From Candidatus Woesearchaeota archaeon (GTDB taxonomy: Archaea; Nanobdellota; Nanobdellia; Woesearchaeales; DSVV01): a stretch of 64,000 bases of DNA. Below are positions 1 to 64,000 of this stretch, piece after piece. The translations under genes and the position numbers were made by a program. The stretch spans positions 124,001 through 188,000 of the forward strand of contig JABJHR010000019.1 in NCBI GenBank assembly GCA_018661705.1, read 5' to 3'. The stretch's first letter is position 1. Each line of letters begins with the position of its first letter. A model generated the notes under the pieces. That model saw only the letters and a list, made by a program, of their open reading frames with translations, was not told where the DNA came from and did no database searches.

Positions 1-719
1 GTAATAAATCAGATGTTCTTATTAATTCAAAAATAGGGAATTCTCCTTTTTATGGAAAAAGTTTTATTATTGGTGATTTAAAAAAATCCTTTGAATGTAC
101 TCTTAAACGCTTAAAACGTGATAACATTAATATTTTATTTTTACACAATCCTCGTACAGAAATTCATGATTATGACTCTATTCACCAGTTTATGGATGAA
201 TTAAAGCGAGATGGTAAAATTAATTTTAAAGGAATTAGTTTAGCTAAAGGATATGACTATAGTTCTATTGATCTTAATCGTTTTGATGTTGTTCAAGATG
301 ATGCAAACTTATTATCTATGGATTATAAAAAATTGATTCTATCTGAAAAAACCTTATTTATGGCACGATCTCCCTTGGCTAGTGGATTATTAAGTGGGAA
401 TATAGCCCCTAACACAGTTTTTGAGAAAAATGATCACCGATCCTTCTGGTTAAAGGGTGATCGTTTAATTTCATTAATGAAACGTGTTGATAAAATTAGG
501 GGACAAAGTAATCTTTTATTACCAATTATTGCAAGGAAATTTCTTCTTGAAGACACACAAATTAATCGTATTATCTTTGGAATAAAAAAGAAAGAACATG
601 TAGATGATTTGTTGCGAGATTTATCTACTCCGTTACTTCCTGAAAAACTTAGGAATAATTTGTATTTATTATTTAAACAGGATTTTGGATTGATTGATGA
701 GAAACATTTAAGATATTAA
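1..719 (+). CDS. Aldo/keto reductase family protein, 3' part
   Basis: The frame is open from base 3, so the start lies before the window; about 238 codons remain. The translation has the aldo/keto reductase pattern 'LKRLKRDNINILFLHNP' (about bases 105-155), which matches the beta-strand/active-site region where these (beta/alpha)8 NAD(P)H oxidoreductases carry the conserved histidine, followed by a helix-rich C-terminal half. The specific substrate cannot be read from the sequence. It precedes a radical SAM gene that has its own promoter, so they need not share an operon. An ATG at 192 is internal and is not the real start. Confidence 0.7.
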   Translation, partial: NKSDVLINSKIGNSPFYGKSFIIGDLKKSFECTLKRLKRDNINILFLHNPRTEIHDYDSIHQFMDELKRDGKINFKGISLAKGYDYSSIDLNRFDVVQDDANLLSMDYKKLILSEKTLFMARSPLASGLLSGNIAPNTVFEKNDHRSFWLKGDRLISLMKRVDKIRGQSNLLLPIIARKFLLEDTQINRIIFGIKKKEHVDDLLRDLSTPLLPEKLRNNLYLLFKQDFGLIDEKHLRY

Positions 720-775
720 TTGTAATAATCATTCTTCTTACTTAAAAAATATAAATGCAAGCAAATATCTATATG

Positions 776-787
776 TTTTTATATAAC
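776..787 (+). promoter_or_regulatory. Archaeal TATA box of the radical SAM gene at 807
   Basis: The sequence TTTTTATATAAC is centred about 26 bases before the ATG at 807. That spacing puts the transcription start at or next to the start codon, so a leaderless mRNA is expected. No Shine-Dalgarno motif is visible. Confidence 0.55.
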
Positions 788-806
788 AAATAAAAAAACA
801 CATAAA

Positions 807-2255
807 ATGGTCAAAGAAAAGCATAATATCAAACATAACCCTAATTTAAACATAACTCTGATTCATCCATTTACAATAGTTCCACCTTTTGGGATTATGT
901 CAATTGCATCTGTTCTTGAAAAAAATGGTTTTAATGTGAAAATAGTAGCTTACAATAAAGAAAAAATCCCTGTAAAACAAATTCTTACTGATATCAAGGA
1001 TGCTAATCTTATAGGTATTTCCACATATACCATGCCTATGCTTAAAGAGGCAGTAAGAATAACTAGAATTATCAAAAAATATTCAAATGCATTGCTTGTT
1101 TGGGGTGGTGTTCATGCAACTTTATTTCCTCACAAATCACTGCAGGAATTTAATCTTGAATGTGTTGCGATTAATGAGGGGGACTTTACAATGTTGGACA
1201 TTGCTAAGGCTGTTCGTGATAACAAATCCTTTGACAAAGTTAAAGGAATTTATGTATGGAAAAATAAAAAGGTACATTTTACAGGTGTGCGTGAACCAAT
1301 TTTTGATATGAAATTATTACCTAAATATGCTTGGCACCTTATTGATCCAAGAAAATATATTTCTATTAATTTAATTACTAGAAGAAAATCAATCCTACTG
1401 GTGGAAAGTCGTGGATGTCCTTATAACTGTTCATTTTGCTATGTTAATAATATGTTTGGAAGAAAATGGAGGGGAAGATCTCCTAAGGAAGTTGTGGAAG
1501 AGATGGATTTTTTAAATAGAAAGTTTAAAATATCTCATTTTGACTTTTTAGATGACTTGCCTTTTGGCGGTAGCAAATCTGAAATGATAACTTTTTGTAA
1601 TCTAATCAAAAACAAAAATTATACTTGGACTTGTGACTACAGGGTTAATTGTGCCGATTTTGAGGTTTTAAAAGCAATGAAACAATGTGGTTGTAAATAT
1701 ATCTACTATGGTGTTGAGTCTGGTTCACCAAAAATCCTTAAATTACTAAGAAAAGCAACAACACCTAAGATGATTATTCGTGCTTTTGATCTTACTAATA
1801 AAGTAGGAATTAATTCAATGGCAGGGTTTATTTGTGGGTTTCCTGATGAAACAATTGCAGACTTAAAATTAACCTATAAACTTGCAAAAAGAATCAAAGC
1901 AACTAAAACAAGGCTTGCAAAATATGTTCCATATCCTGGTGGGGACTTATATCAATTAGCTGTTCAAAGAGGTTTTAAAATTCCAAGTAAAACCATTGAC
2001 TTTGCATATATGGGTGATTATAAAGCAGGTAATCTTAATTTATCAAGTATCCCTGACAGAGTTTTTGAAAAATACAAAAAAAAGATAGAATACATGACAA
2101 TCCCTAATTCAATAAAATTTGCGTTTAAACATAATGAGTTTATCTTTTTACCATATTTTATTCTTGATACTTTGCCCGCTTCTATAAGTCAGAAGTTAAT
2201 TACATTAATAAAAGTATTTACATGGCCCATTAAGTTCCTTCTTAAAAAGAAATAA
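807..2255 (+). CDS. B12-binding-domain radical SAM protein
   Basis: 482 aa. The N-terminal ~150 residues look like the cobalamin-binding Rossmann domain of class B radical SAM enzymes ('PPFGIMSIASVLEKNGFNV', later 'GGVHATLFP'). The radical SAM core follows with 'ESRGCPYNCSFC' (bases ~1405-1440), the CX3CX2C ligand set for the 4Fe-4S cluster, and an internal 'YYGVESGSPKIL' motif typical of this family. The C-terminal ~100 residues are basic and hydrophobic. Relatives act as methyltransferases or in lipid/glycan tailoring; the substrate here is unknown. A very similar architecture recurs at 48474 and 58140 in the window's glycan island, and a sugar-nucleotide cluster lies just downstream, so a surface-polymer role is an inference. 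Confidence 0.8.
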   Translation: MVKEKHNIKHNPNLNITLIHPFTIVPPFGIMSIASVLEKNGFNVKIVAYNKEKIPVKQILTDIKDANLIGISTYTMPMLKEAVRITRIIKKYSNALLVWGGVHATLFPHKSLQEFNLECVAINEGDFTMLDIAKAVRDNKSFDKVKGIYVWKNKKVHFTGVREPIFDMKLLPKYAWHLIDPRKYISINLITRRKSILLVESRGCPYNCSFCYVNNMFGRKWRGRSPKEVVEEMDFLNRKFKISHFDFLDDLPFGGSKSEMITFCNLIKNKNYTWTCDYRVNCADFEVLKAMKQCGCKYIYYGVESGSPKILKLLRKATTPKMIIRAFDLTNKVGINSMAGFICGFPDETIADLKLTYKLAKRIKATKTRLAKYVPYPGGDLYQLAVQRGFKIPSKTIDFAYMGDYKAGNLNLSSIPDRVFEKYKKKIEYMTIPNSIKFAFKHNEFIFLPYFILDTLPASISQKLITLIKVFTWPIKFLLKKK

Positions 2256-2382
2256 GCAAATTATGATTCATTAATTTTGCAAGGATTCATCTTACTTTTT
2301 TGTGTAGTTGGATTTCGTTTATTCATCAGAATTATTTGAGAAAATTTATATGTCTAAGTTCCCCTGACTTTATAATGTAATC

Positions 2383-2880
2383 CTATTTAATCACTTTCAT
2401 TTCAAAGATAATCTGTTTATACATCTCTCCAAATATCATGCCAAACATATTACGGAATCTTTTTGGTATTATTTTAGCAATAAAATTATTTGGGATTAAA
2501 TCTCTTCTTGTTATTCTGTAAAAAACGGGATTTTTCCTTGACATATGTGTTCTATTTTTGTCTGCAAATACACTAAATGTATCTAAATGAAAAAAGAATT
2601 TATGGTATGGGTTAAATGCTGTTCTACAATTATAATATGGGACTATTATTTTCCATGTTGCTTTATTTTTTGAGATTCTATACAATTCTTTTATTGTTTC
2701 TTCATAAAAGTCTAATTCTTCTAAGACCATATTTATGTATATTTGATTGAATGTATCAGCTTTGAATGGGTATGGGAATTTATTTAAATCATGGATTATA
2801 TCAATTCCTGGACCTTTTATGAAATCTAAATTAACCCATCCTTTTTTTACTTTATATCCACAACCCATATTTAATTTCAT
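2383..2880 (-). CDS. Small class I SAM-dependent methyltransferase-like protein
   Basis: 165 aa. The protein begins 'MKLNMGCGYKVKKGWVNLDF', the glycine-rich SAM-binding loop followed by the acidic strand end (NLD) seen in short methyltransferases that act next to glycosyltransferases. The middle resembles 'YINMVLEELDFYEETIKELYRI', the post-II segment. It is shorter than the usual 200-250 aa, with little room for a substrate domain. The gene is last in a minus-strand run after the aminotransferase at 2908 (27-base gap), which suggests modification of a sugar made by that pathway. The exact target is unknown. Confidence 0.6.
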   Translation of the reverse strand: MKLNMGCGYKVKKGWVNLDFIKGPGIDIIHDLNKFPYPFKADTFNQIYINMVLEELDFYEETIKELYRISKNKATWKIIVPYYNCRTAFNPYHKFFFHLDTFSVFADKNRTHMSRKNPVFYRITRRDLIPNNFIAKIIPKRFRNMFGMIFGEMYKQIIFEMKVIK

Positions 2881-2907
2881 TATCTACCCTCATAAATCTT
2901 TATTATT

Positions 2908-4008
2908 CTAATTACTAACTTCTTTTACTGATTCAATAATTTCTTTTATTTCCTCTTCACTCATGTCAGTGAATGTTGGTAAACAAATCCCTTTATTTGA
3001 AAGTAGTTTACTAACAGGTGAGGCTGAATCATCTTTGTATGGTGTCATCATACTCAATGGAAAGAAAAACTTTCTAGAATCAATTCCTTTTTCTTTAAGT
3101 TTTTCAATTAATTCATCTCTTGAAATTGGAAATTCATCCTTAATAAGAATACAATACATCCAATATACATTTTTTGCCCATTCTTTTTTCGGTGGCAAAG
3201 TAATTCCTTTTATGTCTTTCAAATGTTTGTTATAAAGTTCTGCAATTTTAATTCTTTTTTCAATAAATTCATTTATTTGTTCAAGTTGTGCTAAACCAAC
3301 TGCTGCTTGTAGGTTAGTGATCCTGTAATTATAACCAATTATCTCATGCCAGTATCTTTTACTCTCATCCATACCATGATTTTTAAGAACTCTCATCTTA
3401 TTTGCGAGTTTTTTATCATTTGTTATGCACATTCCACCTTCTCCTGTTGTGATAATTTTATTTCCATAAAAAGAGAAACACCCGATATCACCAATGCCAC
3501 CTACTTTCCCCCCTTTATACTCTGCCCCATGTGCTTCTGCACAATCTTCTATTACAAATAATTTATTTTCTTTTGCTATTTTCATAATTTTATCCATATC
3601 ACATGGGTGGCCATATATGTGTACTGGAATTATTGCTTTTGTGTTTGGGGTGATTTTATCTTTTATTAATTTAGGATCCATACACCAAGTATCTTCTTCA
3701 ACATCAACAAGAATTGGTTTTGCGCCTGTATATAACACAGCATTTGCTGTTGCCGCAAACGTGTAATCAGGTATAATCACTTCATCTCCTTTTCCTATTC
3801 CTAATGCCATTAATGCTAAATGAATCGCGACTGTTCCATTGCTACATGAAACTCCATGTTTGACATTACAAAAATCTGCAAATTTTTCTTCAAATTTCTC
3901 AACAAATTTTCCTGCAGAACTTATCCAACCTGTTTCTATGCATTCTGTAACATACTTTAATTCATTTCCTTTTAATGTTGGCTTCGCAATTGGTATCTTG
4001 AGGTTCAT
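2908..4008 (-). CDS. DegT/DnrJ/EryC1/StrS sugar aminotransferase (perosamine synthase-like)
   Basis: 366 aa, normal for this PLP-dependent fold type I family. Motifs seen: 'GVSCSNGTVAIHLALMALG' near residue 52, 'IEDCAEAHG' with Asp155 for the pyridine nitrogen, and 'CFSFYGNKIITTGEGG' with Lys184 as the Schiff-base lysine. The C-terminal motif 'PVSKLLSNKGICLPTF' is also typical. It follows the GDP-mannose 4,6-dehydratase gene by 17 bases. That dehydratase makes GDP-4-keto-6-deoxymannose, the substrate of GDP-perosamine synthase, so this is the most economical assignment. Other 4-amino sugars remain possible. Confidence 0.78.
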   Translation of the reverse strand: MNLKIPIAKPTLKGNELKYVTECIETGWISSAGKFVEKFEEKFADFCNVKHGVSCSNGTVAIHLALMALGIGKGDEVIIPDYTFAATANAVLYTGAKPILVDVEEDTWCMDPKLIKDKITPNTKAIIPVHIYGHPCDMDKIMKIAKENKLFVIEDCAEAHGAEYKGGKVGGIGDIGCFSFYGNKIITTGEGGMCITNDKKLANKMRVLKNHGMDESKRYWHEIIGYNYRITNLQAAVGLAQLEQINEFIEKRIKIAELYNKHLKDIKGITLPPKKEWAKNVYWMYCILIKDEFPISRDELIEKLKEKGIDSRKFFFPLSMMTPYKDDSASPVSKLLSNKGICLPTFTDMSEEEIKEIIESVKEVSN

Positions 4009-4025
4009 CTGATTTTAATTTTTTT

Positions 4026-5075
4026 CTAGCTTTTTTTATGTCTTTTAACAATATCCATGTTATGTGGAAAGCTTGGTGCGTCCCATGGGAATATTTCTCC
4101 TTTTAAACATCTTTCCCATCTTTCAACATCTGCTTTTACCATGATTCCAACTAATTCTTTAAATGTTACTCTGGGTTTCCATCCTAAACTCTCTTTTAAT
4201 TTTGTTGGATCACCCAATAATAAATTAACATCCTTTGGTCTAATTAACATTTCATCAGTTCTGACATAATCTTCTGGATTTAAGTTTACATGTGAAAAGG
4301 CTTCATTAACAAATTCTAGGACTGAATGAGTTTCTCCTGTTGCACATACTAAATCATTTGGTTTATCTTGTTGTAACATCATCCACATTGCTTCAACATA
4401 TTCTGGTGCGTAGCCCCAATCTCTTTTTGCAGAAGTATTTCCTAAAACTAATTCATTTTGTAATCCTAATTTAATTCTTGCAACTGAATTAGTTATTTTT
4501 CTTGTAACAAAATCTAATCCTCTTAATGGGGATTCATGATTAAATAAGATTCCATTGCATGCAAAAATATTATATGCTTCTCTATATATCCTCATGTTAT
4601 GAAATGCGGCAAGTTTAGCAACAGCATAAGGTGAGTTTGGCATAAATGGTGTTTTTTCTGTTTGTGGTGTTTCTTGTACTGTTCCAAAAAGTTCACTTGT
4701 TGATGCTTGATATAATTTAATATCTTTTTTTAGATGTCTTATTATCTCAAGTATTCTAGTTGTGCCACTTCCATCAATTTCAGATGTTAATAATGGTTGA
4801 TCAAAGCTAGCTCCAACATAACTTTGTGCGGCTAAGTTGTAAATCTCATCGGGATCAGAAACAGTTATGGCTTCTAATAAAGATGCCATATCTGCCATAT
4901 CCGCCGGTATTAATGTGACTTTTTCAAACACTTCTGTTGCTTGTAATCTCCAAAAATTAGGTGTAGAACTTCGTCTAAATGTTCCAAATACTTTATATCC
5001 TTTGTCTAACAAAAACTTTGCTAAGTAGGCTCCATCTTGTCCTGTTATTCCAGTTATTAATGCTTTTTTTGCCAT
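4026..5075 (-). CDS. gmd: GDP-mannose 4,6-dehydratase
   Basis: 349 aa, the usual length. It is an extended short-chain dehydrogenase with an N-terminal NADP-binding loop 'ALITGITGQDGAYLAKFLL', the Gmd-specific 'RRSS' stretch, the catalytic 'SPYAVAKLAAFHNMRIYREAY' type YxxxK segment, and 'FNHESPLRG', a signature of this family. It converts GDP-D-mannose to GDP-4-keto-6-deoxy-D-mannose in the cytoplasm. It is first in a minus-strand operon with the aminotransferase and a small methyltransferase. A TTTATAAA box at 5133-5140, nearly palindromic, could serve this gene and the divergent glycosyltransferase. Confidence 0.88.
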   Translation of the reverse strand: MAKKALITGITGQDGAYLAKFLLDKGYKVFGTFRRSSTPNFWRLQATEVFEKVTLIPADMADMASLLEAITVSDPDEIYNLAAQSYVGASFDQPLLTSEIDGSGTTRILEIIRHLKKDIKLYQASTSELFGTVQETPQTEKTPFMPNSPYAVAKLAAFHNMRIYREAYNIFACNGILFNHESPLRGLDFVTRKITNSVARIKLGLQNELVLGNTSAKRDWGYAPEYVEAMWMMLQQDKPNDLVCATGETHSVLEFVNEAFSHVNLNPEDYVRTDEMLIRPKDVNLLLGDPTKLKESLGWKPRVTFKELVGIMVKADVERWERCLKGEIFPWDAPSFPHNMDIVKRHKKS

Positions 5076-5132
5076 TTTAGAGTTTTGAGCATTTGTCTCT
5101 TTTTAAAATTTGTGAATATGCTTCAAGTAAAC

Positions 5133-5140
5133 TTTATAAA
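5133..5140 (+). promoter_or_regulatory. TATA box of the glycosyltransferase at 5164
   Basis: TTTATAAA is centred 27 bases before the ATG at 5164. This spacing favours that ATG over the TTG at 5146 and predicts a leaderless transcript. Because the motif is self-complementary it may also drive the divergent gmd operon, though it is then about 60 bases from that start. Confidence 0.55.
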
Positions 5141-5163
5141 CGGAATTGTTATCTTCCTATATA

Positions 5164-6387
5164 ATGATTCCGCTAGATAATAATCTACAAAAAGTTATTT
5201 TCTTTACAAATGGTCTTGTTGGTGTTGGGGGTGCAGAGAGGGTGCTTTTGGAAGCAGCTCTTTATTTTCAGAAAAAAAAGATTGATGTTATTATCGTGAC
5301 CTTTGTTTTAGATGATGTTTCTTTGATGAATTATAAACATAAATTGAAAATAGTTAATTTAGCAAGTTTTAACTATTTTAAACGAATATTTCTTTTGAGA
5401 AAATCAATAAAAAAATTTAAACCAAATATAATTATCGGTCAGAGTAGTTTAGATTGTATGTATCTTTATTTGTCTTTATTTTTTACTCAATTTAAATATA
5501 TTAGTTATGTTCATGGTTCTTTATTTTGGCTTGAGAATGATTTTTTGAAATATGCACTTATTCACAAACAAGTATTTAATAAAATTAGAAATTCTGTGGT
5601 GGGTCATAAACAGTTTGTTTCCAAAAAAATAAATAAAACTCTTTTTCAAGGTTTATTCTATAATCTTGTTGCTCTTGTTGAGTATTTTGGTGTGAGAAAA
5701 GCAAAGGCAGTAATTGTTTTAACTAAGCAAATAAAGTGGGAAGTTAAAAAGTTGTACAATAAAAACTCAATTATTATTAGGGGCTGTATTGATAAAAAAT
5801 TATTTAATTACAAACCAAAGATAAAAATTAAAAAAAGGCATAACATTAAAAATAAAACAGTTATTCTAAGTGTTGGCCGTTTAGATTATAGAAAAAGAAT
5901 TGATGTTCTAATTAAATCTTTTTTTAATTTATGTTCTAATCATAGAAACCTTGTATTGATGATTGGGGGGAAAGGTCCTGATAAAGAACGTTTAACTAAA
6001 ATAATTAACGAACCTAAATATAAAAAACACAGGGATAAAGTTATCATGTTAGGATTTGTTAAGAATGATGAATATTTTGATTATTTGGCAGGTTGTGATA
6101 TTTTTGCATTTCCAAGTTGGACAACGTCTGGTATTCCTACTTACGAGGCCCTTGCCATAGGTAAAAAAGTTATTTGGACAACAGAAGCAGAAGAACCAAT
6201 TTTAAAACATCTAAATGTTTATCTTGCAGATCCAACTGTAACAAATTTTACTAAGGCTATAGAAAAGTCATTAAATTCCAAATTATGTCAGCCTCCAAAT
6301 TTAAGAGAACATACGTGGGATAAGTATTTTGGGAAATTATTTGTGTTAGCTAAAAAAGTAGTAAAAAAGGATACTCATATGGTATAA
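5164..6387 (+). CDS. Glycosyltransferase, GT4-type
   Basis: 407 aa from the ATG at 5164. The N-terminal GT-B domain starts 'VIFFTNGLVGVGGAERVLLEAALYF', with the GG(A)ER motif of family 4 enzymes. The C-terminal nucleotide-binding domain has 'ILSVGRLDYRKRIDVLIKSF', 'LMIGGKGPDKERL' and 'FAFPSWTTSGIPTYEALAIG', where the acidic ExxE-type region sits. Presumably it transfers a sugar from a nucleotide donor to a lipid- or protein-linked glycan at the cytoplasmic face. It is divergent from the GDP-deoxysugar operon, so its donor may be that product, but this is not shown by the sequence. Confidence 0.75.
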   Translation: MIPLDNNLQKVIFFTNGLVGVGGAERVLLEAALYFQKKKIDVIIVTFVLDDVSLMNYKHKLKIVNLASFNYFKRIFLLRKSIKKFKPNIIIGQSSLDCMYLYLSLFFTQFKYISYVHGSLFWLENDFLKYALIHKQVFNKIRNSVVGHKQFVSKKINKTLFQGLFYNLVALVEYFGVRKAKAVIVLTKQIKWEVKKLYNKNSIIIRGCIDKKLFNYKPKIKIKKRHNIKNKTVILSVGRLDYRKRIDVLIKSFFNLCSNHRNLVLMIGGKGPDKERLTKIINEPKYKKHRDKVIMLGFVKNDEYFDYLAGCDIFAFPSWTTSGIPTYEALAIGKKVIWTTEAEEPILKHLNVYLADPTVTNFTKAIEKSLNSKLCQPPNLREHTWDKYFGKLFVLAKKVVKKDTHMV

Positions 6388-6423
6388 ACATAAGACCTTT
6401 TTCTTTTGTTTTTGTATTCCTTC

Positions 6424-6438
6424 CAAAACCTTTATAAA
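6424..6438 (+). promoter_or_regulatory. BRE/TATA promoter of the protease-RimK pair
   Basis: CAAAACC followed by TTTATAAA (6431-6438) forms a classical archaeal BRE plus TATA box. The TATA centre is 27 bases before the ATG at 6462, so the transcript is expected to be leaderless. The same CAAAACCTTTATA string precedes the genes at 33788, 38213 and 42705. Confidence 0.65.
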
Positions 6439-6461
6439 CCCAAATAAAGTAATAGGATTTT

Positions 6462-6836
6462 ATGTTAAATATTCAAAAATACAAAAATAAAACAATTATT
6501 GGGTTGTATGAAAAGGTAGTTTTACAAGGTAATGGCGGTATAAAAAAAGAGATCTTAGCTAGGATAGACACTGGTGCAACAAGAAGTTCAATTGATGTAA
6601 AATTAGCTGCTAGCTTAAAATTAGGGCCTGTATTGAAAACTAAGATTGTAAAAAGTGCCCACGGAACTACTCTTAGGCCAATTGTTGAAGGAACAGTCGA
6701 GGTTGCAAGTAAAAAAATCACATCACATTTTACAATTGCTGATAGATCAAAAATGAAATATAGGGTTTTGATTGGTCAAGATGTATTAAAACAAGAGGAA
6801 TTTTTAATTGATCCTTTAGAGCCAAAAGAGATATAA
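6462..6836 (+). CDS. Retropepsin-like aspartic protease (putative ATP-dependent zinc protease family, PF05618)
   Basis: 124 aa. The sequence 'ILARIDTGATRSSIDVKLA' contains the DTGA(T/S) catalytic motif of single-domain retropepsin-like proteases, followed by 'GTTLRPIVEGTVEV' and 'RVLIGQDVL', the second conserved part of this family. Members are often encoded beside RimK-type ligases, as here: the ATP-grasp gene begins 46 bases downstream. As a single-lobe protease it would act as a dimer. The partner may be a substrate modified by the ligase, which is inference. Family assignment is good; true proteolytic activity is not proven. Confidence 0.75.
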   Translation: MLNIQKYKNKTIIGLYEKVVLQGNGGIKKEILARIDTGATRSSIDVKLAASLKLGPVLKTKIVKSAHGTTLRPIVEGTVEVASKKITSHFTIADRSKMKYRVLIGQDVLKQEEFLIDPLEPKEI

Positions 6837-6882
6837 TTGTCTGATTTCATAAGTTTAATGATTTTAGATTATAAAATTGAAA

Positions 6883-7992
6883 ATGAAAATAAAAAAACCA
6901 AAAGTAAGTATGAATGCGGCTGTAATTAGTCTTGGTAGTGTTAGTTCCAAATGGACTTTAGAAGCAATGGAGAAATACTTTGATAAGGTTGATAAAATAG
7001 ATATTCGTGAATTAGAAGTTAAGTTAGGTGGGAAAAAAATTGAAGTTTTGTATAAAAATGAACCTTTGGGAGAATATGATTGTATTTATGCAAAGGGTTC
7101 TCACAAATATGCTCAAATTTTAAGGGCTATTACGGCTGCTTATTCTAAGAGTTGTTATATGCCTATTGTTTCAAGTGCTTTTACTCTTGGTCACAATAAG
7201 CTTTTGACACAGATGAAATTGCAAGAATTAGGTATTCCGATGCCTCTTGCGTATTTAACGCCAACTACTGCTGCTGCAAAAAAACTACTAAAAGCAATTA
7301 ATTATCCTATTGTTATGAAGTTTCCAGAGGGGACCCACGGTAAGGGTGTAATGTTTGCTGATAGTTTTGCTAGTGCAAATTCTATGTTGGATGCACTTAC
7401 TACTTTAAATCAACCATTTATTATTCAAGAATATGTTGAAACTGGTGGTTCAGATATCAGAGCTTTTGTTATTGGTGACAAGGTTGTAGCATCAATAGAA
7501 CGAAAAGCAGATGTTGAAGAAAAAAGAGCAAATATTCATTCTGGTGGTTCGGCTGAACCAATTGAACTTGATTCACATACAAAAAAAATTGCAGTTAGGG
7601 CTTCTCAGGCTTTAGGTTGTGGTATCAGTGGTGTTGATTTACTTTTGGGTGTAAAGGGCCCAATGATCATAGAGATTAACTTGAGTCCTGGTTTACAAGG
7701 CATTAGTAAAGCAACAAATCTTAACATTGCAGATAAAATTGCTAAACACTTATATGAAAATGCAGCGAAATTAAAATTAGAACGGGAAAGTAAGGTTAAA
7801 ACTTCTGATATTTTGAATGAATGCGGTATTGATACTGATTTTGATGCTCCAAAAGAAATAATTACTAATTTGTCTATAAGGGGTAAAAGGATTGTTTTAC
7901 CTGAAATTATTACAAATTTAAGTGATTTTGATGAGAAAAATGAAGTGGTAATTCATGCAAAGAAAGGCAGGGTTATTATTAATAAATTTTAA
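6883..7992 (+). CDS. RimK-type ATP-grasp ligase
   Basis: 369 aa from the ATG at 6883 (a TTG two codons upstream is also possible). The core shows ATP-grasp features: 'NKLLTQMKLQELGIPMPLAYL', 'PIVMKFPEGTHGKGVMFADS' (nucleotide-binding lysine and glycine loop), 'FIIQEYVETGGSDIRAFVIG', and the metal site 'GVDLLLGVKGPMIIEINLSPG'. This is the alpha-L-glutamate ligase group (RimK, LysX, CofF). It is 70 or so residues longer than RimK owing to a C-terminal extension of unknown role. Pairing with the retropepsin-like gene matches known RimK neighbourhoods. Whether it modifies a ribosomal protein, a cofactor or another peptide cannot be told. Confidence 0.78.
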   Translation: MKIKKPKVSMNAAVISLGSVSSKWTLEAMEKYFDKVDKIDIRELEVKLGGKKIEVLYKNEPLGEYDCIYAKGSHKYAQILRAITAAYSKSCYMPIVSSAFTLGHNKLLTQMKLQELGIPMPLAYLTPTTAAAKKLLKAINYPIVMKFPEGTHGKGVMFADSFASANSMLDALTTLNQPFIIQEYVETGGSDIRAFVIGDKVVASIERKADVEEKRANIHSGGSAEPIELDSHTKKIAVRASQALGCGISGVDLLLGVKGPMIIEINLSPGLQGISKATNLNIADKIAKHLYENAAKLKLERESKVKTSDILNECGIDTDFDAPKEIITNLSIRGKRIVLPEIITNLSDFDEKNEVVIHAKKGRVIINKF

Positions 7993-8289
7993 TCTGTGGG
8001 TTGATTGTGTTCTGTGTTATTCTTTTTAATCTATTTCATTTAATTTTTAGAAATTTCTTTTTATATGTCAGTATATACCCAGTCTATTGGCTGGCGGTTT
8101 TTGACATTTTGTTACCTTTTTGTAACAACTGCTTTTTTATAATTTATAAGGACAAAGAATAAATATACAATATGCCTTATGATAATCATAACTGCTTAAC
8201 AAAGCCTTTTGTGTGTTTTGTATCTCTTGTATTTTTAATATAATCTGGCTTTGGCATTTAGATCAGTAAATATCTAAGGGGGGGGAAAA
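7993..8289 (+). promoter_or_regulatory. 297-base regulatory region upstream of the receiver gene, with a 20-bp inverted repeat at 8109-8128
   Basis: No gene is seen here. TTGTTAC (8109-8115) and GTAACAA (8122-8128) are perfect arms around a 6-base T-rich spacer, a plausible operator. A TATA-like stretch, TTTTATAATTTATAA, follows at 8135-8149. A run of eight G (8278-8285) directly before the GTG at 8290 works as an unusually G-rich Shine-Dalgarno site. A leader of roughly 120 bases would result if the 8135 box is used. Confidence 0.4.
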
Positions 8290-8673
8290 GTGGAAGAAGT
8301 TAAAAAAAATGTATTAATTGTTGATGATGAACCACATATTGTAAACCTTATCAAGCTTAGCTTGAACAAAGAGAAGTATGATGTGACTGGTGCTTATTCT
8401 GCAAGAGAAGCACTAATGCATATGGAAAAAGCAATTCCTGATATAGTTGTTTTAGATTTAATGATGCCAGGGATTAATGGTTATGAATTGTGTAAAGCAT
8501 TAAGAGAGAATCCTAAAACAAGGGATGTTCCTGTTTTAATTTTAAGTGCTAAATCACAAATGAATGATAAATTACATGCTATTGATGTTGGGGCAGACGA
8601 TTACATGACAAAACCATTTGATCCAATGGAACTTGTCAAAAGAATAAAACTTAACCTTAACATGGAACAGTAA
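8290..8673 (+). CDS. Stand-alone response regulator receiver (CheY-like)
   Basis: 127 aa, starting at a GTG behind the G8 run. It is a complete receiver: acidic pair Asp12-Asp13 ('LIVDDEP'), phosphoacceptor Asp56 ('VVLDLMMPG'), the switch Ser86 ('LILSAKS') and Lys108 ('DDYMTKPFDP'). There is no output domain, so it signals through protein contacts or as a phosphorelay. It is the first gene of a signalling block with an HTH-receiver protein and two histidine kinases; the kinases downstream are the natural phosphodonors. The receiver is close in sequence to the one inside the next protein, which suggests duplication. Confidence 0.85.
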   Translation: MEEVKKNVLIVDDEPHIVNLIKLSLNKEKYDVTGAYSAREALMHMEKAIPDIVVLDLMMPGINGYELCKALRENPKTRDVPVLILSAKSQMNDKLHAIDVGADDYMTKPFDPMELVKRIKLNLNMEQ

Positions 8674-8687
8674 TTCCTTTATTGTGG

Positions 8688-8742
8688 TTTGACTTGAGTT
8701 AGATTTGAATTAAATTAGGGTTAAATTGAAATTAAATTTAAC
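8688..8742 (+). repeat. Five 11-bp tandem direct repeats upstream of the HTH-receiver gene
   Basis: Units begin at 8688, 8699, 8710, 8721 and 8732. The last three share TTAAATT exactly, the second has TTAGATT, and the first (TTTGACT) is degenerate. The 11-bp period places all units on one face of the helix, as expected for a cooperative operator. They lie in the 132-base gap before the gene at 8806, whose product has an HTH domain. Confidence 0.6.
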
Positions 8743-8805
8743 TTTCCATATAAGGGAAATATCAACAGATTAGGATAAACAGTATTATATCTAAGTAATA
8801 AACAG

Positions 8806-9834
8806 GTGGTTAAGATAAAAAATAATAACGAAAATATTAAAGAAAAAATCATAAGTTTTCTTAAAAAAACAAAAATTGGTGAAACATCTACTGATATTGC
8901 TAAACAAATTGGGCACAATCGTTTAACTGTATCCAAATATTTAGAGGTTCTTCAAGCACAAAGTCTTGTTACAAATCAAGAGATTGCACAGGCTAAGTTG
9001 TGGACTTTAGTAAATAAAGCCCCAAAACCAAATATTTTAGTTGTGGATGATGAACACCATGTTGTTAATCTAATTAAACTAAGTTTGTCGCATGATAAAT
9101 TTAATCTTTTTGATGCACATACGGGAAAAGAAGCACTTGAAGTTATTAAAAAAAATAAAATTGATTTAGTCTTACTTGATTTAATGATGCCTGGGATGAG
9201 TGGTTATGAGGTTTCTAAAATTATAAAAGAAAATCCTTTAACTTCACATATTCATGTTATTATGTTGAGTGCGAAAGGAGAATTAAAAGATAAAATTAAT
9301 GGTATTGAGTTTGGTGCAGATGATTATATGACAAAACCATTTGATCCAACAGAGTTAGAAGCCAGAATAAATCTTAGTTTAAGATATCCTCCTGTTAATG
9401 GTAAACACCCCGTTACGGGTTTACCAACATTAAAACTAATTGAAGAACATGTTCAAAATTTATTAGATAAAAAGCAACAGTTTCATCTTTATAATTTTAA
9501 ATTAGATGGTCTTAATAAATTTGCTGAAGCTAATGGTTATAAAAAATTAAATGATTTTATTGTTTTGTTTACTAGATTAGTTTCTGATAATATCAGGGGG
9601 AAAAATTGTTTTTTTGGTCATACAATAAAAAATGATTTTGTAGTTGTGGGGCCACATCCTGAATTAGATGGAACTATTTCTACTGAATTTAAAAAAGTTT
9701 TACCTTATTTTGATGAAAACTCAAAAAAAATATTTAAGTTGGATGTGAATAAACTTAATAGTGGTGTGATTACAAATAACCCTGAACAAGATTGTAGTAA
9801 AATCCTGGCGAGCGCAAATATTATGCCCCCTTAA
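8806..9834 (+). CDS. HTH - receiver - degenerate GGDEF-like fusion
   Basis: 342 aa, GTG start. Residues ~10-65 form a winged-helix-type HTH ('TSTDIAKQIGHNRLTVSKYL'). Residues ~75-190 are a receiver with Asp81-Asp82, phosphoacceptor Asp125 ('LVLLDLMMPG') and Lys177. Residues ~200-335 follow the diguanylate cyclase fold: the start 'HPVTGLPT' matches the usual DxLTGLxN, 'NFKLDGLNKFAEANGYKKLND' matches the metal/substrate helix region, and 'GHTIKNDFVV' occupies the GGDEF position. The catalytic GG(D/E)EF is lost (IKNDF), so cyclase activity is unlikely and a binding or structural role is more probable. The HTH at the N-terminus, ahead of the receiver, is an uncommon order. Confidence 0.75.
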   Translation: MVKIKNNNENIKEKIISFLKKTKIGETSTDIAKQIGHNRLTVSKYLEVLQAQSLVTNQEIAQAKLWTLVNKAPKPNILVVDDEHHVVNLIKLSLSHDKFNLFDAHTGKEALEVIKKNKIDLVLLDLMMPGMSGYEVSKIIKENPLTSHIHVIMLSAKGELKDKINGIEFGADDYMTKPFDPTELEARINLSLRYPPVNGKHPVTGLPTLKLIEEHVQNLLDKKQQFHLYNFKLDGLNKFAEANGYKKLNDFIVLFTRLVSDNIRGKNCFFGHTIKNDFVVVGPHPELDGTISTEFKKVLPYFDENSKKIFKLDVNKLNSGVITNNPEQDCSKILASANIMPP

Positions 9835-9881
9835 AAGTCTTTTGAGAAGATAACTTTTAAACAATTTAAAATTTAAATAAA

Positions 9882-11417
9882 ATGATATTATCAGTCAAGA
9901 GAAAGATCTTATTATTGATCACAGTTGCAATAGCTTCTGCAATATTATTTGTTGGTCTTTATCTAGGAAAATTACCTTTGGTGGATGCAACAGGTAATGT
10001 TATTTCTGCTCATGCTTTTGAGCATACAAGTTTTCTTAAAAGTTTTTATACAATCGGTTCAATAACTTTATTGGGATTAGTGTTTATTGCAACGTTATTT
10101 GTTCATGTTCTTGTTAAACCACTAGACAAGGTTATTATTGGGACACAACTTGTTGCTAAAGGTGACCTTGATCAAAAAATTGATGTTAAAAGCAAGGATG
10201 AATTTGGACAATTAGTTTCATCTTTTAATTACATGGTGACTAAGTTAAAAGCAGAGAAAAAACATGGTGTTAAAGTAAGAAATATTGCTACCAAAGAAAA
10301 AACAAAAGCAGAGTTAGTTATTGATTCCATGGGTGATGGTGTGATAGTTACAGATAAAAATAATAAAATTGTTGTTTTTAATCAGGCGGCAGAGAATATA
10401 TTCAATTTTGATATGAAAAAAGCATTAGGAAAACACATTGTTCAACTTAAAAAATATGGTTTAAATAATTTACATCTTGATCCCGAAGACGAAGATTTTG
10501 TTGATATTAATGAACGCTTTGGTAAAAATTCGGGAAAGAGCCTAGAAAAAAATCTTAAAAAACACACAAAAGGAAAAGGGATGCAACGTGAAAGATTAAA
10601 CAAAGAGATAGAATTTCATGTTAAACCATTAAATAAGGTTGTAAATGCAACAGTTTCATCCCTTTTTGAAAATCAAAAATTTTTAGGATCTATTTGTGTA
10701 TTAAGAGATATAACCACCTTAAAAAGAGTAGATAATATGAAAACAGAATTTATTAGTACAGTTAGTCACGAGTTAAGAACGCCCCTTACTAGTATTAAAG
10801 GTTATGCATCATTACTTAGTTTGGGAAGGCTTGGTGAAACTAATTATAAACAATCAAAGGCTTTGAAAATAATAAATAGTGAATCAGACAGATTAATGGA
10901 AATTATAAATGATCTTCTAGATATTTCAAAATTAGAGTCTGGAAATGTTGCTTTAAACTATGAAAAAACAGAGATTTTGAGTTGTATTAATGAGTGTTCT
11001 GCCATGCATCTTGCGAAAGGTAGGAATATTAAGATAAAAAAAGACATACCTTTAAAACTCCCTCTTATTACAATAGATAAACAAAAGATAATTAGGGTTT
11101 TTGATAATCTTCTTGGAAACGCAATAAAATTTAGCAAGGATAATAGTGAAATTTCTTTGTCAATTAAGAAATTAAAAAATTCACTTAATATTGCAATTAC
11201 TGATCATGGTAAAGGAATTAGTAAAGATGATCTAGAAAAAATATTTGATAAATTTTACCAATCAGAAGACCACATGGTTCGTGAAATAGGTGGTTCTGGT
11301 CTGGGATTACCGATTGTTAAAAAAATAATTGAATTACATAAAGGAAAGATTAATATTAAAAGTAAGTTAGGGGTGGGAACAACAATTAATTTTTCCATCC
11401 CCTTTACCTCAAATTAA
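9882..11417 (+). CDS. Membrane histidine kinase, 2TM-HAMP-PAS-HisKA-HATPase
   Basis: 511 aa. Two membrane helices (about 8-27 and 56-78) bracket a very short external loop. A HAMP linker follows (79-130, ending 'DEFGQLVSSFNYMVTKL'), then a PAS domain (about 138-280, 'IDSMGDGVIVTDKNNKIVVFN'). The HisKA H-box is 'FISTVSHELRTPLTSIKGY' with phospho-accepting His296, and the catalytic domain has the N box 'NLLGNAIKFS', G1 'DHGKGIS' and G2 'GGSGLGLPIV'. With so little external domain it probably senses membrane or internal cues. It follows the HTH-receiver gene by 47 bases and precedes a second kinase by 13. Confidence 0.88.
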   Translation: MILSVKRKILLLITVAIASAILFVGLYLGKLPLVDATGNVISAHAFEHTSFLKSFYTIGSITLLGLVFIATLFVHVLVKPLDKVIIGTQLVAKGDLDQKIDVKSKDEFGQLVSSFNYMVTKLKAEKKHGVKVRNIATKEKTKAELVIDSMGDGVIVTDKNNKIVVFNQAAENIFNFDMKKALGKHIVQLKKYGLNNLHLDPEDEDFVDINERFGKNSGKSLEKNLKKHTKGKGMQRERLNKEIEFHVKPLNKVVNATVSSLFENQKFLGSICVLRDITTLKRVDNMKTEFISTVSHELRTPLTSIKGYASLLSLGRLGETNYKQSKALKIINSESDRLMEIINDLLDISKLESGNVALNYEKTEILSCINECSAMHLAKGRNIKIKKDIPLKLPLITIDKQKIIRVFDNLLGNAIKFSKDNSEISLSIKKLKNSLNIAITDHGKGISKDDLEKIFDKFYQSEDHMVREIGGSGLGLPIVKKIIELHKGKINIKSKLGVGTTINFSIPFTSN

Positions 11418-11430
11418 TGGAGTGACGTAA

Positions 11431-14130
11431 ATGAGCAGAAACTACAATTTGAATCTATGGAATGATGTTTTGTTTAATTGTAATTCTCACGGGATTTTAA
11501 TTACTGATTCTAATGGTAAAATTAAATCAATAAATAAAAAATTTACAAAGATTACAAATTATTCAAAAAGTTTTTTTGGAGATAATTATAATATCAAAAA
11601 TATTTTTGGGGAAGAAGTAAATAATGTCTTTCCTTTAAATAATAAAACTAAACCCTTCTGTAAGGAAATTAAAAATGTTTCATTAGTTTCAAAGGATGGG
11701 ACTAAGAAAATAATTAATCTTGAGATTGTTTTTGTTCCATCATCTGAAGAAGTAATCTTTTTAGTATATGATATCACCAAAAGAAATGAGTTTGAAGAAA
11801 AGCTAAAAAAACAAAATCAATTATTAAAATTAAGGTATGAGATTAGTAATGCATTGCAAGCAACAGATGATCTTAATGAAATATTTAATCTATCTATTAA
11901 GGCTTTTAAAGAAAATGGCTATGACAGGGTTAGGATTTATCTTTTTGACAAGAACAAGAAAGCCCTTATTGGAAAAAGATCATCAGGAGAGGAAGATGCA
12001 ATTATGGGTAACGTAATTTTAGAAATAGATGAATCTTACAAAAAAGTACATCATTGTTTTACAAAGAAAAAACCAATTGTCTTATCAACAAAACATAAAA
12101 CTCAATATCATAAGCATTTAAAAAAAGAAGGGGTGGAGGAAACAGCTAGCATTCCTTTGTTAAGTGGGGAAAAAGTTGTTGGGATGATTAGTATTGACAA
12201 TAAGCATAGTAAAAAACAAATAAAAAAAGAAGATTTAATTAATATTGTGCCATTAGCTAATCATATTGCGGTTGCTATTGAGAATGCCCTTTTACATTTA
12301 GAAAACAGAAAGAAATTAAGAAAATTAACTGCATTGTATGATATCTCAACTTCTTTGTCTACAAGTGTTGATCTAGATAAAATATTAAATTTGATTATTA
12401 TTAAAATTGTAAAACTTGTTAAGTGTGATATTTGTAGTGTGACCTTGCTAGATAAATCAAAAGAATTTCTTATTCCCAAGTCTACTTATGCCTCTCCTAA
12501 AGAATATTTTAAATGTGGTCCTGTGCCCTATGATAATAGTGTTTCTGGTTTAGCACTGAAAACTAATCAACCAGTATATATTGCTGATGTATTAGGGGAA
12601 CCACTTTATTGTTATAAAAGATTTGCAAAAGAATCAAAATTAAAATCTCTTTTAAGTGTTCCTTTAGTTCTAAAGAATGAGGCCTTGGGAGTAATTAATT
12701 TATACACGAAAAAAGAAAAAAAATATTCTAAAAACGAAGTAGATCTTCTGAAGAGCCTAGCTAGTCAAATTGCCTTGAGTATTAAAAATTATGACTATTT
12801 TGAACGTATTAACAATGAAAAGGAAAGTTTTTCTCACTTATTAAAATTAAGTCAAGTAATTAATTCACAATTAAAGATTGAAAATCTACTTAAAATAATA
12901 TTAGAAAAGACCTTAGAATATACAGGGGCTGATGCGGGTTATTTACTTTTAATTAAAGAAGATGCTCTTGAACTTAAGCATATGCGAGGTTATTCAAATA
13001 CCGATGTTGGTAGAATTAGTATAAAAATTGGTGAAGGCATTACAGGGCTTGTTGCTCAACAAGGAAAACCAATAGTTGTTTCTGATGTAAGGTCAGACCC
13101 TAAATATATTGCATTAAACAAGGAAACGATGTCTGAAGCAGCAATCCCATTAATCAAAGCAGGCAAGGTTATTGGTGTTCTTAATCTCGAAAGTAGAAAA
13201 TATGGTGCATTTAAGAGATTCCAAAAACCTTTGGAAATTTTAACAAACCAAATTGCAGTTGCCATTGAAAATTCTAGATTATATCATGAAATTAGTTTAT
13301 TTAATGAAACTTTAAAGAATGAAGTTTATATGGCAACTAAAGAATTAGTTGAGAAAAATAAAGAACTTGAAAGAATGGATAAACTTAAATCTGATTTTGT
13401 TAGTAATGTCAGTCATGAATTAAGAACACCTCTAACTAGTATTAAGGGTTATGCTAAATTACTTGCGGATGGTCGTTTAGGAGAGTTACCTGAGAAACAT
13501 TTACAATGTATGAATATTGTTCTTGAGGAAACAGATCGTTTAACAAGGTTAATTAATGATGTTTTAGATTTAGCAAAATTAGAAAGGGGTAAGATTAGAT
13601 ATAAAAAAGAAAAAGTTAATTTAGTAACAGTTGGAGACAACGTTATTAATACTCTTGCAACATTAGCAGATGACAAAGATATTAAAATTCATTTTAATGT
13701 TTCAGATGATCTACCTTTGGTTAATGCAAGCCAAGACTTAATAAAACAGGTATTCTTCAATCTAATTGGTAATGCAATTAAATTCACACCCCAAAAAGGA
13801 AATATTTATGTTGATATTGTTGAAGAAAGTCGTCAAACTAACCCAAACAACCAAATTAATCAAGGCAATCAAATTCTTCAAAGTGATCAAGCTTATTTGA
13901 AGGTTACTGTTAGGGATACGGGTATTGGAATTCCTAAAGAAATAATCCCTAAACTTTTTGATAAATTTTACCAGGTAGATAGTTCTATGACTAGGGAACA
14001 TGGGGGAACAGGATTAGGATTACCAATTTCAAAACACATTATAGAAATTCATAAAGGAGAAATATATGTGGAAAGTAAAGTTGGTAAAGGTAGCAGCTTT
14101 ATTTTTGCATTACCTTTAAGAAAAGAATAA
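11431..14130 (+). CDS. Soluble histidine kinase, PAS-GAF-GAF-GAF-HisKA-HATPase
   Basis: 899 aa with no membrane helix. An N-terminal PAS (about 10-130, 'ILITDSNGKIKSINKKFTKI') is followed by three GAF domains (about 135-290, 295-455, 465-620), each ending in the 'AVAIENA' type helix; a coiled coil leads to HisKA with His662 ('FVSNVSHELRTPLTSIKGY'). The HATPase domain has 'NLIGNAIKFTP', 'DTGIGIP' and 'GGTGLGLPIS', with an Asn/Gln-rich insertion near bases 13830-13890. GAF domains commonly bind small molecules or chromophores, but no chromophore cysteine can be assigned. Its HisKA region closely matches that of the preceding kinase, suggesting duplication. Confidence 0.85.
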   Translation: MSRNYNLNLWNDVLFNCNSHGILITDSNGKIKSINKKFTKITNYSKSFFGDNYNIKNIFGEEVNNVFPLNNKTKPFCKEIKNVSLVSKDGTKKIINLEIVFVPSSEEVIFLVYDITKRNEFEEKLKKQNQLLKLRYEISNALQATDDLNEIFNLSIKAFKENGYDRVRIYLFDKNKKALIGKRSSGEEDAIMGNVILEIDESYKKVHHCFTKKKPIVLSTKHKTQYHKHLKKEGVEETASIPLLSGEKVVGMISIDNKHSKKQIKKEDLINIVPLANHIAVAIENALLHLENRKKLRKLTALYDISTSLSTSVDLDKILNLIIIKIVKLVKCDICSVTLLDKSKEFLIPKSTYASPKEYFKCGPVPYDNSVSGLALKTNQPVYIADVLGEPLYCYKRFAKESKLKSLLSVPLVLKNEALGVINLYTKKEKKYSKNEVDLLKSLASQIALSIKNYDYFERINNEKESFSHLLKLSQVINSQLKIENLLKIILEKTLEYTGADAGYLLLIKEDALELKHMRGYSNTDVGRISIKIGEGITGLVAQQGKPIVVSDVRSDPKYIALNKETMSEAAIPLIKAGKVIGVLNLESRKYGAFKRFQKPLEILTNQIAVAIENSRLYHEISLFNETLKNEVYMATKELVEKNKELERMDKLKSDFVSNVSHELRTPLTSIKGYAKLLADGRLGELPEKHLQCMNIVLEETDRLTRLINDVLDLAKLERGKIRYKKEKVNLVTVGDNVINTLATLADDKDIKIHFNVSDDLPLVNASQDLIKQVFFNLIGNAIKFTPQKGNIYVDIVEESRQTNPNNQINQGNQILQSDQAYLKVTVRDTGIGIPKEIIPKLFDKFYQVDSSMTREHGGTGLGLPISKHIIEIHKGEIYVESKVGKGSSFIFALPLRKE

Positions 14131-14187
14131 TAACTTGTTTAATTTTATTTATTCATATTGTGAGCTTATTATTAATTTGTTCTGATA

Positions 14188-15921
14188 TTAAAGTTGTTTA
14201 ACTAAATCCCTAAACTTATCTAATCCAACAGCTAACACAAATTTAGCTAATAATGGCCCTTTTTCTTTCCCAATTAACAATATATATGCGCCTTTAAAGA
14301 ATTCTTTATTTTCTAATTCTAACTTTTCACAGATTTTATAAAACTCATCATGAAGCTCTTTATCTTGCCAAGTTTTTTCTTCTAATCTTTTCACAACTAA
14401 TTGTAATGCCTTTTTTACTTTATGATCAAATTTTAATTCACTTGCGTTAATTTTTTCGTTTAATTGAAATTTATTATTATCACTTGCAAATTTATTAATC
14501 CATCTTTTTGCATCATTTAGTCTTTGTAACACACTATGCCTTTCTGCACCCTCTAATTTTTCAGGTAAATGTTTCATGTTTTGTAGTATTTCAATTGCTT
14601 TTTCTTCATTATTCATTGCAATTTGAATAACTATTGCTGCAAATTTAAGTGGGATTTGTGTTGGTATCTTATTAGGGATTTCTCCAACATAACTTAATTC
14701 ATATATTCTTGATTGTATCTTTTTCTCTTTTTCATCTGCTTTATCTATATCAAAATAAATTCTTTCTGCCTTATCATATCTATCATATAAAAAAGTAATA
14801 TTATTATCATCATATGGGTCAAAATCAATTACTGCATTTGGTCGTGGTTTTATTAGTAAAAATCTAATTAGGTTTGCAGGTAAAATTTTGGTCATCTCAA
14901 CAAAAGAAACACCTCTCCCTTTAGATGTTGACATTTTTTTACCACCAATCTGAAAAAATTCATATCCTTTACCAGTCATAAATCTAGTAGAGGGATATGG
15001 TGGTGGGAAATCAAATAATTCATGGCATAGTTTTACACCAAAACTTCTTGATCCTCCTTTAGTAAAATGATCTTTTCCAGCATATTCACAAACAACACCT
15101 TTGCTAATCCATTTTGCTGGCCATTCAACTTTCCAAGGAAATTTACCGTTGCCGTTATAAGGAGAAATCTTTCCTTTATGGTCACATCCTGAAGCCCATT
15201 CAACAACATCTTTTCTACATTCATAGCTAATCATTTCTGTTTTTGGATCCCAATCAGTTGATAATGTTGTGGCAATTTTCCCACAGTTCTCACAAATTAC
15301 ATTGAATGGGATTTTTTTTCCTGCTTCAACATCATCCCCATACATTTCCTTATATACATCTTGGACTTTTTTATGATTATCAAGAATCGTTTTTATTGCT
15401 TTATTAAAAACACCTTTTTCATATTGCTCTCCTGTACTTTCAATTTCTGCTTCTATACCTAACTCTTCAAATTTTTCAACACATAGCATAAAATAATACT
15501 CAGCAAAGTTTTCATAACCTTCAACAGGGGATGGAATATTTCTAAATGGCATTCCCAAATATTTATTCCAAGATTCATCTAACTCTTTGTTTGGTTTATC
15601 ATAGGGATCAATATCATCGCTGCTAAGAACAAATTTTGCATTGATTCCAATTTTTCGCATTGCTTTTGCAACAACATCGTGTATGACCCATCCTCTACCA
15701 CTGCCTACATGAATTATACCAGAAGGAGTTTTCTCATCATATATCAAATAATAACCTGTTTCTTTAACTGCTTTCTTTAATTTTGGATCTTCTTCTACTC
15801 TTTTCTTTACTTCAGAAGCAATTTGATCTGCCCAATGATTATGTTCGACTTTAGATTTATCTCTTTTATTAGACTTTTTTCTCTTTTCTTGTTTTAGATC
15901 TTGATTTTTATCTTTACTCAT
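14188..15921 (-). CDS. lysK: Lysyl-tRNA synthetase, class I
   Basis: 577 aa. This is the archaeal-type class I LysRS and not the class II enzyme of most bacteria. The HIGH-like signature is 'PSGIIHVGSGRGWVIHDVV' and the KMSKS-like loop is 'KKMSTSKGRGVSF'. Between them is a zinc-binding-like insertion with 'ICENCGKIATT' and later cysteines. It charges tRNA-Lys in the cytoplasm. The N-terminus carries an extra Lys-rich 30-residue tail. A TATA box at 15947-15954 indicates a leaderless mRNA. It is downstream of the sigma factor gene on the same strand, but with a 134-base gap and its own promoter. Confidence 0.92.
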   Translation of the reverse strand: MSKDKNQDLKQEKRKKSNKRDKSKVEHNHWADQIASEVKKRVEEDPKLKKAVKETGYYLIYDEKTPSGIIHVGSGRGWVIHDVVAKAMRKIGINAKFVLSSDDIDPYDKPNKELDESWNKYLGMPFRNIPSPVEGYENFAEYYFMLCVEKFEELGIEAEIESTGEQYEKGVFNKAIKTILDNHKKVQDVYKEMYGDDVEAGKKIPFNVICENCGKIATTLSTDWDPKTEMISYECRKDVVEWASGCDHKGKISPYNGNGKFPWKVEWPAKWISKGVVCEYAGKDHFTKGGSRSFGVKLCHELFDFPPPYPSTRFMTGKGYEFFQIGGKKMSTSKGRGVSFVEMTKILPANLIRFLLIKPRPNAVIDFDPYDDNNITFLYDRYDKAERIYFDIDKADEKEKKIQSRIYELSYVGEIPNKIPTQIPLKFAAIVIQIAMNNEEKAIEILQNMKHLPEKLEGAERHSVLQRLNDAKRWINKFASDNNKFQLNEKINASELKFDHKVKKALQLVVKRLEEKTWQDKELHDEFYKICEKLELENKEFFKGAYILLIGKEKGPLLAKFVLAVGLDKFRDLVKQL

Positions 15922-15946
15922 TGTAAAGGTAAGAGCAGTCTTATAT

Positions 15947-15954
15947 TATATAAA
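15947..15954 (-). promoter_or_regulatory. TATA box of lysK
   Basis: On the minus strand this reads TTTATATA, centred about 29 bases before the ATG at 15921. A leaderless transcript is expected. Confidence 0.5.
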
Positions 15955-16055
15955 TATTATGGTTAATTATGATGATATGGTTCAGGCAATAATTCATTTG
16001 GCAAATTTGACATTACCTTATATCAAGCTGTTTTTTCATTTCTGATGTGGTTTTA

Positions 16056-17693
16056 TTACACTGATATTATTTCATCCCAAATACTTCGTCTATCATCTTC
16101 TTCTTCACTATCTTTTTCAGCAAATGGTTTAAGTCTTTTTCTTCTATTTCTATTTCTGAGTTTTTCTAATGCTTTTACTTCAATTTGTCTAATTCTTTCT
16201 CTTGTAACAAAAAAATCCTTACCAACTTCTTCAAGCGTGTATTCTCTTATTTCTCCAATTCCAAACCTCATTCTTATAACTTTTTCTTCTCTTGGTGTTA
16301 ATGTTGCTAACACTTTTCTGGTTGATTCTGTAAGGGCCTGCGCTATAATACTAACAACAGGTTGTGTTGCTTGTCTGTCTTGGACAAAATCCCCTATTGT
16401 TCCTCCATCTCCTTCTATGCCTACGGGGGCATGTAAGCTAATTGGTTCATACTTTAATAGTTTTAAGATTTTGTTAATATCATTAACCCCTACCCCACAT
16501 TTATCTGAAAGCTCTTCGGATGTTGGTTTTCTTTCTAAGGTATCAGAAAGTTCTCTTCTTGTATGTAAAACTCTATTAAATTTCTCAACTAAATGAACAG
16601 GAATTCTAATTGTTTTCCCAGAATCAGCAATTGATCTTGATAATGATTGTCTAATCCACCATGTTGCATATGTTGAAAATTTAAAGCCTCTTCTATAATC
16701 AAACTTTTCAACAGCTTTTAATAAGCCAAGGTTACCTTCTTGTATCAAATCCAAGAATGCAAGGCCCCGGTTTACGTATTTTTTAGCAATACTTACAACT
16801 AATCTCAAATTCGCTTCTGTAAGTTTTTTTGATGCTTCTTCTCTAGCCCCTAAATATTTTTTCCCTTCTGCAATTAAGTCTCTTGCATATGTCATTCCTT
16901 TCTCTGTTTTTAGTCTTTGATAATAAATTGTCTGAAATAAGTTTTTAGAAACAATTTTTTCAAGATCTTTCTTTCCTACGTTTGGATTAGCACTTACAGC
17001 TGCTTCAAACAAATCAAGTTCTGTTTCAAATTTAGTGATTATTTCTTCAAGAACAACATAATTTAATCCTAAACGAGAAATATAACTAACACCATTTTCT
17101 ATTTCTTTTGGCTTTAGTTTTTGTTTAAGCCAATTTTTTTTCTTATACTTGCGTTTTAAATCAGTTTCATATCTTGCTAATTTTTCTATGCCAGCAACAA
17201 AAAAACTGATGTAATCTTCATTTGCATATCCTGTTTTAGATTTTAATTTTTTAACATCCTTTTTTTGATCTTTTTCAGGAGATGATTCAGAATCAGCTAG
17301 CCCCCCTTCTTGTTCAAGAGAATTATATTCTTCTTCTCTTCTTGCGATAATATGATCTAAAAACGTTTCCTCTTCTTCATAATGTGTTGTTCTCAAGTAT
17401 TGTGAGGGTTCTACTCTTTCTACTTCAAGTTCTCTTAAAACATCTGCGACTGTATCTTTAAAATAATTGTGTAAACGAAAGAAACATAATTCATATAGGT
17501 TACCTCTTGCTTCTTCTTTTTGTTTTCCTAGGCGTACTTCTTCTTTTCTATCAATAAGAGGGACTCTGCCAATTCTTCTTAAATACGCAGTCACGGGATT
17601 TTTTAATTGATAATCATTTCCATCTCCATTCCCCTCTTTACTTCCATGGCTTTTTTCAGAGCTACCGTTTCCCCCATCATTGTTCCCACCCAT
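16056..17693 (-). CDS. Bacterial-type sigma-70 family RNA polymerase sigma factor (RpoD-like)
   Basis: 545 aa. Residues 1-30 are Gly/Asn-rich and replace region 1.1. Region 1.2 is at 31-60 ('[20 protein letters not shown]'), then a long non-conserved region (61-285). Region 2 (286-360) includes '[20 protein letters not shown]' (core binding) and '[20 protein letters not shown]', keeping Trp345-Trp346 and Gln349; the residue matching E. coli Thr440 is Ser352. Region 3 spans 361-440, and region 4 (455-520) has the HTH '[18 protein letters not shown]' with Arg498, Glu499 and Gln503. The C-terminus is acidic. All core- and DNA-contact motifs look functional. The gene lies among archaeal genes and behind a TATA box. 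How it would work with archaeal RNA polymerase is unknown. Confidence 0.93.
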
Positions 17694-17715
17694 ATAATAA
17701 AGTATGTTTTCTAAG

Positions 17716-17723
17716 TTTAAAAA
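17716..17723 (-). promoter_or_regulatory. TATA box of the sigma factor gene
   Basis: The minus strand reads TTTTTAAA, centred 26-27 bases before the ATG at 17693. The spacing matches the other leaderless genes of the window, so the sigma gene itself appears to be transcribed from an archaeal promoter. Confidence 0.5.
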
Positions 17724-17807
17724 CTTTCCTGCTTTAAGTTTTTATTAAATCTAAATTTTAGTCAAATTTGCCTAATTTTTAGTATTTAGTAAAGAAAATG
17801 TTGGTGT

Positions 17808-19097
17808 TTAACGAAGAACAAAAACCTTGTCATTTATTCTTAGTCTTTTTTTTGTTTTTACAGTGATTTTTTGCCCTTTTTTAGCAGAATTAATTTTTTT
17901 ATTATCTTCACTGTTTCTTATTTCTGTTGCGGTATAACTGTAATATCCCGTTGTTTCTCCTGTAAAAACTAATTGATCTCCTTCTTTTAATTTAGTTTCA
18001 CCACTTTCAATACTAATTTCAGCAACTTTTGCTTTGCCATAATAATTAATAACTTTCCCTAATAATATTCTTTTTTCTGTTGCTTTATTGCCATATGTTT
18101 TACTCCATTCATTTAGGGGTTTTCCTAAATAAAAACCTTTACTAAACCCCCTATTATATACTTTTTTTAGATTATTAACTAATTCTTTTTTAAGTTTAGA
18201 GTTAAAATTATTAAATGCAATAGCATCCAATGCTTCTCTATATGTTTTTGTTACAACATAAACATAATCTGTATTTCTGCCTCTTCCTTCAATCTTTAAA
18301 ACATCTATTACTCCTTCTAATTTGTCTAAGATTTCAATTGTGCATAAATCTTTTGGACTGATAGCATATGACATTCCTTCTTTTGTTTGTGCTTCCCCTT
18401 CTTCTTGTCCAATTTTAATCTCATGACCTTTTTCTGCATCTTTAATAATATATTCTCTCCTACAGTTTTGTAAACATTTTCCTCTGTTTGCGCTACATTC
18501 ATTTCCCTGTAAAAATTGGCTAAGAAAACATCGTCCTGAAATAGAAACACACATTGCCCCATGGCAAAAACATTCGATTTGCATTAATTTGCCAGTACTT
18601 CCTTTGACTTTTTCTTTAATGATAATTTTTTTGATTTCTTTAATTTGCTCTAATGATAATTCTCTTGCTAAAACAATTCTTTCTGCATATTTGCTGAAAA
18701 ACTTTAAGGCACCAATATTACTGCAACTTTGTTGCGTGCTAATATGAACAGGAATCCCTAATTTGTTTGCTGCTATCACCACCGCCCAATCACTGGCAAT
18801 TACTGCATTTATTTTTTGTTTTTTTACTTCTTTTAGAATTTTATCAACTTCTTTTAATTCATTATCATAAATAATGGAATTTAAAGTTAAATAACAATTA
18901 ACTGAATTTTTTTCACAAATTTGTTTTATTTTCTTTAAATCTTTTAATTCAAAATTCTTTGATCTACCTGTTCTCATATTTAATTGTTTTAGTCCAAAGT
19001 AGACGCTATTACATCCTGCATTAATGGCAGCATTTAATGTTTCAAAATTTTGACAAGGACTCATTAATTCTGTTGTCTGTTGTTTTGCTGGTTTCAT
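17808..19097 (-). CDS. U32 family peptidase-like protein (RlhA/TrhP-type)
   Basis: 429 aa from the ATG at 19097; upstream in-frame starts at 19112 and 19154 and a downstream one at 19055 are alternatives. The start 'ELMSPCQNFETLNAAINAGC' and 'SVYFG' match the U32 N-terminus. Residues with 'IECFCHGAMCVSISGRCFLS' fit the U32 signature pattern completely, and more cysteines follow ('NRGKCLQNCRREY'). Family members now characterised act in RNA hydroxylation or ubiquinone hydroxylation with an iron-sulphur cluster, so RNA modification is more likely than proteolysis here. The C-terminal ~80 residues form a beta-barrel-like domain. Its 5' end overlaps the receiver gene upstream. Confidence 0.78.
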   Translation of the reverse strand: MKPAKQQTTELMSPCQNFETLNAAINAGCNSVYFGLKQLNMRTGRSKNFELKDLKKIKQICEKNSVNCYLTLNSIIYDNELKEVDKILKEVKKQKINAVIASDWAVVIAANKLGIPVHISTQQSCSNIGALKFFSKYAERIVLARELSLEQIKEIKKIIIKEKVKGSTGKLMQIECFCHGAMCVSISGRCFLSQFLQGNECSANRGKCLQNCRREYIIKDAEKGHEIKIGQEEGEAQTKEGMSYAISPKDLCTIEILDKLEGVIDVLKIEGRGRNTDYVYVVTKTYREALDAIAFNNFNSKLKKELVNNLKKVYNRGFSKGFYLGKPLNEWSKTYGNKATEKRILLGKVINYYGKAKVAEISIESGETKLKEGDQLVFTGETTGYYSYTATEIRNSEDNKKINSAKKGQKITVKTKKRLRINDKVFVLR

Positions 19098-19497
19098 TGT
19101 TTTTGTTTTCATAATCTTCTTTTTTCTGATCAACATCTGTTTTAAGGATCTCATCTATTTTTTTCTTAAGTTTATCTGGTTCAAAAGGTTTTGTAATATA
19201 CTCATTTGCTCCCAGATCTTTTGCTTTTTTAATGTCTTCTGGTTGGTGTTTTGCACTAAACATAATAATTGGTATGTTTTTTGTTTTTTCCATACTTCTT
19301 AATATTTGACAAAGTTGATATCCATCCATTGATGGCATCATAATATCTAACAAAATTAAATCAGGAACCTTTTCTTCTATTTTTTTAAGTGCATCTTGTC
19401 CAGATTCCGACTTTATAATCTCATAATCAGATTCAAGAGTAAGTTCAACTAATTCTCTTAGTGCATATTGATCATCTACAATTAATATCTTTTTCAT
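19042..19497 (-). CDS. Response regulator receiver (CheY-like)
   Basis: 151 aa from the ATG at 19497, which sits 27 bases after a TATTTATA box at 19520-19527; the ATG at 19512 would be too close. Numbered from the alternative start, it has Asp13-Asp14, phosphoacceptor Asp56 ('LILLDIMMPSMDGYQ') and Lys108 ('EYITKPFEP'). After the receiver comes a charged, Asn-rich tail of about 30 residues with no recognisable output. Its end overlaps the U32 gene by roughly 55 bases in another frame, so the tail may be an incidental read-through of that overlap. No kinase is adjacent; the kinases at 9882 and 11431 could serve it. Confidence 0.82.
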   Translation of the reverse strand: MKKILIVDDQYALRELVELTLESDYEIIKSESGQDALKKIEEKVPDLILLDIMMPSMDGYQLCQILRSMEKTKNIPIIMFSAKHQPEDIKKAKDLGANEYITKPFEPDKLKKKIDEILKTDVDQKKEDYENKNNETSKTTDNRINESLSKF

Positions 19498-19519
19498 GTT
19501 AATTAGATTCATTAAGGGC

Positions 19520-19527
19520 TATAAATA
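19520..19527 (-). promoter_or_regulatory. TATA box of the receiver gene at 19497
   Basis: The minus strand reads TATTTATA. Its centre is 26-27 bases before the ATG at 19497, which decides the start and predicts a leaderless mRNA. Confidence 0.5.
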
Positions 19528-19562
19528 CTTTATTACAAATTTGGCCCTAATGCTTATTTAAT

Positions 19563-20240
19563 TTACCCTAAGAATATAGAGATGTAATCTAATACTAATA
19601 ACATGAATGTGCCATAAATAGTCAATAATACAGGTCCAACTAAAGCACTAAAAAAGGCTTTCCACCATGACATTTTATGATATTTCATTATACCTAATAT
19701 TCTAATATAAAAGGAGTGTATGAGTCCTGCAATAATAAATACTATTGCAAATGCAAAGTAGATTCCCATCCCTGAATCAGATGCAGATGCTGGTAAAGGC
19801 ATAAATATATTTAATATTTGAAAGATTAAAGCTAATGCAGACATATATAATGTTTTAATGAACATTGAGTATGCAACTGGTTTGAATGTATTATAGAAGC
19901 CTTCTCTGTTTCCAATTATTAATACTCCTAAATGTGTAATTGCACCAGAAAAGAATGGCATAATTAAAGCAGGAATCACATATACTAATAAAGCGGCAAT
20001 TGGTGCTATAATTAAAATTTCTAATCCTGATTTTGCGTAACCATAAAATCCGGTAATAAATAAAACTATTTGAATAGCTAAAACAAACCAAAAATATCTT
20101 AGAACAATGCTTCTATAACTTAAATCTTTTTCTTGTTCAAGAAATTCACTTGGATGTAAGAATAATGATTTTAATGAATCTATATCAAACTTATTAATAT
20201 TGATTTTTGGCACACGAGGTGCTTTTGGTATAAATGCCAT
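19563..20240 (-). CDS. Yip1-domain-like membrane protein
   Basis: 225 aa. A hydrophilic N-terminal segment of about 50 residues ('FDIDSLKSLFLHPSEFLEQE') is followed by five hydrophobic helices, the layout of archaeal and bacterial Yip1-family membrane proteins. 'HPSEFF/L' before the first helix is typical of the family. Its function is unknown in prokaryotes. It is separated from the channel-like gene upstream by 156 bases containing two strong inverted repeats, so it probably has its own promoter. Confidence 0.6.
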   Translation of the reverse strand: MAFIPKAPRVPKININKFDIDSLKSLFLHPSEFLEQEKDLSYRSIVLRYFWFVLAIQIVLFITGFYGYAKSGLEILIIAPIAALLVYVIPALIMPFFSGAITHLGVLIIGNREGFYNTFKPVAYSMFIKTLYMSALALIFQILNIFMPLPASASDSGMGIYFAFAIVFIIAGLIHSFYIRILGIMKYHKMSWWKAFFSALVGPVLLTIYGTFMLLVLDYISIFLG

Positions 20241-20312
20241 TTTAACTGATATAATCTTTTTAATTAGATTCTATTAAATTAATTTTGTGTAATAATTAAA
20301 AAAATAAATCAT

Positions 20313-20347
20313 AAAAATCAGTCATGAACTTTTATTGACTGATTTTT
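20313..20347 (-). terminator. Hairpin with 12-bp perfect stem
   Basis: AAAAATCAGTCA (20313-20324) and TGACTGATTTTT (20336-20347) are perfect arms around an 11-base loop. On the minus strand it lies 50 bases after the stop of the channel-like gene and ends in a T-run, like an intrinsic terminator. Being symmetrical it could also act on plus-strand transcripts. Archaeal termination mostly uses U-tracts, so the role is tentative. Confidence 0.45.
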
Positions 20348-20354
20348 AGGATGC

Positions 20355-20378
20355 CAAAAATTCTTGATGAAATTTTTG
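20355..20378 (-). terminator. Second hairpin, 8-bp stem, next to the first
   Basis: CAAAAATT (20355-20362) and AATTTTTG (20371-20378) pair around an 8-base loop, between the stop codon at 20397 and the 12-bp hairpin. Two hairpins in tandem with U-rich flanks suggest a 3' end or stability element for the minus-strand transcript. Confidence 0.35.
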
Positions 20379-20396
20379 TGCATAAAAAGGAAAAAA

Positions 20397-21062
20397 TTAG
20401 AAAAACTTTTTCCATGTGTTCATGTTCTTTTTTGCAGAGTCTTTCATTCCTAGACCATATGCAAGACCAATTGCCAGAGCAAATCCAAACATTATTCCTC
20501 CAATAATAATTAGGAATGTATTTTGAATAATGTCTAATTTTAAACCAACGTTTTCAAGTGCAACAAGAACAATCATAACCATAATTACAATTCTTGTAAC
20601 TTGAGCAATTAGTTGAGCACTTTTCATTTTAATGTGTTCGATCTTGTCTCCAACATAACTTGCTGCAAAGATACCGAATAACACAATTAATAATGCTGCA
20701 ATTAAACTTGGAATCCAATAACTTAACTGAATAAGGAATTCAGATAATGTATTTAATTCAATTAAATTAGCTGCTTGTGGTAAGAATAGCACAAAAATGA
20801 ACCACTTAGATATTACCGCTAATAAATGACCTAATTTTAGATCGCCAACTGATTTTTTAAGTCCTGTTTTTTTAATCAAATATTCATCAAATTTAATTTT
20901 TCCAAACAATTTATCTAACACTCTATAAACAATCCATCCAACAAGATAACCTACTAGCAAAATAATAGCTGCTGCAAGAATTCCTGGAATTGCTGTCCAA
21001 AAGCCTGCTAAAAGTCCCCTAAATGCTGTATCAATTGATACACCCATATTCTCTAAAATCAT
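20397..21062 (-). CDS. Conserved TM-helix / small mechanosensitive-channel-like protein
   Basis: 221 aa from the ATG at 21062; an in-frame GTG at 21071 overlaps the ribosome binding site GAGGTGG and is less likely. Four to five hydrophobic helices are present. 'AIPGILAAAIILLVGYLVG' and the later 'YWIPSLIAALLIVLFGIFA' are the paired 'conserved TM helix' repeats of PF05552, often found with MscS proteins. No MscS beta domain follows, so it is a pore-like module of unknown gating. The leader is about 80 bases long from a TATATAAA box at 21166-21173. Confidence 0.6.
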   Translation of the reverse strand: MILENMGVSIDTAFRGLLAGFWTAIPGILAAAIILLVGYLVGWIVYRVLDKLFGKIKFDEYLIKKTGLKKSVGDLKLGHLLAVISKWFIFVLFLPQAANLIELNTLSEFLIQLSYWIPSLIAALLIVLFGIFAASYVGDKIEHIKMKSAQLIAQVTRIVIMVMIVLVALENVGLKLDIIQNTFLIIIGGIMFGFALAIGLAYGLGMKDSAKKNMNTWKKFF

Positions 21063-21165
21063 ATTTTCCACCTCTTTTTCCCACTTTTTAGATTTTTATC
21101 TTTAATGAGCGAAAATTGTTTACCCCGCACTCACTAATAAATTAATATGGTTATATTCAATATAC

Positions 21166-21173
21166 TATATAAA
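21166..21173 (-). promoter_or_regulatory. TATA box of the channel-like gene
   Basis: The minus strand reads TTTATATA. Predicted transcription start is near 21143, leaving an 80-base leader that ends in GAGGTGG six bases before the ATG at 21062. Confidence 0.4.
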
Positions 21174-21237
21174 CTTTTATTACCATTGTGGGATGAAAAC
21201 AAGGTTTTCTGTTGTGTTAAACTAAAATTAGAATTAA

Positions 21238-21597
21238 TTAAAGTATCTTCAATTTTCCAGTGATCTCATCTATTTCTTCAATATCTGCTGGACCAATACA
21301 GCCACATGTTACTGTGCCAGGTGCAACAAATGTTTTTCCTGCATCAGTTATTATAGAAGTAATCATACCTTGATCTTTAGCTTGTTGCATATATTTATAT
21401 AATTCTTTTTCAGAATCAACTTTAATAGCAATCTTCATCATACCTTCTCTACGCCATGCTTTTACTTTCTCCTCTCCAGATTTTGATTTCAATGCTTTAA
21501 GAACAGCATCAACACTAGCATGTGCAGATTGTGCAGCAATTTTGCCTTTAGACATCTTTAGATCGTTTCTTACTAAGATTACTTGTTTTAATTCCAT
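21238..21597 (-). CDS. pth2: Peptidyl-tRNA hydrolase 2 (archaeal/eukaryotic type)
   Basis: 119 aa, the usual length of Pth2. The start 'KQVILVRNDLKMSKGKIAAQ' and 'SAHASVDAVLKA' carry the conserved Lys and His-Ala residues, and the C-terminal half has 'ITDAGKTFVAPGTVTCGCIGP', where the catalytic Asp lies. It releases tRNA from stalled peptidyl-tRNA. This enzyme is unrelated to bacterial Pth and supports an archaeal host. Confidence 0.93.
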   Translation of the reverse strand: MELKQVILVRNDLKMSKGKIAAQSAHASVDAVLKALKSKSGEEKVKAWRREGMMKIAIKVDSEKELYKYMQQAKDQGMITSIITDAGKTFVAPGTVTCGCIGPADIEEIDEITGKLKIL

Positions 21598-21655
21598 AAT
21601 TTGTTTTTTATTTCAGATTATTATAAAGTTTATGTTTTTTATTTCAACCAAGACT

Positions 21656-21673
21656 GGCCGACAGGCTCTTTTT
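21656..21673 (+). repeat. 18-mer repeat, copy 1
   Basis: GGCCGACAGGCTCTTTTT occurs here and identically at 31656-31673. It lies in the 171-base gap between pth2 and the stomatin gene. Its GC-rich core (GGCC-GACA-GGCT) can form a 4-bp stem before a T-run. The remaining gap holds no gene that I can see. Confidence 0.5.
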
Positions 21674-21768
21674 GTTGTTATTACTTAATCTATTAGAAAA
21701 ATTCGTGAGTGACATTGGCTTCGCCCTAGTAAAAATAGTAAAAAAGAATAAGAAAGAAAAATAAAAAA

Positions 21769-22527
21769 TTACTTTTTCTTCTTGCCAAAGCCATCAAATG
21801 CTTTTAGAACTTCAATTGGCATTGCAAACACAACAGTATTACTTTGATCACTAGATAGGTCATTTAATGTCTGTAAAGTTCTTAGATGTAATGCACCACT
21901 TGATTTATTCATCATGTCAGCTGCCTTAGCCATGTTCTTAGCTGCAATAACTTCTCCTTCTGCCTTAATTATGACTGCTCTTTTTTCTCTTTCAGCTTCT
22001 GCTTGCTTTCCAATAACTCTTTTCATGTCTGCTGCTAATGTTATATCTTTTAATTCAACACTCTCGACTTCAATTCCCCATGGATCAGTTGCTTTATCAA
22101 CAATTATTTTAATTTTATCACTTATTTGGTCTCTTTTACTCAATAATTCATCTAATTCAACTTCTCCCACTACATTTCTCATAGTTGTTTGAGCTAATTG
22201 AGATACAGCGTAATTAAAATGTTCAACTTCAATAATTGCTTTTGCTGAGTCTCCTACTTTATAATAAATAACTGCATTTATTCCAACTGTAATATTATCC
22301 TTGGTAATACTTTCTTGATCTGGCACATCAACTGCTTTAATTCTCATATCTACTCTTTGCCAAGTTTGAATAATTGGGATTACAATTCTTAATCCAGGTC
22401 TCATTATTCCACTAAATCTTCCTAAAGTAAATCTTACTCCTCTTTCATATTCATTAACTACTTTTAATGTTGAAAGTACAGCCAAAATCACAAATATTAG
22501 AACTCCAATACTACCACCAAACATCAT
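21769..22527 (-). CDS. SPFH/stomatin-like (slipin) protein
   Basis: 252 aa. One N-terminal membrane helix (about 4-22) is followed by 'NEYERGVRFTLGRFSGIMRPGL', the hallmark of slipins, then the band-7 domain ('VDMRIKAVDVPDQESITKDN') and a coiled-coil region ('KQAEAEREKRAVIIKAEGE'). Such proteins oligomerise on the cytoplasmic membrane face and organise membrane domains or regulate proteases. The NfeD-type protease partner often found beside slipins is absent here. It is divergent from tpiA. Confidence 0.85.
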   Translation of the reverse strand: MMFGGSIGVLIFVILAVLSTLKVVNEYERGVRFTLGRFSGIMRPGLRIVIPIIQTWQRVDMRIKAVDVPDQESITKDNITVGINAVIYYKVGDSAKAIIEVEHFNYAVSQLAQTTMRNVVGEVELDELLSKRDQISDKIKIIVDKATDPWGIEVESVELKDITLAADMKRVIGKQAEAEREKRAVIIKAEGEVIAAKNMAKAADMMNKSSGALHLRTLQTLNDLSSDQSNTVVFAMPIEVLKAFDGFGKKKK

Positions 22528-22645
22528 TCTTCCACCCCATTAATTTATTTAACTCTTGAACTGAATATTTGGAAGTGAATATAATATATAAACGTTTTCA
22601 TTAAATTTTTATATTATAATAAATATACAAATAAAAGGTGATATT

Positions 22646-23389
22646 ATGAATCTAATTGCAGCTAATTGGAAAATGAACAAAACAGTCAAAGAAGCACTTA
22701 AGTTCTTTAATGATCTTAATTCAAAAACAGATGAATTTGCAGATAATGAGGTTTTAATTTGTCCTTCATTTCTTGCTTTATCTGAAATTTCTAAAATAAA
22801 GCATGAAAAAATAAAGCTAGGGGCCCAAAACTTTTATTTTGAAGATAGTGGGGCGTATACAGGAGAAACTTCACTATTAATATTAAAGGGGTTTTGTGAA
22901 TATGTTCTTGTTGGTCATTCTGAAAGAAGAAGTATCTTTAAAGAACCAAATCAATTAGTAAATAAGAAGGTTTTAGCAGCCCTTAATCATCATTTTAAGC
23001 CAATTTTATGTATAGGGGAAACAGGAGATGAAAGACAGAAAAATAAAACAAATGAAGTTTTATCTCAACAATTAAAAGCATGTTTGAAAGGTGTTTCAGA
23101 AAATCAAATTAAAAATTTAGTTGTTGCATATGAACCTGTTTGGGCAATAGGCACAGGTAAAAATGCAACTTCAGCAATGGCTCAAGAAGTTCATGAATTT
23201 ATTAGAGAAGTATTAACAGACATGTATTCTCAGACAACGGCAAGACAACTAAAATTACTTTACGGTGGCAGTGTTAAGCCTGATAATGCAAAAGATTTAA
23301 TTGCGCAAGAAGACATTAATGGTTTTTTAATTGGTGGTGCAAGTTTAGAAGTAGAAAGTTTTGTAGAGATTATTAATGCTGCAAAGTAG
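22646..23389 (+). CDS. tpiA: Triosephosphate isomerase, bacterial/eukaryotic type
   Basis: 247 aa, the length of bacterial enzymes; the usual archaeal form has about 225 residues. Motifs: 'AANWKMN' with the catalytic Lys, 'VGHSERR' with the electrophilic His, 'VVAYEPVWAIGTGKNA' with the catalytic Glu and loop 6, and 'LLYGGSVKPDNA'. The last motif is typical of the bacterial/eukaryotic branch. It interconverts dihydroxyacetone phosphate and glyceraldehyde 3-phosphate. Translation starts behind AAAGGTGAT, seven or so bases before the ATG, with a TATA-like TTTTTATATTATA at about 22606. It appears to be acquired by horizontal transfer, which is inference. Confidence 0.93.
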   Translation: MNLIAANWKMNKTVKEALKFFNDLNSKTDEFADNEVLICPSFLALSEISKIKHEKIKLGAQNFYFEDSGAYTGETSLLILKGFCEYVLVGHSERRSIFKEPNQLVNKKVLAALNHHFKPILCIGETGDERQKNKTNEVLSQQLKACLKGVSENQIKNLVVAYEPVWAIGTGKNATSAMAQEVHEFIREVLTDMYSQTTARQLKLLYGGSVKPDNAKDLIAQEDINGFLIGGASLEVESFVEIINAAK

Positions 23390-23406
23390 ATTTTTTAATG
23401 GTAAGT

Positions 23407-23631
23407 AGTTTTAAGTAGGAAGTCAGAAGTGGGTTTTCAGTTTGTAGTAGTGTGTCATGGGTTGGTTTTGAGTAAATAAATTATGGGCGTTGATTCTGAG
23501 ATAATTTGTATTGAAAAAATTCAGTAATACTCAGAACTACTTACTGATAACCCCCTCATAACTCAGGACCCACTACTCAAAACTAATTTATTAATCACCC
23601 ATTACAAACTTAGAACTTATCACTTAAAACT
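23407..23631. repeat. Nested inverted-repeat element between tpiA and the pilin-like gene
   Basis: Three inverted pairs are nested: 23407-23416 with 23622-23631 (10 bp), 23466-23474 with 23574-23582 (9 bp) and 23494-23500 with 23530-23536 (7 bp). Intervening sequence is also loosely complementary. The element fills the gap between two convergent genes and its right half recurs at 47173-47239. No gene is visible in it. Confidence 0.5.
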
Positions 23632-23636
23632 TTTTT
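23545..23636. repeat. Dispersed repeat, copy 1
   Basis: It contains an exact 16-mer (TACAAACTTAGAACTT, 23603-23618) also at 47206-47221, and flanking words such as GATAACC and TTTATT in the same order. In both places the repeat ends at the stop codon of a minus-strand gene. Confidence 0.5.
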
Positions 23637-24234
23637 ACTTTACTTCAATATACACTTTCTTAACAGAATCATATTTTTCTTCATCCTTGAAGGCTTGTAT
23701 GTTGTAAATATAAACTCCTGGTTTTGCTTTTTTGTCAATGCTAAAAAATAAGGTTGCTAGTTCAAATTCATTTGGCCCTAATTCTCCAACCTCAGTTGTT
23801 GTTCCCATTATCCATTTACTACAACAGGTGCCTTCTGTACATCCTGGTGGTTCCTCAACTTTATCTCCTTCTTCATTTACGACAACGCCTTTTGAACACC
23901 CTGTTACTATCTTAAATTCCCCTTCAATTTTATCTCTGTTTGCAACACCAACTCCAAAAACTTCATGTTCTCCTCTTTTAATGTTTTTTCTGTTTAAACC
24001 AATTGTAACTAATGCAGAAGGATCTCTTAATTTTATTTCTAATTGCTCTTTAGTTTGTTCATCAAGTTTTTGTCCTGTTTCTGTTGTATAATTAAAAATA
24101 TCTCTCGCAAAAAACACACCAACACTAAGCATCGCTATTGATAAAATTGCCATAACCATAAAGTTTACACTTAATTGAATTGCTGCTTTTTTCCATATTT
24201 TTTTCTTAGCCCGCATTGATATTGTTCTTTTCAT
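23635..24234 (-). CDS. Pilin-like membrane-anchored protein, Cys-containing
   Basis: 199 aa. The N-terminus is basic ('MRAKKKIWKKAAIQLSVNF'), then one hydrophobic helix (about 20-45) and an extracellular beta-rich domain. The helix pattern 'LSVNxxV...MLxVGxF' is shared with the protein at 25465, and both resemble archaeal type IV pilin or archaellin starts with a KKA-type cleavage site. Several cysteines ('PPGCTEGTCCSKW') suggest disulphides. It is at the end of a minus-strand run of surface protein genes. I cannot assign a specific function. Confidence 0.55.
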   Translation of the reverse strand: MKRTISMRAKKKIWKKAAIQLSVNFMVMAILSIAMLSVGVFFARDIFNYTTETGQKLDEQTKEQLEIKLRDPSALVTIGLNRKNIKRGEHEVFGVGVANRDKIEGEFKIVTGCSKGVVVNEEGDKVEEPPGCTEGTCCSKWIMGTTTEVGELGPNEFELATLFFSIDKKAKPGVYIYNIQAFKDEEKYDSVKKVYIEVK

Positions 24235-24276
24235 TTTTTCTTTCTAGTTTATTATGGCCTATTATTAATTAGAAAA

Positions 24277-25062
24277 TTATTTTAAATCAGATTCTCCGGT
24301 TACTACTAAAAACATTTTTTGTGAAAACTTTTCAGTAAAACTTTCCCTTAATATTTCCTCTTCACCTTTTGTATTGATTTTTCCTAACTCATAATCAATC
24401 TTTAGCGTTAAAGCAATTTCTTTTTCTTTTTCTTCAGGTATGAAAGTTAATGGTACTAATTCTTTTACGCCAGATCCTAATTGTGTTAGTTGTTTGTTAA
24501 CGTTTAGTTCCCCATATAATAATTTGTTATCTAGAATTTTAATGCTTTTTATTACAAATGGAAGTTTAACTTTTGAATCATCATAATCTTTTAAACTAAT
24601 TGAAACCATTATCTTGTCATCTATTAATCCAAATGGTTTATTAAATGTTATTCCTAAATCTAAGTCAACACCACTTATTGTTTTTTCACTAACTAATGGG
24701 ATTTTTTTAACATTTGTTTCATCAAAACTCATCATACATTTATCTTCTACACACATGTATTCTAAATATTGTCCTGAAATTGTTTTCCCTCTTACTTCTC
24801 CTACTGCAACAGGACCTTCACATTTTGGTTTTTTACAATCTAGGTTACAACTGCATGTGTTTTCTCCATCTTCGCATTGTAAATTTCCACAACAATCAAA
24901 TTGTATTTCTTTTTCGCACATTCCTTTAACACAACTCACATCAAAGCATTTTTGTGCACTACAATCACTATCCTCTTTACATTCTTTGTTTCCACAACTA
25001 ATCATAGAAATTGACACTAATAAAATAAGGAAAAATATAAAAAATTTCTTCAGGTATGCCAT
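24277..25062 (-). CDS. Cys-rich putative lipoprotein
   Basis: 261 aa from the ATG at 25062; a longer TTG-start frame to 25113 would abut the preceding gene but lacks a signal-like start. Residues 1-22 are a basic-hydrophobic signal ending 'SISMISCGN', a lipobox-like motif. A cysteine-dense segment follows with 14 or so cysteines in about 60 residues ('CKEDSDCSAQKCFDVSC'), then a beta-sheet-like domain without cysteines. It is likely exported and lipid-anchored. The neighbours are two pilin-like proteins and a 2-TM protein. No known family is recognised. Confidence 0.6.
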   Translation of the reverse strand: MAYLKKFFIFFLILLVSISMISCGNKECKEDSDCSAQKCFDVSCVKGMCEKEIQFDCCGNLQCEDGENTCSCNLDCKKPKCEGPVAVGEVRGKTISGQYLEYMCVEDKCMMSFDETNVKKIPLVSEKTISGVDLDLGITFNKPFGLIDDKIMVSISLKDYDDSKVKLPFVIKSIKILDNKLLYGELNVNKQLTQLGSGVKELVPLTFIPEEKEKEIALTLKIDYELGKINTKGEEEILRESFTEKFSQKMFLVVTGESDLK

Positions 25063-25113
25063 CTTTGTTTTTTGCTTGTATTTTTTTGTCACATAAGCAA
25101 TAGTTATTTTCAA

Positions 25114-25380
25114 CTATTTAATGATCTCATATTCTTTTACAATTAAGATCATGAATAAGACTAATACAAGTGCTCCTGCAACTAAGTATGCGATTGCATT
25201 AAACAATGCTCCACCTGATGCTGCTACAAAAAATCCAACTGCCATGATTGCAAATCCTAACCATAGAAATTTGTCAAGTACGAGTTTCATAATCTCAAAT
25301 TCTTGAGCTTCTGATAATTGTTTTTTCTTAGCTTTTTTTGCTACTTTTTTAGTTTTTGATTTTCTCCTTTTTTTAGCCAT
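25114..25380 (-). CDS. Small two-TM protein with lysine-rich N-terminus
   Basis: 88 aa from the ATG at 25380, which sits behind GAGGTGATT (a clear ribosome binding site). The first 25 residues are almost all Lys/Arg/Ser/Ala ('MAKKRRKSKTKKVAKKAKKK'), then two hydrophobic helices (about 40-60 and 62-82). The basic tail could bind nucleic acid or acidic lipids at the membrane. The family is not recognised. Confidence 0.6.
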   Translation of the reverse strand: MAKKRRKSKTKKVAKKAKKKQLSEAQEFEIMKLVLDKFLWLGFAIMAVGFFVAASGGALFNAIAYLVAGALVLVLFMILIVKEYEIIK

Positions 25381-25464
25381 AATAATCACCTCTTTTTTGA
25401 CACTCATTAATTCAACTCTTTGTTGAATTTTAACAATTTAAAATTGAAATAAAATAAAAATAAT

Positions 25465-26040
25465 TTAGGATGTTAATGTTATGAAAAATTGCTTAGATTC
25501 ATAAGGACTATCTAAGGAACCATCACCTGATGTAATTAAGGGGTCATGTGCCACTATTTTACAAACATATGTTCCTGTTGGAAATTCTTCTCCTAAATCT
25601 AATTCCTTTGTTTTATCCATTAATTTAATTTCATAACCTGTTCCTTCACTAGACCCAACATCTTCTGTTGTTGCCATAATGTAGAATGGATCTGTTGTTG
25701 CATCATCATAAAATAATTGGACAGTACCATCTTGTCCTAAACATTCTGATAACGCCAGTTTTACATTTTCAACTTCATACTGAAGAACATTATAATATCC
25801 AACTTTCAGTAATCTTTCTTTACCTTTTTTTAGTTGAACTTCTTTTGGGATTGTAATTGGTTCTTCTGCACTTGCAGGATTATCTAATTCAGTTACATCT
25901 AAGCTCTTAATACCTTGTGCAACATTTTCTTTAATCAGGTTAGTAACAAATAATCCAACTCCTAACATAGAAAACGCTAAAACAAAGACAACTATTGCAT
26001 TAACAGATAGATTTAATGATGCCTTTTTTGAAAACCTCAT
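25465..26040 (-). CDS. Pilin-like membrane-anchored protein
   Basis: 191 aa from the ATG at 26040, behind GAGGTG. The N-terminus 'MRFSKKASLNLSVNAIVVFV' has a basic patch, a KKA-type processing site and one helix, the same arrangement as the protein at 23635. The rest is an extracellular, acidic beta-rich domain ending 'SKQFFITLTS'. Both proteins probably share ancestry and are candidates for pilus or surface-layer subunits processed by an archaeal prepilin peptidase, which is not in this window. Confidence 0.55.
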   Translation of the reverse strand: MRFSKKASLNLSVNAIVVFVLAFSMLGVGLFVTNLIKENVAQGIKSLDVTELDNPASAEEPITIPKEVQLKKGKERLLKVGYYNVLQYEVENVKLALSECLGQDGTVQLFYDDATTDPFYIMATTEDVGSSEGTGYEIKLMDKTKELDLGEEFPTGTYVCKIVAHDPLITSGDGSLDSPYESKQFFITLTS

Positions 26041-26179
26041 CTTCACACCTCTTTTTTTAATTCTTATTAAAGTTACTATTAAATTTGAACAATTTATTGT
26101 TTAGTTCTTAATTATTAGTCATTTATTTATGATATAGGTTCTTTGTAAAACTTCATTTATAAAGTTTTCGGAGAAAAGA

Positions 26180-26187
26180 TTTATATA
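26180..26187 (+). promoter_or_regulatory. TATA box of the RelA/SpoT gene
   Basis: TTTATATA, centred 27 bases before the ATG at 26211; the mRNA is expected to be leaderless. Confidence 0.55.
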
Positions 26188-26210
26188 TTTACTTCATATT
26201 CTTACTGGGA

Positions 26211-28109
26211 ATGAGGCAATCTGAATTCATTAAGGAAATTTTAGCTTATAATGTAAAGGCAAATATAGCTATGATTAGAAAGGCATATGTGTTAGCAGAA
26301 AAAGCTCATAAAGGTCAAAAAAGAGAAGGTGGAGAAGAATATTTTTCACATCCTTTGGGGGCTGCCCAAATTTTAATTGAATTAAAAGCAGATTCTGCTA
26401 CTATCTGTGCTGCTTTATTGCATGATGTTGTAGAAGATACAGATGTTAGTATTGAAAAGATTAAATCTTTATTTGGAGATGAAATTGCAAGCTTAGTTGA
26501 AGGCGTAACAAAGATTGAAAAAATTCATTTCAAAAGAAAAGAAGATTACACCTCAGAAAATTTAAGAAAAATTCTTTTAGCAACTGCAAAAGATATTAGG
26601 GTTATGTTGATCAAACTAGCAGATCGTTTACATAATATGAGAACTTTAAAAGCACTTAGATCTGATAAACAACAGAGGGTAGCTAGGGAAACATTAGAAA
26701 TTTACGCCCCAATTGCTCATAAACTCGGTGTTTGGAGAATCAAAGGAGAATTAGAAGATCTTTCTTTAAGATATTTAGAACCCGATGTTTATCGTTTTTT
26801 AGCTAGTAAAATTGCAGGAAAAAGAACTGAGCGAGAAAACCATACCACTGAAATTACTAAAACAATTAAAAGAAAACTTAAAGAAAAAGGTGTTGTTGCA
26901 GCAGTTTTTGGTAGGGCGAAATATTTTTATAGTATTTACAAAAAAATGAAAAAGAAAAATATTGCATTTAATGAGATCTATGATCTTATTGCAATTAGAA
27001 TTATTACAAAAACAATTCCTGATTGTTATTCTGCCCTTGGTTTAATTCATGATTCATTTAAGCCAATTCCTCACAGATTTAAAGATTATATCTCTGTACC
27101 AAAATCTAATGGTTATCAGAGTTTACACACGTCGGTGATTACAGACAAAGGAAAAATATTGGAATTTCAAATTAGGACAGAAGAAATGCATTATGTTGCA
27201 GAAGATGGTGTTGCAGCTCATTGGCGTTATCAAGGAACTGAAAGAGATAAAATGTTTGATAAAAAAATCTCTTGGTTAAAACAATTACTTGAATGGCGAA
27301 CTTTTGCCAGTAGTTCTTCAGAATTTATTGAAACTTTAAAGATGGATTTATTTGTTGATGAAATGGTTGTATTTACTCCAAAAGGAGATCCTATTTCTTT
27401 ACCTTACGAAGCAACACCTGTTGATTTCGCATACATGGTTCATACTAACATAGGCAATCATTGTTCTAAGGCATTAATTAATAATAAAATTGCGCCAATG
27501 GAATCAAAGTTAGAATCAGGAGATATAATTGAAATTATGACCAACAAAAATGCAAAACCTTCCAGGCATTGGTTAAAATTTGTCAAGACAAGTAAGGCTA
27601 GGAGTAAAATAAAATCATTTTTGGGCATGGATATTGATCAAGAGAAAAAATCAGAAAAAAGCAAACAAGTTGATATTTCTAAATGCGTACAAATTGTCGG
27701 TAAAAAAGCACCAATCAAAGTTTCAAAATGTTGTAATCCTCAATTATTTGATCCTATTGTTGGTTTTTACACAAAAGATAAGAAAATAACTCTTCACAAA
27801 AAATCTTGTCCTAACATCCATACTTTAGAAAAAAATAAAGAAGTGCCAATTCTTTGGATTGAAAAAAGGGGCTTCCCTGTTGCTAAATTAAGATTAACTC
27901 TTGAGGACAAAGTTGGTGCATTAGCTAGAGTTTTAAATCTTTTTGCTTCTTATAAAGTTAATATTAGGGGAGTTACAACAAAACCAAAAAAAGAACATGT
28001 TGTAACAACAATCTCTGTTGAATTAACAGGCGGGGTTAAGGTAGATGAAATCTTATCTGAATTAAAAAAGTTAGATATTATTGTTGCTGTTGAAGAGGTG
28101 AAATCATGA
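26211..28109 (+). CDS. Bifunctional-type RelA/SpoT (p)ppGpp synthetase/hydrolase
   Basis: 632 aa with the long RSH order. HD hydrolase (about 20-170): His47, 'LLHDVVEDT' with His71-Asp72 and Glu75-Asp76. Synthetase (about 215-345): 'GRAKYFYSIYKKM', 'YDLIAIRII', 'HRFKDYISVPKSNGYQSLH' and 'EFQIRT'; the RFKD motif (289-292) is the form of bifunctional and SpoT-type enzymes, in contrast to EFDD of RelA. A TGS domain (about 365-440), a Cys-containing segment ('VSKCCNP') and an ACT domain (about 560-630) complete it. All catalytic motifs look intact. The stop overlaps the start of the methionine aminopeptidase gene by 4 bases. Confidence 0.92.
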   Translation: MRQSEFIKEILAYNVKANIAMIRKAYVLAEKAHKGQKREGGEEYFSHPLGAAQILIELKADSATICAALLHDVVEDTDVSIEKIKSLFGDEIASLVEGVTKIEKIHFKRKEDYTSENLRKILLATAKDIRVMLIKLADRLHNMRTLKALRSDKQQRVARETLEIYAPIAHKLGVWRIKGELEDLSLRYLEPDVYRFLASKIAGKRTERENHTTEITKTIKRKLKEKGVVAAVFGRAKYFYSIYKKMKKKNIAFNEIYDLIAIRIITKTIPDCYSALGLIHDSFKPIPHRFKDYISVPKSNGYQSLHTSVITDKGKILEFQIRTEEMHYVAEDGVAAHWRYQGTERDKMFDKKISWLKQLLEWRTFASSSSEFIETLKMDLFVDEMVVFTPKGDPISLPYEATPVDFAYMVHTNIGNHCSKALINNKIAPMESKLESGDIIEIMTNKNAKPSRHWLKFVKTSKARSKIKSFLGMDIDQEKKSEKSKQVDISKCVQIVGKKAPIKVSKCCNPQLFDPIVGFYTKDKKITLHKKSCPNIHTLEKNKEVPILWIEKRGFPVAKLRLTLEDKVGALARVLNLFASYKVNIRGVTTKPKKEHVVTTISVELTGGVKVDEILSELKKLDIIVAVEEVKS

Positions 28110-28996
28110 ACGCGGAATTAGAGGAATATAAAGATTGGATAACAGCTGGAAAAATTGCTAGTGACGTAAGAGAATATTCTAAAGAAATTATTAAACCAGG
28201 TGTTAAGCTTTTAGATGTTGCAAACAAAATTGAAGATAAGATTAGAGAATTAGGGGCGATTCCTGCTTTTCCAGTAAATTTAAGTTCTGATAATTTTGCT
28301 GCACACTACACTCCTTCTCCAGATGATGAAACAATTATTGAAAAACAAATTCTAAAAGTTGATGTCGGTGTTTGTTATAAGGGCGCTATCGGGGATACTG
28401 CTTTTACATTAGATCTTTCTAATCAAAATTCAGAGTTAATTGAAGCAAGTAGAAAAGCTGTTGAAAATGCAATTAAGATTTTAAAAGTTGGCACAACTTT
28501 AGGAGAAATAGGAAAAGTAATTGAAGATACTATTGTTAATTTGGGATTTCAACCAATTAGAAATTTGTCTGGCCATGGTTTAGATTTATTTCAAATACAC
28601 ACAAAGCCAAGCATACCTAATTATGATAATGGCGATACTACAGAAATAAAAAAAGGCATGATCTTTGCAATTGAACCCTTCGCAACAAATGGTGGTGGTA
28701 AGATAAGGGAAGGGAGTCACCCTAATATTTACATGCAAACAAATAATAGGCCTATCAGAGACATGATCACAAGAAAGATTTTTGAAGAAATAAAGCAATT
28801 TAAGCAATTACCCTTCTCAACTAGGGATTTAGTTGCTAAATTCCCTTTAAACCAAGTTAAAATGGCTTTAAAACGGCTTATGATGGCAAATAACATTCAT
28901 GAATATCCTCCTTTGCCAGAAGTTAGTGATGGTTTAGTTAGCCAGCATGAGCATACTATTCTTATGTTGGATGAGCCAGTAGTATTGACAAAATAA
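28106..28996 (+). CDS. map: Methionine aminopeptidase, type II
   Basis: 296 aa, the archaeal length. The pita-bread fold residues are visible: 'SSDNFAAHYTPSPDDET' (substrate His), 'LKVDVGVCYKGAIGDTAFTL' (two metal Asp), 'SGHGLDLFQIHT' (metal His), 'GMIFAIEPFAT' (metal Glu) and 'SQHEHTILML' near the end. An insertion between the last two carries the helical subdomain that defines type II. It removes the initiator methionine co-translationally. It overlaps the RSH gene by ATGA, so they are translationally coupled. Confidence 0.93.
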   Translation: MNAELEEYKDWITAGKIASDVREYSKEIIKPGVKLLDVANKIEDKIRELGAIPAFPVNLSSDNFAAHYTPSPDDETIIEKQILKVDVGVCYKGAIGDTAFTLDLSNQNSELIEASRKAVENAIKILKVGTTLGEIGKVIEDTIVNLGFQPIRNLSGHGLDLFQIHTKPSIPNYDNGDTTEIKKGMIFAIEPFATNGGGKIREGSHPNIYMQTNNRPIRDMITRKIFEEIKQFKQLPFSTRDLVAKFPLNQVKMALKRLMMANNIHEYPPLPEVSDGLVSQHEHTILMLDEPVVLTK

Positions 28997-29105
28997 TAGT
29001 ATTTGTGCTTTTTTTTCATGATTTTGACTAGATATTAGGATATTTTCAATATTTTCAGATTTATTCTAATTTAGTCTAGGAATTCTCCTTAATTTATTAG
29101 TAACA

Positions 29106-29113
29106 TTTATAAA
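29106..29113 (+). promoter_or_regulatory. Upstream TATA box of the tRNA-Pro/eL43 region
   Basis: TTTATAAA, predicting a start near 29136 and a leader of about 34 bases before the tRNA. A second box lies at 29145-29152. Confidence 0.4.
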
Positions 29114-29144
29114 CCTTCACCTAATCTTCACTTTAAACCATATA

Positions 29145-29152
29145 TTTATAAA
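29145..29152 (+). promoter_or_regulatory. Proximal TATA box of tRNA-Pro
   Basis: TTTATAAA, 22 bases from its centre to the first tRNA base. It may start transcription at or within a few bases of the tRNA, or two tandem promoters may be used. Confidence 0.45.
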
Positions 29153-29169
29153 GAGCTTCCTATTCCAAA

Positions 29170-29273
29170 GGGGCTGTGGGGTAGTTTGGTCTATCCTTTC
29201 TGGTTTGGGAGGGCATTACATATGTATTGCTCAAAAATGCCAGAGGACCCCAGTTCGAATCTGGGCAGCCCCA
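29170..29273 (+). tRNA. tRNA-Pro (UGG) with a 29-base intron
   Basis: The acceptor GGGGCTG (29170-29176) pairs perfectly with CAGCCCC (29266-29272), followed by A73; no CCA is encoded. The T arm is CCCAG-TTCGAAT-CTGGG. The anticodon stem is TCTGG (29199-29203) with CCAGA (29240-29244), and the loop TTTGGG gives anticodon TGG at 29206-29208. Bases 29210-29238 interrupt the loop at the canonical 37/38 site. Intron helix GGGCA/TGCTC and exon TTTG with intron CAAA suggest a bulge-helix-bulge for the archaeal splicing endonuclease. The exact intron ends could shift by one base. Confidence 0.9.
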
Positions 29274-29302
29274 TCAATATTAAATATACTAAAAGAATTA
29301 AA

Positions 29303-29818
29303 ATGGCAGAAGCAAAAACAGGTTCAATTAATAGATTTGGAGCAAGATACGGTAGAACTCCAAAGAAAAGATTTGGTCAGATCGAAGTAGAACAACGAAA
29401 ATTACACAAATGTCCTTATTGTAATCGTATTAAGGTTAAGCGAGTTACAACAGGTATTTGGCAATGTCGAAAATGCGATGCAAAGTTTACAGGCAAAGCA
29501 TATACATTTACTAAGAAAAAGAGAGTTAGTGTGGCTCCGGTTGTTACAGAAACAGCTGAAGAAGATTTTGATGATGTTCTTGATGAAGATTTTGATGAGA
29601 CTTCTGATGCAAAAGAAGAAGAGAAAGAAGAAAGCAAGGAATCAGAAGAATCAGATGATATTGAAAATACAGATGAAACAGAAGAATCAGATGAAGTGGA
29701 AGATACAGAAGAAGTAAAAGAAGATATGGAAAAGGAAGAAACAAAATCTGAAGATATGGACTCTGAAGTTTCAGAAGATAATGAACCTCAACAGGAAGAA
29801 AAACCTGTAGAGGAATAA
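29303..29818 (+). CDS. rpl37ae: Ribosomal protein eL43 (L37Ae) with a long acidic C-terminal tail
   Basis: 171 aa from the ATG at 29303, 29 bases after the tRNA; a longer open frame runs back through the tRNA and is not used. Residues 1-80 are the ribosomal protein: 'INRFGARYGRTPKKRFGQIE', zinc ribbon 'CPYC' and 'CRKC', and 'TTGIWQCRKC'. Normal archaeal eL43 ends there at about 80-90 residues. Here about 85 further residues, mostly Glu, Asp, Ser and Lys, follow. The gene heads the common archaeal order eL43 - rpoP - pcc1 - prefoldin beta. Confidence 0.9.
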   Translation: MAEAKTGSINRFGARYGRTPKKRFGQIEVEQRKLHKCPYCNRIKVKRVTTGIWQCRKCDAKFTGKAYTFTKKKRVSVAPVVTETAEEDFDDVLDEDFDETSDAKEEEKEESKESEESDDIENTDETEESDEVEDTEEVKEDMEKEETKSEDMDSEVSEDNEPQQEEKPVEE

Positions 29819-29837
29819 ACCAAAAGAATTTTTTTTC

Positions 29838-29845
29838 AGGAGGAT
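29838..29845 (+). promoter_or_regulatory. Strong Shine-Dalgarno site of rpoP
   Basis: CAGGAGGA lies six bases before the ATG at 29851 and decides the start of this very short gene. Confidence 0.6.
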
Positions 29846-29850
29846 TTTCA

Positions 29851-29988
29851 ATGGTAGAGTATAAATGTTTTGATTGTAATAAAAAAGTTTCAGAAGATTA
29901 TCTAAGAAAGAAGATTAGATGTCCTTATTGTGGAAGTAAAATGTTATTTAAACCAAGGACAACCCTTACAAAAGTTAAGGCAAGGTAA
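29851..29988 (+). CDS. rpoP: DNA-directed RNA polymerase subunit P (Rpb12-like)
   Basis: 45 aa. The zinc ribbon has 'YKCFDC' and 'IRCPYCGSK', the two CX2C pairs of archaeal RpoP/Rpb12, and ends 'TLTKVKAR'. It stabilises RNA polymerase assembly. It follows eL43 by 32 bases with a strong ribosome binding site and precedes pcc1 by seven bases. This shows the host has an archaeal RNA polymerase, relevant to the sigma factor found at 16056. Confidence 0.92.
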   Translation: MVEYKCFDCNKKVSEDYLRKKIRCPYCGSKMLFKPRTTLTKVKAR

Positions 29989-29995
29989 ATCTAAG

Positions 29996-30217
29996 ATGCA
30001 TTACACTTGTGTTATTACAGTTAAATCAAAAGAAGTTAATAAGATTTTCAAGGCACTAGGACCTGAGTTAAAACAACAAACTAGGAACAGAAGTGAAATC
30101 TTTTTACAAAAACTTAAAGATTGTTTAAATATTAAAATTAATGCAAACGATTCAGTTGCTCTTCGCGCAACATTCAATAATATCACTAAACTCTTAACTG
30201 TTTACGATCACATATAA
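29996..30217 (+). CDS. pcc1: KEOPS complex subunit Pcc1
   Basis: 73 aa from the ATG at 29996; an upstream in-frame start at 29930 overlaps rpoP and is less likely. The C-terminal half 'NDSVALRATFNNITKLLTVYD' matches the Pcc1 pattern in which a helix with Ala-Leu-Arg-Ala supports dimerisation in the KEOPS complex, which makes t6A in tRNA. The position between rpoP and prefoldin beta is the conserved archaeal location of pcc1. Confidence 0.75.
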   Translation: MHYTCVITVKSKEVNKIFKALGPELKQQTRNRSEIFLQKLKDCLNIKINANDSVALRATFNNITKLLTVYDHI

Positions 30218-30263
30218 TTTAAAAAAAACAACAATAAAATATAATAATATTTAGGGTGAAAAA

Positions 30264-30593
30264 ATGTCAGAAAAAGTAAACCAATTACAAATGATTGAAC
30301 AAAATCTTCAACAGTTATTAAGTCAAAGACAACAGTTTCAAGGGCAGTTAGTTGAAGTTGAATCAGCACTTGAAGAATTAAAAAAATCAGAAGATGCCTA
30401 CAAAATTGTTGGCAACATAATGATTAAAACTGCAAAAGACGATCTTTCTAAAGATTTAAATGAAAAAAAAGAAAAAGCAGAATTAAGAGTAAAAACAATT
30501 GAAAATCAGGAATCAAAATTAAAAGAGAAAGCAGAATCTATCAGAAAAGAAGTTATGCAAGAGCTTGAGAAAGGCGATTCAAAAAAAGAATAA
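30264..30593 (+). CDS. pfdB: Prefoldin subunit beta
   Basis: 109 aa. Two long coiled-coil helices (about 1-45 and 70-108) flank a short beta hairpin 'AYKIVGNIMIKTAKDDLSKD', the pattern of prefoldin beta ('YKxVGxIMvk'). The hexameric chaperone delivers unfolded proteins to the thermosome. A ribosome binding site GGGTGA precedes the start. It continues the eL43 - rpoP - pcc1 operon. Confidence 0.92.
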   Translation: MSEKVNQLQMIEQNLQQLLSQRQQFQGQLVEVESALEELKKSEDAYKIVGNIMIKTAKDDLSKDLNEKKEKAELRVKTIENQESKLKEKAESIRKEVMQELEKGDSKKE

Positions 30594-30634
30594 CTTTCAA
30601 TTAACACATAAGTTCATGCATGGGGTGACAAAAA

Positions 30635-30880
30635 ATGACAGAAGAAAAAGTAAAACAAATTCTAGATGTTATGCAAGAAGTAGTGGATGATCCTGTTGTT
30701 CCTAAAAATGTTAAAAGTAAAATTAATAGTGCAATGCAAGTATTAAAACAAGATGATGAGATTAGTATTAAAATTAATAAAGCTCTTGATGAATTAGATG
30801 AGATTGGTGATGATAATAATTTAGAACCATACACTAGATCTCAAATTTGGAACATTGTAAGTGCTTTAGAAATGGTTTAA
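30635..30880 (+). CDS. UPF0147 family protein
   Basis: 81 aa, all-helical. 'LDVMQEVVDDPVVPKNVKSK' and 'EPYTRSQIWNIVSALEMV' match UPF0147, a small archaeal family of unknown function. It often sits beside prefoldin beta, as here (41 bases). A weak GGGGTGA ribosome binding site precedes the ATG. Confidence 0.8.
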   Translation: MTEEKVKQILDVMQEVVDDPVVPKNVKSKINSAMQVLKQDDEISIKINKALDELDEIGDDNNLEPYTRSQIWNIVSALEMV

Positions 30881-30925
30881 TACTCTTGTTGATTTTTTCT
30901 TAATAATTTTTAATAATGTTTCTTT

Positions 30926-31543
30926 TTAATTCTTTTTTCTAACTTTTTTTACAAATTCTTTTTTTGTAAATAAAGAACTAGGAACATATATTGTATCTCC
31001 ACTTTTAGTTACAATTCTTGTTTCTGTTAAATTTATTTGTTCCACTTTTCCAGTTATTTTATCAATTTTAACAATATCTCCTTCTTTAAACATTTTCTTT
31101 TTGTGAAGGTAAAATCCTGCTATTATGTTAGGAAAAAAATCTTTAATACTAATAAATATTGAAACTACAATCATTACTATTATTAATCCTGAAATTATTT
31201 GTAAGGTGAACGAAGTAAGTTTTAAAACATCTAATGCCATAATTGCACTTATAAAAAAGATTACATAACTTACAACTTTTCCAATAAATTCTTCCATTCG
31301 AATTCTAATGCCTGTGGCTTTTTTAATTAACGAGTTTAATTCAAAACTATTTAGTAATTTCTGAACTACCCGCCCTAATATCTTTCCTATAATTAAACCA
31401 ATTAATAGAATGATAACTGCAATAACCACATCTTTGAATATAGGTTTTATTTTGGAAAAAAGATAAGCGCTTCTATCTGTTGCAGTTAAAATACTTTGAT
31501 TAAGGCCATTCATTGCCTGTTCCCCAATACCATTCTGTGCCAT
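30926..31543 (-). CDS. Small MscS-type mechanosensitive channel
   Basis: 205 aa. Three hydrophobic helices (about 30-55, 80-105, 110-135) precede the MscS beta domain 'FKEGDIVKIDKITGKVEQIN' and 'RIVTKSGDTIYVPSSLF', the signature following the pore helix. It lacks the large C-terminal vestibule of E. coli MscS. It probably releases osmolytes under hypo-osmotic stress. It is convergent with UPF0147. Confidence 0.8.
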   Translation of the reverse strand: MAQNGIGEQAMNGLNQSILTATDRSAYLFSKIKPIFKDVVIAVIILLIGLIIGKILGRVVQKLLNSFELNSLIKKATGIRIRMEEFIGKVVSYVIFFISAIMALDVLKLTSFTLQIISGLIIVMIVVSIFISIKDFFPNIIAGFYLHKKKMFKEGDIVKIDKITGKVEQINLTETRIVTKSGDTIYVPSSLFTKKEFVKKVRKKN

Positions 31544-31655
31544 AATTAGTATTAACTTCTATTTGTTTATATAATTTGCGTTGGTGCGTGTATCTTTTAT
31601 TTTTAAATTCTATTTTTTGTATCTGAATATATTAGGCAAGAGACTCTTAAACTCC

Positions 31656-31673
31656 GGCCGACAGGCTCTTTTT
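31656..31673 (+). repeat. 18-mer repeat, copy 2
   Basis: Identical to 21656-21673. It lies in the 235-base gap between the divergent genes at 31543 and 31779. The rest of the gap holds a TATA-like ATATTTATAG near 31732 and no gene. Confidence 0.5.
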
Positions 31674-31778
31674 CACTAGGATTTTGTTTTTAATTTTTTG
31701 AAAACATACTAATAAAAAATAAACAGTCAAAAAATATTTATAGCAGTTTTATTTATTAATCTAAAAAACGGTGATATT

Positions 31779-32213
31779 TTGGCTCAAGATAAAGAATTTC
31801 AAGAACTAAAGGAATGGTTGATTATGTTTATTAAACATAGAGATATGTTTCATAGAAAATTACAATCTATTTCAGAAAAAGATTTTTTAGTTATTGCTGA
31901 GTTTAAGGATAAAACCCATTATTATGCAATTCTTCCAAGAATTTTTGATGATTTAAATCAAATTACTTCTGATTACAAAGATAAACATATTTCAATCATC
32001 ACATTAAACACAAAAGACAACTTAAAGCAAATAATTAAAGACTGGGATAAATTATCAAAATTGCAAATGTTAAGTCTTTTCTTTGTAAATCCAAATGCCT
32101 CAGCAGAGAAAAAGTGGATAATTTATCCTTTTACACATAATAGAATAACAGAACCATCTTCTTTAAAATTAGGTTTAACAACATTATTTGAAAGTATTGA
32201 AGAGTGTAAGTGA
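31779..32213 (+). CDS. Hypothetical cytoplasmic protein
   Basis: 144 aa from a TTG behind GGTGAT, the same ribosome binding site that precedes tpiA. The protein is alpha/beta: an N-terminal helix ('EFQELKEWLIMFIKHRDMFH'), a strand-rich middle ('FLVIAEFKDKTHYYAILPRI', 'HISIITLNTKDN') and a helix. No cysteines or membrane segments are seen and no family is recognised. It is followed by the surface protein gene at 32329, which has its own promoter. Confidence 0.6.
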   Translation: MAQDKEFQELKEWLIMFIKHRDMFHRKLQSISEKDFLVIAEFKDKTHYYAILPRIFDDLNQITSDYKDKHISIITLNTKDNLKQIIKDWDKLSKLQMLSLFFVNPNASAEKKWIIYPFTHNRITEPSSLKLGLTTLFESIEECK

Positions 32214-32264
32214 TTTTTCTAATCTGTTAATTAATTTTTTTTAAATAGTTTCCAAAAAAAAACA

Positions 32265-32272
32265 TTTATATA
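32265..32272 (+). promoter_or_regulatory. TATA box of surface protein gene 1
   Basis: AACA precedes TTTATATA; the predicted start is near 32295. The 34-base leader ends in AAAAAGGTGAGAAT before the ATG at 32329. The paralogous gene at 36465 has the same layout. Confidence 0.5.
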
Positions 32273-32328
32273 CTAGTATACACAAAAAGTACATTATTGA
32301 CGATTTTTAAAAATAAAAAGGTGAGAAT

Positions 32329-33597
32329 ATGGCAAAAAAGAAAGATGATTTTTCTATGTATTTGTTAGGAATAGTTGCTATTGTGGCAGCAGTTGGTATA
32401 TATATGATGGTAAGTGGCGGAAATTCTTATGTTTCAGAAACAAACGAAGATGTAATGATGGAAGACGGTGGTGAAGAAACAAACTTAGTGGGACAAGTAA
32501 TTCACACTGTTAGTAATAAATATGAATGTTTTGATAGTGATGATGGGCTTTTTTCAACAACAGCAGGTGTTGTTGCATATAGAAAAAAAATAAAGAAGGG
32601 CACACAAAAGGTTTGGTCAAAGTGGTATCAAAGAAGAGATACTTTCAATAAAAGAGTAGACAAATTAGTTGAGTATTCTTGTTTAGACAATGGTCGTTTA
32701 ACTAGAAAATTATTTGAATGTCCTTCTGGTTATGATAAAGAAAAAATGAATTATCTGAAAAAAGTTAATGGCAAGGTTAAGAAAACAACCGCATATTATT
32801 GTTTAGAACCTCCAATGCCAACTGTTAAAGCAGAATCACCTGATTCAGTTGTTGAATTTGATGATAATGCTCAAGAAGAAACAACTACTGTTGTTATTGA
32901 TAATGAACCAAAAGTAGAATTATCTCAAGATGAAGAATTAGGTGATATTAATATTCAACAATTGGGAACAAAAGTAGCTGTTGATGGTGCACTTCAACCA
33001 CATTATTTATATTTTGCAAAAGAAGAAGGAGATAATGGCGTTTATATTTGTCCTGAAGCATCAGGTGTTTATGAAGTAACACCAAGTTGTACTGAAAAGA
33101 TAAGTTATTCTACAGAAGATTGTCAAGGATCAGGCGCATGTACAATTGAAAACGGTTTCTACAAAGTATTAGTAGATGGTTCTGGCGGAGACAAAGATGA
33201 AGATTGTTATCTTATTGAAATTAAAGAATGTTTTGATCAAGATGGTGATGGCATTAAAGAATCACTTCATAACGGAACAATGGATTCTTGCACCGATGAT
33301 GTAGAAAAAGAAGGATTCGCTGATTGTAATAACTATTGGTCTCAAGGTCCAATGAAATGTGATATGGCAAATGTGCCTTGGTCAGAAACACCTCAACCTT
33401 CTTGTATGGCAAACTGTGATGTTGATTCTGATATTTATGCTTGTGCTTATAAATCCTCTGGGGTTTATGAATACAGAAAAATGGTTTGTGAACCTGCGGC
33501 ATACTACGACTCTTGGAATCCAGTGTCTCCACAAGAATGGGTCTTAGATTGTCCACAAGGAGCAACTTGTTATGACCCACAGGGCATTTGCGCCTAA
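32329..33597 (+). CDS. Membrane-anchored Cys-rich surface protein, paralogue 1
   Basis: 422 aa. The start 'MAKKKDDFSMYLLGIVAIVA' gives a cytoplasmic basic tail and one helix (about 9-28), then an acidic linker and a large outside domain with many cysteines. Near residue 301 is 'CFDQDGDGIKESLHNGT', whose DxDxDG resembles calcium-binding loops. The C-terminus ends in two Cys ('CPQGATCYDPQGICA'). The paralogue at 36465 shares the N-terminus, the DxDxDG segment and the end. Middle parts differ strongly. It is probably a disulphide-stabilised surface protein. No known family is recognised. Confidence 0.65.
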   Translation: MAKKKDDFSMYLLGIVAIVAAVGIYMMVSGGNSYVSETNEDVMMEDGGEETNLVGQVIHTVSNKYECFDSDDGLFSTTAGVVAYRKKIKKGTQKVWSKWYQRRDTFNKRVDKLVEYSCLDNGRLTRKLFECPSGYDKEKMNYLKKVNGKVKKTTAYYCLEPPMPTVKAESPDSVVEFDDNAQEETTTVVIDNEPKVELSQDEELGDINIQQLGTKVAVDGALQPHYLYFAKEEGDNGVYICPEASGVYEVTPSCTEKISYSTEDCQGSGACTIENGFYKVLVDGSGGDKDEDCYLIEIKECFDQDGDGIKESLHNGTMDSCTDDVEKEGFADCNNYWSQGPMKCDMANVPWSETPQPSCMANCDVDSDIYACAYKSSGVYEYRKMVCEPAAYYDSWNPVSPQEWVLDCPQGATCYDPQGICA

Positions 33598-33753
33598 TTT
33601 TTTCTTTTTTTCTCTTTTTTATTAAATTTTAATTATTTGATTTAATCAGATTTAAGCCTATAACTCATTAATAACCCTTTAAATATCTCAATTTACTGAT
33701 TTTAACACTTTTTATGACACTTTTACCACTTTCATATAGAAAACAACAAAACC

Positions 33754-33761
33754 TTTATATA
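33754..33761 (+). promoter_or_regulatory. BRE/TATA promoter of the gene pair at 33788
   Basis: CAAAACC precedes TTTATATA, centred about 30 bases before the ATG at 33788. The 190-base gap after 33597 holds only a T-rich tract (probable terminator of the surface gene) and this promoter. Confidence 0.55.
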
Positions 33762-33787
33762 TTTGGGTTGATTAGTTATATTAATAT

Positions 33788-34255
33788 ATGGTCCACTATA
33801 TAGAGAGACTGGAAAATGCAAAAAAAAGCTTAAAAGTGGCAGATCATATGCTAACAATTACACATAATGTGGTTAATGATCCCAAGTTGTTGGTTTTGGT
33901 GTTACAGAAGCTTGAAAATGCCTTAAACAACATAATGGCTGCTGTTTTGCATTATGAATTATATTATCATAGGATTCCTAAATTTGAGGAATCATTCAAG
34001 GCAATGTTTGATATATTTAAAGTGAGATGTATTAGGAGATACAACTTAGATGCGTCTTACATTGAATTAATAAATGAAACTTACAATACATTAAAACAAC
34101 AAAAAGAAGGCCCAGTTGGGTTTGCAAGAAAAGGAAAATATGTCATTTGCTCAGACAATTATGAAATGAAGGTTCTTACAAAGGAATCTTTGGCAAAGTA
34201 TGTTCAAAAAACAAAACTTTTTATAAAAGATGTTGAGAAAATGATTACTAAATAG
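33788..34255 (+). CDS. Hypothetical helical protein, pair member A
   Basis: 155 aa. The N-terminal half is helical ('ENAKKSLKVADHMLTITHNV', 'LLVLVLQKLENALNNIMAAV'), resembling four-helix proteins such as HEPN-like folds, but no catalytic RX4-6H motif is visible. The next gene encodes a protein of the same length with a matching pattern 'LKxxDH...VLxxL...VL', so the two are probable paralogues. The spacing is 16 bases. The function is unknown. Confidence 0.6.
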   Translation: MVHYIERLENAKKSLKVADHMLTITHNVVNDPKLLVLVLQKLENALNNIMAAVLHYELYYHRIPKFEESFKAMFDIFKVRCIRRYNLDASYIELINETYNTLKQQKEGPVGFARKGKYVICSDNYEMKVLTKESLAKYVQKTKLFIKDVEKMITK

Positions 34256-34271
34256 GACTGGTGTATATATC

Positions 34272-34739
34272 ATGGTTTATGAGCCCGAAGAAGGCAATTA
34301 TCTCGAAGAAGCGATTGAAGAATTAAAACGAGTTGATCACTTAATTTTCGTTAGTTTGAAATATACTCGAACAGTCGATGTTCTAAAAAATGTTCTTAAA
34401 AGATTGATTACAACTTTTGGGTGTGTGATTGATGGTGTTTTAGGTGACGCAAGGGATGAAAAAAAAATAATGGAAGTGCCACTCGCACCAGTAAAAAAAT
34501 GTTCTGCTTTAAAAGAATTAATTCCTGGCAAATATGATGAATTAATTGATTTTTTTCTTTATCTTAGAAAATTAGATCGTGCTGAGTATGATAAAATAAA
34601 TGAATTTAGAAGGCACGTAGCTTTAATTGCACACACAGAGGATGAAGGTGATGTTGAAGTAAGTATAGATGTTGTAACTGAATATTATCGAAAGGCAACA
34701 ACACTTATTGAGGCTCTCACTAAAAAACCAGAAGATTAA
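34272..34739 (+). CDS. Hypothetical helical protein, pair member B
   Basis: 155 aa. 'EAIEELKRVDHLIFVSLKYT' followed by 'VLKNVLKRLITTFGCVIDGV' aligns with the protein encoded just upstream. The C-terminal half is helical and charged ('VTEYYRKATTLIEALTKKPE'). Equal length, common operon and shared helix pattern suggest tandem duplication and perhaps a heterodimer. A MinD-like ATPase gene lies 124 bases downstream. Confidence 0.6.
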   Translation: MVYEPEEGNYLEEAIEELKRVDHLIFVSLKYTRTVDVLKNVLKRLITTFGCVIDGVLGDARDEKKIMEVPLAPVKKCSALKELIPGKYDELIDFFLYLRKLDRAEYDKINEFRRHVALIAHTEDEGDVEVSIDVVTEYYRKATTLIEALTKKPED

Positions 34740-34863
34740 ATCTTTATCTAATCTTTTGCAAAGATTCTTATTTATGAAAAAGAGATGTGGGAGCTTTAAT
34801 TAAAAAAAGGTTGTTAAAACCAATTATTAAATCAATTACGGGATTAAATAAGAGTGAATCAAA

Positions 34864-35613
34864 ATGAGTGAATTTATTGCAATTATATCTGCTAAGGGTG
34901 GAGTGGGAAAGACAACGGCTTCAATAAATGTATCTATGTCCTTAAGTCATTTTGGAGCAAACACTTTATTGGTAGATTGTGATTTCACAAGTGCAAATGT
35001 TGGAACTAGTCTTGGTTTTCCACCAAATTTCAAAAATCTTCATGGTGTTTTAAACAAGAATTATTGTGTGGGTGAAGCTATGCATCAACATTCATCAGGA
35101 TTAAAAATTATACCTGGTAGTATCTCATATGATGATATAAAAAATTTAGAGTTTGAAAATTTACATACTTTATTATCTGAACTTACTGGCCCAGATTATA
35201 TTGTTGTTGATTGTCCACCTGGGTTAACAGATGAGGTAACAAAAATAATTCTTGCAGTTGATGCAGTTATTATAGTTACTACTCCTGATTTAATTGCTGT
35301 TACAGATACGTTAAAAACTTTACACATGATGAAAGATCTTAAGAAAAAGGTTTATGGTGTGATTGTTAACAAAAAAACAGATCAACAATATGAAATGACC
35401 CTTGAGAATATTAAACAATTCCTTGAAACAAAAATTTTAGGTGCAATTCCTGAAGATAAGCATTTTTTGACTTCTACTTATTACAAAAATCCTTTTGTAT
35501 TTGTATTTCCTGATAGGGAGAGTAGTCTTGAATATAAGAAGATTGCTGCCGATGTTATGGGAAAAAAATATAAAGGCAGTGCACCATTGAATAACCAAGA
35601 ATTAATATTTTAA
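34864..35613 (+). CDS. MinD/ParA-family P-loop ATPase
   Basis: 249 aa. A deviant Walker A 'KGGVGKTT' at 11-18, 'TLLVDCDFTSANVGTSLG' (switch I region) and 'DYIVVDCPPGL' (Walker B) place it in the MinD group. The C-terminus lacks a clear amphipathic membrane-targeting helix. Such ATPases position division or surface machines by cycling with a partner. The 16-base gap to a four-TM protein makes that the candidate membrane partner. A specific Min role is not shown, since no MinE/MinC homologue is seen. Confidence 0.85.
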   Translation: MSEFIAIISAKGGVGKTTASINVSMSLSHFGANTLLVDCDFTSANVGTSLGFPPNFKNLHGVLNKNYCVGEAMHQHSSGLKIIPGSISYDDIKNLEFENLHTLLSELTGPDYIVVDCPPGLTDEVTKIILAVDAVIIVTTPDLIAVTDTLKTLHMMKDLKKKVYGVIVNKKTDQQYEMTLENIKQFLETKILGAIPEDKHFLTSTYYKNPFVFVFPDRESSLEYKKIAADVMGKKYKGSAPLNNQELIF

Positions 35614-35629
35614 TTCAATATTCAAAAAA

Positions 35630-36139
35630 ATGGAAATTCATAGGCGTGAGTCATTAACAAAAAGAGGATGGAGTGCAGAAGATATTGAGCACTTTGAAAA
35701 CACACTTTTAAATCCTAAAGAAAAACATTCTCACATCAAAAGAAATCTTCATATTACTGGCTTTTGGTTTTTAATATTTGGTTTAATAATGTTAAATGCA
35801 GTTGTAATATTCTTTGTAATTCCTTTTATTCTATTGATTGGCTTACCATGGGTGTATTATATCATGATTGCTTTTGGTTTATTTTGTGGTTTTGCTTTTA
35901 ATTGGTTAGTATTAGAAATTGAACATTTAGAACATGAACATCATTTAATGGCATTCTTAATTATTCCTTTGCTTACTTTATTGGATGTAATCATAATGTA
36001 TGCAATATTAGCTAGAATTAAAGTAGATATGACATTTTCCTATAATCCAGATCCTGTTGTATTCTTCTTTGGCTTATGCTTTATTTTACCATATTTTGTT
36101 TGGTTTATGTTAGGAAAGCATCACAAGAACATTCTTTAG
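35630..36139 (+). CDS. Four-TM membrane protein of unknown function
   Basis: 169 aa. The N-terminus is hydrophilic with His/Arg ('EIHRRESLTKRGWSAEDIEH'), then four hydrophobic helices (about 42-65, 70-95, 108-127, 140-160) separated by His-rich loops ('EIEHLEHEHHLM'). The gene overlaps nothing but follows the MinD-like gene closely, so they are likely co-transcribed. The histidines could bind metal, which is speculation. Confidence 0.65.
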   Translation: MEIHRRESLTKRGWSAEDIEHFENTLLNPKEKHSHIKRNLHITGFWFLIFGLIMLNAVVIFFVIPFILLIGLPWVYYIMIAFGLFCGFAFNWLVLEIEHLEHEHHLMAFLIIPLLTLLDVIIMYAILARIKVDMTFSYNPDPVVFFFGLCFILPYFVWFMLGKHHKNIL

Positions 36140-36156
36140 TTTTTTATATTTCCTTT

Positions 36157-36327
36157 TTACCATAAATTCTGTTTAAATTTCATTGCAAACAGAATGAACA
36201 ACCCAATTACGATTAGAAATACTATTATTTTGATTACAATAAACCATTTCCAGAACTTTTTTTGTATTGGTTTTTGAGAATTCCATTTATCTTTCAAATG
36301 TTTAATTTCTTTCTTAATAAATTTCAT
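36157..36327 (-). CDS. Small single-TM protein
   Basis: 56 aa from the ATG at 36327 (in-frame starts also exist at 36336 and 36387). It has a lysine-rich helix of about 25 residues, then one hydrophobic helix ('FIVIKIIVFLIVIGLFILFA') and a short basic end. A TATA-like stretch on the minus strand lies near 36350-36362. The composition looks like a real small membrane protein, but no homologue can be named. Confidence 0.45.
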   Translation of the reverse strand: MKFIKKEIKHLKDKWNSQKPIQKKFWKWFIVIKIIVFLIVIGLFILFAMKFKQNLW

Positions 36328-36400
36328 AATTCTCATATTTTGGTTAATTTGGGTTATCTTATATATTATTTTTGAATTTGTTAACATAAATTGGAAAACA

Positions 36401-36408
36401 TTTATATA
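36401..36408 (+). promoter_or_regulatory. TATA box of surface protein gene 2
   Basis: AACA precedes TTTATATA, with a 33-base leader ending AAAAGGTGATTTAT before the ATG at 36465. The layout matches surface gene 1. Confidence 0.5.
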
Positions 36409-36464
36409 TTATTAAACTAAAGAAATTATAAAAATACTTAATTATAAAATAAAAGGTGATTTAT

Positions 36465-37805
36465 ATGGCGAAAAAGAAAAATGATTTTTCTATGTATTTA
36501 CTTGCAATTGTAGCAATTGTAGCTATTGTTGGTATATACTTGATGTTAGGTGGTAGTTCTAGTGTTTCAGAGACAGATGAAGATGCAGAAATCATATCAG
36601 ATGAAGAATTTGCATTAGAAAAAGATATTTCATTTAATCAAGAAAGTGATTTATCTGGAGAAGCATTTACTGTGGGTCAATGTCATGATGAAGATGCTGA
36701 TTCTACAAAAGATAAAAATCAATTATTTGTTCAGGGTACAACAACATATAAGGGAAAATCAAGATCAGATAAATGTAAAACATATGGTGGGAAATCTTAT
36801 TTGTTTGAATATTTTTGTAGAAATAATGGCAGATGGGCAAGATGGCAATTTAATTGTGCTAAGCTTAACTATGGGAAACCGGGGGCAGATTATCAATGTG
36901 TAACCGGTGCTTGTGTTAATCTTGGTGATGATGAAGTACAGGAATATCCTTATTGTGATGATAATTTATTATATGGTGCTCAAGGCGGCGGAGTTTCCAA
37001 TTGTGAAGCTCAAATAAATCCTTACACCGGATTAAGTAAAAGTTGTGTTGGTGAGCCAGGAGAAGCAAGCTGTCAAGTTGCTTGTGATGATGATTTTTAT
37101 GAATGTTCATCTGCATCTCCAACTTCAGCAAGAAAATATGCTTGTGTGGATGGTGTTCTTCCTTTTAATGGTGTTTGGGAATCATGTAGTTCTGTTTCCC
37201 CATATGCTGCTTGTGAGGAAGGATTTGGCAAAGGGTGTGCATGTACACCTGGAAAAACCGATGAAAAGGATTGTGTAAAAAAAGGTGATGCACAATATTT
37301 TAAAACATTACATTTGAATGAGGATTGCAGCACTTATTATAGTTGGCCTTATAATCATTGTGACCAGTACATAAATACCTTAGGTTGGACAAATAATTCT
37401 TGTGATGGGGAATTAGGGTGTTGTTTTGAAAAACCAACTGATCTAAATGAATGTATTGACACTGATGGGGATGGTGTTCCAGAAACATTTCATAATCAAA
37501 CAAAAGATTTATGCACAGATGACATAACAGAGATTTACATTGATTGTACTGGTTTTGGTTTTTGTGGTTCTGTTGAAACATATGGTGGTGTCCTAGAAAA
37601 TAAATGTATGGCTGATTGTGAAGACGGTGAGGAAAGGTATTTCTGCGAAATTTTCGATTATTATGCGGGGCCTAAGTATTATAAAAAATCCTGTAATATT
37701 TATTATTCTAATTATAAACATTGGTCATCTGTGAGTTGGGTTGGTGAAGCAACTTGTCCACCAGGTGCAAACTGTTACGACCCATACAATCTTGGTTGTG
37801 CCTAA
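36465..37805 (+). CDS. Membrane-anchored Cys-rich surface protein, paralogue 2
   Basis: 446 aa from the ATG at 36465, directly behind AAAAGGTGAT. The start 'MAKKKNDFSMYLLAIVAIVA' is nearly identical to paralogue 1, then comes an acidic linker and a large outside domain that is even richer in cysteine. Near residue 330 is 'CIDTDGDGVPETFHNQT', the same calcium-loop-like segment, followed by 'CTDD'. The protein ends 'CPPGANCYDPYNLGCA'. The middle differs from paralogue 1, which fits fast-evolving surface antigens or adhesins. No enzymatic motif is visible. Confidence 0.65.
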   Translation: MAKKKNDFSMYLLAIVAIVAIVGIYLMLGGSSSVSETDEDAEIISDEEFALEKDISFNQESDLSGEAFTVGQCHDEDADSTKDKNQLFVQGTTTYKGKSRSDKCKTYGGKSYLFEYFCRNNGRWARWQFNCAKLNYGKPGADYQCVTGACVNLGDDEVQEYPYCDDNLLYGAQGGGVSNCEAQINPYTGLSKSCVGEPGEASCQVACDDDFYECSSASPTSARKYACVDGVLPFNGVWESCSSVSPYAACEEGFGKGCACTPGKTDEKDCVKKGDAQYFKTLHLNEDCSTYYSWPYNHCDQYINTLGWTNNSCDGELGCCFEKPTDLNECIDTDGDGVPETFHNQTKDLCTDDITEIYIDCTGFGFCGSVETYGGVLENKCMADCEDGEERYFCEIFDYYAGPKYYKKSCNIYYSNYKHWSSVSWVGEATCPPGANCYDPYNLGCA

Positions 37806-37839
37806 TTTTTTCTTTTTTTCTTTACTTTTTTAAATAATC

Positions 37840-38046
37840 AAAATTTGCCAGTTTAAAATTGTCTAGCTAATTATCCCCACGCTTTTTGCAAATCAAAGAT
37901 TTGCAAACCCTTAAAACAAGATTTGAAGTGAATCGTGAGGTATTAGTGGCTTGAAACTGATCGGCAAATTTTCATTCTTATAAATTCAGGCGTGCTATGC
38001 CCTGTATCTACAACTTATAATCTACAGTATTAGGGCCGAATTTATA
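37840..38046. ncRNA. Candidate structured RNA or inverted-repeat element in a 407-base gap
   Basis: Outer arms 37840-37854 and 37954-37972 pair over 15 bp (AAAATTTGCC/GGCAAATTTT plus AGTTT/AAACT, with a GATC bulge). Inside, CCCCACG (37875-37881) pairs with CGTGAGG (37934-37940) with one mismatch, and TTTGCAAATC/GATTTGCAAA (37885-37907) forms a perfect 10-bp hairpin with an AAA loop. A second domain pairs TATAAATTC (37979-37987) with GAATTTATA (38038-38046). The strand cannot be told. The gap contains no gene. Confidence 0.4.
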
Positions 38047-38088
38047 ATAACATTACTCATAGATAACTAATTCTCTTCTTTCAAAACC

Positions 38089-38096
38089 TTTATAAA
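38089..38096 (+). promoter_or_regulatory. BRE/TATA promoter of the gene at 38213
   Basis: CAAAACC precedes TTTATAAA. The predicted start near 38120 gives a leader of about 90 bases, ending AAGGTGG before the ATG at 38213. Confidence 0.55.
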
Positions 38097-38212
38097 TCTC
38101 CATTGATTCCACAGATTAAAATACACACATTTACGAGTCAGTATTTTAATGTAAAATATTGTATGATAAATGCAAAATAAACACAAAAATAAGCACAAAA
38201 AGGTGGTAAAAA

Positions 38213-38626
38213 ATGACAGTAGTTGGATTTAACTTTGCAAAAATTACAGTTGAAAAAAAGGGCCCTACAAAAGGTAAGGTTAACATTAGTAATAATGTTA
38301 CAATTGAAGATTTAGAAGAATCTAGTTTTTCAATTGGTCAAGAAGAACAAAAATCATTAAAAGTTATCTTTAAGTTTAATTCTACATATGATCCTGATGT
38401 TGGTTATATTGAATTATTAGGAGATTTAATTTTTATTGAAGAAAAATCTAGAATTAAAGAGATTTTTGAAACTTGGAAAGAGAAAAGAAGAGTTGATAAA
38501 GATCTTATGGCTGAAATATTAAACATTATACTAACAAGGTGTAATATTCAGGCTTTAATATTAGCAAGAGACATTAACTTACCTTCACCAATTCCTCTTC
38601 CAAAGGTAAAGGTTGAAACTAAATAA
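38213..38626 (+). CDS. Conserved hypothetical protein, SecB-like in outline
   Basis: 137 aa. The first ~85 residues are beta-rich with alternating strands ('MTVVGFNFAKITVEKKGP', 'VNISNNVTIEDLE', 'SLKVIFKFNSTYDPDVGYIE') and a helical C-terminus ('VDKDLMAEILNIILTRCNIQ'). The strand order and the Pro-rich end recall SecB-fold proteins, but the match is weak and I would not name it. It lies upstream of CDC48, with its own promoter and a strong ribosome binding site. Confidence 0.6.
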   Translation: MTVVGFNFAKITVEKKGPTKGKVNISNNVTIEDLEESSFSIGQEEQKSLKVIFKFNSTYDPDVGYIELLGDLIFIEEKSRIKEIFETWKEKRRVDKDLMAEILNIILTRCNIQALILARDINLPSPIPLPKVKVETK

Positions 38627-38745
38627 GATCTTTTTTTAATTTTATTATTTTTATTTTAATATTTCATTATTTTTTGTTTTATTTTAACTTTATTTATATA
38701 CATGCATATATAATATCAAGAATTAAATGAAAAGGTGGTGTGAAA

Positions 38746-41304
38746 ATGGCAGAAACACTTAAGCTAAAAGTTGCTGAAGCAATCCAAGACGATGTTAATA
38801 AAGGCATTATTAGAATTGATTCTAATTTTATGCACAAAATCAATGCAAGACCCGGTGATATAATAACTATCTTAGGTGAAAGAGAAACAGTTGGTATTGT
38901 TGATAGAGCTTATCCTGGTGATATTGGATTAAACATTATCAGAATGGATGGAATTCTAAGAAGAAATGCTAAAACAGGGATTGGAGAAATAGTTGAAGTG
39001 AAAAAAGCTGCTGTTAAAGAAGCAAAAAAAGTCACAATTGCACCTGCTCAAAAAGGAGTTGTTGTTCGTGCTTCTCCAAGTATTTTTAAACAAGGTTTAT
39101 TAGGTAGGGCTCTTGTTAAAGGAGATCTTGTAAGTTTAGGTGGGACAAGAAGAAGAAAAACAACAATGAGTGATAGCCCATTCTTTAATGATATTTTTTC
39201 AATGTTAGATGATAATGTTTCAGGTTTTGGTTTTAGTGAATTAAAATTTGTTGTTGCATCTTCAGATCCAAAAGGTCCGGTTATTATTACAGAAAATACA
39301 GACGTTACTTTTAATCCAGAAGCAGTAGAATTAAAAGAAGAAAAAGTTCTAGAAGTAACTTATGAAGATATTGGTGGTCTTGACGAAGAAATTAAAAAAA
39401 TAAGAGAAATGGTTGAATTGCCATTAAAACATCCTGAAATTTTTGAAAGATTGGGTGTAGAACCACCTAAGGGTGTATTATTACATGGTCCACCAGGTAC
39501 TGGAAAAACTTTGCTTGCAAAAGCTGTTGCAAACGAAACAAATAGTCATTTTATTTTAATCAATGGTCCAGAAATAATGAGTAAGTTTTATGGAGAATCA
39601 GAAGCTAATTTAAGAAAGAAATTTGAAGATGCTGAAAAAAATGCACCTTCTATAATTTTCTTTGATGAAATTGATGCAATTGCTCCTAAAAGAGAGGAAG
39701 TTCATGGGGAAGTTGAAAGAAGAGTAGTTGCTCAACTTTTAGCAAACATGGATGGTTTGCAATCAAGAGGAAAAGTTGTTGTAATTGCTGCTACCAATAG
39801 ACCAGATGATCTAGATCCTGCTTTAAGAAGACCAGGGAGGTTTGATAGAGAAGTTGAGATTGGTGTTCCAGGAAAAGATTCTAGATTATCGGTATTAAAA
39901 ATTCATACCAGGAATATGCCACTTAAACCAGAATATACTTTAGCTTCAGCTAAATCAGAATTAAAACAAGCAATTAAAAAAATTGAAGAAGAGATTAAAT
40001 TATTAGAAATTATGCAAGATTCTAGTGTAAACAAAGAATCGGAAAATATAATTGCGAGAATAAAAGATAAAAAAGAGGAAACAGAAATTCTAAAAAGTTC
40101 CATGAATAAAATCTCTAAACTAAAACAAAAAGAATTTTCAGATATAATGGAAACAGAAAATTATGGTGTTTTAAATAATTTTGAATATTCAAAAACTTAT
40201 AACATTTTTAAAGAAGCTTTTTTAAAGGAATTTGCAGATATGACTTATGGTTTTGTAGGTGCTGATTTATCGTCTTTAGCTAAAGAAGCAGCAATGAATG
40301 TATTAAGGCGAATTTTGCCAGACTTGAGATTTAAAGAAGAAGGTGAACCAATACCAACAGATGTTTTAGATAAACTTAAAATTACTAAAAATGATTTTAA
40401 AGAAGCATTAAAGGTTGTAAGGCCAAGTGCAATGAGAGAAGTTTTAGTTGAAATTCCTAATGTTAAATGGGATGATGTTGGTGGTTTAGACACTGTTAAA
40501 CAAGAATTAAAAGAAGCAGTTGAATGGCCCTTAAAATATCCTGATGTATTTACTCGTCTTGGTGTAAGACCTCCAAGAGGTATTTTATTGTATGGTGCTC
40601 CGGGAACTGGAAAGACAATGCTTGCTAAAGCTGTAGCTAATGAGTCACAAGCAAATTTTATTCTTGTAAAAGGTCCAGAAATGTTAAGCAAATGGGTTGG
40701 TGAAAGTGAACGTGCTGTAAGAAAAATCTTTAAAAAAGCCAGACAAACATCTCCTACAATTATCTTTTTTGATGAGATGGATAGTATTGCTCCTAAAAGA
40801 GGTGCTGGCGGAGATAATAATGTTACTGAAAGAGTTGTCAACCAATTATTGACAGAAATAGATGGTTTAGAAGAATTAAATGATGTTGTTGTAATTGCTG
40901 CAACTAATAGGCCTGATATTATTGATACAGGATTGTTAAGAAAAGGAAGATTTGATAGAATTATTCAAACACCATCTCCTGATATAAAATCAAGAGAAAT
41001 GATATTTAAAATTCACACAAAGAATATGCCTTTGAAAGGTGTTGATTTTAAAGCCTTAGCTAAAGAAACAGAAGGATATGCCGGGGCAGATATTGAAGCT
41101 ATATGTAGAGAAGCAGCAATTCTTGCTTTAAGAGACGACATAAAAGCAAAAGAAGTGACAAAAAAATACTTTGACAAAGCACTTGAAAAAGTATATCCTT
41201 CAATTACAGAAGAGATTAAGAAATCATATGATGAAATGTCAATGATGTTCAGTAGTGCTAAAGGCAGAGAGTTTCAGAAGGAAAAACCACAATACTTTGG
41301 TTAA
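38746..41304 (+). CDS. CDC48/VAT-type double AAA+ ATPase with a coiled-coil insertion in D1
   Basis: 852 aa from the ATG at 38746, behind AAGGTGGTG. The N domain (1-190) is the double-psi barrel substrate/cofactor module. D1 has Walker A 'GPPGTGKT' at about 248 and '[14 protein letters not shown]'; D2 has 'GAPGTGKT' at about 617 and '[14 protein letters not shown]'. Arginine fingers ('RRPGRFDRE', 'RKGRFDR') are present in both. Between 'NMPLKPEYT' and '[13 protein letters not shown]' there are about 100 extra residues, strongly coiled-coil, where other members have fewer than 15. It unfolds proteins for degradation or remodelling. A TATA-like stretch at 38693-38700 fits a short leader. Confidence 0.93.
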
Positions 41305-41375
41305 TTCTTGTTTTTTTCTTTAATTTTTTAACAATCTCTATATTCTTACTTTTTTAACTTCTTTTTTTGAATAAC

Positions 41376-41383
41376 TTTTTAAA
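41376..41383 (+). promoter_or_regulatory. TATA box of the radical SAM gene at 41407
   Basis: TTTTTAAA, centred 27-28 bases before the ATG at 41407; leaderless. Confidence 0.45.
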
Positions 41384-41406
41384 TTCATCTTTATTATTCT
41401 AATCCC

Positions 41407-42660
41407 ATGGAATTTAAATCATTAGAATTTAATATTAGCAAAGATACAGAAAAAGGAATTGAATATCTTTACGTATCTTTTTATGGTTCATTCTACTTTA
41501 AAATACCTCTCAGTGAAGTAAGAAGAATTGATAAACATTTCAAACTTAATCCTAAAAACAGTAATGAAATCATTTTCACAATTAACCAAGAAAAAGCAGA
41601 GAAAAAGTTTATGTTTCTTATACAACGGTTTATGAATGAATTAAAATCAAAAATTACAGGAAATAAAACCATATACTTGCATGAAAATTCAGATATTCCT
41701 TTATTTGGATTACAATTTATTGGAATTATTGATAAAGGCACAGACATGATTGAAGTAAAACCTTTAACCAGTTGTAATCTTAATTGTAGTTTTTGTAGCG
41801 TGGGGGAAGGTGTTAAGACAAGAAAGCAAATTGATTTTGTTGTTGAAGAGGAATATTTGGTAGATGAACTTTCAGAATTATTAGATCTTAAAGTAAAGCA
41901 TGATCCTAAAACAAAAATTAGTGTTTGGATTAATCCTCATGGTGAACCTTTCTTGTATTCTAGACTATTAGATCTTGTAAAGGATATTGCAGAATTAACT
42001 GCAGTTAAGGATGTTCATATTATTACTTCTGGTACTTTATTAAACAAAAAAATAATTGATGATCTTTCCGATATAAACAAGAAAGTCAGTAAGAATAAGA
42101 ATAATAAACTTAAATTAAGTATTTCAATCTCTACATTAAATGAAAAGATCGCAAAAAAAATTATGGGTCTGAACTCTTATGATCCTAATCATGTTCTTGA
42201 AATGATTGAATATGCAACTAAAAAAGAAATTGAGACAATAATCACTCCAGTTTATCTTCTTGGTGTTAATGATAATGATATAGAACAATTAATTGATTTC
42301 TCAAAAAAACATAAATTAAAGATTTCTATTCAGAAGTTTTGCTCTAATAAATTTGGTAGAAACCCAATTAAAGAGACTAATTGGGAAAATTTTACAGAGA
42401 AGCTTAAAGAATGGGAAAAACTTTATGGGAAAGAGCTAGTACAAACTGGTGAAATTGGTAAAAGCAAAGAACTTGAAAGGCCCTTTAAGAAAGATGATGT
42501 AATTCAAGCAGAAATTAAATTTTCTGGTAGATTTTTAAGAGACAAAGTTGCTGTTGCTAAGGACAGATGTATATTAATTCCTAATTGTCAGAAACAAACA
42601 GGAAAAACCAAAGCAACTATTACTTCTACAAAATATGGTGTTTACCTTGCTAAGGGTTGA
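41407..42660 (+). CDS. Radical SAM protein
   Basis: 417 aa. The N-terminal ~115 residues have no recognisable domain. The radical SAM core starts at 'EVKPLTSCNLNCSFCSVGEG' with CX3CX2C, followed by 'INPHGEPFLYSRL' (a GGE-like SAM-binding motif) and 'HIITSGTLL'. Cysteines near the end ('CILIPNCQKQ') may bind an auxiliary cluster. A TRAM-like basic C-terminus may be present. The order next to GatD is noted, but the reaction is not identified. A nucleic-acid or cofactor role is possible. Confidence 0.75.
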   Translation: MEFKSLEFNISKDTEKGIEYLYVSFYGSFYFKIPLSEVRRIDKHFKLNPKNSNEIIFTINQEKAEKKFMFLIQRFMNELKSKITGNKTIYLHENSDIPLFGLQFIGIIDKGTDMIEVKPLTSCNLNCSFCSVGEGVKTRKQIDFVVEEEYLVDELSELLDLKVKHDPKTKISVWINPHGEPFLYSRLLDLVKDIAELTAVKDVHIITSGTLLNKKIIDDLSDINKKVSKNKNNKLKLSISISTLNEKIAKKIMGLNSYDPNHVLEMIEYATKKEIETIITPVYLLGVNDNDIEQLIDFSKKHKLKISIQKFCSNKFGRNPIKETNWENFTEKLKEWEKLYGKELVQTGEIGKSKELERPFKKDDVIQAEIKFSGRFLRDKVAVAKDRCILIPNCQKQTGKTKATITSTKYGVYLAKG

Positions 42661-42664
42661 TTTC

Positions 42665-42679
42665 CAAAACCTTTATATA
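42665..42679 (+). promoter_or_regulatory. BRE/TATA promoter of gatD
   Basis: CAAAACC precedes TTTATATA (42672-42679), centred about 29 bases before the ATG at 42705. Confidence 0.6.
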
Positions 42680-42704
42680 ATTAAATAGGTCCATAATAAT
42701 TAAA

Positions 42705-43988
42705 ATGACTGCAAAACCAGGAGACAAAGTAAAGATAACTACTAAAAATAAGACATATGAAGGATTATTAATGCCGAACGCGGAAACAACCAATGTTGTT
42801 ATTAAATTAGATACTGGCTATAATATGGGTATAGATAAATCTAAAATAAAGACTATAAAAGTTATTAAAAAACAATATTCTAGTAAATCAAAGCCATCTA
42901 AAATTAAGAAAGACAGTAAAAAACCTACAATTGCTGTTTTGCATACTGGTGGAACAATTGCTTCTAAGGTTGATTATGGTTCTGGTGGGGTAATTGCATC
43001 ATTTTCTTCTAATGATCTTATTGAAATGTTTCCAGAACTGAAAAGTATTGCTAATGTTGAAGCTAAGTTAATTAGTAATATGATGTCAGAAGATATTAGA
43101 TTTATGCATTATAAGAAAATTGCAAAGGCAATTGCTGAACAAATAAAGAATAAAGTAGATGGTGTAATAGTTGGTCATGGCACAGACACTTTAGCAGTAA
43201 CTGCTGCGGCATTATCATTTGTGTTTGAAAAATTACCAATTCCTGTTATATTTGTTGGTTCACAAAGAAGCACTGATAGAGGAAGTACTGATGGCGCTAT
43301 GAATTTAATTTGCGCAGCAGAGTTTATCTCAAAAACAGATTTTGCAGGTGTTGCAGTATGTATGCATGAAAATACTAGTGATAATAATTGTGTTATCTTG
43401 CCAGCAACAAAAACAAGAAAGATGCACACTACAAGGAGAGATGCATTTAAAGCAATTAATACAAAACCAATTGCAACTATTAATTATAATACTAAGAAAA
43501 TAAATTTTTTAACTAAAAAATATAATAAAAAGGATAAGGATCATCATTTTCTACTTAAAGATAAATTTGAAGAAAAAGTAGGGGTATTAAGAACCTATTC
43601 AAACATGGATAGAGAGATTATTGATGTTTTTACTAAGCACGGTTACAAAGGTCTTGTATTAGAAACAACTGGGTTGGGTCAAGCACCAACAAATATTAAA
43701 GAAAATTTACCTAATTATGAAGCATTAAAGACCTTTATTAAAAAAGGAGGCGTTATTGTGCTAACTTCACAATGTATTTTTGGTAGGGTTCATGAAGATG
43801 TTTATACTAATTGTAGACGATTAAAAGATATAGGTATTATTTATGGGGAAGATATGATTACTGAAACAGCTCATGTAAAACTTTCTTGGTTATTAGGTAA
43901 TTATAATGTAAAAGAAGCAAAAAAACTTATTACAACCAATCTTAGAGGAGAAATAACAAAACGATCAGGCACTGATTACTTAGATTAA
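42705..43988 (+). CDS. gatD: Glutamyl-tRNA(Gln) amidotransferase subunit D
   Basis: 427 aa, typical for GatD. An N-terminal beta-barrel-like domain ('KPGDKVKITTKNKTYEGLLM') precedes an asparaginase-like domain with 'IAVLHTGGTIASKVDYGSGG' (catalytic Thr), 'VGHGTDTLAVTAAAL' (second catalytic Thr-Asp) and 'GSQRSTDRGSTDGAMN'. With GatE, not in this window, it makes Gln-tRNA(Gln) by transamidation. This archaeal-specific enzyme supports the host assignment. It converges with the glycosyltransferase at 43980 by a 9-base overlap. Confidence 0.92.
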   Translation: MTAKPGDKVKITTKNKTYEGLLMPNAETTNVVIKLDTGYNMGIDKSKIKTIKVIKKQYSSKSKPSKIKKDSKKPTIAVLHTGGTIASKVDYGSGGVIASFSSNDLIEMFPELKSIANVEAKLISNMMSEDIRFMHYKKIAKAIAEQIKNKVDGVIVGHGTDTLAVTAAALSFVFEKLPIPVIFVGSQRSTDRGSTDGAMNLICAAEFISKTDFAGVAVCMHENTSDNNCVILPATKTRKMHTTRRDAFKAINTKPIATINYNTKKINFLTKKYNKKDKDHHFLLKDKFEEKVGVLRTYSNMDREIIDVFTKHGYKGLVLETTGLGQAPTNIKENLPNYEALKTFIKKGGVIVLTSQCIFGRVHEDVYTNCRRLKDIGIIYGEDMITETAHVKLSWLLGNYNVKEAKKLITTNLRGEITKRSGTDYLD

Positions 43989-45161
43989 TGATTTATACAA
44001 TTTAATATACTTTTTTATTATAGATTCCCAATTAAATTCTCTTTTTATTATTTTAACATTTTTCTTGCTTATTTTTCTTCTCAGCTTTGAATCAAATAAT
44101 TTAATAATCTCTTTAGAAATCTGTTTTGGGTTATTTGTAATAAACATCTTTTGTTCTTTATGTTTAAATAAATCAGCCGCAACACCTACTTTTGAACAAA
44201 TAATTGGCAATCCTGATGCCGCTGCTTCTAAAATTGGTTGTCCAAAGCTTTCATAAACACTTGGATAAATAAATGCATCTGCTTTTTTATATTGTTCAGT
44301 TAGTTTTTCTTTTCTCAGTTCAGGAATAAATTGAACAAATGATTTTAATCCGTTTCTTAGAACAAATCTTTTTAATTCATATACATAACCTTTTTCTCCA
44401 GAGAAGCTACTTCTTACTTCTGATCCAACTATTGTTAACTTAACTTGTTTTTTAGAAGATTTATTAACATTATTTTTATTTATTAATTTTATGGCTTTTA
44501 ACGTTGGCATAAGTGGTCTATTTCTTGTAATTCTTCCAACATAAAGCAGATTTAATGTTTTTTTATTAGTAAATTTTCTTTTTGTTTGGTATTGTTTGTA
44601 ATCAATGCCTACAGGGATTAAATGAATTTTTCTTCTAGCAATTCCAAATTTTAATGCTTCTTTGTACTCCTGAAAACTATTAACAACAACAGCATCTGCT
44701 CTTTTTGCTGTTTTCTTAAAAGTTAGTAAATCATACAACTCAAATACAAGATTCCAAGGAAACTTTACAAAGTGTTTGTAACTTAATAATGTGCCGTGTG
44801 TGCTTAAAACAAAAGGTTTTCCTTTTTTATGTGCAGTTTTTAAACCAATATCACTTTGATAACTTCTATAGCAGTGTCCATGGATAATATTAAACTCTTC
44901 TTTTTTATTTTCTTTTTTTTGTAACGCTTTTTTCATTAATGGGGAAAAGATATACTTAAATATTCTTTTTTTGCAAAGAAACCTTTTAACGTTTACATTC
45001 TTTATTTTTTCTTTTCGTAAAACTCGTTCTACATCAAAATTTGTTGTATACACGGGACTTTTTATTCCTTTCTTCTCTAGCTCAGAACTAATCATAAATG
45101 CTTGGTTGGCTGGCCCATGAACCTTAGGATAGAAACTTTCAATTGTACGTATTATTTTCAT
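43980..45161 (-). CDS. Glycosyltransferase, GT4-type
   Basis: 393 aa. The GT-B N-domain starts 'MKIIRTIESFYPKVHGPANQ'. The C-domain shows 'LLYVGRITRNRPLMPTLKAI', 'LTIVGSEVRS' and 'FIYPSVYESFGQPILEAAAS', the last being the E(x7)E motif that contacts the nucleotide sugar. It probably extends a cell-surface glycan. It begins the island of glycan genes, following the carbamoyltransferase gene on the same strand (82 bases). Confidence 0.82.
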   Translation of the reverse strand: MKIIRTIESFYPKVHGPANQAFMISSELEKKGIKSPVYTTNFDVERVLRKEKIKNVNVKRFLCKKRIFKYIFSPLMKKALQKKENKKEEFNIIHGHCYRSYQSDIGLKTAHKKGKPFVLSTHGTLLSYKHFVKFPWNLVFELYDLLTFKKTAKRADAVVVNSFQEYKEALKFGIARRKIHLIPVGIDYKQYQTKRKFTNKKTLNLLYVGRITRNRPLMPTLKAIKLINKNNVNKSSKKQVKLTIVGSEVRSSFSGEKGYVYELKRFVLRNGLKSFVQFIPELRKEKLTEQYKKADAFIYPSVYESFGQPILEAAASGLPIICSKVGVAADLFKHKEQKMFITNNPKQISKEIIKLFDSKLRRKISKKNVKIIKREFNWESIIKKYIKLYKSLI

Positions 45162-45243
45162 TCTATTTATTATTAATTCATAATTTTTATTAAAAATTTA
45201 ATCTCACTCTACTTTTTTATTGTAATTGGTAAAATCTCTTTTT

Positions 45244-46947
45244 TTATTTTCTAATCAACCAATTACCCATTGCCAAGTATTTTAATCCTGAATTTTCTAA
45301 TGTGAATATTGCGGATTCAGGAGTATCTACTAATGGATAACCATGTAAATTAAAACTTGTATTGAGCATTCCACTAATTCCAGTATGTTTTTCAAATTCT
45401 TTTAATACATTTAGATAACCAGGATTCCATTCTTGTACGGTATTTGGTCTTGCCGTTCCATCTAGTGGGTGTGTTCCTGCTACAATCTCATCTCGTTTAT
45501 CTGTTGTGTCAAAGCTATCAATCATATATCTGGATGGGCAACCATCTACTAAATATCTATTCATTCTTTTTTCAATAAGACTTACAGCAAAAGGCATCCA
45601 AAAATCTCTTTTTTTAATTGCAAAATTAATATCCCGAATAACCTTTAAATCACTTGGATTACCAAGAATACTTCTGTTTCCTAATGCTCTTGGTCCCCAT
45701 TCTGTTCTTCCACTATGTCTTGCAACTATTTTATCTTTAGCAACTAATTCACCAACTTCTTGATCAATTCTATCGACAAATGTTGCTTTTTTTAACCAGC
45801 CTTTATTTTTTAAAACTTCTTTTATGTGGTCATTTTCAAATTCTCTGCCATAATAAACATCACCTATCTCATGATGTTGTGCTTTTATGCCATTTTTTCT
45901 ACAATGTTTATAATATGCTTCTAAGGCTGCTCCTACTGGAGTTCCACCATCATCAGCGGCAGGATAAAAGAAAATATTATCAACTTCTGGCATTTCTCTT
46001 AATATTTTATTTGCTTTAACATTAAGGAACATTCCACCTGCACAAACAACATTATGTAATCCTGTTTTTTTGATTCCATTTTTTACCCATTGTTTAACTA
46101 CTCTCTCAAAATGTAGTTGGGTTGCGGCGCTTAAATTATCAAATCTATGTTCGTGTAATCTATGTTTTAATTTTTGTCCTATGTATGGGCCAATTGCTCT
46201 CATTCTATTTTGAAATTCTAATGGCCGTTTTGGATTAATTCTAATTATTTTTTTTACTTCATCTATGCTGTATTCTGCTTTTCCATATGCTGCCATTCCC
46301 ATTACTTTGTATTCATGTTCCCATCTTTTTAATCCCATATAACCAGTCATTTCACTGTATAACACATTTCCTAAACTATTGTAAAATGTTGTTGCAGCAA
46401 TCCTTTGCATTCTATTTTTATGACCTATATTGACCGTTGCACTTAAGCCATCTCCTGCTCCGTCACTTGTTAAAACTAAGTTTGGCTTTTTACCTTTATT
46501 TTTAGAAATTGGTTTAGAATAATGTGCACAAGCAGCATGACATTTTTGATGTTCAACAAATGTTAATTCTTTGTTTTGTAACCCCATTTGTTTTAAGGCT
46601 TTATGTACATCATCCATTTTTCTGAATTTGTGTAGAATTTTTACATACCACTTAGAAAATGAATGCCCATCTAAATATGGTGCCAATCTATAAAATAATT
46701 TTACATGTAATGGAAACTCTTTCAGGGGTGAATATGTTCGATTTAAGCTTACCATAGAAATTACGTCTGTTTCATCAGGGTGAATCTTTGCAATTTGATA
46801 AACTGCTTTCATTGCCCTTGTAGGAACTCCTGAATAGTTTTTTATGTTTCTTAATCTTTCTTCTTGTATTGCTGCTACAACTTTGCCATTTTTAACTAAA
46901 GCTGCACCTGCATTATGACCATCATTAATCCCTAATACAATAACCAT
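45244..46947 (-). CDS. Carbamoyltransferase, NodU/CmcH family
   Basis: 567 aa. The N-terminal ASKHA-like half starts 'VLGINDGHNAGAALVKNGKV' and 'IQEERL', with 'FVEHQKCHAACAHYSKP' as the HxxCH-type metal motif and 'VCAGGMFLNVKANKIL'. The C-terminal YrdC-like half has 'RHSGRTEWGPRALGNRSIL' and 'GMLNTSFNLHGYPLVDTPES'. Members carbamoylate sugar or antibiotic hydroxyls using carbamoyl phosphate. In a glycan cluster it probably decorates a sugar residue. The mRNA leader is about 98 bases from a TATA box at 47069, ending in GAGGTG. Confidence 0.9.
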   Translation of the reverse strand: MVIVLGINDGHNAGAALVKNGKVVAAIQEERLRNIKNYSGVPTRAMKAVYQIAKIHPDETDVISMVSLNRTYSPLKEFPLHVKLFYRLAPYLDGHSFSKWYVKILHKFRKMDDVHKALKQMGLQNKELTFVEHQKCHAACAHYSKPISKNKGKKPNLVLTSDGAGDGLSATVNIGHKNRMQRIAATTFYNSLGNVLYSEMTGYMGLKRWEHEYKVMGMAAYGKAEYSIDEVKKIIRINPKRPLEFQNRMRAIGPYIGQKLKHRLHEHRFDNLSAATQLHFERVVKQWVKNGIKKTGLHNVVCAGGMFLNVKANKILREMPEVDNIFFYPAADDGGTPVGAALEAYYKHCRKNGIKAQHHEIGDVYYGREFENDHIKEVLKNKGWLKKATFVDRIDQEVGELVAKDKIVARHSGRTEWGPRALGNRSILGNPSDLKVIRDINFAIKKRDFWMPFAVSLIEKRMNRYLVDGCPSRYMIDSFDTTDKRDEIVAGTHPLDGTARPNTVQEWNPGYLNVLKEFEKHTGISGMLNTSFNLHGYPLVDTPESAIFTLENSGLKYLAMGNWLIRK

Positions 46948-47068
46948 CTTAACACCTCATCCCCATTACTGATAATCTTATCACTTTATTCATAATCCTA
47001 ATTTTTAATTTGTAATTTTATAACATAATCTTTAATTATAATCTATTAATAAATGCACTCAATATCGA

Positions 47069-47076
47069 TTTATAAA
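47069..47076 (-). promoter_or_regulatory. TATA box of the carbamoyltransferase gene
   Basis: Minus strand: CATAATATTTATAAAT, with TTTATAAA at these bases. It shares the CATAATAT upstream part with the promoters near 49951, 57189 and 61752. The predicted start is about 98 bases before the ATG. Confidence 0.45.
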
Positions 47077-47128
47077 TATTATGAAGGTATAACCTATTAT
47101 ATTCTAGAACCACGATTAATTCATAACC

Positions 47129-47160
47129 TTGTTGTGACGAATTTCGAGAAAACACAACAA
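47129..47160. repeat. Inverted repeat, 8-bp arms
   Basis: TTGTTGTG (47129-47136) pairs with CACAACAA (47153-47160); the loop contains the small palindrome CGAATTTCG. It lies in the 296-base gap upstream of the carbamoyltransferase gene, just after the end of the glycosyltransferase gene at 47244. No gene is seen in the gap. Confidence 0.4.
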
Positions 47161-47172
47161 CCGCCATAATAC

Positions 47173-47239
47173 GATAACCTTCATAACTATTTATTGATAA
47201 CCAACTACAAACTTAGAACTTCTTACTTATGACTTTTTT
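47173..47239. repeat. Dispersed repeat, copy 2
   Basis: Shares the 16-mer TACAAACTTAGAACTT (47206-47221) and its flanks with 23545-23636, but lacks about 25 middle bases. As there, it ends within a few bases of a minus-strand stop codon. Confidence 0.5.
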
Positions 47240-47243
47240 CAAC

Positions 47244-48461
47244 CTAAATATCTCTGCTACTTTCAATCTTTTTCCATGTAACAATCTTTTTTCCACGTAA
47301 GAAATCAAACCACCCTAAAATAACTATCCAATTACTTGCTGTAAAATACTTAATGAAATTTAATATTTTATTGTGCGTAAAAAATCTATTTAATGTTAAT
47401 ATTAACGACAAAATTGTCAGAATAATTGCGCTAATTTCAAGCACGATCAGGAAGTGTACCCACCAACTATAATTTAAGAAAAATAATCCAATAGAACTTG
47501 CAAATACAAATAGCAATGCAAAAGGTGTTAGTAATTGAAATAATTTATGGCTTGTTAAAGTAATTACGCCATACCAACCATATTTTGGATTAAATAACAT
47601 ATTTTTGTGCTTGAACAATACTTGTAGTGTTCCAATTACAATTCTTTTTTTTTGTGTTTTTAAATCTTCAATATTTGTGGGTGCAGGTTCATATGCAATC
47701 GCATATGGCTCATAGATTATTCTAAATCCTTTTTTTCTAATTGAAACAGCCATATCAAAATCTTCTGAAAGTTGTGTTGTATCAACTTCTTTAACAACAC
47801 TTGCTCTAAATGCAGTTACTTCTCCACTCATATGAATACAACTATCAAGATTACTTTCACCACTTCTTAACATCCTTTCTATGCGCCAATAAATACTTCC
47901 TCCTTCTCCAGTTGATGTTCCATGTAAATCTCTTGCTTCAAATCTTCCACAAACACCACCAACTTTAGGATCATCAAAATGTCTGACAATATTCTTAATT
48001 GCCATCTTGTTCATCATAGCATTTCCATCAGTAATTATTATGATTTCTCCGGATGCTCTTTCTTTTCCATAATTAATTCCTGATGCTTTTCCTTCTCTTT
48101 TTGGTTGTGCAATTAGTTTTAGAATTCTTTTGTCTTTAGGATTTTTTTTATAAAACTCTTTTATAACCTTGTTTACAATTGATTGTGTTTTATCTGTAGA
48201 TGCACTATCAACAACAAATATTTCCAGTTTATCTTTTGGGTAATCAATCTCTAAGCTATTTTCTATTTTTTTTGCAATTGTTTTTTCTTCATTATAACTC
48301 ATAATCACCATAGTAACTTTTGGAAAAAATGCTTGATTAAGAAAATGATGTTTTTTTAGTAAAGGAGAAAACACAACTAAAAATACAGGGAATCCGATAA
48401 AAGTCCAAGCTAAGAATATGATTGAAATGTACAACACAAAATATAAAATTAGTTCTATCAT
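47244..48461 (-). CDS. Membrane glycosyltransferase, GT2 family
   Basis: 405 aa. One N-terminal helix (about 8-30), a GT2 domain with 'VTMVIMSYNEEKTIAKKIEN', 'IFVVDSASTDKTQSI' and 'IIITDGNAMMNKMAIKNIV' (DxD-like position), then 'TQLSEDFDMAVSIRKKGFRI' (ED motif of processive enzymes), and three C-terminal helices. It is therefore similar to cellulose/hyaluronan-type or dolichol-phosphate-linked membrane GT2 enzymes. It follows the radical SAM gene by 12 bases, so they form an operon. Confidence 0.85.
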   Translation of the reverse strand: MIELILYFVLYISIIFLAWTFIGFPVFLVVFSPLLKKHHFLNQAFFPKVTMVIMSYNEEKTIAKKIENSLEIDYPKDKLEIFVVDSASTDKTQSIVNKVIKEFYKKNPKDKRILKLIAQPKREGKASGINYGKERASGEIIIITDGNAMMNKMAIKNIVRHFDDPKVGGVCGRFEARDLHGTSTGEGGSIYWRIERMLRSGESNLDSCIHMSGEVTAFRASVVKEVDTTQLSEDFDMAVSIRKKGFRIIYEPYAIAYEPAPTNIEDLKTQKKRIVIGTLQVLFKHKNMLFNPKYGWYGVITLTSHKLFQLLTPFALLFVFASSIGLFFLNYSWWVHFLIVLEISAIILTILSLILTLNRFFTHNKILNFIKYFTASNWIVILGWFDFLRGKKIVTWKKIESSRDI

Positions 48462-48473
48462 TAGGTCTTCACT

Positions 48474-49937
48474 TCATTTTGTCAATTGCCATAATCCTTT
48501 CAAATAAACAATTGTATCTCCTGGTCTTTTTATTGCCGCTACCCTTTTTGCTATTATTTTAGGTCTGAAATAAAATTTTCTATAAGAATGCTTAACCCAT
48601 TTTGTTAAATATTCACTTGATAAATGAGGATATTGAATAATTGATTTTTTGCTTGGATCTGCTTTTCCAACATCCTTTTCAACAACCCATCCTTCTTGTA
48701 ATGCTTTTTCTCTGAATCTTGTTCCTGGAAATGGGCTACAAACTGCAAACTGTGCAAGATCAATGTTTAGTTTTAATACTCTATCGAGTGTTTCTTTTAA
48801 TGTTTCTTTTGTTTCAAGGGGGGACGCACCATATAAAATATTAAGTTTTGGTTCTATCCCATATTTTATTAGTAAATCAATAGATTTTTCAATTGTTTCA
48901 ACTTTTATTTCTTTGCCAACATCATCTAAAATTTCTTGACTAAAGCTTTCAACGCCAAAATCAACATAAACGCAGCCAGCATCTGCTAATGCTTTTACCA
49001 TTTCTTCATCTACTAATCTATCATTTCTAGCTAAAATCCCAAAAGGTAATCCTACTTCTTTAAAATGTCTGCAAACTTCTAAATGTCTTTCTTTTCCCCA
49101 TACAAATTGATCATCTATAACAGATATTGCTTTAATTCCAAGAGCTTTTATTTCTTCTAATTCTTTTCTAATATTTTCAGGGTCTCGAATTGTAACTGGT
49201 GGTTTTATACATTCTGGATTTTTATTACATCTTTTCCATTCTAGTTCTCTAGCATAACTTAAACTGTTTGGAACACAATACCAACACTTAGCATTACATT
49301 GTCTAGATGTTAACATAGTAGTATAAGGAGCGCCAGGTAATTTAGGATTAGTATATTTCTTGTAATGAATTAGTGATCTGTCAGGGGTTGGTAATTTGTT
49401 AATGTCTTTAATATATCCAAAACCAACATTTGTAATTATTTGATTTTCTTTTTTATGACTAAGCCCAGGTATTTGTTCTATGGGCATACAATCATCATTT
49501 GGTGTATTGTTTATTTTTTTATCAATAGCATCTACAACTTTGCTTATTACTGCTTCTGCTTCTCCCCTGATTACATAATAGTTTTCTTTTACCAAGAATT
49601 CTTTAGGATCTGAGGTTGGTCTTGGACCAAACCAAATTACTGATTTTTCTTGATTAAGATATTTTACTGCCTTTAGATCTAATTCTGCACATAAAGGAAC
49701 TGTGTGAAAACAATAAATATCAGAATTATCTTGTTTTGCCCATGCAATATATTCATTAAAGCTTAATCCTTCAACGGGCATATCCCTTATAACTACTTCA
49801 TGTCCCTTATTCTTTAGAATAGTTGCTGTATATAAAACTACTAAATTTGGTTGTGGGTATACTTGATATGTGCATCCGAACAATCTTTCAGCAGCACGCC
49901 CTTTTATTGTTGGAGGTGTAATAAATGTTATTTTCAT
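48474..49937 (-). CDS. B12-binding-domain radical SAM protein
   Basis: 487 aa. The N-terminal cobalamin-binding-like domain ('ITFITPPTIKGRAAERLFGC', 'VIRGEAEAVISKVVDAI') leads to the radical SAM core 'MLTSRQCNAKCWYCVPNSL' with CX3CX2C. Additional cysteines ('WKRCNKNPECIKPP') follow directly, an unusual insert. It ends with 'QFAVCSPFPGTRFREKAL', typical of this family. It is the second of three such proteins here. The operon with a GT2 and the position in a glycan island make sugar or lipid-carrier modification plausible but unproven. Confidence 0.82.
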   Translation of the reverse strand: MKITFITPPTIKGRAAERLFGCTYQVYPQPNLVVLYTATILKNKGHEVVIRDMPVEGLSFNEYIAWAKQDNSDIYCFHTVPLCAELDLKAVKYLNQEKSVIWFGPRPTSDPKEFLVKENYYVIRGEAEAVISKVVDAIDKKINNTPNDDCMPIEQIPGLSHKKENQIITNVGFGYIKDINKLPTPDRSLIHYKKYTNPKLPGAPYTTMLTSRQCNAKCWYCVPNSLSYARELEWKRCNKNPECIKPPVTIRDPENIRKELEEIKALGIKAISVIDDQFVWGKERHLEVCRHFKEVGLPFGILARNDRLVDEEMVKALADAGCVYVDFGVESFSQEILDDVGKEIKVETIEKSIDLLIKYGIEPKLNILYGASPLETKETLKETLDRVLKLNIDLAQFAVCSPFPGTRFREKALQEGWVVEKDVGKADPSKKSIIQYPHLSSEYLTKWVKHSYRKFYFRPKIIAKRVAAIKRPGDTIVYLKGLWQLTK

Positions 49938-49950
49938 TATATACTCGAGA

Positions 49951-49976
49951 CATAATATTTATTTATAAATATTATG
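49951..49976 (-). promoter_or_regulatory. 26-bp perfect palindrome containing the TATA box of the radical SAM gene
   Basis: CATAATATTTAT, then TT, then ATAAATATTATG: both 12-bp arms are exact. A TATA element (ATATTTATAAATA) lies inside, about 25-30 bases before the ATG at 49937. The symmetry could be a regulator site that occludes the promoter, or a bidirectional promoter; the plus strand has no gene for more than 2 kb. Confidence 0.45.
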
Positions 49977-50040
49977 TATGATTGTTGTATATGGTATACT
50001 AATAAGGATAATAAATAAATTAGAATATATTAATCCAAGG

Positions 50041-51003
50041 CTAATTTTCTTTAAACCATTCAATAGTCTTTTTAATACCTTCTTCAAACTCTATTTTTGG
50101 TTCCCAATCTAAGAATTGTCTTGCTGATGATATGTCTGGTTGTCTTTTAGTAGGGTCATCTTCGGGTAATGAATTAAATATTAACTTTGAATTAGAGTCA
50201 GCAGCATCAATTACTTTCTGAGCACATTCAAGAATTGTCATTTCTCTTGGATTTCCTAGGTTTTTAGGTCCAATTTCAGCACTATTCATCATTTTTACAA
50301 TTCCTTCAACTAAGTCTGTTACATAACAAAAACTTCTTGTTTGTTCTCCGTTTCCATAAATCGTAATTTCATTATTATTTAAGGCCTGCTGAATAAAATT
50401 TGGGATGACTCTTCCATCATCTTTTCTCATTTTTGGACCATATGTGTTAAATATTCTTATGATCTTAACTTTGGCATTAAATTTTCTATGATAAGCCATC
50501 AATAATGCTTCCCCAAACCTTTTACTTTCATCATAACAACTTCGAATTCCTACTGGATTAACATTTCCCCAATAAGTTTCTGGTTGTGGATGAACCTTTG
50601 GTTGCCCATATGCTTCTGATGTTGAGCTAAATAAAATAACTGCGTTATGTTTCATACTTAGTTTAATCATATTATTTAATCCAAGAGAATTTGATAAGGC
50701 AGTTTCAACAGGAAATTCTTGATAATCATTTGGTGATGCTCTAGAAGCAAGGTGATAAATCTGATTGATTTTGTTTTCCCCTACAAAACCTTTATTTTCA
50801 AGAATCTTCTCAAATTCTTCCAAAGTTTTAGTAATATCAAATTCAATAAATACAAAGTTCTCTTTTTCTTCAAATTCCTTAATATTCTTTCTATCTCCAC
50901 TACCTAAATTATCAACACAAATGATATTATCGCCTTTATTCAAAAGAAATTCACATAAGTGGCTTCCTATAAAGCCTGCTCCACCAGTTATTATTATATT
51001 CAT
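50041..51003 (-). CDS. UDP-glucuronate decarboxylase-like NAD-dependent epimerase/dehydratase
   Basis: 320 aa. The NAD loop is 'IIITGGAGFIGSHLCEFLL'. The motifs 'YHLASRASPNDYQEFPVETA', 'FSSTSEAYGQPKVHPQPE', 'GNVNPVGIRSCYDESKRFGE' (catalytic YxxxK) and 'RIFNTYGPKMRKDDGRV' closely match UDP-xylose synthases (UXS), which convert UDP-glucuronate to UDP-xylose. Other UDP-sugar products cannot be excluded. It is downstream (two bases) of a methyltransferase and a flippase-like gene, so the operon makes and handles a decorated sugar. Confidence 0.8.
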   Translation of the reverse strand: MNIIITGGAGFIGSHLCEFLLNKGDNIICVDNLGSGDRKNIKEFEEKENFVFIEFDITKTLEEFEKILENKGFVGENKINQIYHLASRASPNDYQEFPVETALSNSLGLNNMIKLSMKHNAVILFSSTSEAYGQPKVHPQPETYWGNVNPVGIRSCYDESKRFGEALLMAYHRKFNAKVKIIRIFNTYGPKMRKDDGRVIPNFIQQALNNNEITIYGNGEQTRSFCYVTDLVEGIVKMMNSAEIGPKNLGNPREMTILECAQKVIDAADSNSKLIFNSLPEDDPTKRQPDISSARQFLDWEPKIEFEEGIKKTIEWFKEN

Positions 51004-51004
51004 T

Positions 51005-51754
51005 TTAACACTTTTTTACCATTAATTCTATGTTGTTATTCATTCTACTTTTAATAATTATCCTTTTAATTAAGTTTGAACCTTCTAATGCTATATTTTT
51101 TATTTTAACATTATGTTTTTTTAAGCTTTTTGTTATGTTAAATGGTGTTATATAATTGATATGTTCAATATATTTATTATTTTTCCCAAACAACCATAAA
51201 TACTTTTTTGCTAATTTTTTTGGTAAAAGAGGGGGGTAAAACATTTTGTAATGTGCTTCATATGGGAATAAATAGTTTGGTGTTTTAATATATATGTATC
51301 TTTTATCTTTAGTTACTCTAATTGCTTCTTTTAATGCTTTATTAACATCCCCAACATGTTCTAAAACAGAGTGAAGAATTACTAAATCAAATGTTTTGTT
51401 TTTAAATGGGAGTTTTTCTGCCTTTCCTTTCACAAATTTCACATTAGAATTATGATTTTTTATTAATTCTTTTGAAATTTTAAGTACTTTATTATCTGGT
51501 TCTAATCCTGTAACAATGGCATCTTTTTTACTTGCTTCTAAACAAAAGCCGCCCCACCCAGAACCAATATCAAGAACTTTTTTATTCTTCAATATGATTA
51601 TTTTATTTATTTTTTTAATTATTTCTTTTTCTACTTTTCTTTCTAATTTTTGGTTTATTCTTTTTTTATAGTCTTTTAATCCTAACTCATTTAAGTAAAG
51701 TTGTTTAAGTTGCTTTTGTACCATTATCTTGTACTTTTTTTCTTTTTCATTCAT
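51005..51754 (-). CDS. Class I SAM-dependent methyltransferase
   Basis: 249 aa. 'KVLDIGSGWGGFCLEASKKD' is motif I (SAM-binding glycine loop), 'VTGLEPDNKVLKISK' contains the acidic residue for the ribose, and 'FDLVILHSVLEHVGDVNKAL' is the post-I region. The N-terminus is rich in Lys and Glu, the C-terminus in basic residues. It overlaps the flippase-like gene by 8 bases and precedes the UXS-like gene by two, so it probably methylates the sugar or lipid of that operon. Confidence 0.82.
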   Translation of the reverse strand: MNEKEKKYKIMVQKQLKQLYLNELGLKDYKKRINQKLERKVEKEIIKKINKIIILKNKKVLDIGSGWGGFCLEASKKDAIVTGLEPDNKVLKISKELIKNHNSNVKFVKGKAEKLPFKNKTFDLVILHSVLEHVGDVNKALKEAIRVTKDKRYIYIKTPNYLFPYEAHYKMFYPPLLPKKLAKKYLWLFGKNNKYIEHINYITPFNITKSLKKHNVKIKNIALEGSNLIKRIIIKSRMNNNIELMVKKC

Positions 51755-52661
51755 TTTCTTTCTTTATCCTGTCGGGTTTAAATATGTTTATTCCGTATTT
51801 TGTGCCTAGTAATATTCCCATAACAATTATGATAATAATGGTTGATATACGAAAACTGATTGTTAGGGAAGTGGCATCCATGGAACTAAAACCCATTAAA
51901 TTCATTAAATATATCATGCTAGCTTCTCTTACACCAAATCCTCCAGGGATTCCAGAAACTCTGCCAAGGAACATAGGTAACCAGAATATTATTATCACTT
52001 GAGTTAAATTTAAACTAATACTCATACCCTTTGCAAATAGCCAAAAAGCAATTGTGAAATTAAAATATACCAGAATTGTACTGAAAGATAATCCCAATAT
52101 CATAAACCATTTGTTTTTATTGTTTTGGATTGATTTTATTAATTCAACAACATGTCTTTTTTTAATCTTAGTTTTTTCCTTTAGAAATTTAATTAATCTT
52201 TTGGGTAATCTTTTTTCAAAGATTTCCATTATTTTGTAACAAAAATTTCCTAATCCTTTCCAAAACCAAAGAATAACTAACATAAGAAATGCTAAAAACG
52301 CAATTATTATCTTAAATTTTATGTCCATTTCAATGTTGAATCCAACTAAATATATACACAAAACCGCAACAATTATTTGGGCTACTAAATCAAAAAGTTG
52401 TTCAATGCCAGTTATTGTTAAATTTATTTTATGAGGGAATGAATAAGTCTTTTTTAGAATATATGTTCTTATTACCAATCCTGCTGCTCTAAATGGTGCA
52501 ATTACATTTGCGGCTGATACTATCATTAATATCTCTGATAATACCGGGAGACTAATTTTTAAATTCATTCCTCTGTACAAAAACCAGCTTCTTAAAGCCA
52601 TTGAGACAGGTATTAAAATGTATGCCATCAATGCAATTCCAATTAGCAGTTTATTCATCAT
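51747..52661 (-). CDS. Lysylphosphatidylglycerol synthase TM-region / AglD-like flippase-type protein (UPF0104)
   Basis: 304 aa, seven or so hydrophobic helices. The sequence 'ANVIAPFRAAGLVIRTYILK' and 'PMFLGRVSGIPGGFGVREAS' (a GGxGxRE motif) are typical of the LPG_synthase_TM family, whose archaeal members such as AglD take part in glycan or lipid-linked sugar steps. The catalytic synthase domain is absent. It heads the methyltransferase - UXS operon and has a promoter in the short gap to the divergent acetyltransferase at 52746. Confidence 0.75.
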   Translation of the reverse strand: MMNKLLIGIALMAYILIPVSMALRSWFLYRGMNLKISLPVLSEILMIVSAANVIAPFRAAGLVIRTYILKKTYSFPHKINLTITGIEQLFDLVAQIIVAVLCIYLVGFNIEMDIKFKIIIAFLAFLMLVILWFWKGLGNFCYKIMEIFEKRLPKRLIKFLKEKTKIKKRHVVELIKSIQNNKNKWFMILGLSFSTILVYFNFTIAFWLFAKGMSISLNLTQVIIIFWLPMFLGRVSGIPGGFGVREASMIYLMNLMGFSSMDATSLTISFRISTIIIIIVMGILLGTKYGINIFKPDRIKKENE

Positions 52662-52745
52662 TTCTATTTATCATTATCAATTTATAAATCTTCTTAAACT
52701 AAAATAGATAAATATAAATAACTCTATTTTTTAATCATAATTCTA

Positions 52746-53102
52746 ATGGATTTAAAGCATTGGTTACAAATTTGGAAATTAAGTAATAAATATGGTTTTT
52801 CTAAGATAGGATTCTTTAAATTTGTTATGGGTTACTTGTTTTCTAAAAACTATCATCTTGTTTTTAATATTGATAAAAAGAAAGAGGTTGTTACTGGTTT
52901 TAATTTCATTGAACATAATAGAATTAAACGTCTTGTTGTTAGTGAGCAATATCGTGGAAAAGGTATTGGCAAACAACTAATTCCTGATTTTTGTAAACTT
53001 GTTTATACAGATAACAAGAGAAATGCTGTTGGATTTTATGAAAAATTTGGTTTTAAGGTTGTTGGAAAAAAGAATAAAGATGTTTTCATATTAAAACGTT
53101 AA
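52746..53102 (+). CDS. Small GNAT-family acetyltransferase
   Basis: 118 aa. 'RIKRLVVSEQYRGKGIGKQL' is motif A (R/Q-x-x-G-x-G/A) binding acetyl-CoA, followed by 'NAVGFYEKFGFKVVGK', motif B. The N-terminal ~45 residues replace the first strands, and at 118 residues it is slightly shorter than most members. The substrate is unknown; a sugar amino group would fit the surrounding aminotransferases. It overlaps the convergent glycosyltransferase by 4 bases. Confidence 0.75.
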   Translation: MDLKHWLQIWKLSNKYGFSKIGFFKFVMGYLFSKNYHLVFNIDKKKEVVTGFNFIEHNRIKRLVVSEQYRGKGIGKQLIPDFCKLVYTDNKRNAVGFYEKFGFKVVGKKNKDVFILKR

Positions 53103-54307
53103 ACAGTTACTATTTTTTTATAGATATCAAGTGTTTCTTCAAACATTCTTTCTTTTTCAAATATTATTTTTACTCTTTCTCTTCCATTATTTCCAAATTC
53201 TTTTGCTAATTTAGGATTATCAAATAATTTTATTATTTTTTCTGCAATTCCTTTGTAATCTTTATTTTCTACAAGGAATCCAGTTTTTCCTTCTATAATT
53301 CCTTCTCCATTTGCTCCTACGTCCGTGCATACAACTGGGGTTTTTGTAGCCATTGCTTCTAGCAATACTTGTGCAAGGTCTTCTATGATTGGTGCCATTG
53401 TAAAAACATTTGCATCTTGAAAATATTTTGGAATGTTTTGTGGTGCTACATGTGGTACAAACTCAACCGCTTCTTTTAAATTCTCTTTTTTAATTATTTG
53501 TTCTAATTTTTTTTGGTATAACCATGAACATCTTCCAATAATAGTAAGCTTTGCTTTAGGATATTTCTTCAAAATTATTGGCATTGCCATTACAAGATAA
53601 ACAACGCCTTTTCTTTCCATATTACCTCCAACATATAATATTTTTTGATTTTGATATTTATCTTCTGAAATCTTGTCTGAAAACTTGGATAAGTCTTTTC
53701 CTTTGTACACAACATTCATTCCTTTTTTATCAACTTTTGTTGTATTAAGAACAATGTTTGCAGCATATTTTGTATCAGAAATCCATGCATTAGCTAATGG
53801 CAGGTATCTTTTCATTTTCATCTTATTGATCATATAATATACATATCTCAATGGTAAATCTGTAGCAAAATATGGGAACTTAAAAATATTCCATGATATC
53901 TCTAATGGATAATATGCATTTATTGAGATTGCTATTGGTATTTTAGATGCAATATCTTTGTTAAGAAAGTATGATATGTGTTCATCAATTATGTGCATTA
54001 AATCATATCGGCTTAAATCAAAGTCTTTCATGAACTTTTTAAGAATTGTGTTAAAGGAAAACCTTTTGTTAATGACATCTGGAATTATGTTGTCTAAAAA
54101 TTCTGACTGAAATAAAGGTAATCTATGAACTTCAATACCATTATCTATTTCATGTTTAGTTGTTTTTCCATAACCTCTAACTAACGGCGTAATAACCGTA
54201 ACTTTATGTCCTTTTTCAATTAATTCTTTAGTTAAATTTACAATATATCTTCCTGGTCCAGAAGTTACGTGTGGTGGATATTCATGACTAATTATTAAAA
54301 TTTTCAT
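53099..54307 (-). CDS. Glycosyltransferase, GT4-type
   Basis: 402 aa from the ATG at 54307; the open frame runs further upstream into the aminotransferase gene, but 'MKILIISHEYPPHVTSGPGRY' is the typical start. The C-domain shows 'ILYVGGNMERKGVVYLVMAM', 'LTIIGRCSWLYQKK' and 'APIIEDLAQVLLEAMATKTP' (E-x7-E). The gap from the aminotransferase stop is 11 bases, so it belongs to the epimerase - cupin - aminotransferase run and may use the amino sugar made there. Confidence 0.85.
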   Translation of the reverse strand: MKILIISHEYPPHVTSGPGRYIVNLTKELIEKGHKVTVITPLVRGYGKTTKHEIDNGIEVHRLPLFQSEFLDNIIPDVINKRFSFNTILKKFMKDFDLSRYDLMHIIDEHISYFLNKDIASKIPIAISINAYYPLEISWNIFKFPYFATDLPLRYVYYMINKMKMKRYLPLANAWISDTKYAANIVLNTTKVDKKGMNVVYKGKDLSKFSDKISEDKYQNQKILYVGGNMERKGVVYLVMAMPIILKKYPKAKLTIIGRCSWLYQKKLEQIIKKENLKEAVEFVPHVAPQNIPKYFQDANVFTMAPIIEDLAQVLLEAMATKTPVVCTDVGANGEGIIEGKTGFLVENKDYKGIAEKIIKLFDNPKLAKEFGNNGRERVKIIFEKERMFEETLDIYKKIVTV

Positions 54308-54318
54308 TTTTATGGCCT

Positions 54319-55464
54319 CTAGAATGAATTTAATGTTTCTTGTGTGCAGTTTATCATATGATCTAATTGTTCTCTTGTCAATTGTGGAAACATTGGTAAA
54401 GTAACAATTCTTTCTGAAATATCTTCTGTAATTGGAAAATCTCCTTTCTTCCAACCAAGATTTTGATAATATGGTTGTGTATGTACTGGAGGATCAAAAT
54501 GAACACTTGCCCCAATTCCTTTCTCTCTTAATCTTTTTAAAAATTCACTTCTATTAATTTCTTTAGCTAGTTTTATCGTATACATCTGATAAACATGTTT
54601 ACATTCTGAATTTTCAACAGGCAAATCTATTTTTTCGTGTTTTAAATTTTGGTTTAGATAATTTGCATGTTCTCTTCTTGAATTATTCATCTGATCTAAT
54701 TTTCTCAATTGCATTAATCCAAGAACTGAATTAATATCACATAATCTAAAATTAAATCCAGCAAATGTTGCAGCTCTTAACCACGGTTTTTCTTGTTTTT
54801 CTCTTTCAAAAGTACTACTTTCGACTCCATGTGCTTTTAATGCTTTAAACTTATTTGCAAGAACATCATCATTTGTTGTTAACATGCCGCCTTCACCTGT
54901 GGTCATGTTTTTTGTTGGATAAAAACTAAAGCAACCATTGCTAAAACTACCTGTTTTTCTATCTTCATTATTTAATTTGAATGTGCCACCAATACTTTCT
55001 GCAGAATCTTCTATTACAACTAAATTTTTATCTTCCGCAATTTCCATTATGGCTTTCATATCACAACTTTGTCCAGCATAATGGACTGGCATAATTGCTT
55101 GAGTTTTATCTGTAATTAACTCTTTTATTTTTTCTACATCAATATTGCATGTATTATATTCGACATCACAAAAAATAGGTTTTGCACCTTGTGTAACAAT
55201 AGAATTAGCACTTGCAGCAAATGTAAAGCTTGGTAAAATAATCTCTTCTTTAATATTATTTGCAAACACAGCTAATTGTAATGCTGATGTGCACGAATTA
55301 AGACTAATTGCATGTTTAACCCCAATATACTTGGCAAATTCTTCTTCAAACTTTTTTGTTTTTGGGCCATGCGCTAACCAACCAGATCTTAATACTTCTT
55401 CAACTGCTTTGATCTCTTCTTCTCCTATATCTGGAACACATAATGGAATTTTAATTTCGGCCAT
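54319..55464 (-). CDS. DegT/DnrJ/EryC1/StrS sugar aminotransferase
   Basis: 381 aa. Motifs: 'AISLNSCTSALQLAVFANNI', 'IEDSAESIGG' (Asp153 contacts the PLP ring nitrogen) and 'CFSFYPTKNMTTGEGG' with Lys185 as the PLP lysine. The sequence 'PVHYAGQSCDMKAIMEI' is typical. It makes an amino sugar from a keto-sugar nucleotide. It is not the same subgroup as the Gmd-linked copy at 2908. Together with the epimerase at 56086 and the WbuC-like cupin it could form an amino-sugar branch; the donor is unknown. Confidence 0.88.
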   Translation of the reverse strand: MAEIKIPLCVPDIGEEEIKAVEEVLRSGWLAHGPKTKKFEEEFAKYIGVKHAISLNSCTSALQLAVFANNIKEEIILPSFTFAASANSIVTQGAKPIFCDVEYNTCNIDVEKIKELITDKTQAIMPVHYAGQSCDMKAIMEIAEDKNLVVIEDSAESIGGTFKLNNEDRKTGSFSNGCFSFYPTKNMTTGEGGMLTTNDDVLANKFKALKAHGVESSTFEREKQEKPWLRAATFAGFNFRLCDINSVLGLMQLRKLDQMNNSRREHANYLNQNLKHEKIDLPVENSECKHVYQMYTIKLAKEINRSEFLKRLREKGIGASVHFDPPVHTQPYYQNLGWKKGDFPITEDISERIVTLPMFPQLTREQLDHMINCTQETLNSF

Positions 55465-55563
55465 ATTCCATTACAAAATACATCTATTTATATTTATTAT
55501 GTATTATAATTCAGTAATAAGGATGCAGTAATAAGAAAGCTATGAAATTAGTATGTATTTTCT

Positions 55564-56028
55564 TTAATTTAACACATGTTTCTTTACTTTTTCAATAAAT
55601 TCCATGCCCTTTTCATAATCTGCTTCTTCTGGTGCCCATTCTGGAAACACTTTATGTGTTTCTGTAATATATGGTCCTTCAATTATTTCATATGCTACAC
55701 TATCCTCTTCAAGAGCAATAATATTATGCCATGTTTTTGCAGGAATTTCACTACCTTTTTGATCTTCATTTGGGGAAATCATAATGGAATCAGTAATCTT
55801 TCCTTCATCATCATACTCAACAACAAGAAATTTGCCTTTTAATGCAAGAAAAACCTCTACTTTATTCTCATGTTTGTGTGGTGGTAAATAACTTTTTGGT
55901 TGTATTGCATTTAACATCCTTTGAACTTTATCTTCTGGATTGTGAAAACAATGCATTGCTCTTTTTCTTTCACAATTTTTTGATTTTTCTATGACTTCAA
56001 AAATCAGCTGTTCAGAAATATTTATCAT
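55564..56028 (-). CDS. WbuC-family cupin protein
   Basis: 154 aa. The motif 'HNPEDKVQRMLNAIQPKSYL' followed by 'PPHKHENKVEVFLALKGKFL' matches the WbuC cupin pattern, with two His of the metal site visible, and 'WHNIIALEEDSVAYEIIEGP' closes the barrel. WbuC proteins occur in O-antigen clusters beside 4-amino-sugar genes; their reaction is not established. It is between the epimerase (57 bases) and the aminotransferase genes. Confidence 0.8.
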   Translation of the reverse strand: MINISEQLIFEVIEKSKNCERKRAMHCFHNPEDKVQRMLNAIQPKSYLPPHKHENKVEVFLALKGKFLVVEYDDEGKITDSIMISPNEDQKGSEIPAKTWHNIIALEEDSVAYEIIEGPYITETHKVFPEWAPEEADYEKGMEFIEKVKKHVLN

Positions 56029-56085
56029 GTTTTCCTCTTTTATCTTTTCTTTTGAATGTTTTTACTTTTTTTCTCTTATCTATTC

Positions 56086-57069
56086 TTATTGTTCTTTTTT
56101 TATTACGCCTGTTTGCTTGATAAACTCTACATATTTAGCAATGCCTTCTTCAAGTGAATATTTTGGAGAATAACCTAATAAGTCTCTTGCTTTTTGAATT
56201 CCTAAAGCTCCTCTTTCTGGTCTTTTCTCGTCTTGTTTTACCTCTCCAAATTCTATTACTAAATCAGGAATATGCTTTTTAAGTATTTCTGCTAATTCTT
56301 TTAAACTTCTTCCTTCTCCTCTTGTAAGATTAAATATTTGGTTAGCTGCCTCTGGTTTTTTAATAGCTAACAAAAACCCATCAGCAATATCTTCTATATA
56401 AGTAAAATCTAATCTTGATTCTCCACCATTATGTAATATTAATGGTTTTCCTGCTAAAGCATTTTCAACAAATATTTGAGAAACTCTTCTGTTTGCATCA
56501 GTTGGACCATAAACTGCAGAGGGTCTTATAATTACAAACTCTTTATCGTACATTTTACAAAATGCTTTTGTTAAGATTTCGCCAGAAAGTTTTGTTGCTC
56601 CATAAACTCCTTTTGGTTTTGTTGAATGTTTTTCATCAGCAGGGATATATTCAAAATCTCCATAAATCATGCTTGAGGAAGTGTAAATAAATCGTTTTAC
56701 ACTTGCTTTATGCTTTATTGCTTCTAAAATATTAATTGTTCCATTTAAATTAATTTCAGTTGCTTCTTCTGTAAGATCATCAGATGTTGTGGCAATGGGT
56801 AATGCAGCGAGTTGTACAACAACATCTGGCTTTTGATCCATCAAAGCATGGAGTAATCTGTCTTTATTTCTAATATCTCCTCTAATAAATTTAACCTTGT
56901 CTTCATATCCTATAAATCTGTGTTTAACATAATCACTATAATGTGATTTAAATGGTGAAATAAAGTTTACAAAAGAGTCATATACTACTACTTCGTCTCC
57001 TAAATCCACTAATTTCTTAGCTAAAACTGCTCCAATAAATCCTGCGCCACCTGTTATAAAAATTTTCAT
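56086..57069 (-). CDS. NAD-dependent sugar epimerase/dehydratase
   Basis: 327 aa. It starts 'MKIFITGGAGFIGAVLAKKL', has 'VYDSFVNFISP', 'SSSMIYGDFEYIPADE', the catalytic 'GVYGATKLSGEILTKAFCKM' (YxxxK), and 'IRPSAVYGPTDANRRVSQIF'. It belongs to the extended SDR group of UDP-glucose 4-epimerase-like enzymes; the precise substrate is uncertain. It heads the run epimerase - cupin - aminotransferase - glycosyltransferase. A TATA box at 57189 is shared with the divergent methyltransferase gene, giving this gene a leader of about 100 bases ending in GAGGTAAG. Confidence 0.8.
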   Translation of the reverse strand: MKIFITGGAGFIGAVLAKKLVDLGDEVVVYDSFVNFISPFKSHYSDYVKHRFIGYEDKVKFIRGDIRNKDRLLHALMDQKPDVVVQLAALPIATTSDDLTEEATEINLNGTINILEAIKHKASVKRFIYTSSSMIYGDFEYIPADEKHSTKPKGVYGATKLSGEILTKAFCKMYDKEFVIIRPSAVYGPTDANRRVSQIFVENALAGKPLILHNGGESRLDFTYIEDIADGFLLAIKKPEAANQIFNLTRGEGRSLKELAEILKKHIPDLVIEFGEVKQDEKRPERGALGIQKARDLLGYSPKYSLEEGIAKYVEFIKQTGVIKKEQ

Positions 57070-57188
57070 TTTTCTTACCTCATGATTATTTTTTATGATT
57101 TTTTTAGTTAGGGATCAAACCCTTTTTTAGTATCTTTTTTAACTATAATTTCTCCTTTTTTGGTCTTATTCCTCAGAAATAATAACAA

Positions 57189-57196
57189 TTTATAAA
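57189..57196. promoter_or_regulatory. Shared TATA box between 57069 and 57224
   Basis: TTTATAAA is followed by TATTATG. For the plus gene its centre lies about 31 bases before the ATG at 57224. On the minus strand it reads CATAATATTTATAAAT, as at 47069, with a 100-base leader and a GAGGTAAG ribosome binding site for the epimerase gene. Confidence 0.45.
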
Positions 57197-57223
57197 TATT
57201 ATGAATGAATTGTTGTGTTAATC

Positions 57224-58024
57224 ATGGTTAATAAGGATAAAGATTACTACGAGACTTATTCAAAAAAAAACCCAACTACTAGGAGTCCAACTGGTGAGTT
57301 TTTTAAGAAGTTAATATATCAGAATTTACTTGGTAAAAAATCTGATTTAAATTCTTCTAATAAACTTTTTATTGATTTTGGCTGTGGCATGGGAAATATG
57401 TCTGGTAATCTTGTTAATTTTGGAAAAGTAACAGGCATAGATCTTAATGAAAATGATCTTGCAATTGCAAGGAAAAGATATTTGGGCTATAATGCTTATC
57501 GCGGAGATATTAGAAAATCAAAATTGCCATTTAATAAATATAATGTTGCACTTTGTTCACAGGTTCTTGAGCATGTTCCAGGCTATGAAGATGTTGTTAA
57601 AGAAATTTCACGTGTTACAAAAAAGGGATCACGAGTTGTAATATCTATTCCTAATGATCTTAATCCAATTATCTTTTTGTATGATCGTTTTAGAGAGATG
57701 AATTTTATTAGAAGATTACTTGGGCTAAAACTAAGAGGGAAAAATGAGTTTCCAGATCATATTAATCGTTTTAATATCTTTAAAATCAAGAAAATTCTTA
57801 AAAAACATAATTTAAAAGTAAAAAGAGTAACTAATTACTGCTTTTTAATGCCCGTGGTTGCAAGATTAATAAAAAATGTATTTCCTGGGGCCTATAAAAG
57901 TAACATTTTCTATGCCTTCATCAAATTCTTTCTCTATCTTGACTTTTTAATCTCACAATTAGATTTTCTTCATATTTTTCCTCAGGATTGGGTAATTCTA
58001 GCTAAGAATACTAAACCCAAGTAA
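57224..58024 (+). CDS. Class I SAM-dependent methyltransferase
   Basis: 266 aa from the ATG at 57224. 'LFIDFGCGMGNMSGNLVNFG' is motif I, 'VTGIDLNENDLAIARKRYLG' holds the acidic residue, and 'YNVALCSQVLEHVPGYEDVV' is the post-I segment. The C-terminal part is basic and aromatic, suggesting binding to a lipid-linked or surface sugar. It is divergent from the epimerase and precedes a radical SAM gene by 115 bases. Confidence 0.82.
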   Translation: MVNKDKDYYETYSKKNPTTRSPTGEFFKKLIYQNLLGKKSDLNSSNKLFIDFGCGMGNMSGNLVNFGKVTGIDLNENDLAIARKRYLGYNAYRGDIRKSKLPFNKYNVALCSQVLEHVPGYEDVVKEISRVTKKGSRVVISIPNDLNPIIFLYDRFREMNFIRRLLGLKLRGKNEFPDHINRFNIFKIKKILKKHNLKVKRVTNYCFLMPVVARLIKNVFPGAYKSNIFYAFIKFFLYLDFLISQLDFLHIFPQDWVILAKNTKPK

Positions 58025-58045
58025 ATAGAACTATTACCCAAAACC

Positions 58046-58053
58046 TTTTTAAA
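58046..58053 (+). promoter_or_regulatory. BRE/TATA promoter of the radical SAM gene at 58140
   Basis: CCAAAACC precedes TTTTTAAA; predicted start near 58077. The leader is about 63 bases and ends in AAGGTGTTAAA before the ATG at 58140. Confidence 0.45.
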
Positions 58054-58139
58054 GAAATATGTTCTCTGATCAAGAATAGATATATTATAAAGAAATGATT
58101 AATTAAATCTTTAATTAATTGTTTAAAGAAGGTGTTAAA

Positions 58140-59783
58140 ATGAAAATACTCATCATAAATCCTCCGTGGCCAGGAAAAGGCTATGGAACAAGGTCTCAAA
58201 ATAGAATTATTAAACAAAGATCAGATCTTTATTTACAATATCCATTATTTTATGGTTATTCTGTATCAAGATTAAAAAATGTGGGGCATGAATTATTTTA
58301 CATTGATTCTGTAGTTCAAGGTTTTGATAAGGAACAAACACTTCAGAAGATTAAAGAAATCTCTCCTGATTTAATTTTAATGGAAACAACAACGCCTTCA
58401 TCTGAATATGATTTTGAATATATGAAATTAATGAAGGAAGCCAACAACCCAACCACCACTACTATTATTGCTGTTGGTCCGCATGTAACTTATTTTCCAA
58501 AAGAAGCATTAGAGAAATGCAATGCAATTAATGTTGTTATTAAGGGAGAATATGATACTAAAATTGTTGAAGTTGTTGATGCAATTAAGGCAAATGAGTT
58601 GGATAAAATTCCGGGTATTACATTTAGAGACCAAGAAGGTAAAATTGTAGACACAGGAATGCCAACTTATTCAGATGATCTTGATGGGCTTCCATTTCCA
58701 GATCGAGATTTAATTCCTTTTCATTGGTATGGTGAAGCATGGTGGAATTTAAAACCATTCATGAACATTAGTACTTCCAGAGGTTGTCCGTTTCAATGCA
58801 CTTTTTGTTTATGGCCTCATTCAATGGAAACTGGTAAATGGCGAACAAGAAGTATTGATAATGTAATGGAAGAACTGAAATTTCTTGTTAAACAATATGG
58901 TTTAAAAGAAATAAACATTGATGATTCAACTTTTACAGTAAGAAAAGAACGTGTTCTTGAATTTTGTCAAAAACTAAGAGAAAACAATCTTAAAATTTTA
59001 TGGACATGTAATGCAAGAGTTAATAATGTTGATGAAGAACTGCTTAAGGAAATGAAAAAAGCAGGATGTAAGATGATTAGATTTGGTGTTGAATCTGGTG
59101 ATCCCGAAGTTTTAAAGAAGATGAAAAAAGGAGTTACAATTGAAGAAATGAAACATGCTTTTAAGATAACTAGAAAACACGGAATTTTAGCTTTAGGTGG
59201 GTTTATGTTTGGTTTTCCATATGATAACATGGATTCAATAAATAAAACACTTGAACTTGCAAAGGAACTAAAACCAGATATGATACAAGCTTCAATTCCA
59301 ATGCCTTATCCAGGAACTCCTTTGTATGAAGAAGTAAAAAATGAAGATAAACTTCTAGCAAAAGATTGGAAAGAATATGATATGACTGCAGGCCCAATCA
59401 TGAAAATGGATGGTGTTTCAAGAGAAGAACTCATGTCTGTTCTTAACAGAGTTTACAAAGAATTTTATTTTAGACCAAGTTTTGCTGCACAAACTATTTT
59501 TAACACAAGACGATGGAGCGATGTAACAAGAAATTTTAGAACTTTTGTTAGTTTAGTTAAAACAGTTAATTTTTACAGGGCTAAAGATAAAGATAAAGAT
59601 AATAATAACGCAGAAGGGTGTGGAGAAGTAAATGCTTGTGGTTGTAATAGTCACGATGTTATAAAAGATAAGGCTTCAGAAAATACTACAGAAAATATTG
59701 CTGAAAATAATGTGGAAAATAATGTCATGGAAAAAGATACTTCTAATGACAAGGTGTCTGATAATAATGCTTCAGAAAAATAA
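58140..59783 (+). CDS. B12-binding-domain radical SAM protein with a low-complexity tail
   Basis: 547 aa from the ATG at 58140, behind AAGGTG. The cobalamin-binding domain (about 1-150, 'GPHVTYFPKEALEKCNAINV') precedes the radical SAM core 'NISTSRGCPFQCTFCLWPHS' with CX3CX2C and 'IRFGVESGDPEVLKKMKKG'. Relatives include HpnJ-like and P-methyltransferase-like enzymes. The last ~65 residues are a Cys-containing and Asn/Asp/Glu/Lys-rich tail ('GCGEVNACGC'), not seen in the other two copies. It is followed by a GT2 gene 17 bases on, so they are co-transcribed. Confidence 0.82.
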   Translation: MKILIINPPWPGKGYGTRSQNRIIKQRSDLYLQYPLFYGYSVSRLKNVGHELFYIDSVVQGFDKEQTLQKIKEISPDLILMETTTPSSEYDFEYMKLMKEANNPTTTTIIAVGPHVTYFPKEALEKCNAINVVIKGEYDTKIVEVVDAIKANELDKIPGITFRDQEGKIVDTGMPTYSDDLDGLPFPDRDLIPFHWYGEAWWNLKPFMNISTSRGCPFQCTFCLWPHSMETGKWRTRSIDNVMEELKFLVKQYGLKEINIDDSTFTVRKERVLEFCQKLRENNLKILWTCNARVNNVDEELLKEMKKAGCKMIRFGVESGDPEVLKKMKKGVTIEEMKHAFKITRKHGILALGGFMFGFPYDNMDSINKTLELAKELKPDMIQASIPMPYPGTPLYEEVKNEDKLLAKDWKEYDMTAGPIMKMDGVSREELMSVLNRVYKEFYFRPSFAAQTIFNTRRWSDVTRNFRTFVSLVKTVNFYRAKDKDKDNNNAEGCGEVNACGCNSHDVIKDKASENTTENIAENNVENNVMEKDTSNDKVSDNNASEK

Positions 59784-59800
59784 AAAATAAGGTCATAAAA

Positions 59801-60709
59801 ATGAATACTCCTGTAGCACCCAAAATCTCAGTAATAATTCCAGTTTATAATCAATCTAGGCTTCTTAGGCATACTTTAGAATCTTTGAAAAGACAAACAT
59901 TTCAAAGTTTTGAAGTGATTGTTGTTGATGATGCAAGTTCAGATGATTCTTATGAGGTTGCTCAAAAATATACTAAAAAAGTTTTCAAAAATGTTGTAAA
60001 TAAAGGTCCTGCTTATAATAGAAATCTTGGTATTAAAGTGGCAGAGGCAGATCTTATTGTTTTTACGGATTCTGATTGTGTTGCAGATGAAAAATGGTTA
60101 GAACATACTTATGAAGCAATGAAAGAAAAAAGTGTTGGGGTTATAATGGGAAACACAGATATTCCTAAGTCAACTTATCTCGGAGATTCTATTTCGACTT
60201 TGGGATTTCCCGCAGGCGGTTCAATTGGTTTTAATAAAATTTGGAAAGTTGATGAAAATGGATTAACGGATCATATTTCTACTTGTAATGTTGCAATTAG
60301 AAAATCAATTCTTGATAAGCATGGGTCTTTTGATGAATCATTTCCTTTAGCAGGTGGAGAAGATACGGAATTATCCCATAGGTATAATCAAAACGGTGTA
60401 AAAATTAAGTATGAACCAAAAGCCAAAATCTTTCATATTCCAAGAGATAATTTATCTTCATTTTTCAAATGGCAAATTTATCGTGGAAGATCAAATTACC
60501 ATATTAAGAAAAAGCTTGGTAAAATAGGAGATTTTGTTAAATTAAGATTCTGGTCTAGCAAAAATGTCCTTAAACATAATCTATTAGACAAAAAACTACC
60601 AATGGTATTCTTCTTATTAGGTTCTAGTTTTGCTTTACAACAATATGGTTACTTTAAGGAAAAAATATCAGATAAGGCAAATAAAACAAATGAAGCTAAG
60701 AAAGAATAG
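59801..60709 (+). CDS. Glycosyltransferase, GT2 family
   Basis: 302 aa. 'ISVIIPVYNQSRLLRHTLES', 'VIVVDDASSDDSYEVAQ' and 'LIVFTDSDCVADEKWLEHTY' (DxD motif) define the GT-A fold, and 'SFDESFPLAGGEDTELSHRY' is the ED motif. One hydrophobic segment near the C-terminus may anchor it. The gene is translationally close to the radical SAM gene upstream, so the two may act on the same glycan. Confidence 0.85.
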   Translation: MNTPVAPKISVIIPVYNQSRLLRHTLESLKRQTFQSFEVIVVDDASSDDSYEVAQKYTKKVFKNVVNKGPAYNRNLGIKVAEADLIVFTDSDCVADEKWLEHTYEAMKEKSVGVIMGNTDIPKSTYLGDSISTLGFPAGGSIGFNKIWKVDENGLTDHISTCNVAIRKSILDKHGSFDESFPLAGGEDTELSHRYNQNGVKIKYEPKAKIFHIPRDNLSSFFKWQIYRGRSNYHIKKKLGKIGDFVKLRFWSSKNVLKHNLLDKKLPMVFFLLGSSFALQQYGYFKEKISDKANKTNEAKKE

Positions 60710-60730
60710 GGCTATCATAAATTAAGAATT

Positions 60731-61633
60731 CTATTTTCTATTCATATCAGCAATTAAACCAAATGAAAGAATTTGTATTCCAATCATTAGAACTAATACA
60801 CATAACATTGTTAAGGCAATATGTCCTTGGATTCCTTCTGTTAAATGTAAATAAACTAAATATAATCCTATTAAAAATCCAATTCCAAAAATACTTCCTC
60901 CAATTAATCCAAAAAACTTTAATGGTTCATAATCTCTATATACTCTTATGATATTTGAGCTAGCCTTCATTGCATATTCAAAAGGACTTTTCATTAATCT
61001 GCTTTCTCCAGATCTTCTTTTTGCAAAAAATATTGGGACTTCTTTAATTCTATACTTATGTTTTACTGCTTTGATTATTTGTTCTTGTGTATATGTATGG
61101 TTGGATTGAATTTTAATTTTTTTAGCAACTTCTTTTGTGAAAGCTCTAAATCCAGTTTGTCCATCACTTATTCTTGTTCTTGTAATATTTGATAATACCA
61201 TTGAAAAAGCCATATTTCCTATTTTTTTAACAATGGGCATTTTTTCAATTTTTCCTTTAAATCTAGAACCCATGACTAAATCATATCCCTTTTCAACAAA
61301 TGATACTAATTTAGGAATGTCTTTTGCTAAATATTGGCCATCTGCATCAAAATGTACAATAATATCTGCTTTCAGATTTAAGCATTTATCCATTTCAGTT
61401 CTAAAGGTTTCTGCTAACCCATAATTTATTGGATGAGAATAAACAATTGCTTTATTCAATTTTGAAATTTTAGCAGTATTATCTCTTGAACCATCGTCAA
61501 CAACAAGAATCTTATAATTCTTTTTATACTTACTATTATTCATTTCTTTCTTAATTTTTCTAAGAACTTTTCCAATGGTTCTTTCTTCATTATATGCAGG
61601 TATAGTTATTACTATTTTAGGTAATTTCTTCAT
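60731..61633 (-). CDS. Polyprenol-phosphate glycosyltransferase-like GT2 with two C-terminal helices
   Basis: 300 aa from the ATG at 61633. 'IVITIPAYNEERTIGKVLRK', 'ILVVDDGSRDNTAKIS', 'IIVHFDADGQYLAKDIPKLV' (DxD) and 'RISDGQTGFRAFTKEVAKKI' match the DPM1/GtrB-like group, which loads sugars on a polyprenol-phosphate carrier. Two helices (about 240-265 and 270-295) close the protein. It would supply lipid-linked sugars for surface glycosylation. It faces the GT2 gene at 59801. Confidence 0.85.
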   Translation of the reverse strand: MKKLPKIVITIPAYNEERTIGKVLRKIKKEMNNSKYKKNYKILVVDDGSRDNTAKISKLNKAIVYSHPINYGLAETFRTEMDKCLNLKADIIVHFDADGQYLAKDIPKLVSFVEKGYDLVMGSRFKGKIEKMPIVKKIGNMAFSMVLSNITRTRISDGQTGFRAFTKEVAKKIKIQSNHTYTQEQIIKAVKHKYRIKEVPIFFAKRRSGESRLMKSPFEYAMKASSNIIRVYRDYEPLKFFGLIGGSIFGIGFLIGLYLVYLHLTEGIQGHIALTMLCVLVLMIGIQILSFGLIADMNRK

Positions 61634-61751
61634 ATATAGGGGGAAACAAGAAATGTTTAAAAGTATTGTGTTTCTTAGAAACATGTTTCTTTATCTTTTT
61701 TCAATATCTTTTTAAATAGAATTTGATTGTTATAGATCTAGAATCATAATA

Positions 61752-61759
61752 TTTATATA
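61752..61759 (+). promoter_or_regulatory. TATA box of the GT-C-like gene
   Basis: TTTATATA within CATAATATTTATATATG; its centre lies 26-27 bases before the ATG at 61782. This supports that ATG over an in-frame GTG at 61767. Confidence 0.5.
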
Positions 61760-61781
61760 TGCTATTGTGTTTAGCTTTATA

Positions 61782-63671
61782 ATGGCAAATTTTGAGTTTT
61801 TCCCAATTTTATTGTTTTTTGTAATGAGTTATGGATTTGGTTATTCTATTACTTTTTTTATGAAAAATTCATCTTCTTTTCTTGAACGAAATATCATAAG
61901 ATTTGGTATAGGGTTAGGCGTTATTCCTATTTTTGGTATATTATTAAGTACTTTAAGGGTTCCTCTTTATTGGTGGCTGATGCTTTTAATCTCCTTTGCA
62001 ATCCCATTATATTATCTTTCTTTATATGTTAAAAATAGAATAAACACCCAAGATTTTAAATTACATTTTAATATGAATTTTTTAAAAATAAAAAAATCTA
62101 ATCTTTATATTTTCCTTGTTTTCCTCATGTTTTTAGTTCTAATTGGTGTTATGAATCATGGGGCTTTCAAAAATCCGTGGTTAGAAGATGGTGATTCATG
62201 GGGTCATTTAAAAGTTGTAAAGTATATGTCTTTGGAGAAAACAATGTATGAGCCAGAAGCAGGTTATAGAATAGCCCGTTATGCAGAGCCATACCCTATT
62301 GGTTTTGGTTTGTTAGTATCTTTGACAGATCAAGTTGCAAATTCAAGTTATTGGAATCTTAAATTTATTAACCTCTTGATTATTTCTCTTTCAACGATTT
62401 TTATTTACTTTTTTGTCAAAAGGTTTACAGGTGATATGAATTTGGCATTATTTGCTTCATTGATTATTACAATTATTCCTAGTTTTTTAAGTCATTTTAT
62501 CTGGTCTAAATCTTTAAGTACAATGTTATTTTTTCCTGCATTGTATTCTGCTTGTATGATTGCCAAAGATAAGCGATGGATGATTCCGTTAATAATAATT
62601 GGGGCAAGTATTTTGGTTACTCAACCAGATGCAATATTTTATTATGGTATGTTTTTAATTTTGTTTTGGCTTGTTAAAGCTATCCAAACAAGATCCTTTC
62701 AGAAGTATCTTTTCTTTTCAGGTGTTGGTTCATTAATTTTATCTCAAATTTTTTGGCTTCAAATGTTTTTCAGACATGGTCTTGAGCAATTACTATTTAG
62801 AATTGGAATTAGAGAAAAAGGGGCAGTTACATTAACACATCTTGTTAGGATTAGAGGAACTGATATCTCTCAATATAGTTTTAATGATTTTTTCATAGTT
62901 AAAACAAATAATATGATAAACAATCCTATTGGTTGGGGAATATTCTTAACAATATTATTGATACTGGGAATTATTTACTTTGTTTACAAATCTTTTAAGC
63001 AAAAACAGTATCTAAAAGAAAATCCTTGGCTTGTAATTTCAATTGTTTGGTTAGCATTTACATTATTTGCTGTATTAGGCAATAATCTTTATTCTATTAC
63101 TCATTTTACTTTACCATTTCCTTTTAGGGCATGGTCTTTTTTAGCAATTCCTGTTGCTATAATAAGTGGGTTTGGCTATTTAGCTCTTGTAAAATTTGGG
63201 AAAAAAATTAAAATCCCTGCATTGATCATTTTTATCGTTATAATCATCGGCTTATTATCTACAACAGCTTATCAAAAATATACTGTAAACACTGCATATT
63301 GGCCAAATCAATTTTTTTATAGCTTAGATGAAGTTCAACCTTATCTCTGGTTAAATGATAATGTCCCTGCAAACACATTGGTGACTGCTTTATGTGGGGA
63401 TGCTTCTAAGGTTATGGCATATAATATGCTTGATAAGGATTGGGAAAGTGATGTGAGAGAATTCAAAAAAGATATGATTTTAAGATCAGGTGGGGAAATT
63501 CATTCATTTTTAAAAAGTAAGGGTTATGAATATTTGGTTGTTGATATTCAATGTGTAAGAAAGTATAATGAATCACTAGCTAATGAAAAAATTCAGGCTT
63601 TGGTTTCTCAAACAAGTTTATTCACACCAGTTCATATTACTCCTACGGGATCTATTATTAAGATTATTTAA
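61782..63671 (+). CDS. Multi-TM GT-C-like membrane glycosyltransferase
   Basis: 629 aa with about 12 hydrophobic helices. After the second or third helix comes 'KNPWLEDGDSWGHLKVVKYM', an external loop with the paired acidic residues expected for a GT-C catalytic site (typically DxD/ED). A hydrophilic C-terminal region of about 100 residues follows ('YKYTVNTAYWPNQFFYSL'). Such enzymes use polyprenol-phosphate sugars at the outer membrane face. The neighbouring DPM-like gene could supply that donor. The family cannot be named more precisely. Confidence 0.65.
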   Translation: MANFEFFPILLFFVMSYGFGYSITFFMKNSSSFLERNIIRFGIGLGVIPIFGILLSTLRVPLYWWLMLLISFAIPLYYLSLYVKNRINTQDFKLHFNMNFLKIKKSNLYIFLVFLMFLVLIGVMNHGAFKNPWLEDGDSWGHLKVVKYMSLEKTMYEPEAGYRIARYAEPYPIGFGLLVSLTDQVANSSYWNLKFINLLIISLSTIFIYFFVKRFTGDMNLALFASLIITIIPSFLSHFIWSKSLSTMLFFPALYSACMIAKDKRWMIPLIIIGASILVTQPDAIFYYGMFLILFWLVKAIQTRSFQKYLFFSGVGSLILSQIFWLQMFFRHGLEQLLFRIGIREKGAVTLTHLVRIRGTDISQYSFNDFFIVKTNNMINNPIGWGIFLTILLILGIIYFVYKSFKQKQYLKENPWLVISIVWLAFTLFAVLGNNLYSITHFTLPFPFRAWSFLAIPVAIISGFGYLALVKFGKKIKIPALIIFIVIIIGLLSTTAYQKYTVNTAYWPNQFFYSLDEVQPYLWLNDNVPANTLVTALCGDASKVMAYNMLDKDWESDVREFKKDMILRSGGEIHSFLKSKGYEYLVVDIQCVRKYNESLANEKIQALVSQTSLFTPVHITPTGSIIKII

Positions 63672-64000
63672 TTTTTTCTATTATGATTCTGGATCGCAAT
63701 TTTTCTTGTAATTTTTTCAACTTTTCTTCTTGTATTATTGATAATAATATAATTATAATACTGGAGCACGAGTATAAAAAAAGATCCAAACACAATAAAA
63801 AAATCTAGTCTCCTACCAAATTTTAATCCTCTAACAAAAAAATCTAATGAAGTAGGATAAAGGATCATTATAATTAAGCCGATCCAAGCAAATGCCCAAA
63901 ATAAAAAGAATTCTACCTTGAATTCTTTTCTTTTATAATGTAAAAATGTTAGGTATAGCATTACGATACAAAAAAACATCCCTATGATTTGTATGCCCTG
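63668..64000 (-). CDS. DUF2304-like small membrane protein, 5' end outside the window
   Basis: The frame is open to the window edge, so the start lies beyond 64000; the in-frame ATG at 63979 would be internal. The visible 111 codons show three hydrophobic helices, with 'YKRKEFKVEFFLFWAFAWIG' and 'GRRLDFFIVFGSFFILVLQY' arranged as in DUF2304. These short proteins are often encoded beside polyprenol-phosphate glycosyltransferases. The stop overlaps the convergent GT-C gene stop by 4 bases. Confidence 0.65.
   Translation of the reverse strand, partial: QGIQIIGMFFCIVMLYLTFLHYKRKEFKVEFFLFWAFAWIGLIIMILYPTSLDFFVRGLKFGRRLDFFIVFGSFFILVLQYYNYIIINNTRRKVEKITRKIAIQNHNRKN

Follow-up and report, generated by a model that had tools for sequence, protein, structure and literature searches.

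A RelA/SpoT homologue without the helical domain in a Woesearchaeota archaeon: a probable bifunctional (p)ppGpp enzyme of an old archaeal branch

Introduction

The closest described relatives of the gene studied here are the bifunctional Rel enzymes of B. subtilis (6YXA), Streptococcus (RelSeq, 1VJ7) and Thermus (6S2T), which share with it the domain order HD, synthetase, TGS, zinc finger and ACT. Bacterial long RelA/SpoT homologues (RSHs) have six domains, one of them a helical domain of ~88 aa between the TGS and cysteine domains (PMC3153485). Roles for the TGS, AH, RIS and ACT modules come from structures (PMC4974054, PMC7058999), including those of ribosome-bound E. coli RelA (5IQR, 5KPV). 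H432 of RelA intercalates into the CCA end of an uncharged tRNA (PMC4974054), and substitution H432E abolishes tRNA activation of the enzyme (PMC7058999). The helical (AH) domain of RelA lies with its core against the D stem of the A/R tRNA, extends to TGS and ACT through its linker helices, and connects the zinc finger with TGS (PMC4974054). The SpoT proteins of Haemophilus ducreyi and Actinobacillus have lost both the helical and the CC domains (PMC3153485).

In the archaea tested in one study, which have no RSH, (p)ppGpp went undetected (PMC8646023). RelA/SpoT of DPANN archaea was nevertheless reported in 2021, with acquisition from bacteria predicted (PMC8407392); gene family and type of organism both match those described here, and the passage of that study on RelA/SpoT does not deal with domain architecture, clade structure or hydrolase decay. 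Sigma-70 genes in Woesearchaeota were also reported in 2021 (PMC8204110).

Here we describe rsh, a gene found in a stretch of 64,000 nucleotides from a Candidatus Woesearchaeota archaeon (hereafter the window). Its product shares all catalytic residues and the RFKD motif with bifunctional Rel, with 47% identity to 6YXA over 487 aligned columns, but it is without the ~90-aa helical domain, and its ribosome, promoter and host are archaeal. With E. coli RelA it shares the CCA contacts and zinc-finger ligands, whereas its hydrolase is intact and it lacks the AH domain, which in RelA packs against the D stem of the tRNA.

Results

The rsh gene is a single open frame that starts with ATG (Table 1). 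Pfam matches were obtained for HD_4 (4e-53), RelA_SpoT (3.2e-41), TGS (9.2e-18) and ACT (5.5e-11), and the protein scored 696 bits against the NCBIfam family TIGR00691 (spoT_relA), whose cut-off is 499.2. Pfam gave no match for the zinc finger (CC) domain, the four ligands of which are kept. All 8 HD residues and all 10 synthetase residues are as in bacterial enzymes, with positions numbered after bacterial Rel in the RelSeq literature. The preliminary description of this DNA had listed HD, synthetase, TGS and ACT domains with intact motifs, and these results bear it out. Residues P390, K391 and H411 correspond to P411, K412 and H432 of E. coli RelA, which contact the tRNA CCA end (PMC4974054). 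The AlphaFold model has a mean pLDDT of 83 and its best fold matches are RelA (5IQR), B. subtilis Rel (6YXA) and SpoT (7QPR), the nearest solved-structure relatives being Rel and RelA enzymes. No other gene with a RelA_SpoT domain was found in the 1.65-Mb genome. On contig 15 of this genome (G000), a 613-aa frame (L194:1789-3627) gives a weak second HD_4 match, with RKTGIPYVNHP and HDAIEE near its N-terminus and unfamiliar sequence in the remainder.

Table 1. Features of the rsh locus and of the sigma-70 family gene, in window coordinates
Feature	Position	Strand	Basis or remarks
Sigma-70 family gene, regions 1.2, 2, 3 and 4	16056..17693	-	Unlinked to rsh in relatives
Archaeal TATA box TTTATATATT, ~30 nt before ATG, predicted leaderless promoter	26180..26189	+	Purine-rich stretch just upstream
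rsh, long RelA/SpoT homologue without helical domain, 632 aa	26211..28109	+	ORF, Pfam, TIGR00691
HD (hydrolase) domain, residues 25-175	26283..26735	+	R38, H47, H71-D72, E75-D76, D138, N142, T145 intact
Synthetase (RelA_SpoT) domain, residues 234-343	26910..27239	+	R235, K237, K245, D258, Y302, H306, E318 intact
TGS domain, residues 386-444	27366..27542	+	Pfam; P390, K391, H411
Stub of Linker helix 1: predicted helix 461-479, following TGS	27591..27647	+	AlphaFold model
40-residue linker (467-506) in place of the ~90-aa helical (AH) domain of bacterial RSHs	27609..27728	+	Linker length, AlphaFold model
Zinc finger / CC / RIS core, C507 C508 H529 C533	27729..27818	+	Conserved ligands
ACT/RRM domain, residues 560-621	27888..28073	+	Pfam, AlphaFold model
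map, type II methionine aminopeptidase	28106..28996	+	TIGR00501, 308 bits; 4-nt overlap with rsh stop (ATGA)

The protein had been called full-length. Five of its domains are there, zinc finger included, but the helical domain is gone, and it is therefore better described as having all domains except the helical one. Between the conserved KARSKI motif that follows TGS and the CC pair, the linker spans 40 aa in the window protein and 36-53 aa in all 130 archaeal RSHs longer than 550 aa from the same phylum, against a median of 120 aa for the 77 bacterial RSHs among the matches listed. In the AlphaFold model, the helix that follows TGS gives way to disorder (478-487) and then to the zinc-finger and ACT folds, with no helical core between them. 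Judged from linker length, the helical domain is precisely excised in every sufficiently complete archaeal RSH examined (n = 130).

Only one bacterial protein of similar length among those 77 listed matches, L129, has a linker in the archaeal range. It is a gammaproteobacterial SpoT (L129:3983-5899) encoded in a gmk-rpoZ-spoT operon, and only its helical domain is gone. This operon context and its grouping with proteobacterial SpoT led us to reject it as a bacterial donor of the helical-less form; since it groups with proteobacteria, its deletion represents an independent loss. The TGS-ACT deletion in L129 and in the SpoTs of H. ducreyi and Actinobacillus removes the helical domain as in rsh, but these are separate losses within bacterial SpoT, and the H. 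ducreyi type is also without the zinc finger (PMC3153485).

Long RSHs had been described as rare in archaea, which does not hold for this lineage: one is present in about 70 of the 194 genomes of the window's order, about 115 of the 371 of its phylum and all 11 of its family, and RelA/SpoT in DPANN had already been published (PMC8407392). In two trees, the first with 71 archaeal and 77 bacterial proteins and the second with other columns and rows, a single branch with 99% SH-aLRT support separates the archaeal from the bacterial RSHs; both were quick searches with SH-aLRT and no bootstraps, their bacteria are among the matches listed in one scan, and their archaea belong to one phylum. The earlier view of a genuine long RSH of a bacterial family in an archaeon, with both catalytic sites intact, is supported. 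The pattern fits one old acquisition, or ancient presence, after which the gene would have been inherited mostly vertically and lost many times, and does not fit repeated import. The archaeal setting of the gene was confirmed by its 215-kb contig, which encodes L37ae, prefoldin, PTH2, class I LysRS, CDC48, GatD and a type II methionine aminopeptidase, and GC, GC3 and composition of rsh resemble those of neighbouring genes.

The residues expected for synthesis and tRNA recognition are kept throughout the archaeal clade. All ten synthetase positions are kept in 130 of 131 archaeal RSHs, which implies selection for synthesis. The histidine of TGS that corresponds to H432 of E. coli RelA is found in 131/131 and the CC-H-C zinc ligands in 128/131, and near-invariance of the CCA-gripping and zinc-finger residues suggests that tRNA/ribosome sensing has been kept. 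The position of the ribosome-contacting R629 is poorly conserved, being K524 in the window protein and G in 29 of 71.

Hydrolase domains have a different history. With a domain called degenerate when six or fewer of the eight HD positions match, 49 of the 131 archaeal RSHs are degenerate, while the window copy is intact. About 7 changes are needed on the tree to account for this decay, 3 of them forced by well-supported branches. Among the decayed long RSHs of related genomes are L184-L187, L191-L193 and L195-L227. The RFKD motif at residues 289-292 had been read as that of the bifunctional type. The motif is indeed present, but we reject it as a marker of bifunctionality in the archaeal clade: KD is kept in 47 of the 49 hydrolase-degenerate proteins and DD occurs in 27 of the 82 intact ones (uncorrected p = 5e-6; the independent changes are too few to allow a test on the tree). 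A separate hydrolase compensating for the loss was likewise unsupported, as a separate HD_4 gene was not enriched where the hydrolase was lost (15/48 versus 18/68 genomes, p = 0.68). In 33 of the genomes whose RSH has a degenerate hydrolase, no further HD_4 gene was detected, and since HD_4 genes are no commoner where the hydrolase is lost, these genomes appear to hold a synthetase without a recognised hydrolase.

The rsh gene is preceded by a TATA box, with a purine-rich stretch just upstream of it. In 128 archaeal rsh genes, 48 occurrences of the motif TTTAWA lie between -35 and -26, where 6 would be expected, and none of the 128 has a GGAGG up to 20 nt from the start. A TATA element near -30 without Shine-Dalgarno sites makes these genes look naturalised, and this is the signature expected of leaderless TBP/TFB transcription, which we predict for the window gene. 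Sigma-70-like sites near rsh are no commoner than in shuffled sequence, and the sequence gives no sign of the sigma factor transcribing rsh.

Downstream, the start codon of map does overlap the rsh stop, as first noticed, but the coupling of the two genes that this suggested was not upheld. map adjoins rsh only in G000, G001, G005 and G008, which belong to two genera of the window's family; gaps of 95-240 bp separate the genes in three of the four, and the overlap is unique to the window genome. An rsh-map operon as a functional unit was rejected because the arrangement is confined to these four genomes, and the pairing is a local arrangement and not a functional signature. Other genomes of the family share gene order around rsh; some of them keep the divergently oriented genes upstream and tpi/pth2, and neighbours differ outside the family. 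Between map and L37ae lies an intron-containing tRNA gene (29170-29273, +) that was found by Rfam and missed by ARAGORN; its anticodon loop reads TTTGGGA, making it probably tRNA-Pro TGG, and the listed start of the L37ae ORF (29186) falls inside it.

A sigma-70 family gene lies 8.5 kb from rsh in the window, and the two had been proposed to form an imported regulatory pair that should recur together across relatives. We counted two sigma families (region 2 and region 3) over 194 genomes. For region 2, sigma and RSH were both present in 31 genomes, RSH only in 39, sigma only in 40 and neither in 84 (p = 0.12), and an odds ratio of ~1.5 (p ~0.48) was obtained when each family was represented by a single genome. 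For region 3, the uncorrected p of 0.014 rose to 0.097 when the window's family was left out and to ~0.46 when single genomes stood for families. Outside the window's family the association was weak (p = 0.10 and 0.41). No sigma gene was found in the same-genus genome G001, which has an RSH, and relatives have the two genes on separate contigs or at a great distance from each other. After correcting for family, coupling of sigma and RSH over the 194 genomes is unsupported. In the window's sigma gene, region 1.2 lies ~230 aa from region 2, and relatives often hold several different sigma-like genes. Near it, at 8290-14130 (+), are two response regulators and two large histidine kinases (HAMP/PAS; triple GAF) of a bacterial-style two-component type.

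Discussion

Our results favour, with a probability of roughly 0.6, the view that rsh encodes a bifunctional enzyme of (p)ppGpp synthesis and hydrolysis that belongs to one ancient archaeal branch of long RSHs and is activated by uncharged tRNA in a compact ribosome geometry. From conserved residues and the predicted fold, we infer that the enzyme makes and removes (p)ppGpp and is switched by uncharged tRNA. During amino-acid starvation, H411 of TGS would recognise the CCA end of uncharged tRNA, while the zinc finger and ACT would anchor the enzyme to the archaeal ribosome in a geometry shorter than that of bacterial RelA, because the module contacting the tRNA D stem is absent. Recognition of the tRNA would turn synthesis on and hydrolysis off, and the (p)ppGpp produced may act on GTP-dependent targets and not via a sigma factor. 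Several observations count against this reading. The one study of archaea cited above, on species that lack RSH, did not detect (p)ppGpp (PMC8646023). Loss of the helical domain together with a poorly kept R629 position means that activation by the ribosome could be lost, and the 33 genomes with no other HD_4 gene are odd for an alarmone cycle.

Loss of the helical domain is the ground for a different proposal, in which rsh would be a SpoT-like sensor independent of the ribosome and controlled either by small molecules or proteins that act through ACT/TGS, or by free uncharged tRNA. In RelA it is the helical domain that contacts the tRNA D stem and links the zinc finger to TGS (PMC4974054), and SpoT proteins have lost it repeatedly, independently in L129 and along with CC in H. 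ducreyi and Actinobacillus (PMC3153485). We regard this as possible, but the odds seem to be against it, given that the CCA-gripping TGS residues and zinc-finger ligands are essentially invariant in the archaeal proteins. A protein that has become inactive, or that makes a different product, is very unlikely: hydrolase decay is common in the clade, often with no detectable replacement, but the window copy keeps every HD and synthetase residue and the synthetase is invariant across the clade.

The two remaining explanations both look to bacteria and are likewise very unlikely. Import of sigma factor and ppGpp as a coupled package draws on the proximity of the two genes and the uncorrected region-3 co-occurrence, which disappears once each family counts only once and is weak beyond the family of the window; absence of linkage in relatives, the sigma-less G001, the archaeal TATA promoter and sigma-like sites at shuffle level all speak against it. 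As for a contaminant contig or recent or repeated transfer, the long RSH is a bacterial family for which a bacterial origin was predicted in the 2021 report (PMC8407392), but the position of all archaeal RSHs on one side of a branch and their shared deletion count against such transfer, as do the archaeal contig, the gene order kept in family genomes and a GC and GC3 like those of the neighbours.

Extending the tRNA-activated reading of rsh to the whole clade is tentative and, on present sequence data, rather doubtful: there may be an archaeal stringent response of its own kind, based on an ancient RSH clade with a compact C-terminal half that would sense uncharged tRNA on archaeal ribosomes, with many members being synthetase-only. 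If true, synthetase-only members with no known hydrolase partner imply another route of alarmone removal. With a widespread archaeal RSH clade of single origin that keeps catalytic and tRNA-sensing residues, the question of whether archaea have a stringent response becomes directly testable, and archaeal RSHs without the helical domain are a natural experiment on the function of that domain. Genome G210 carries two long RSHs, L172 and L198, with the hydrolase intact in one and decayed in the other, plus a short HD_4 gene, and this pair resembles the RelA/SpoT division of labour. Elsewhere in the window, 45244-61684 is a long block for surface-sugar biosynthesis that includes epimerases, glycosyltransferases, a carbamoyltransferase and B12-radical SAM proteins.
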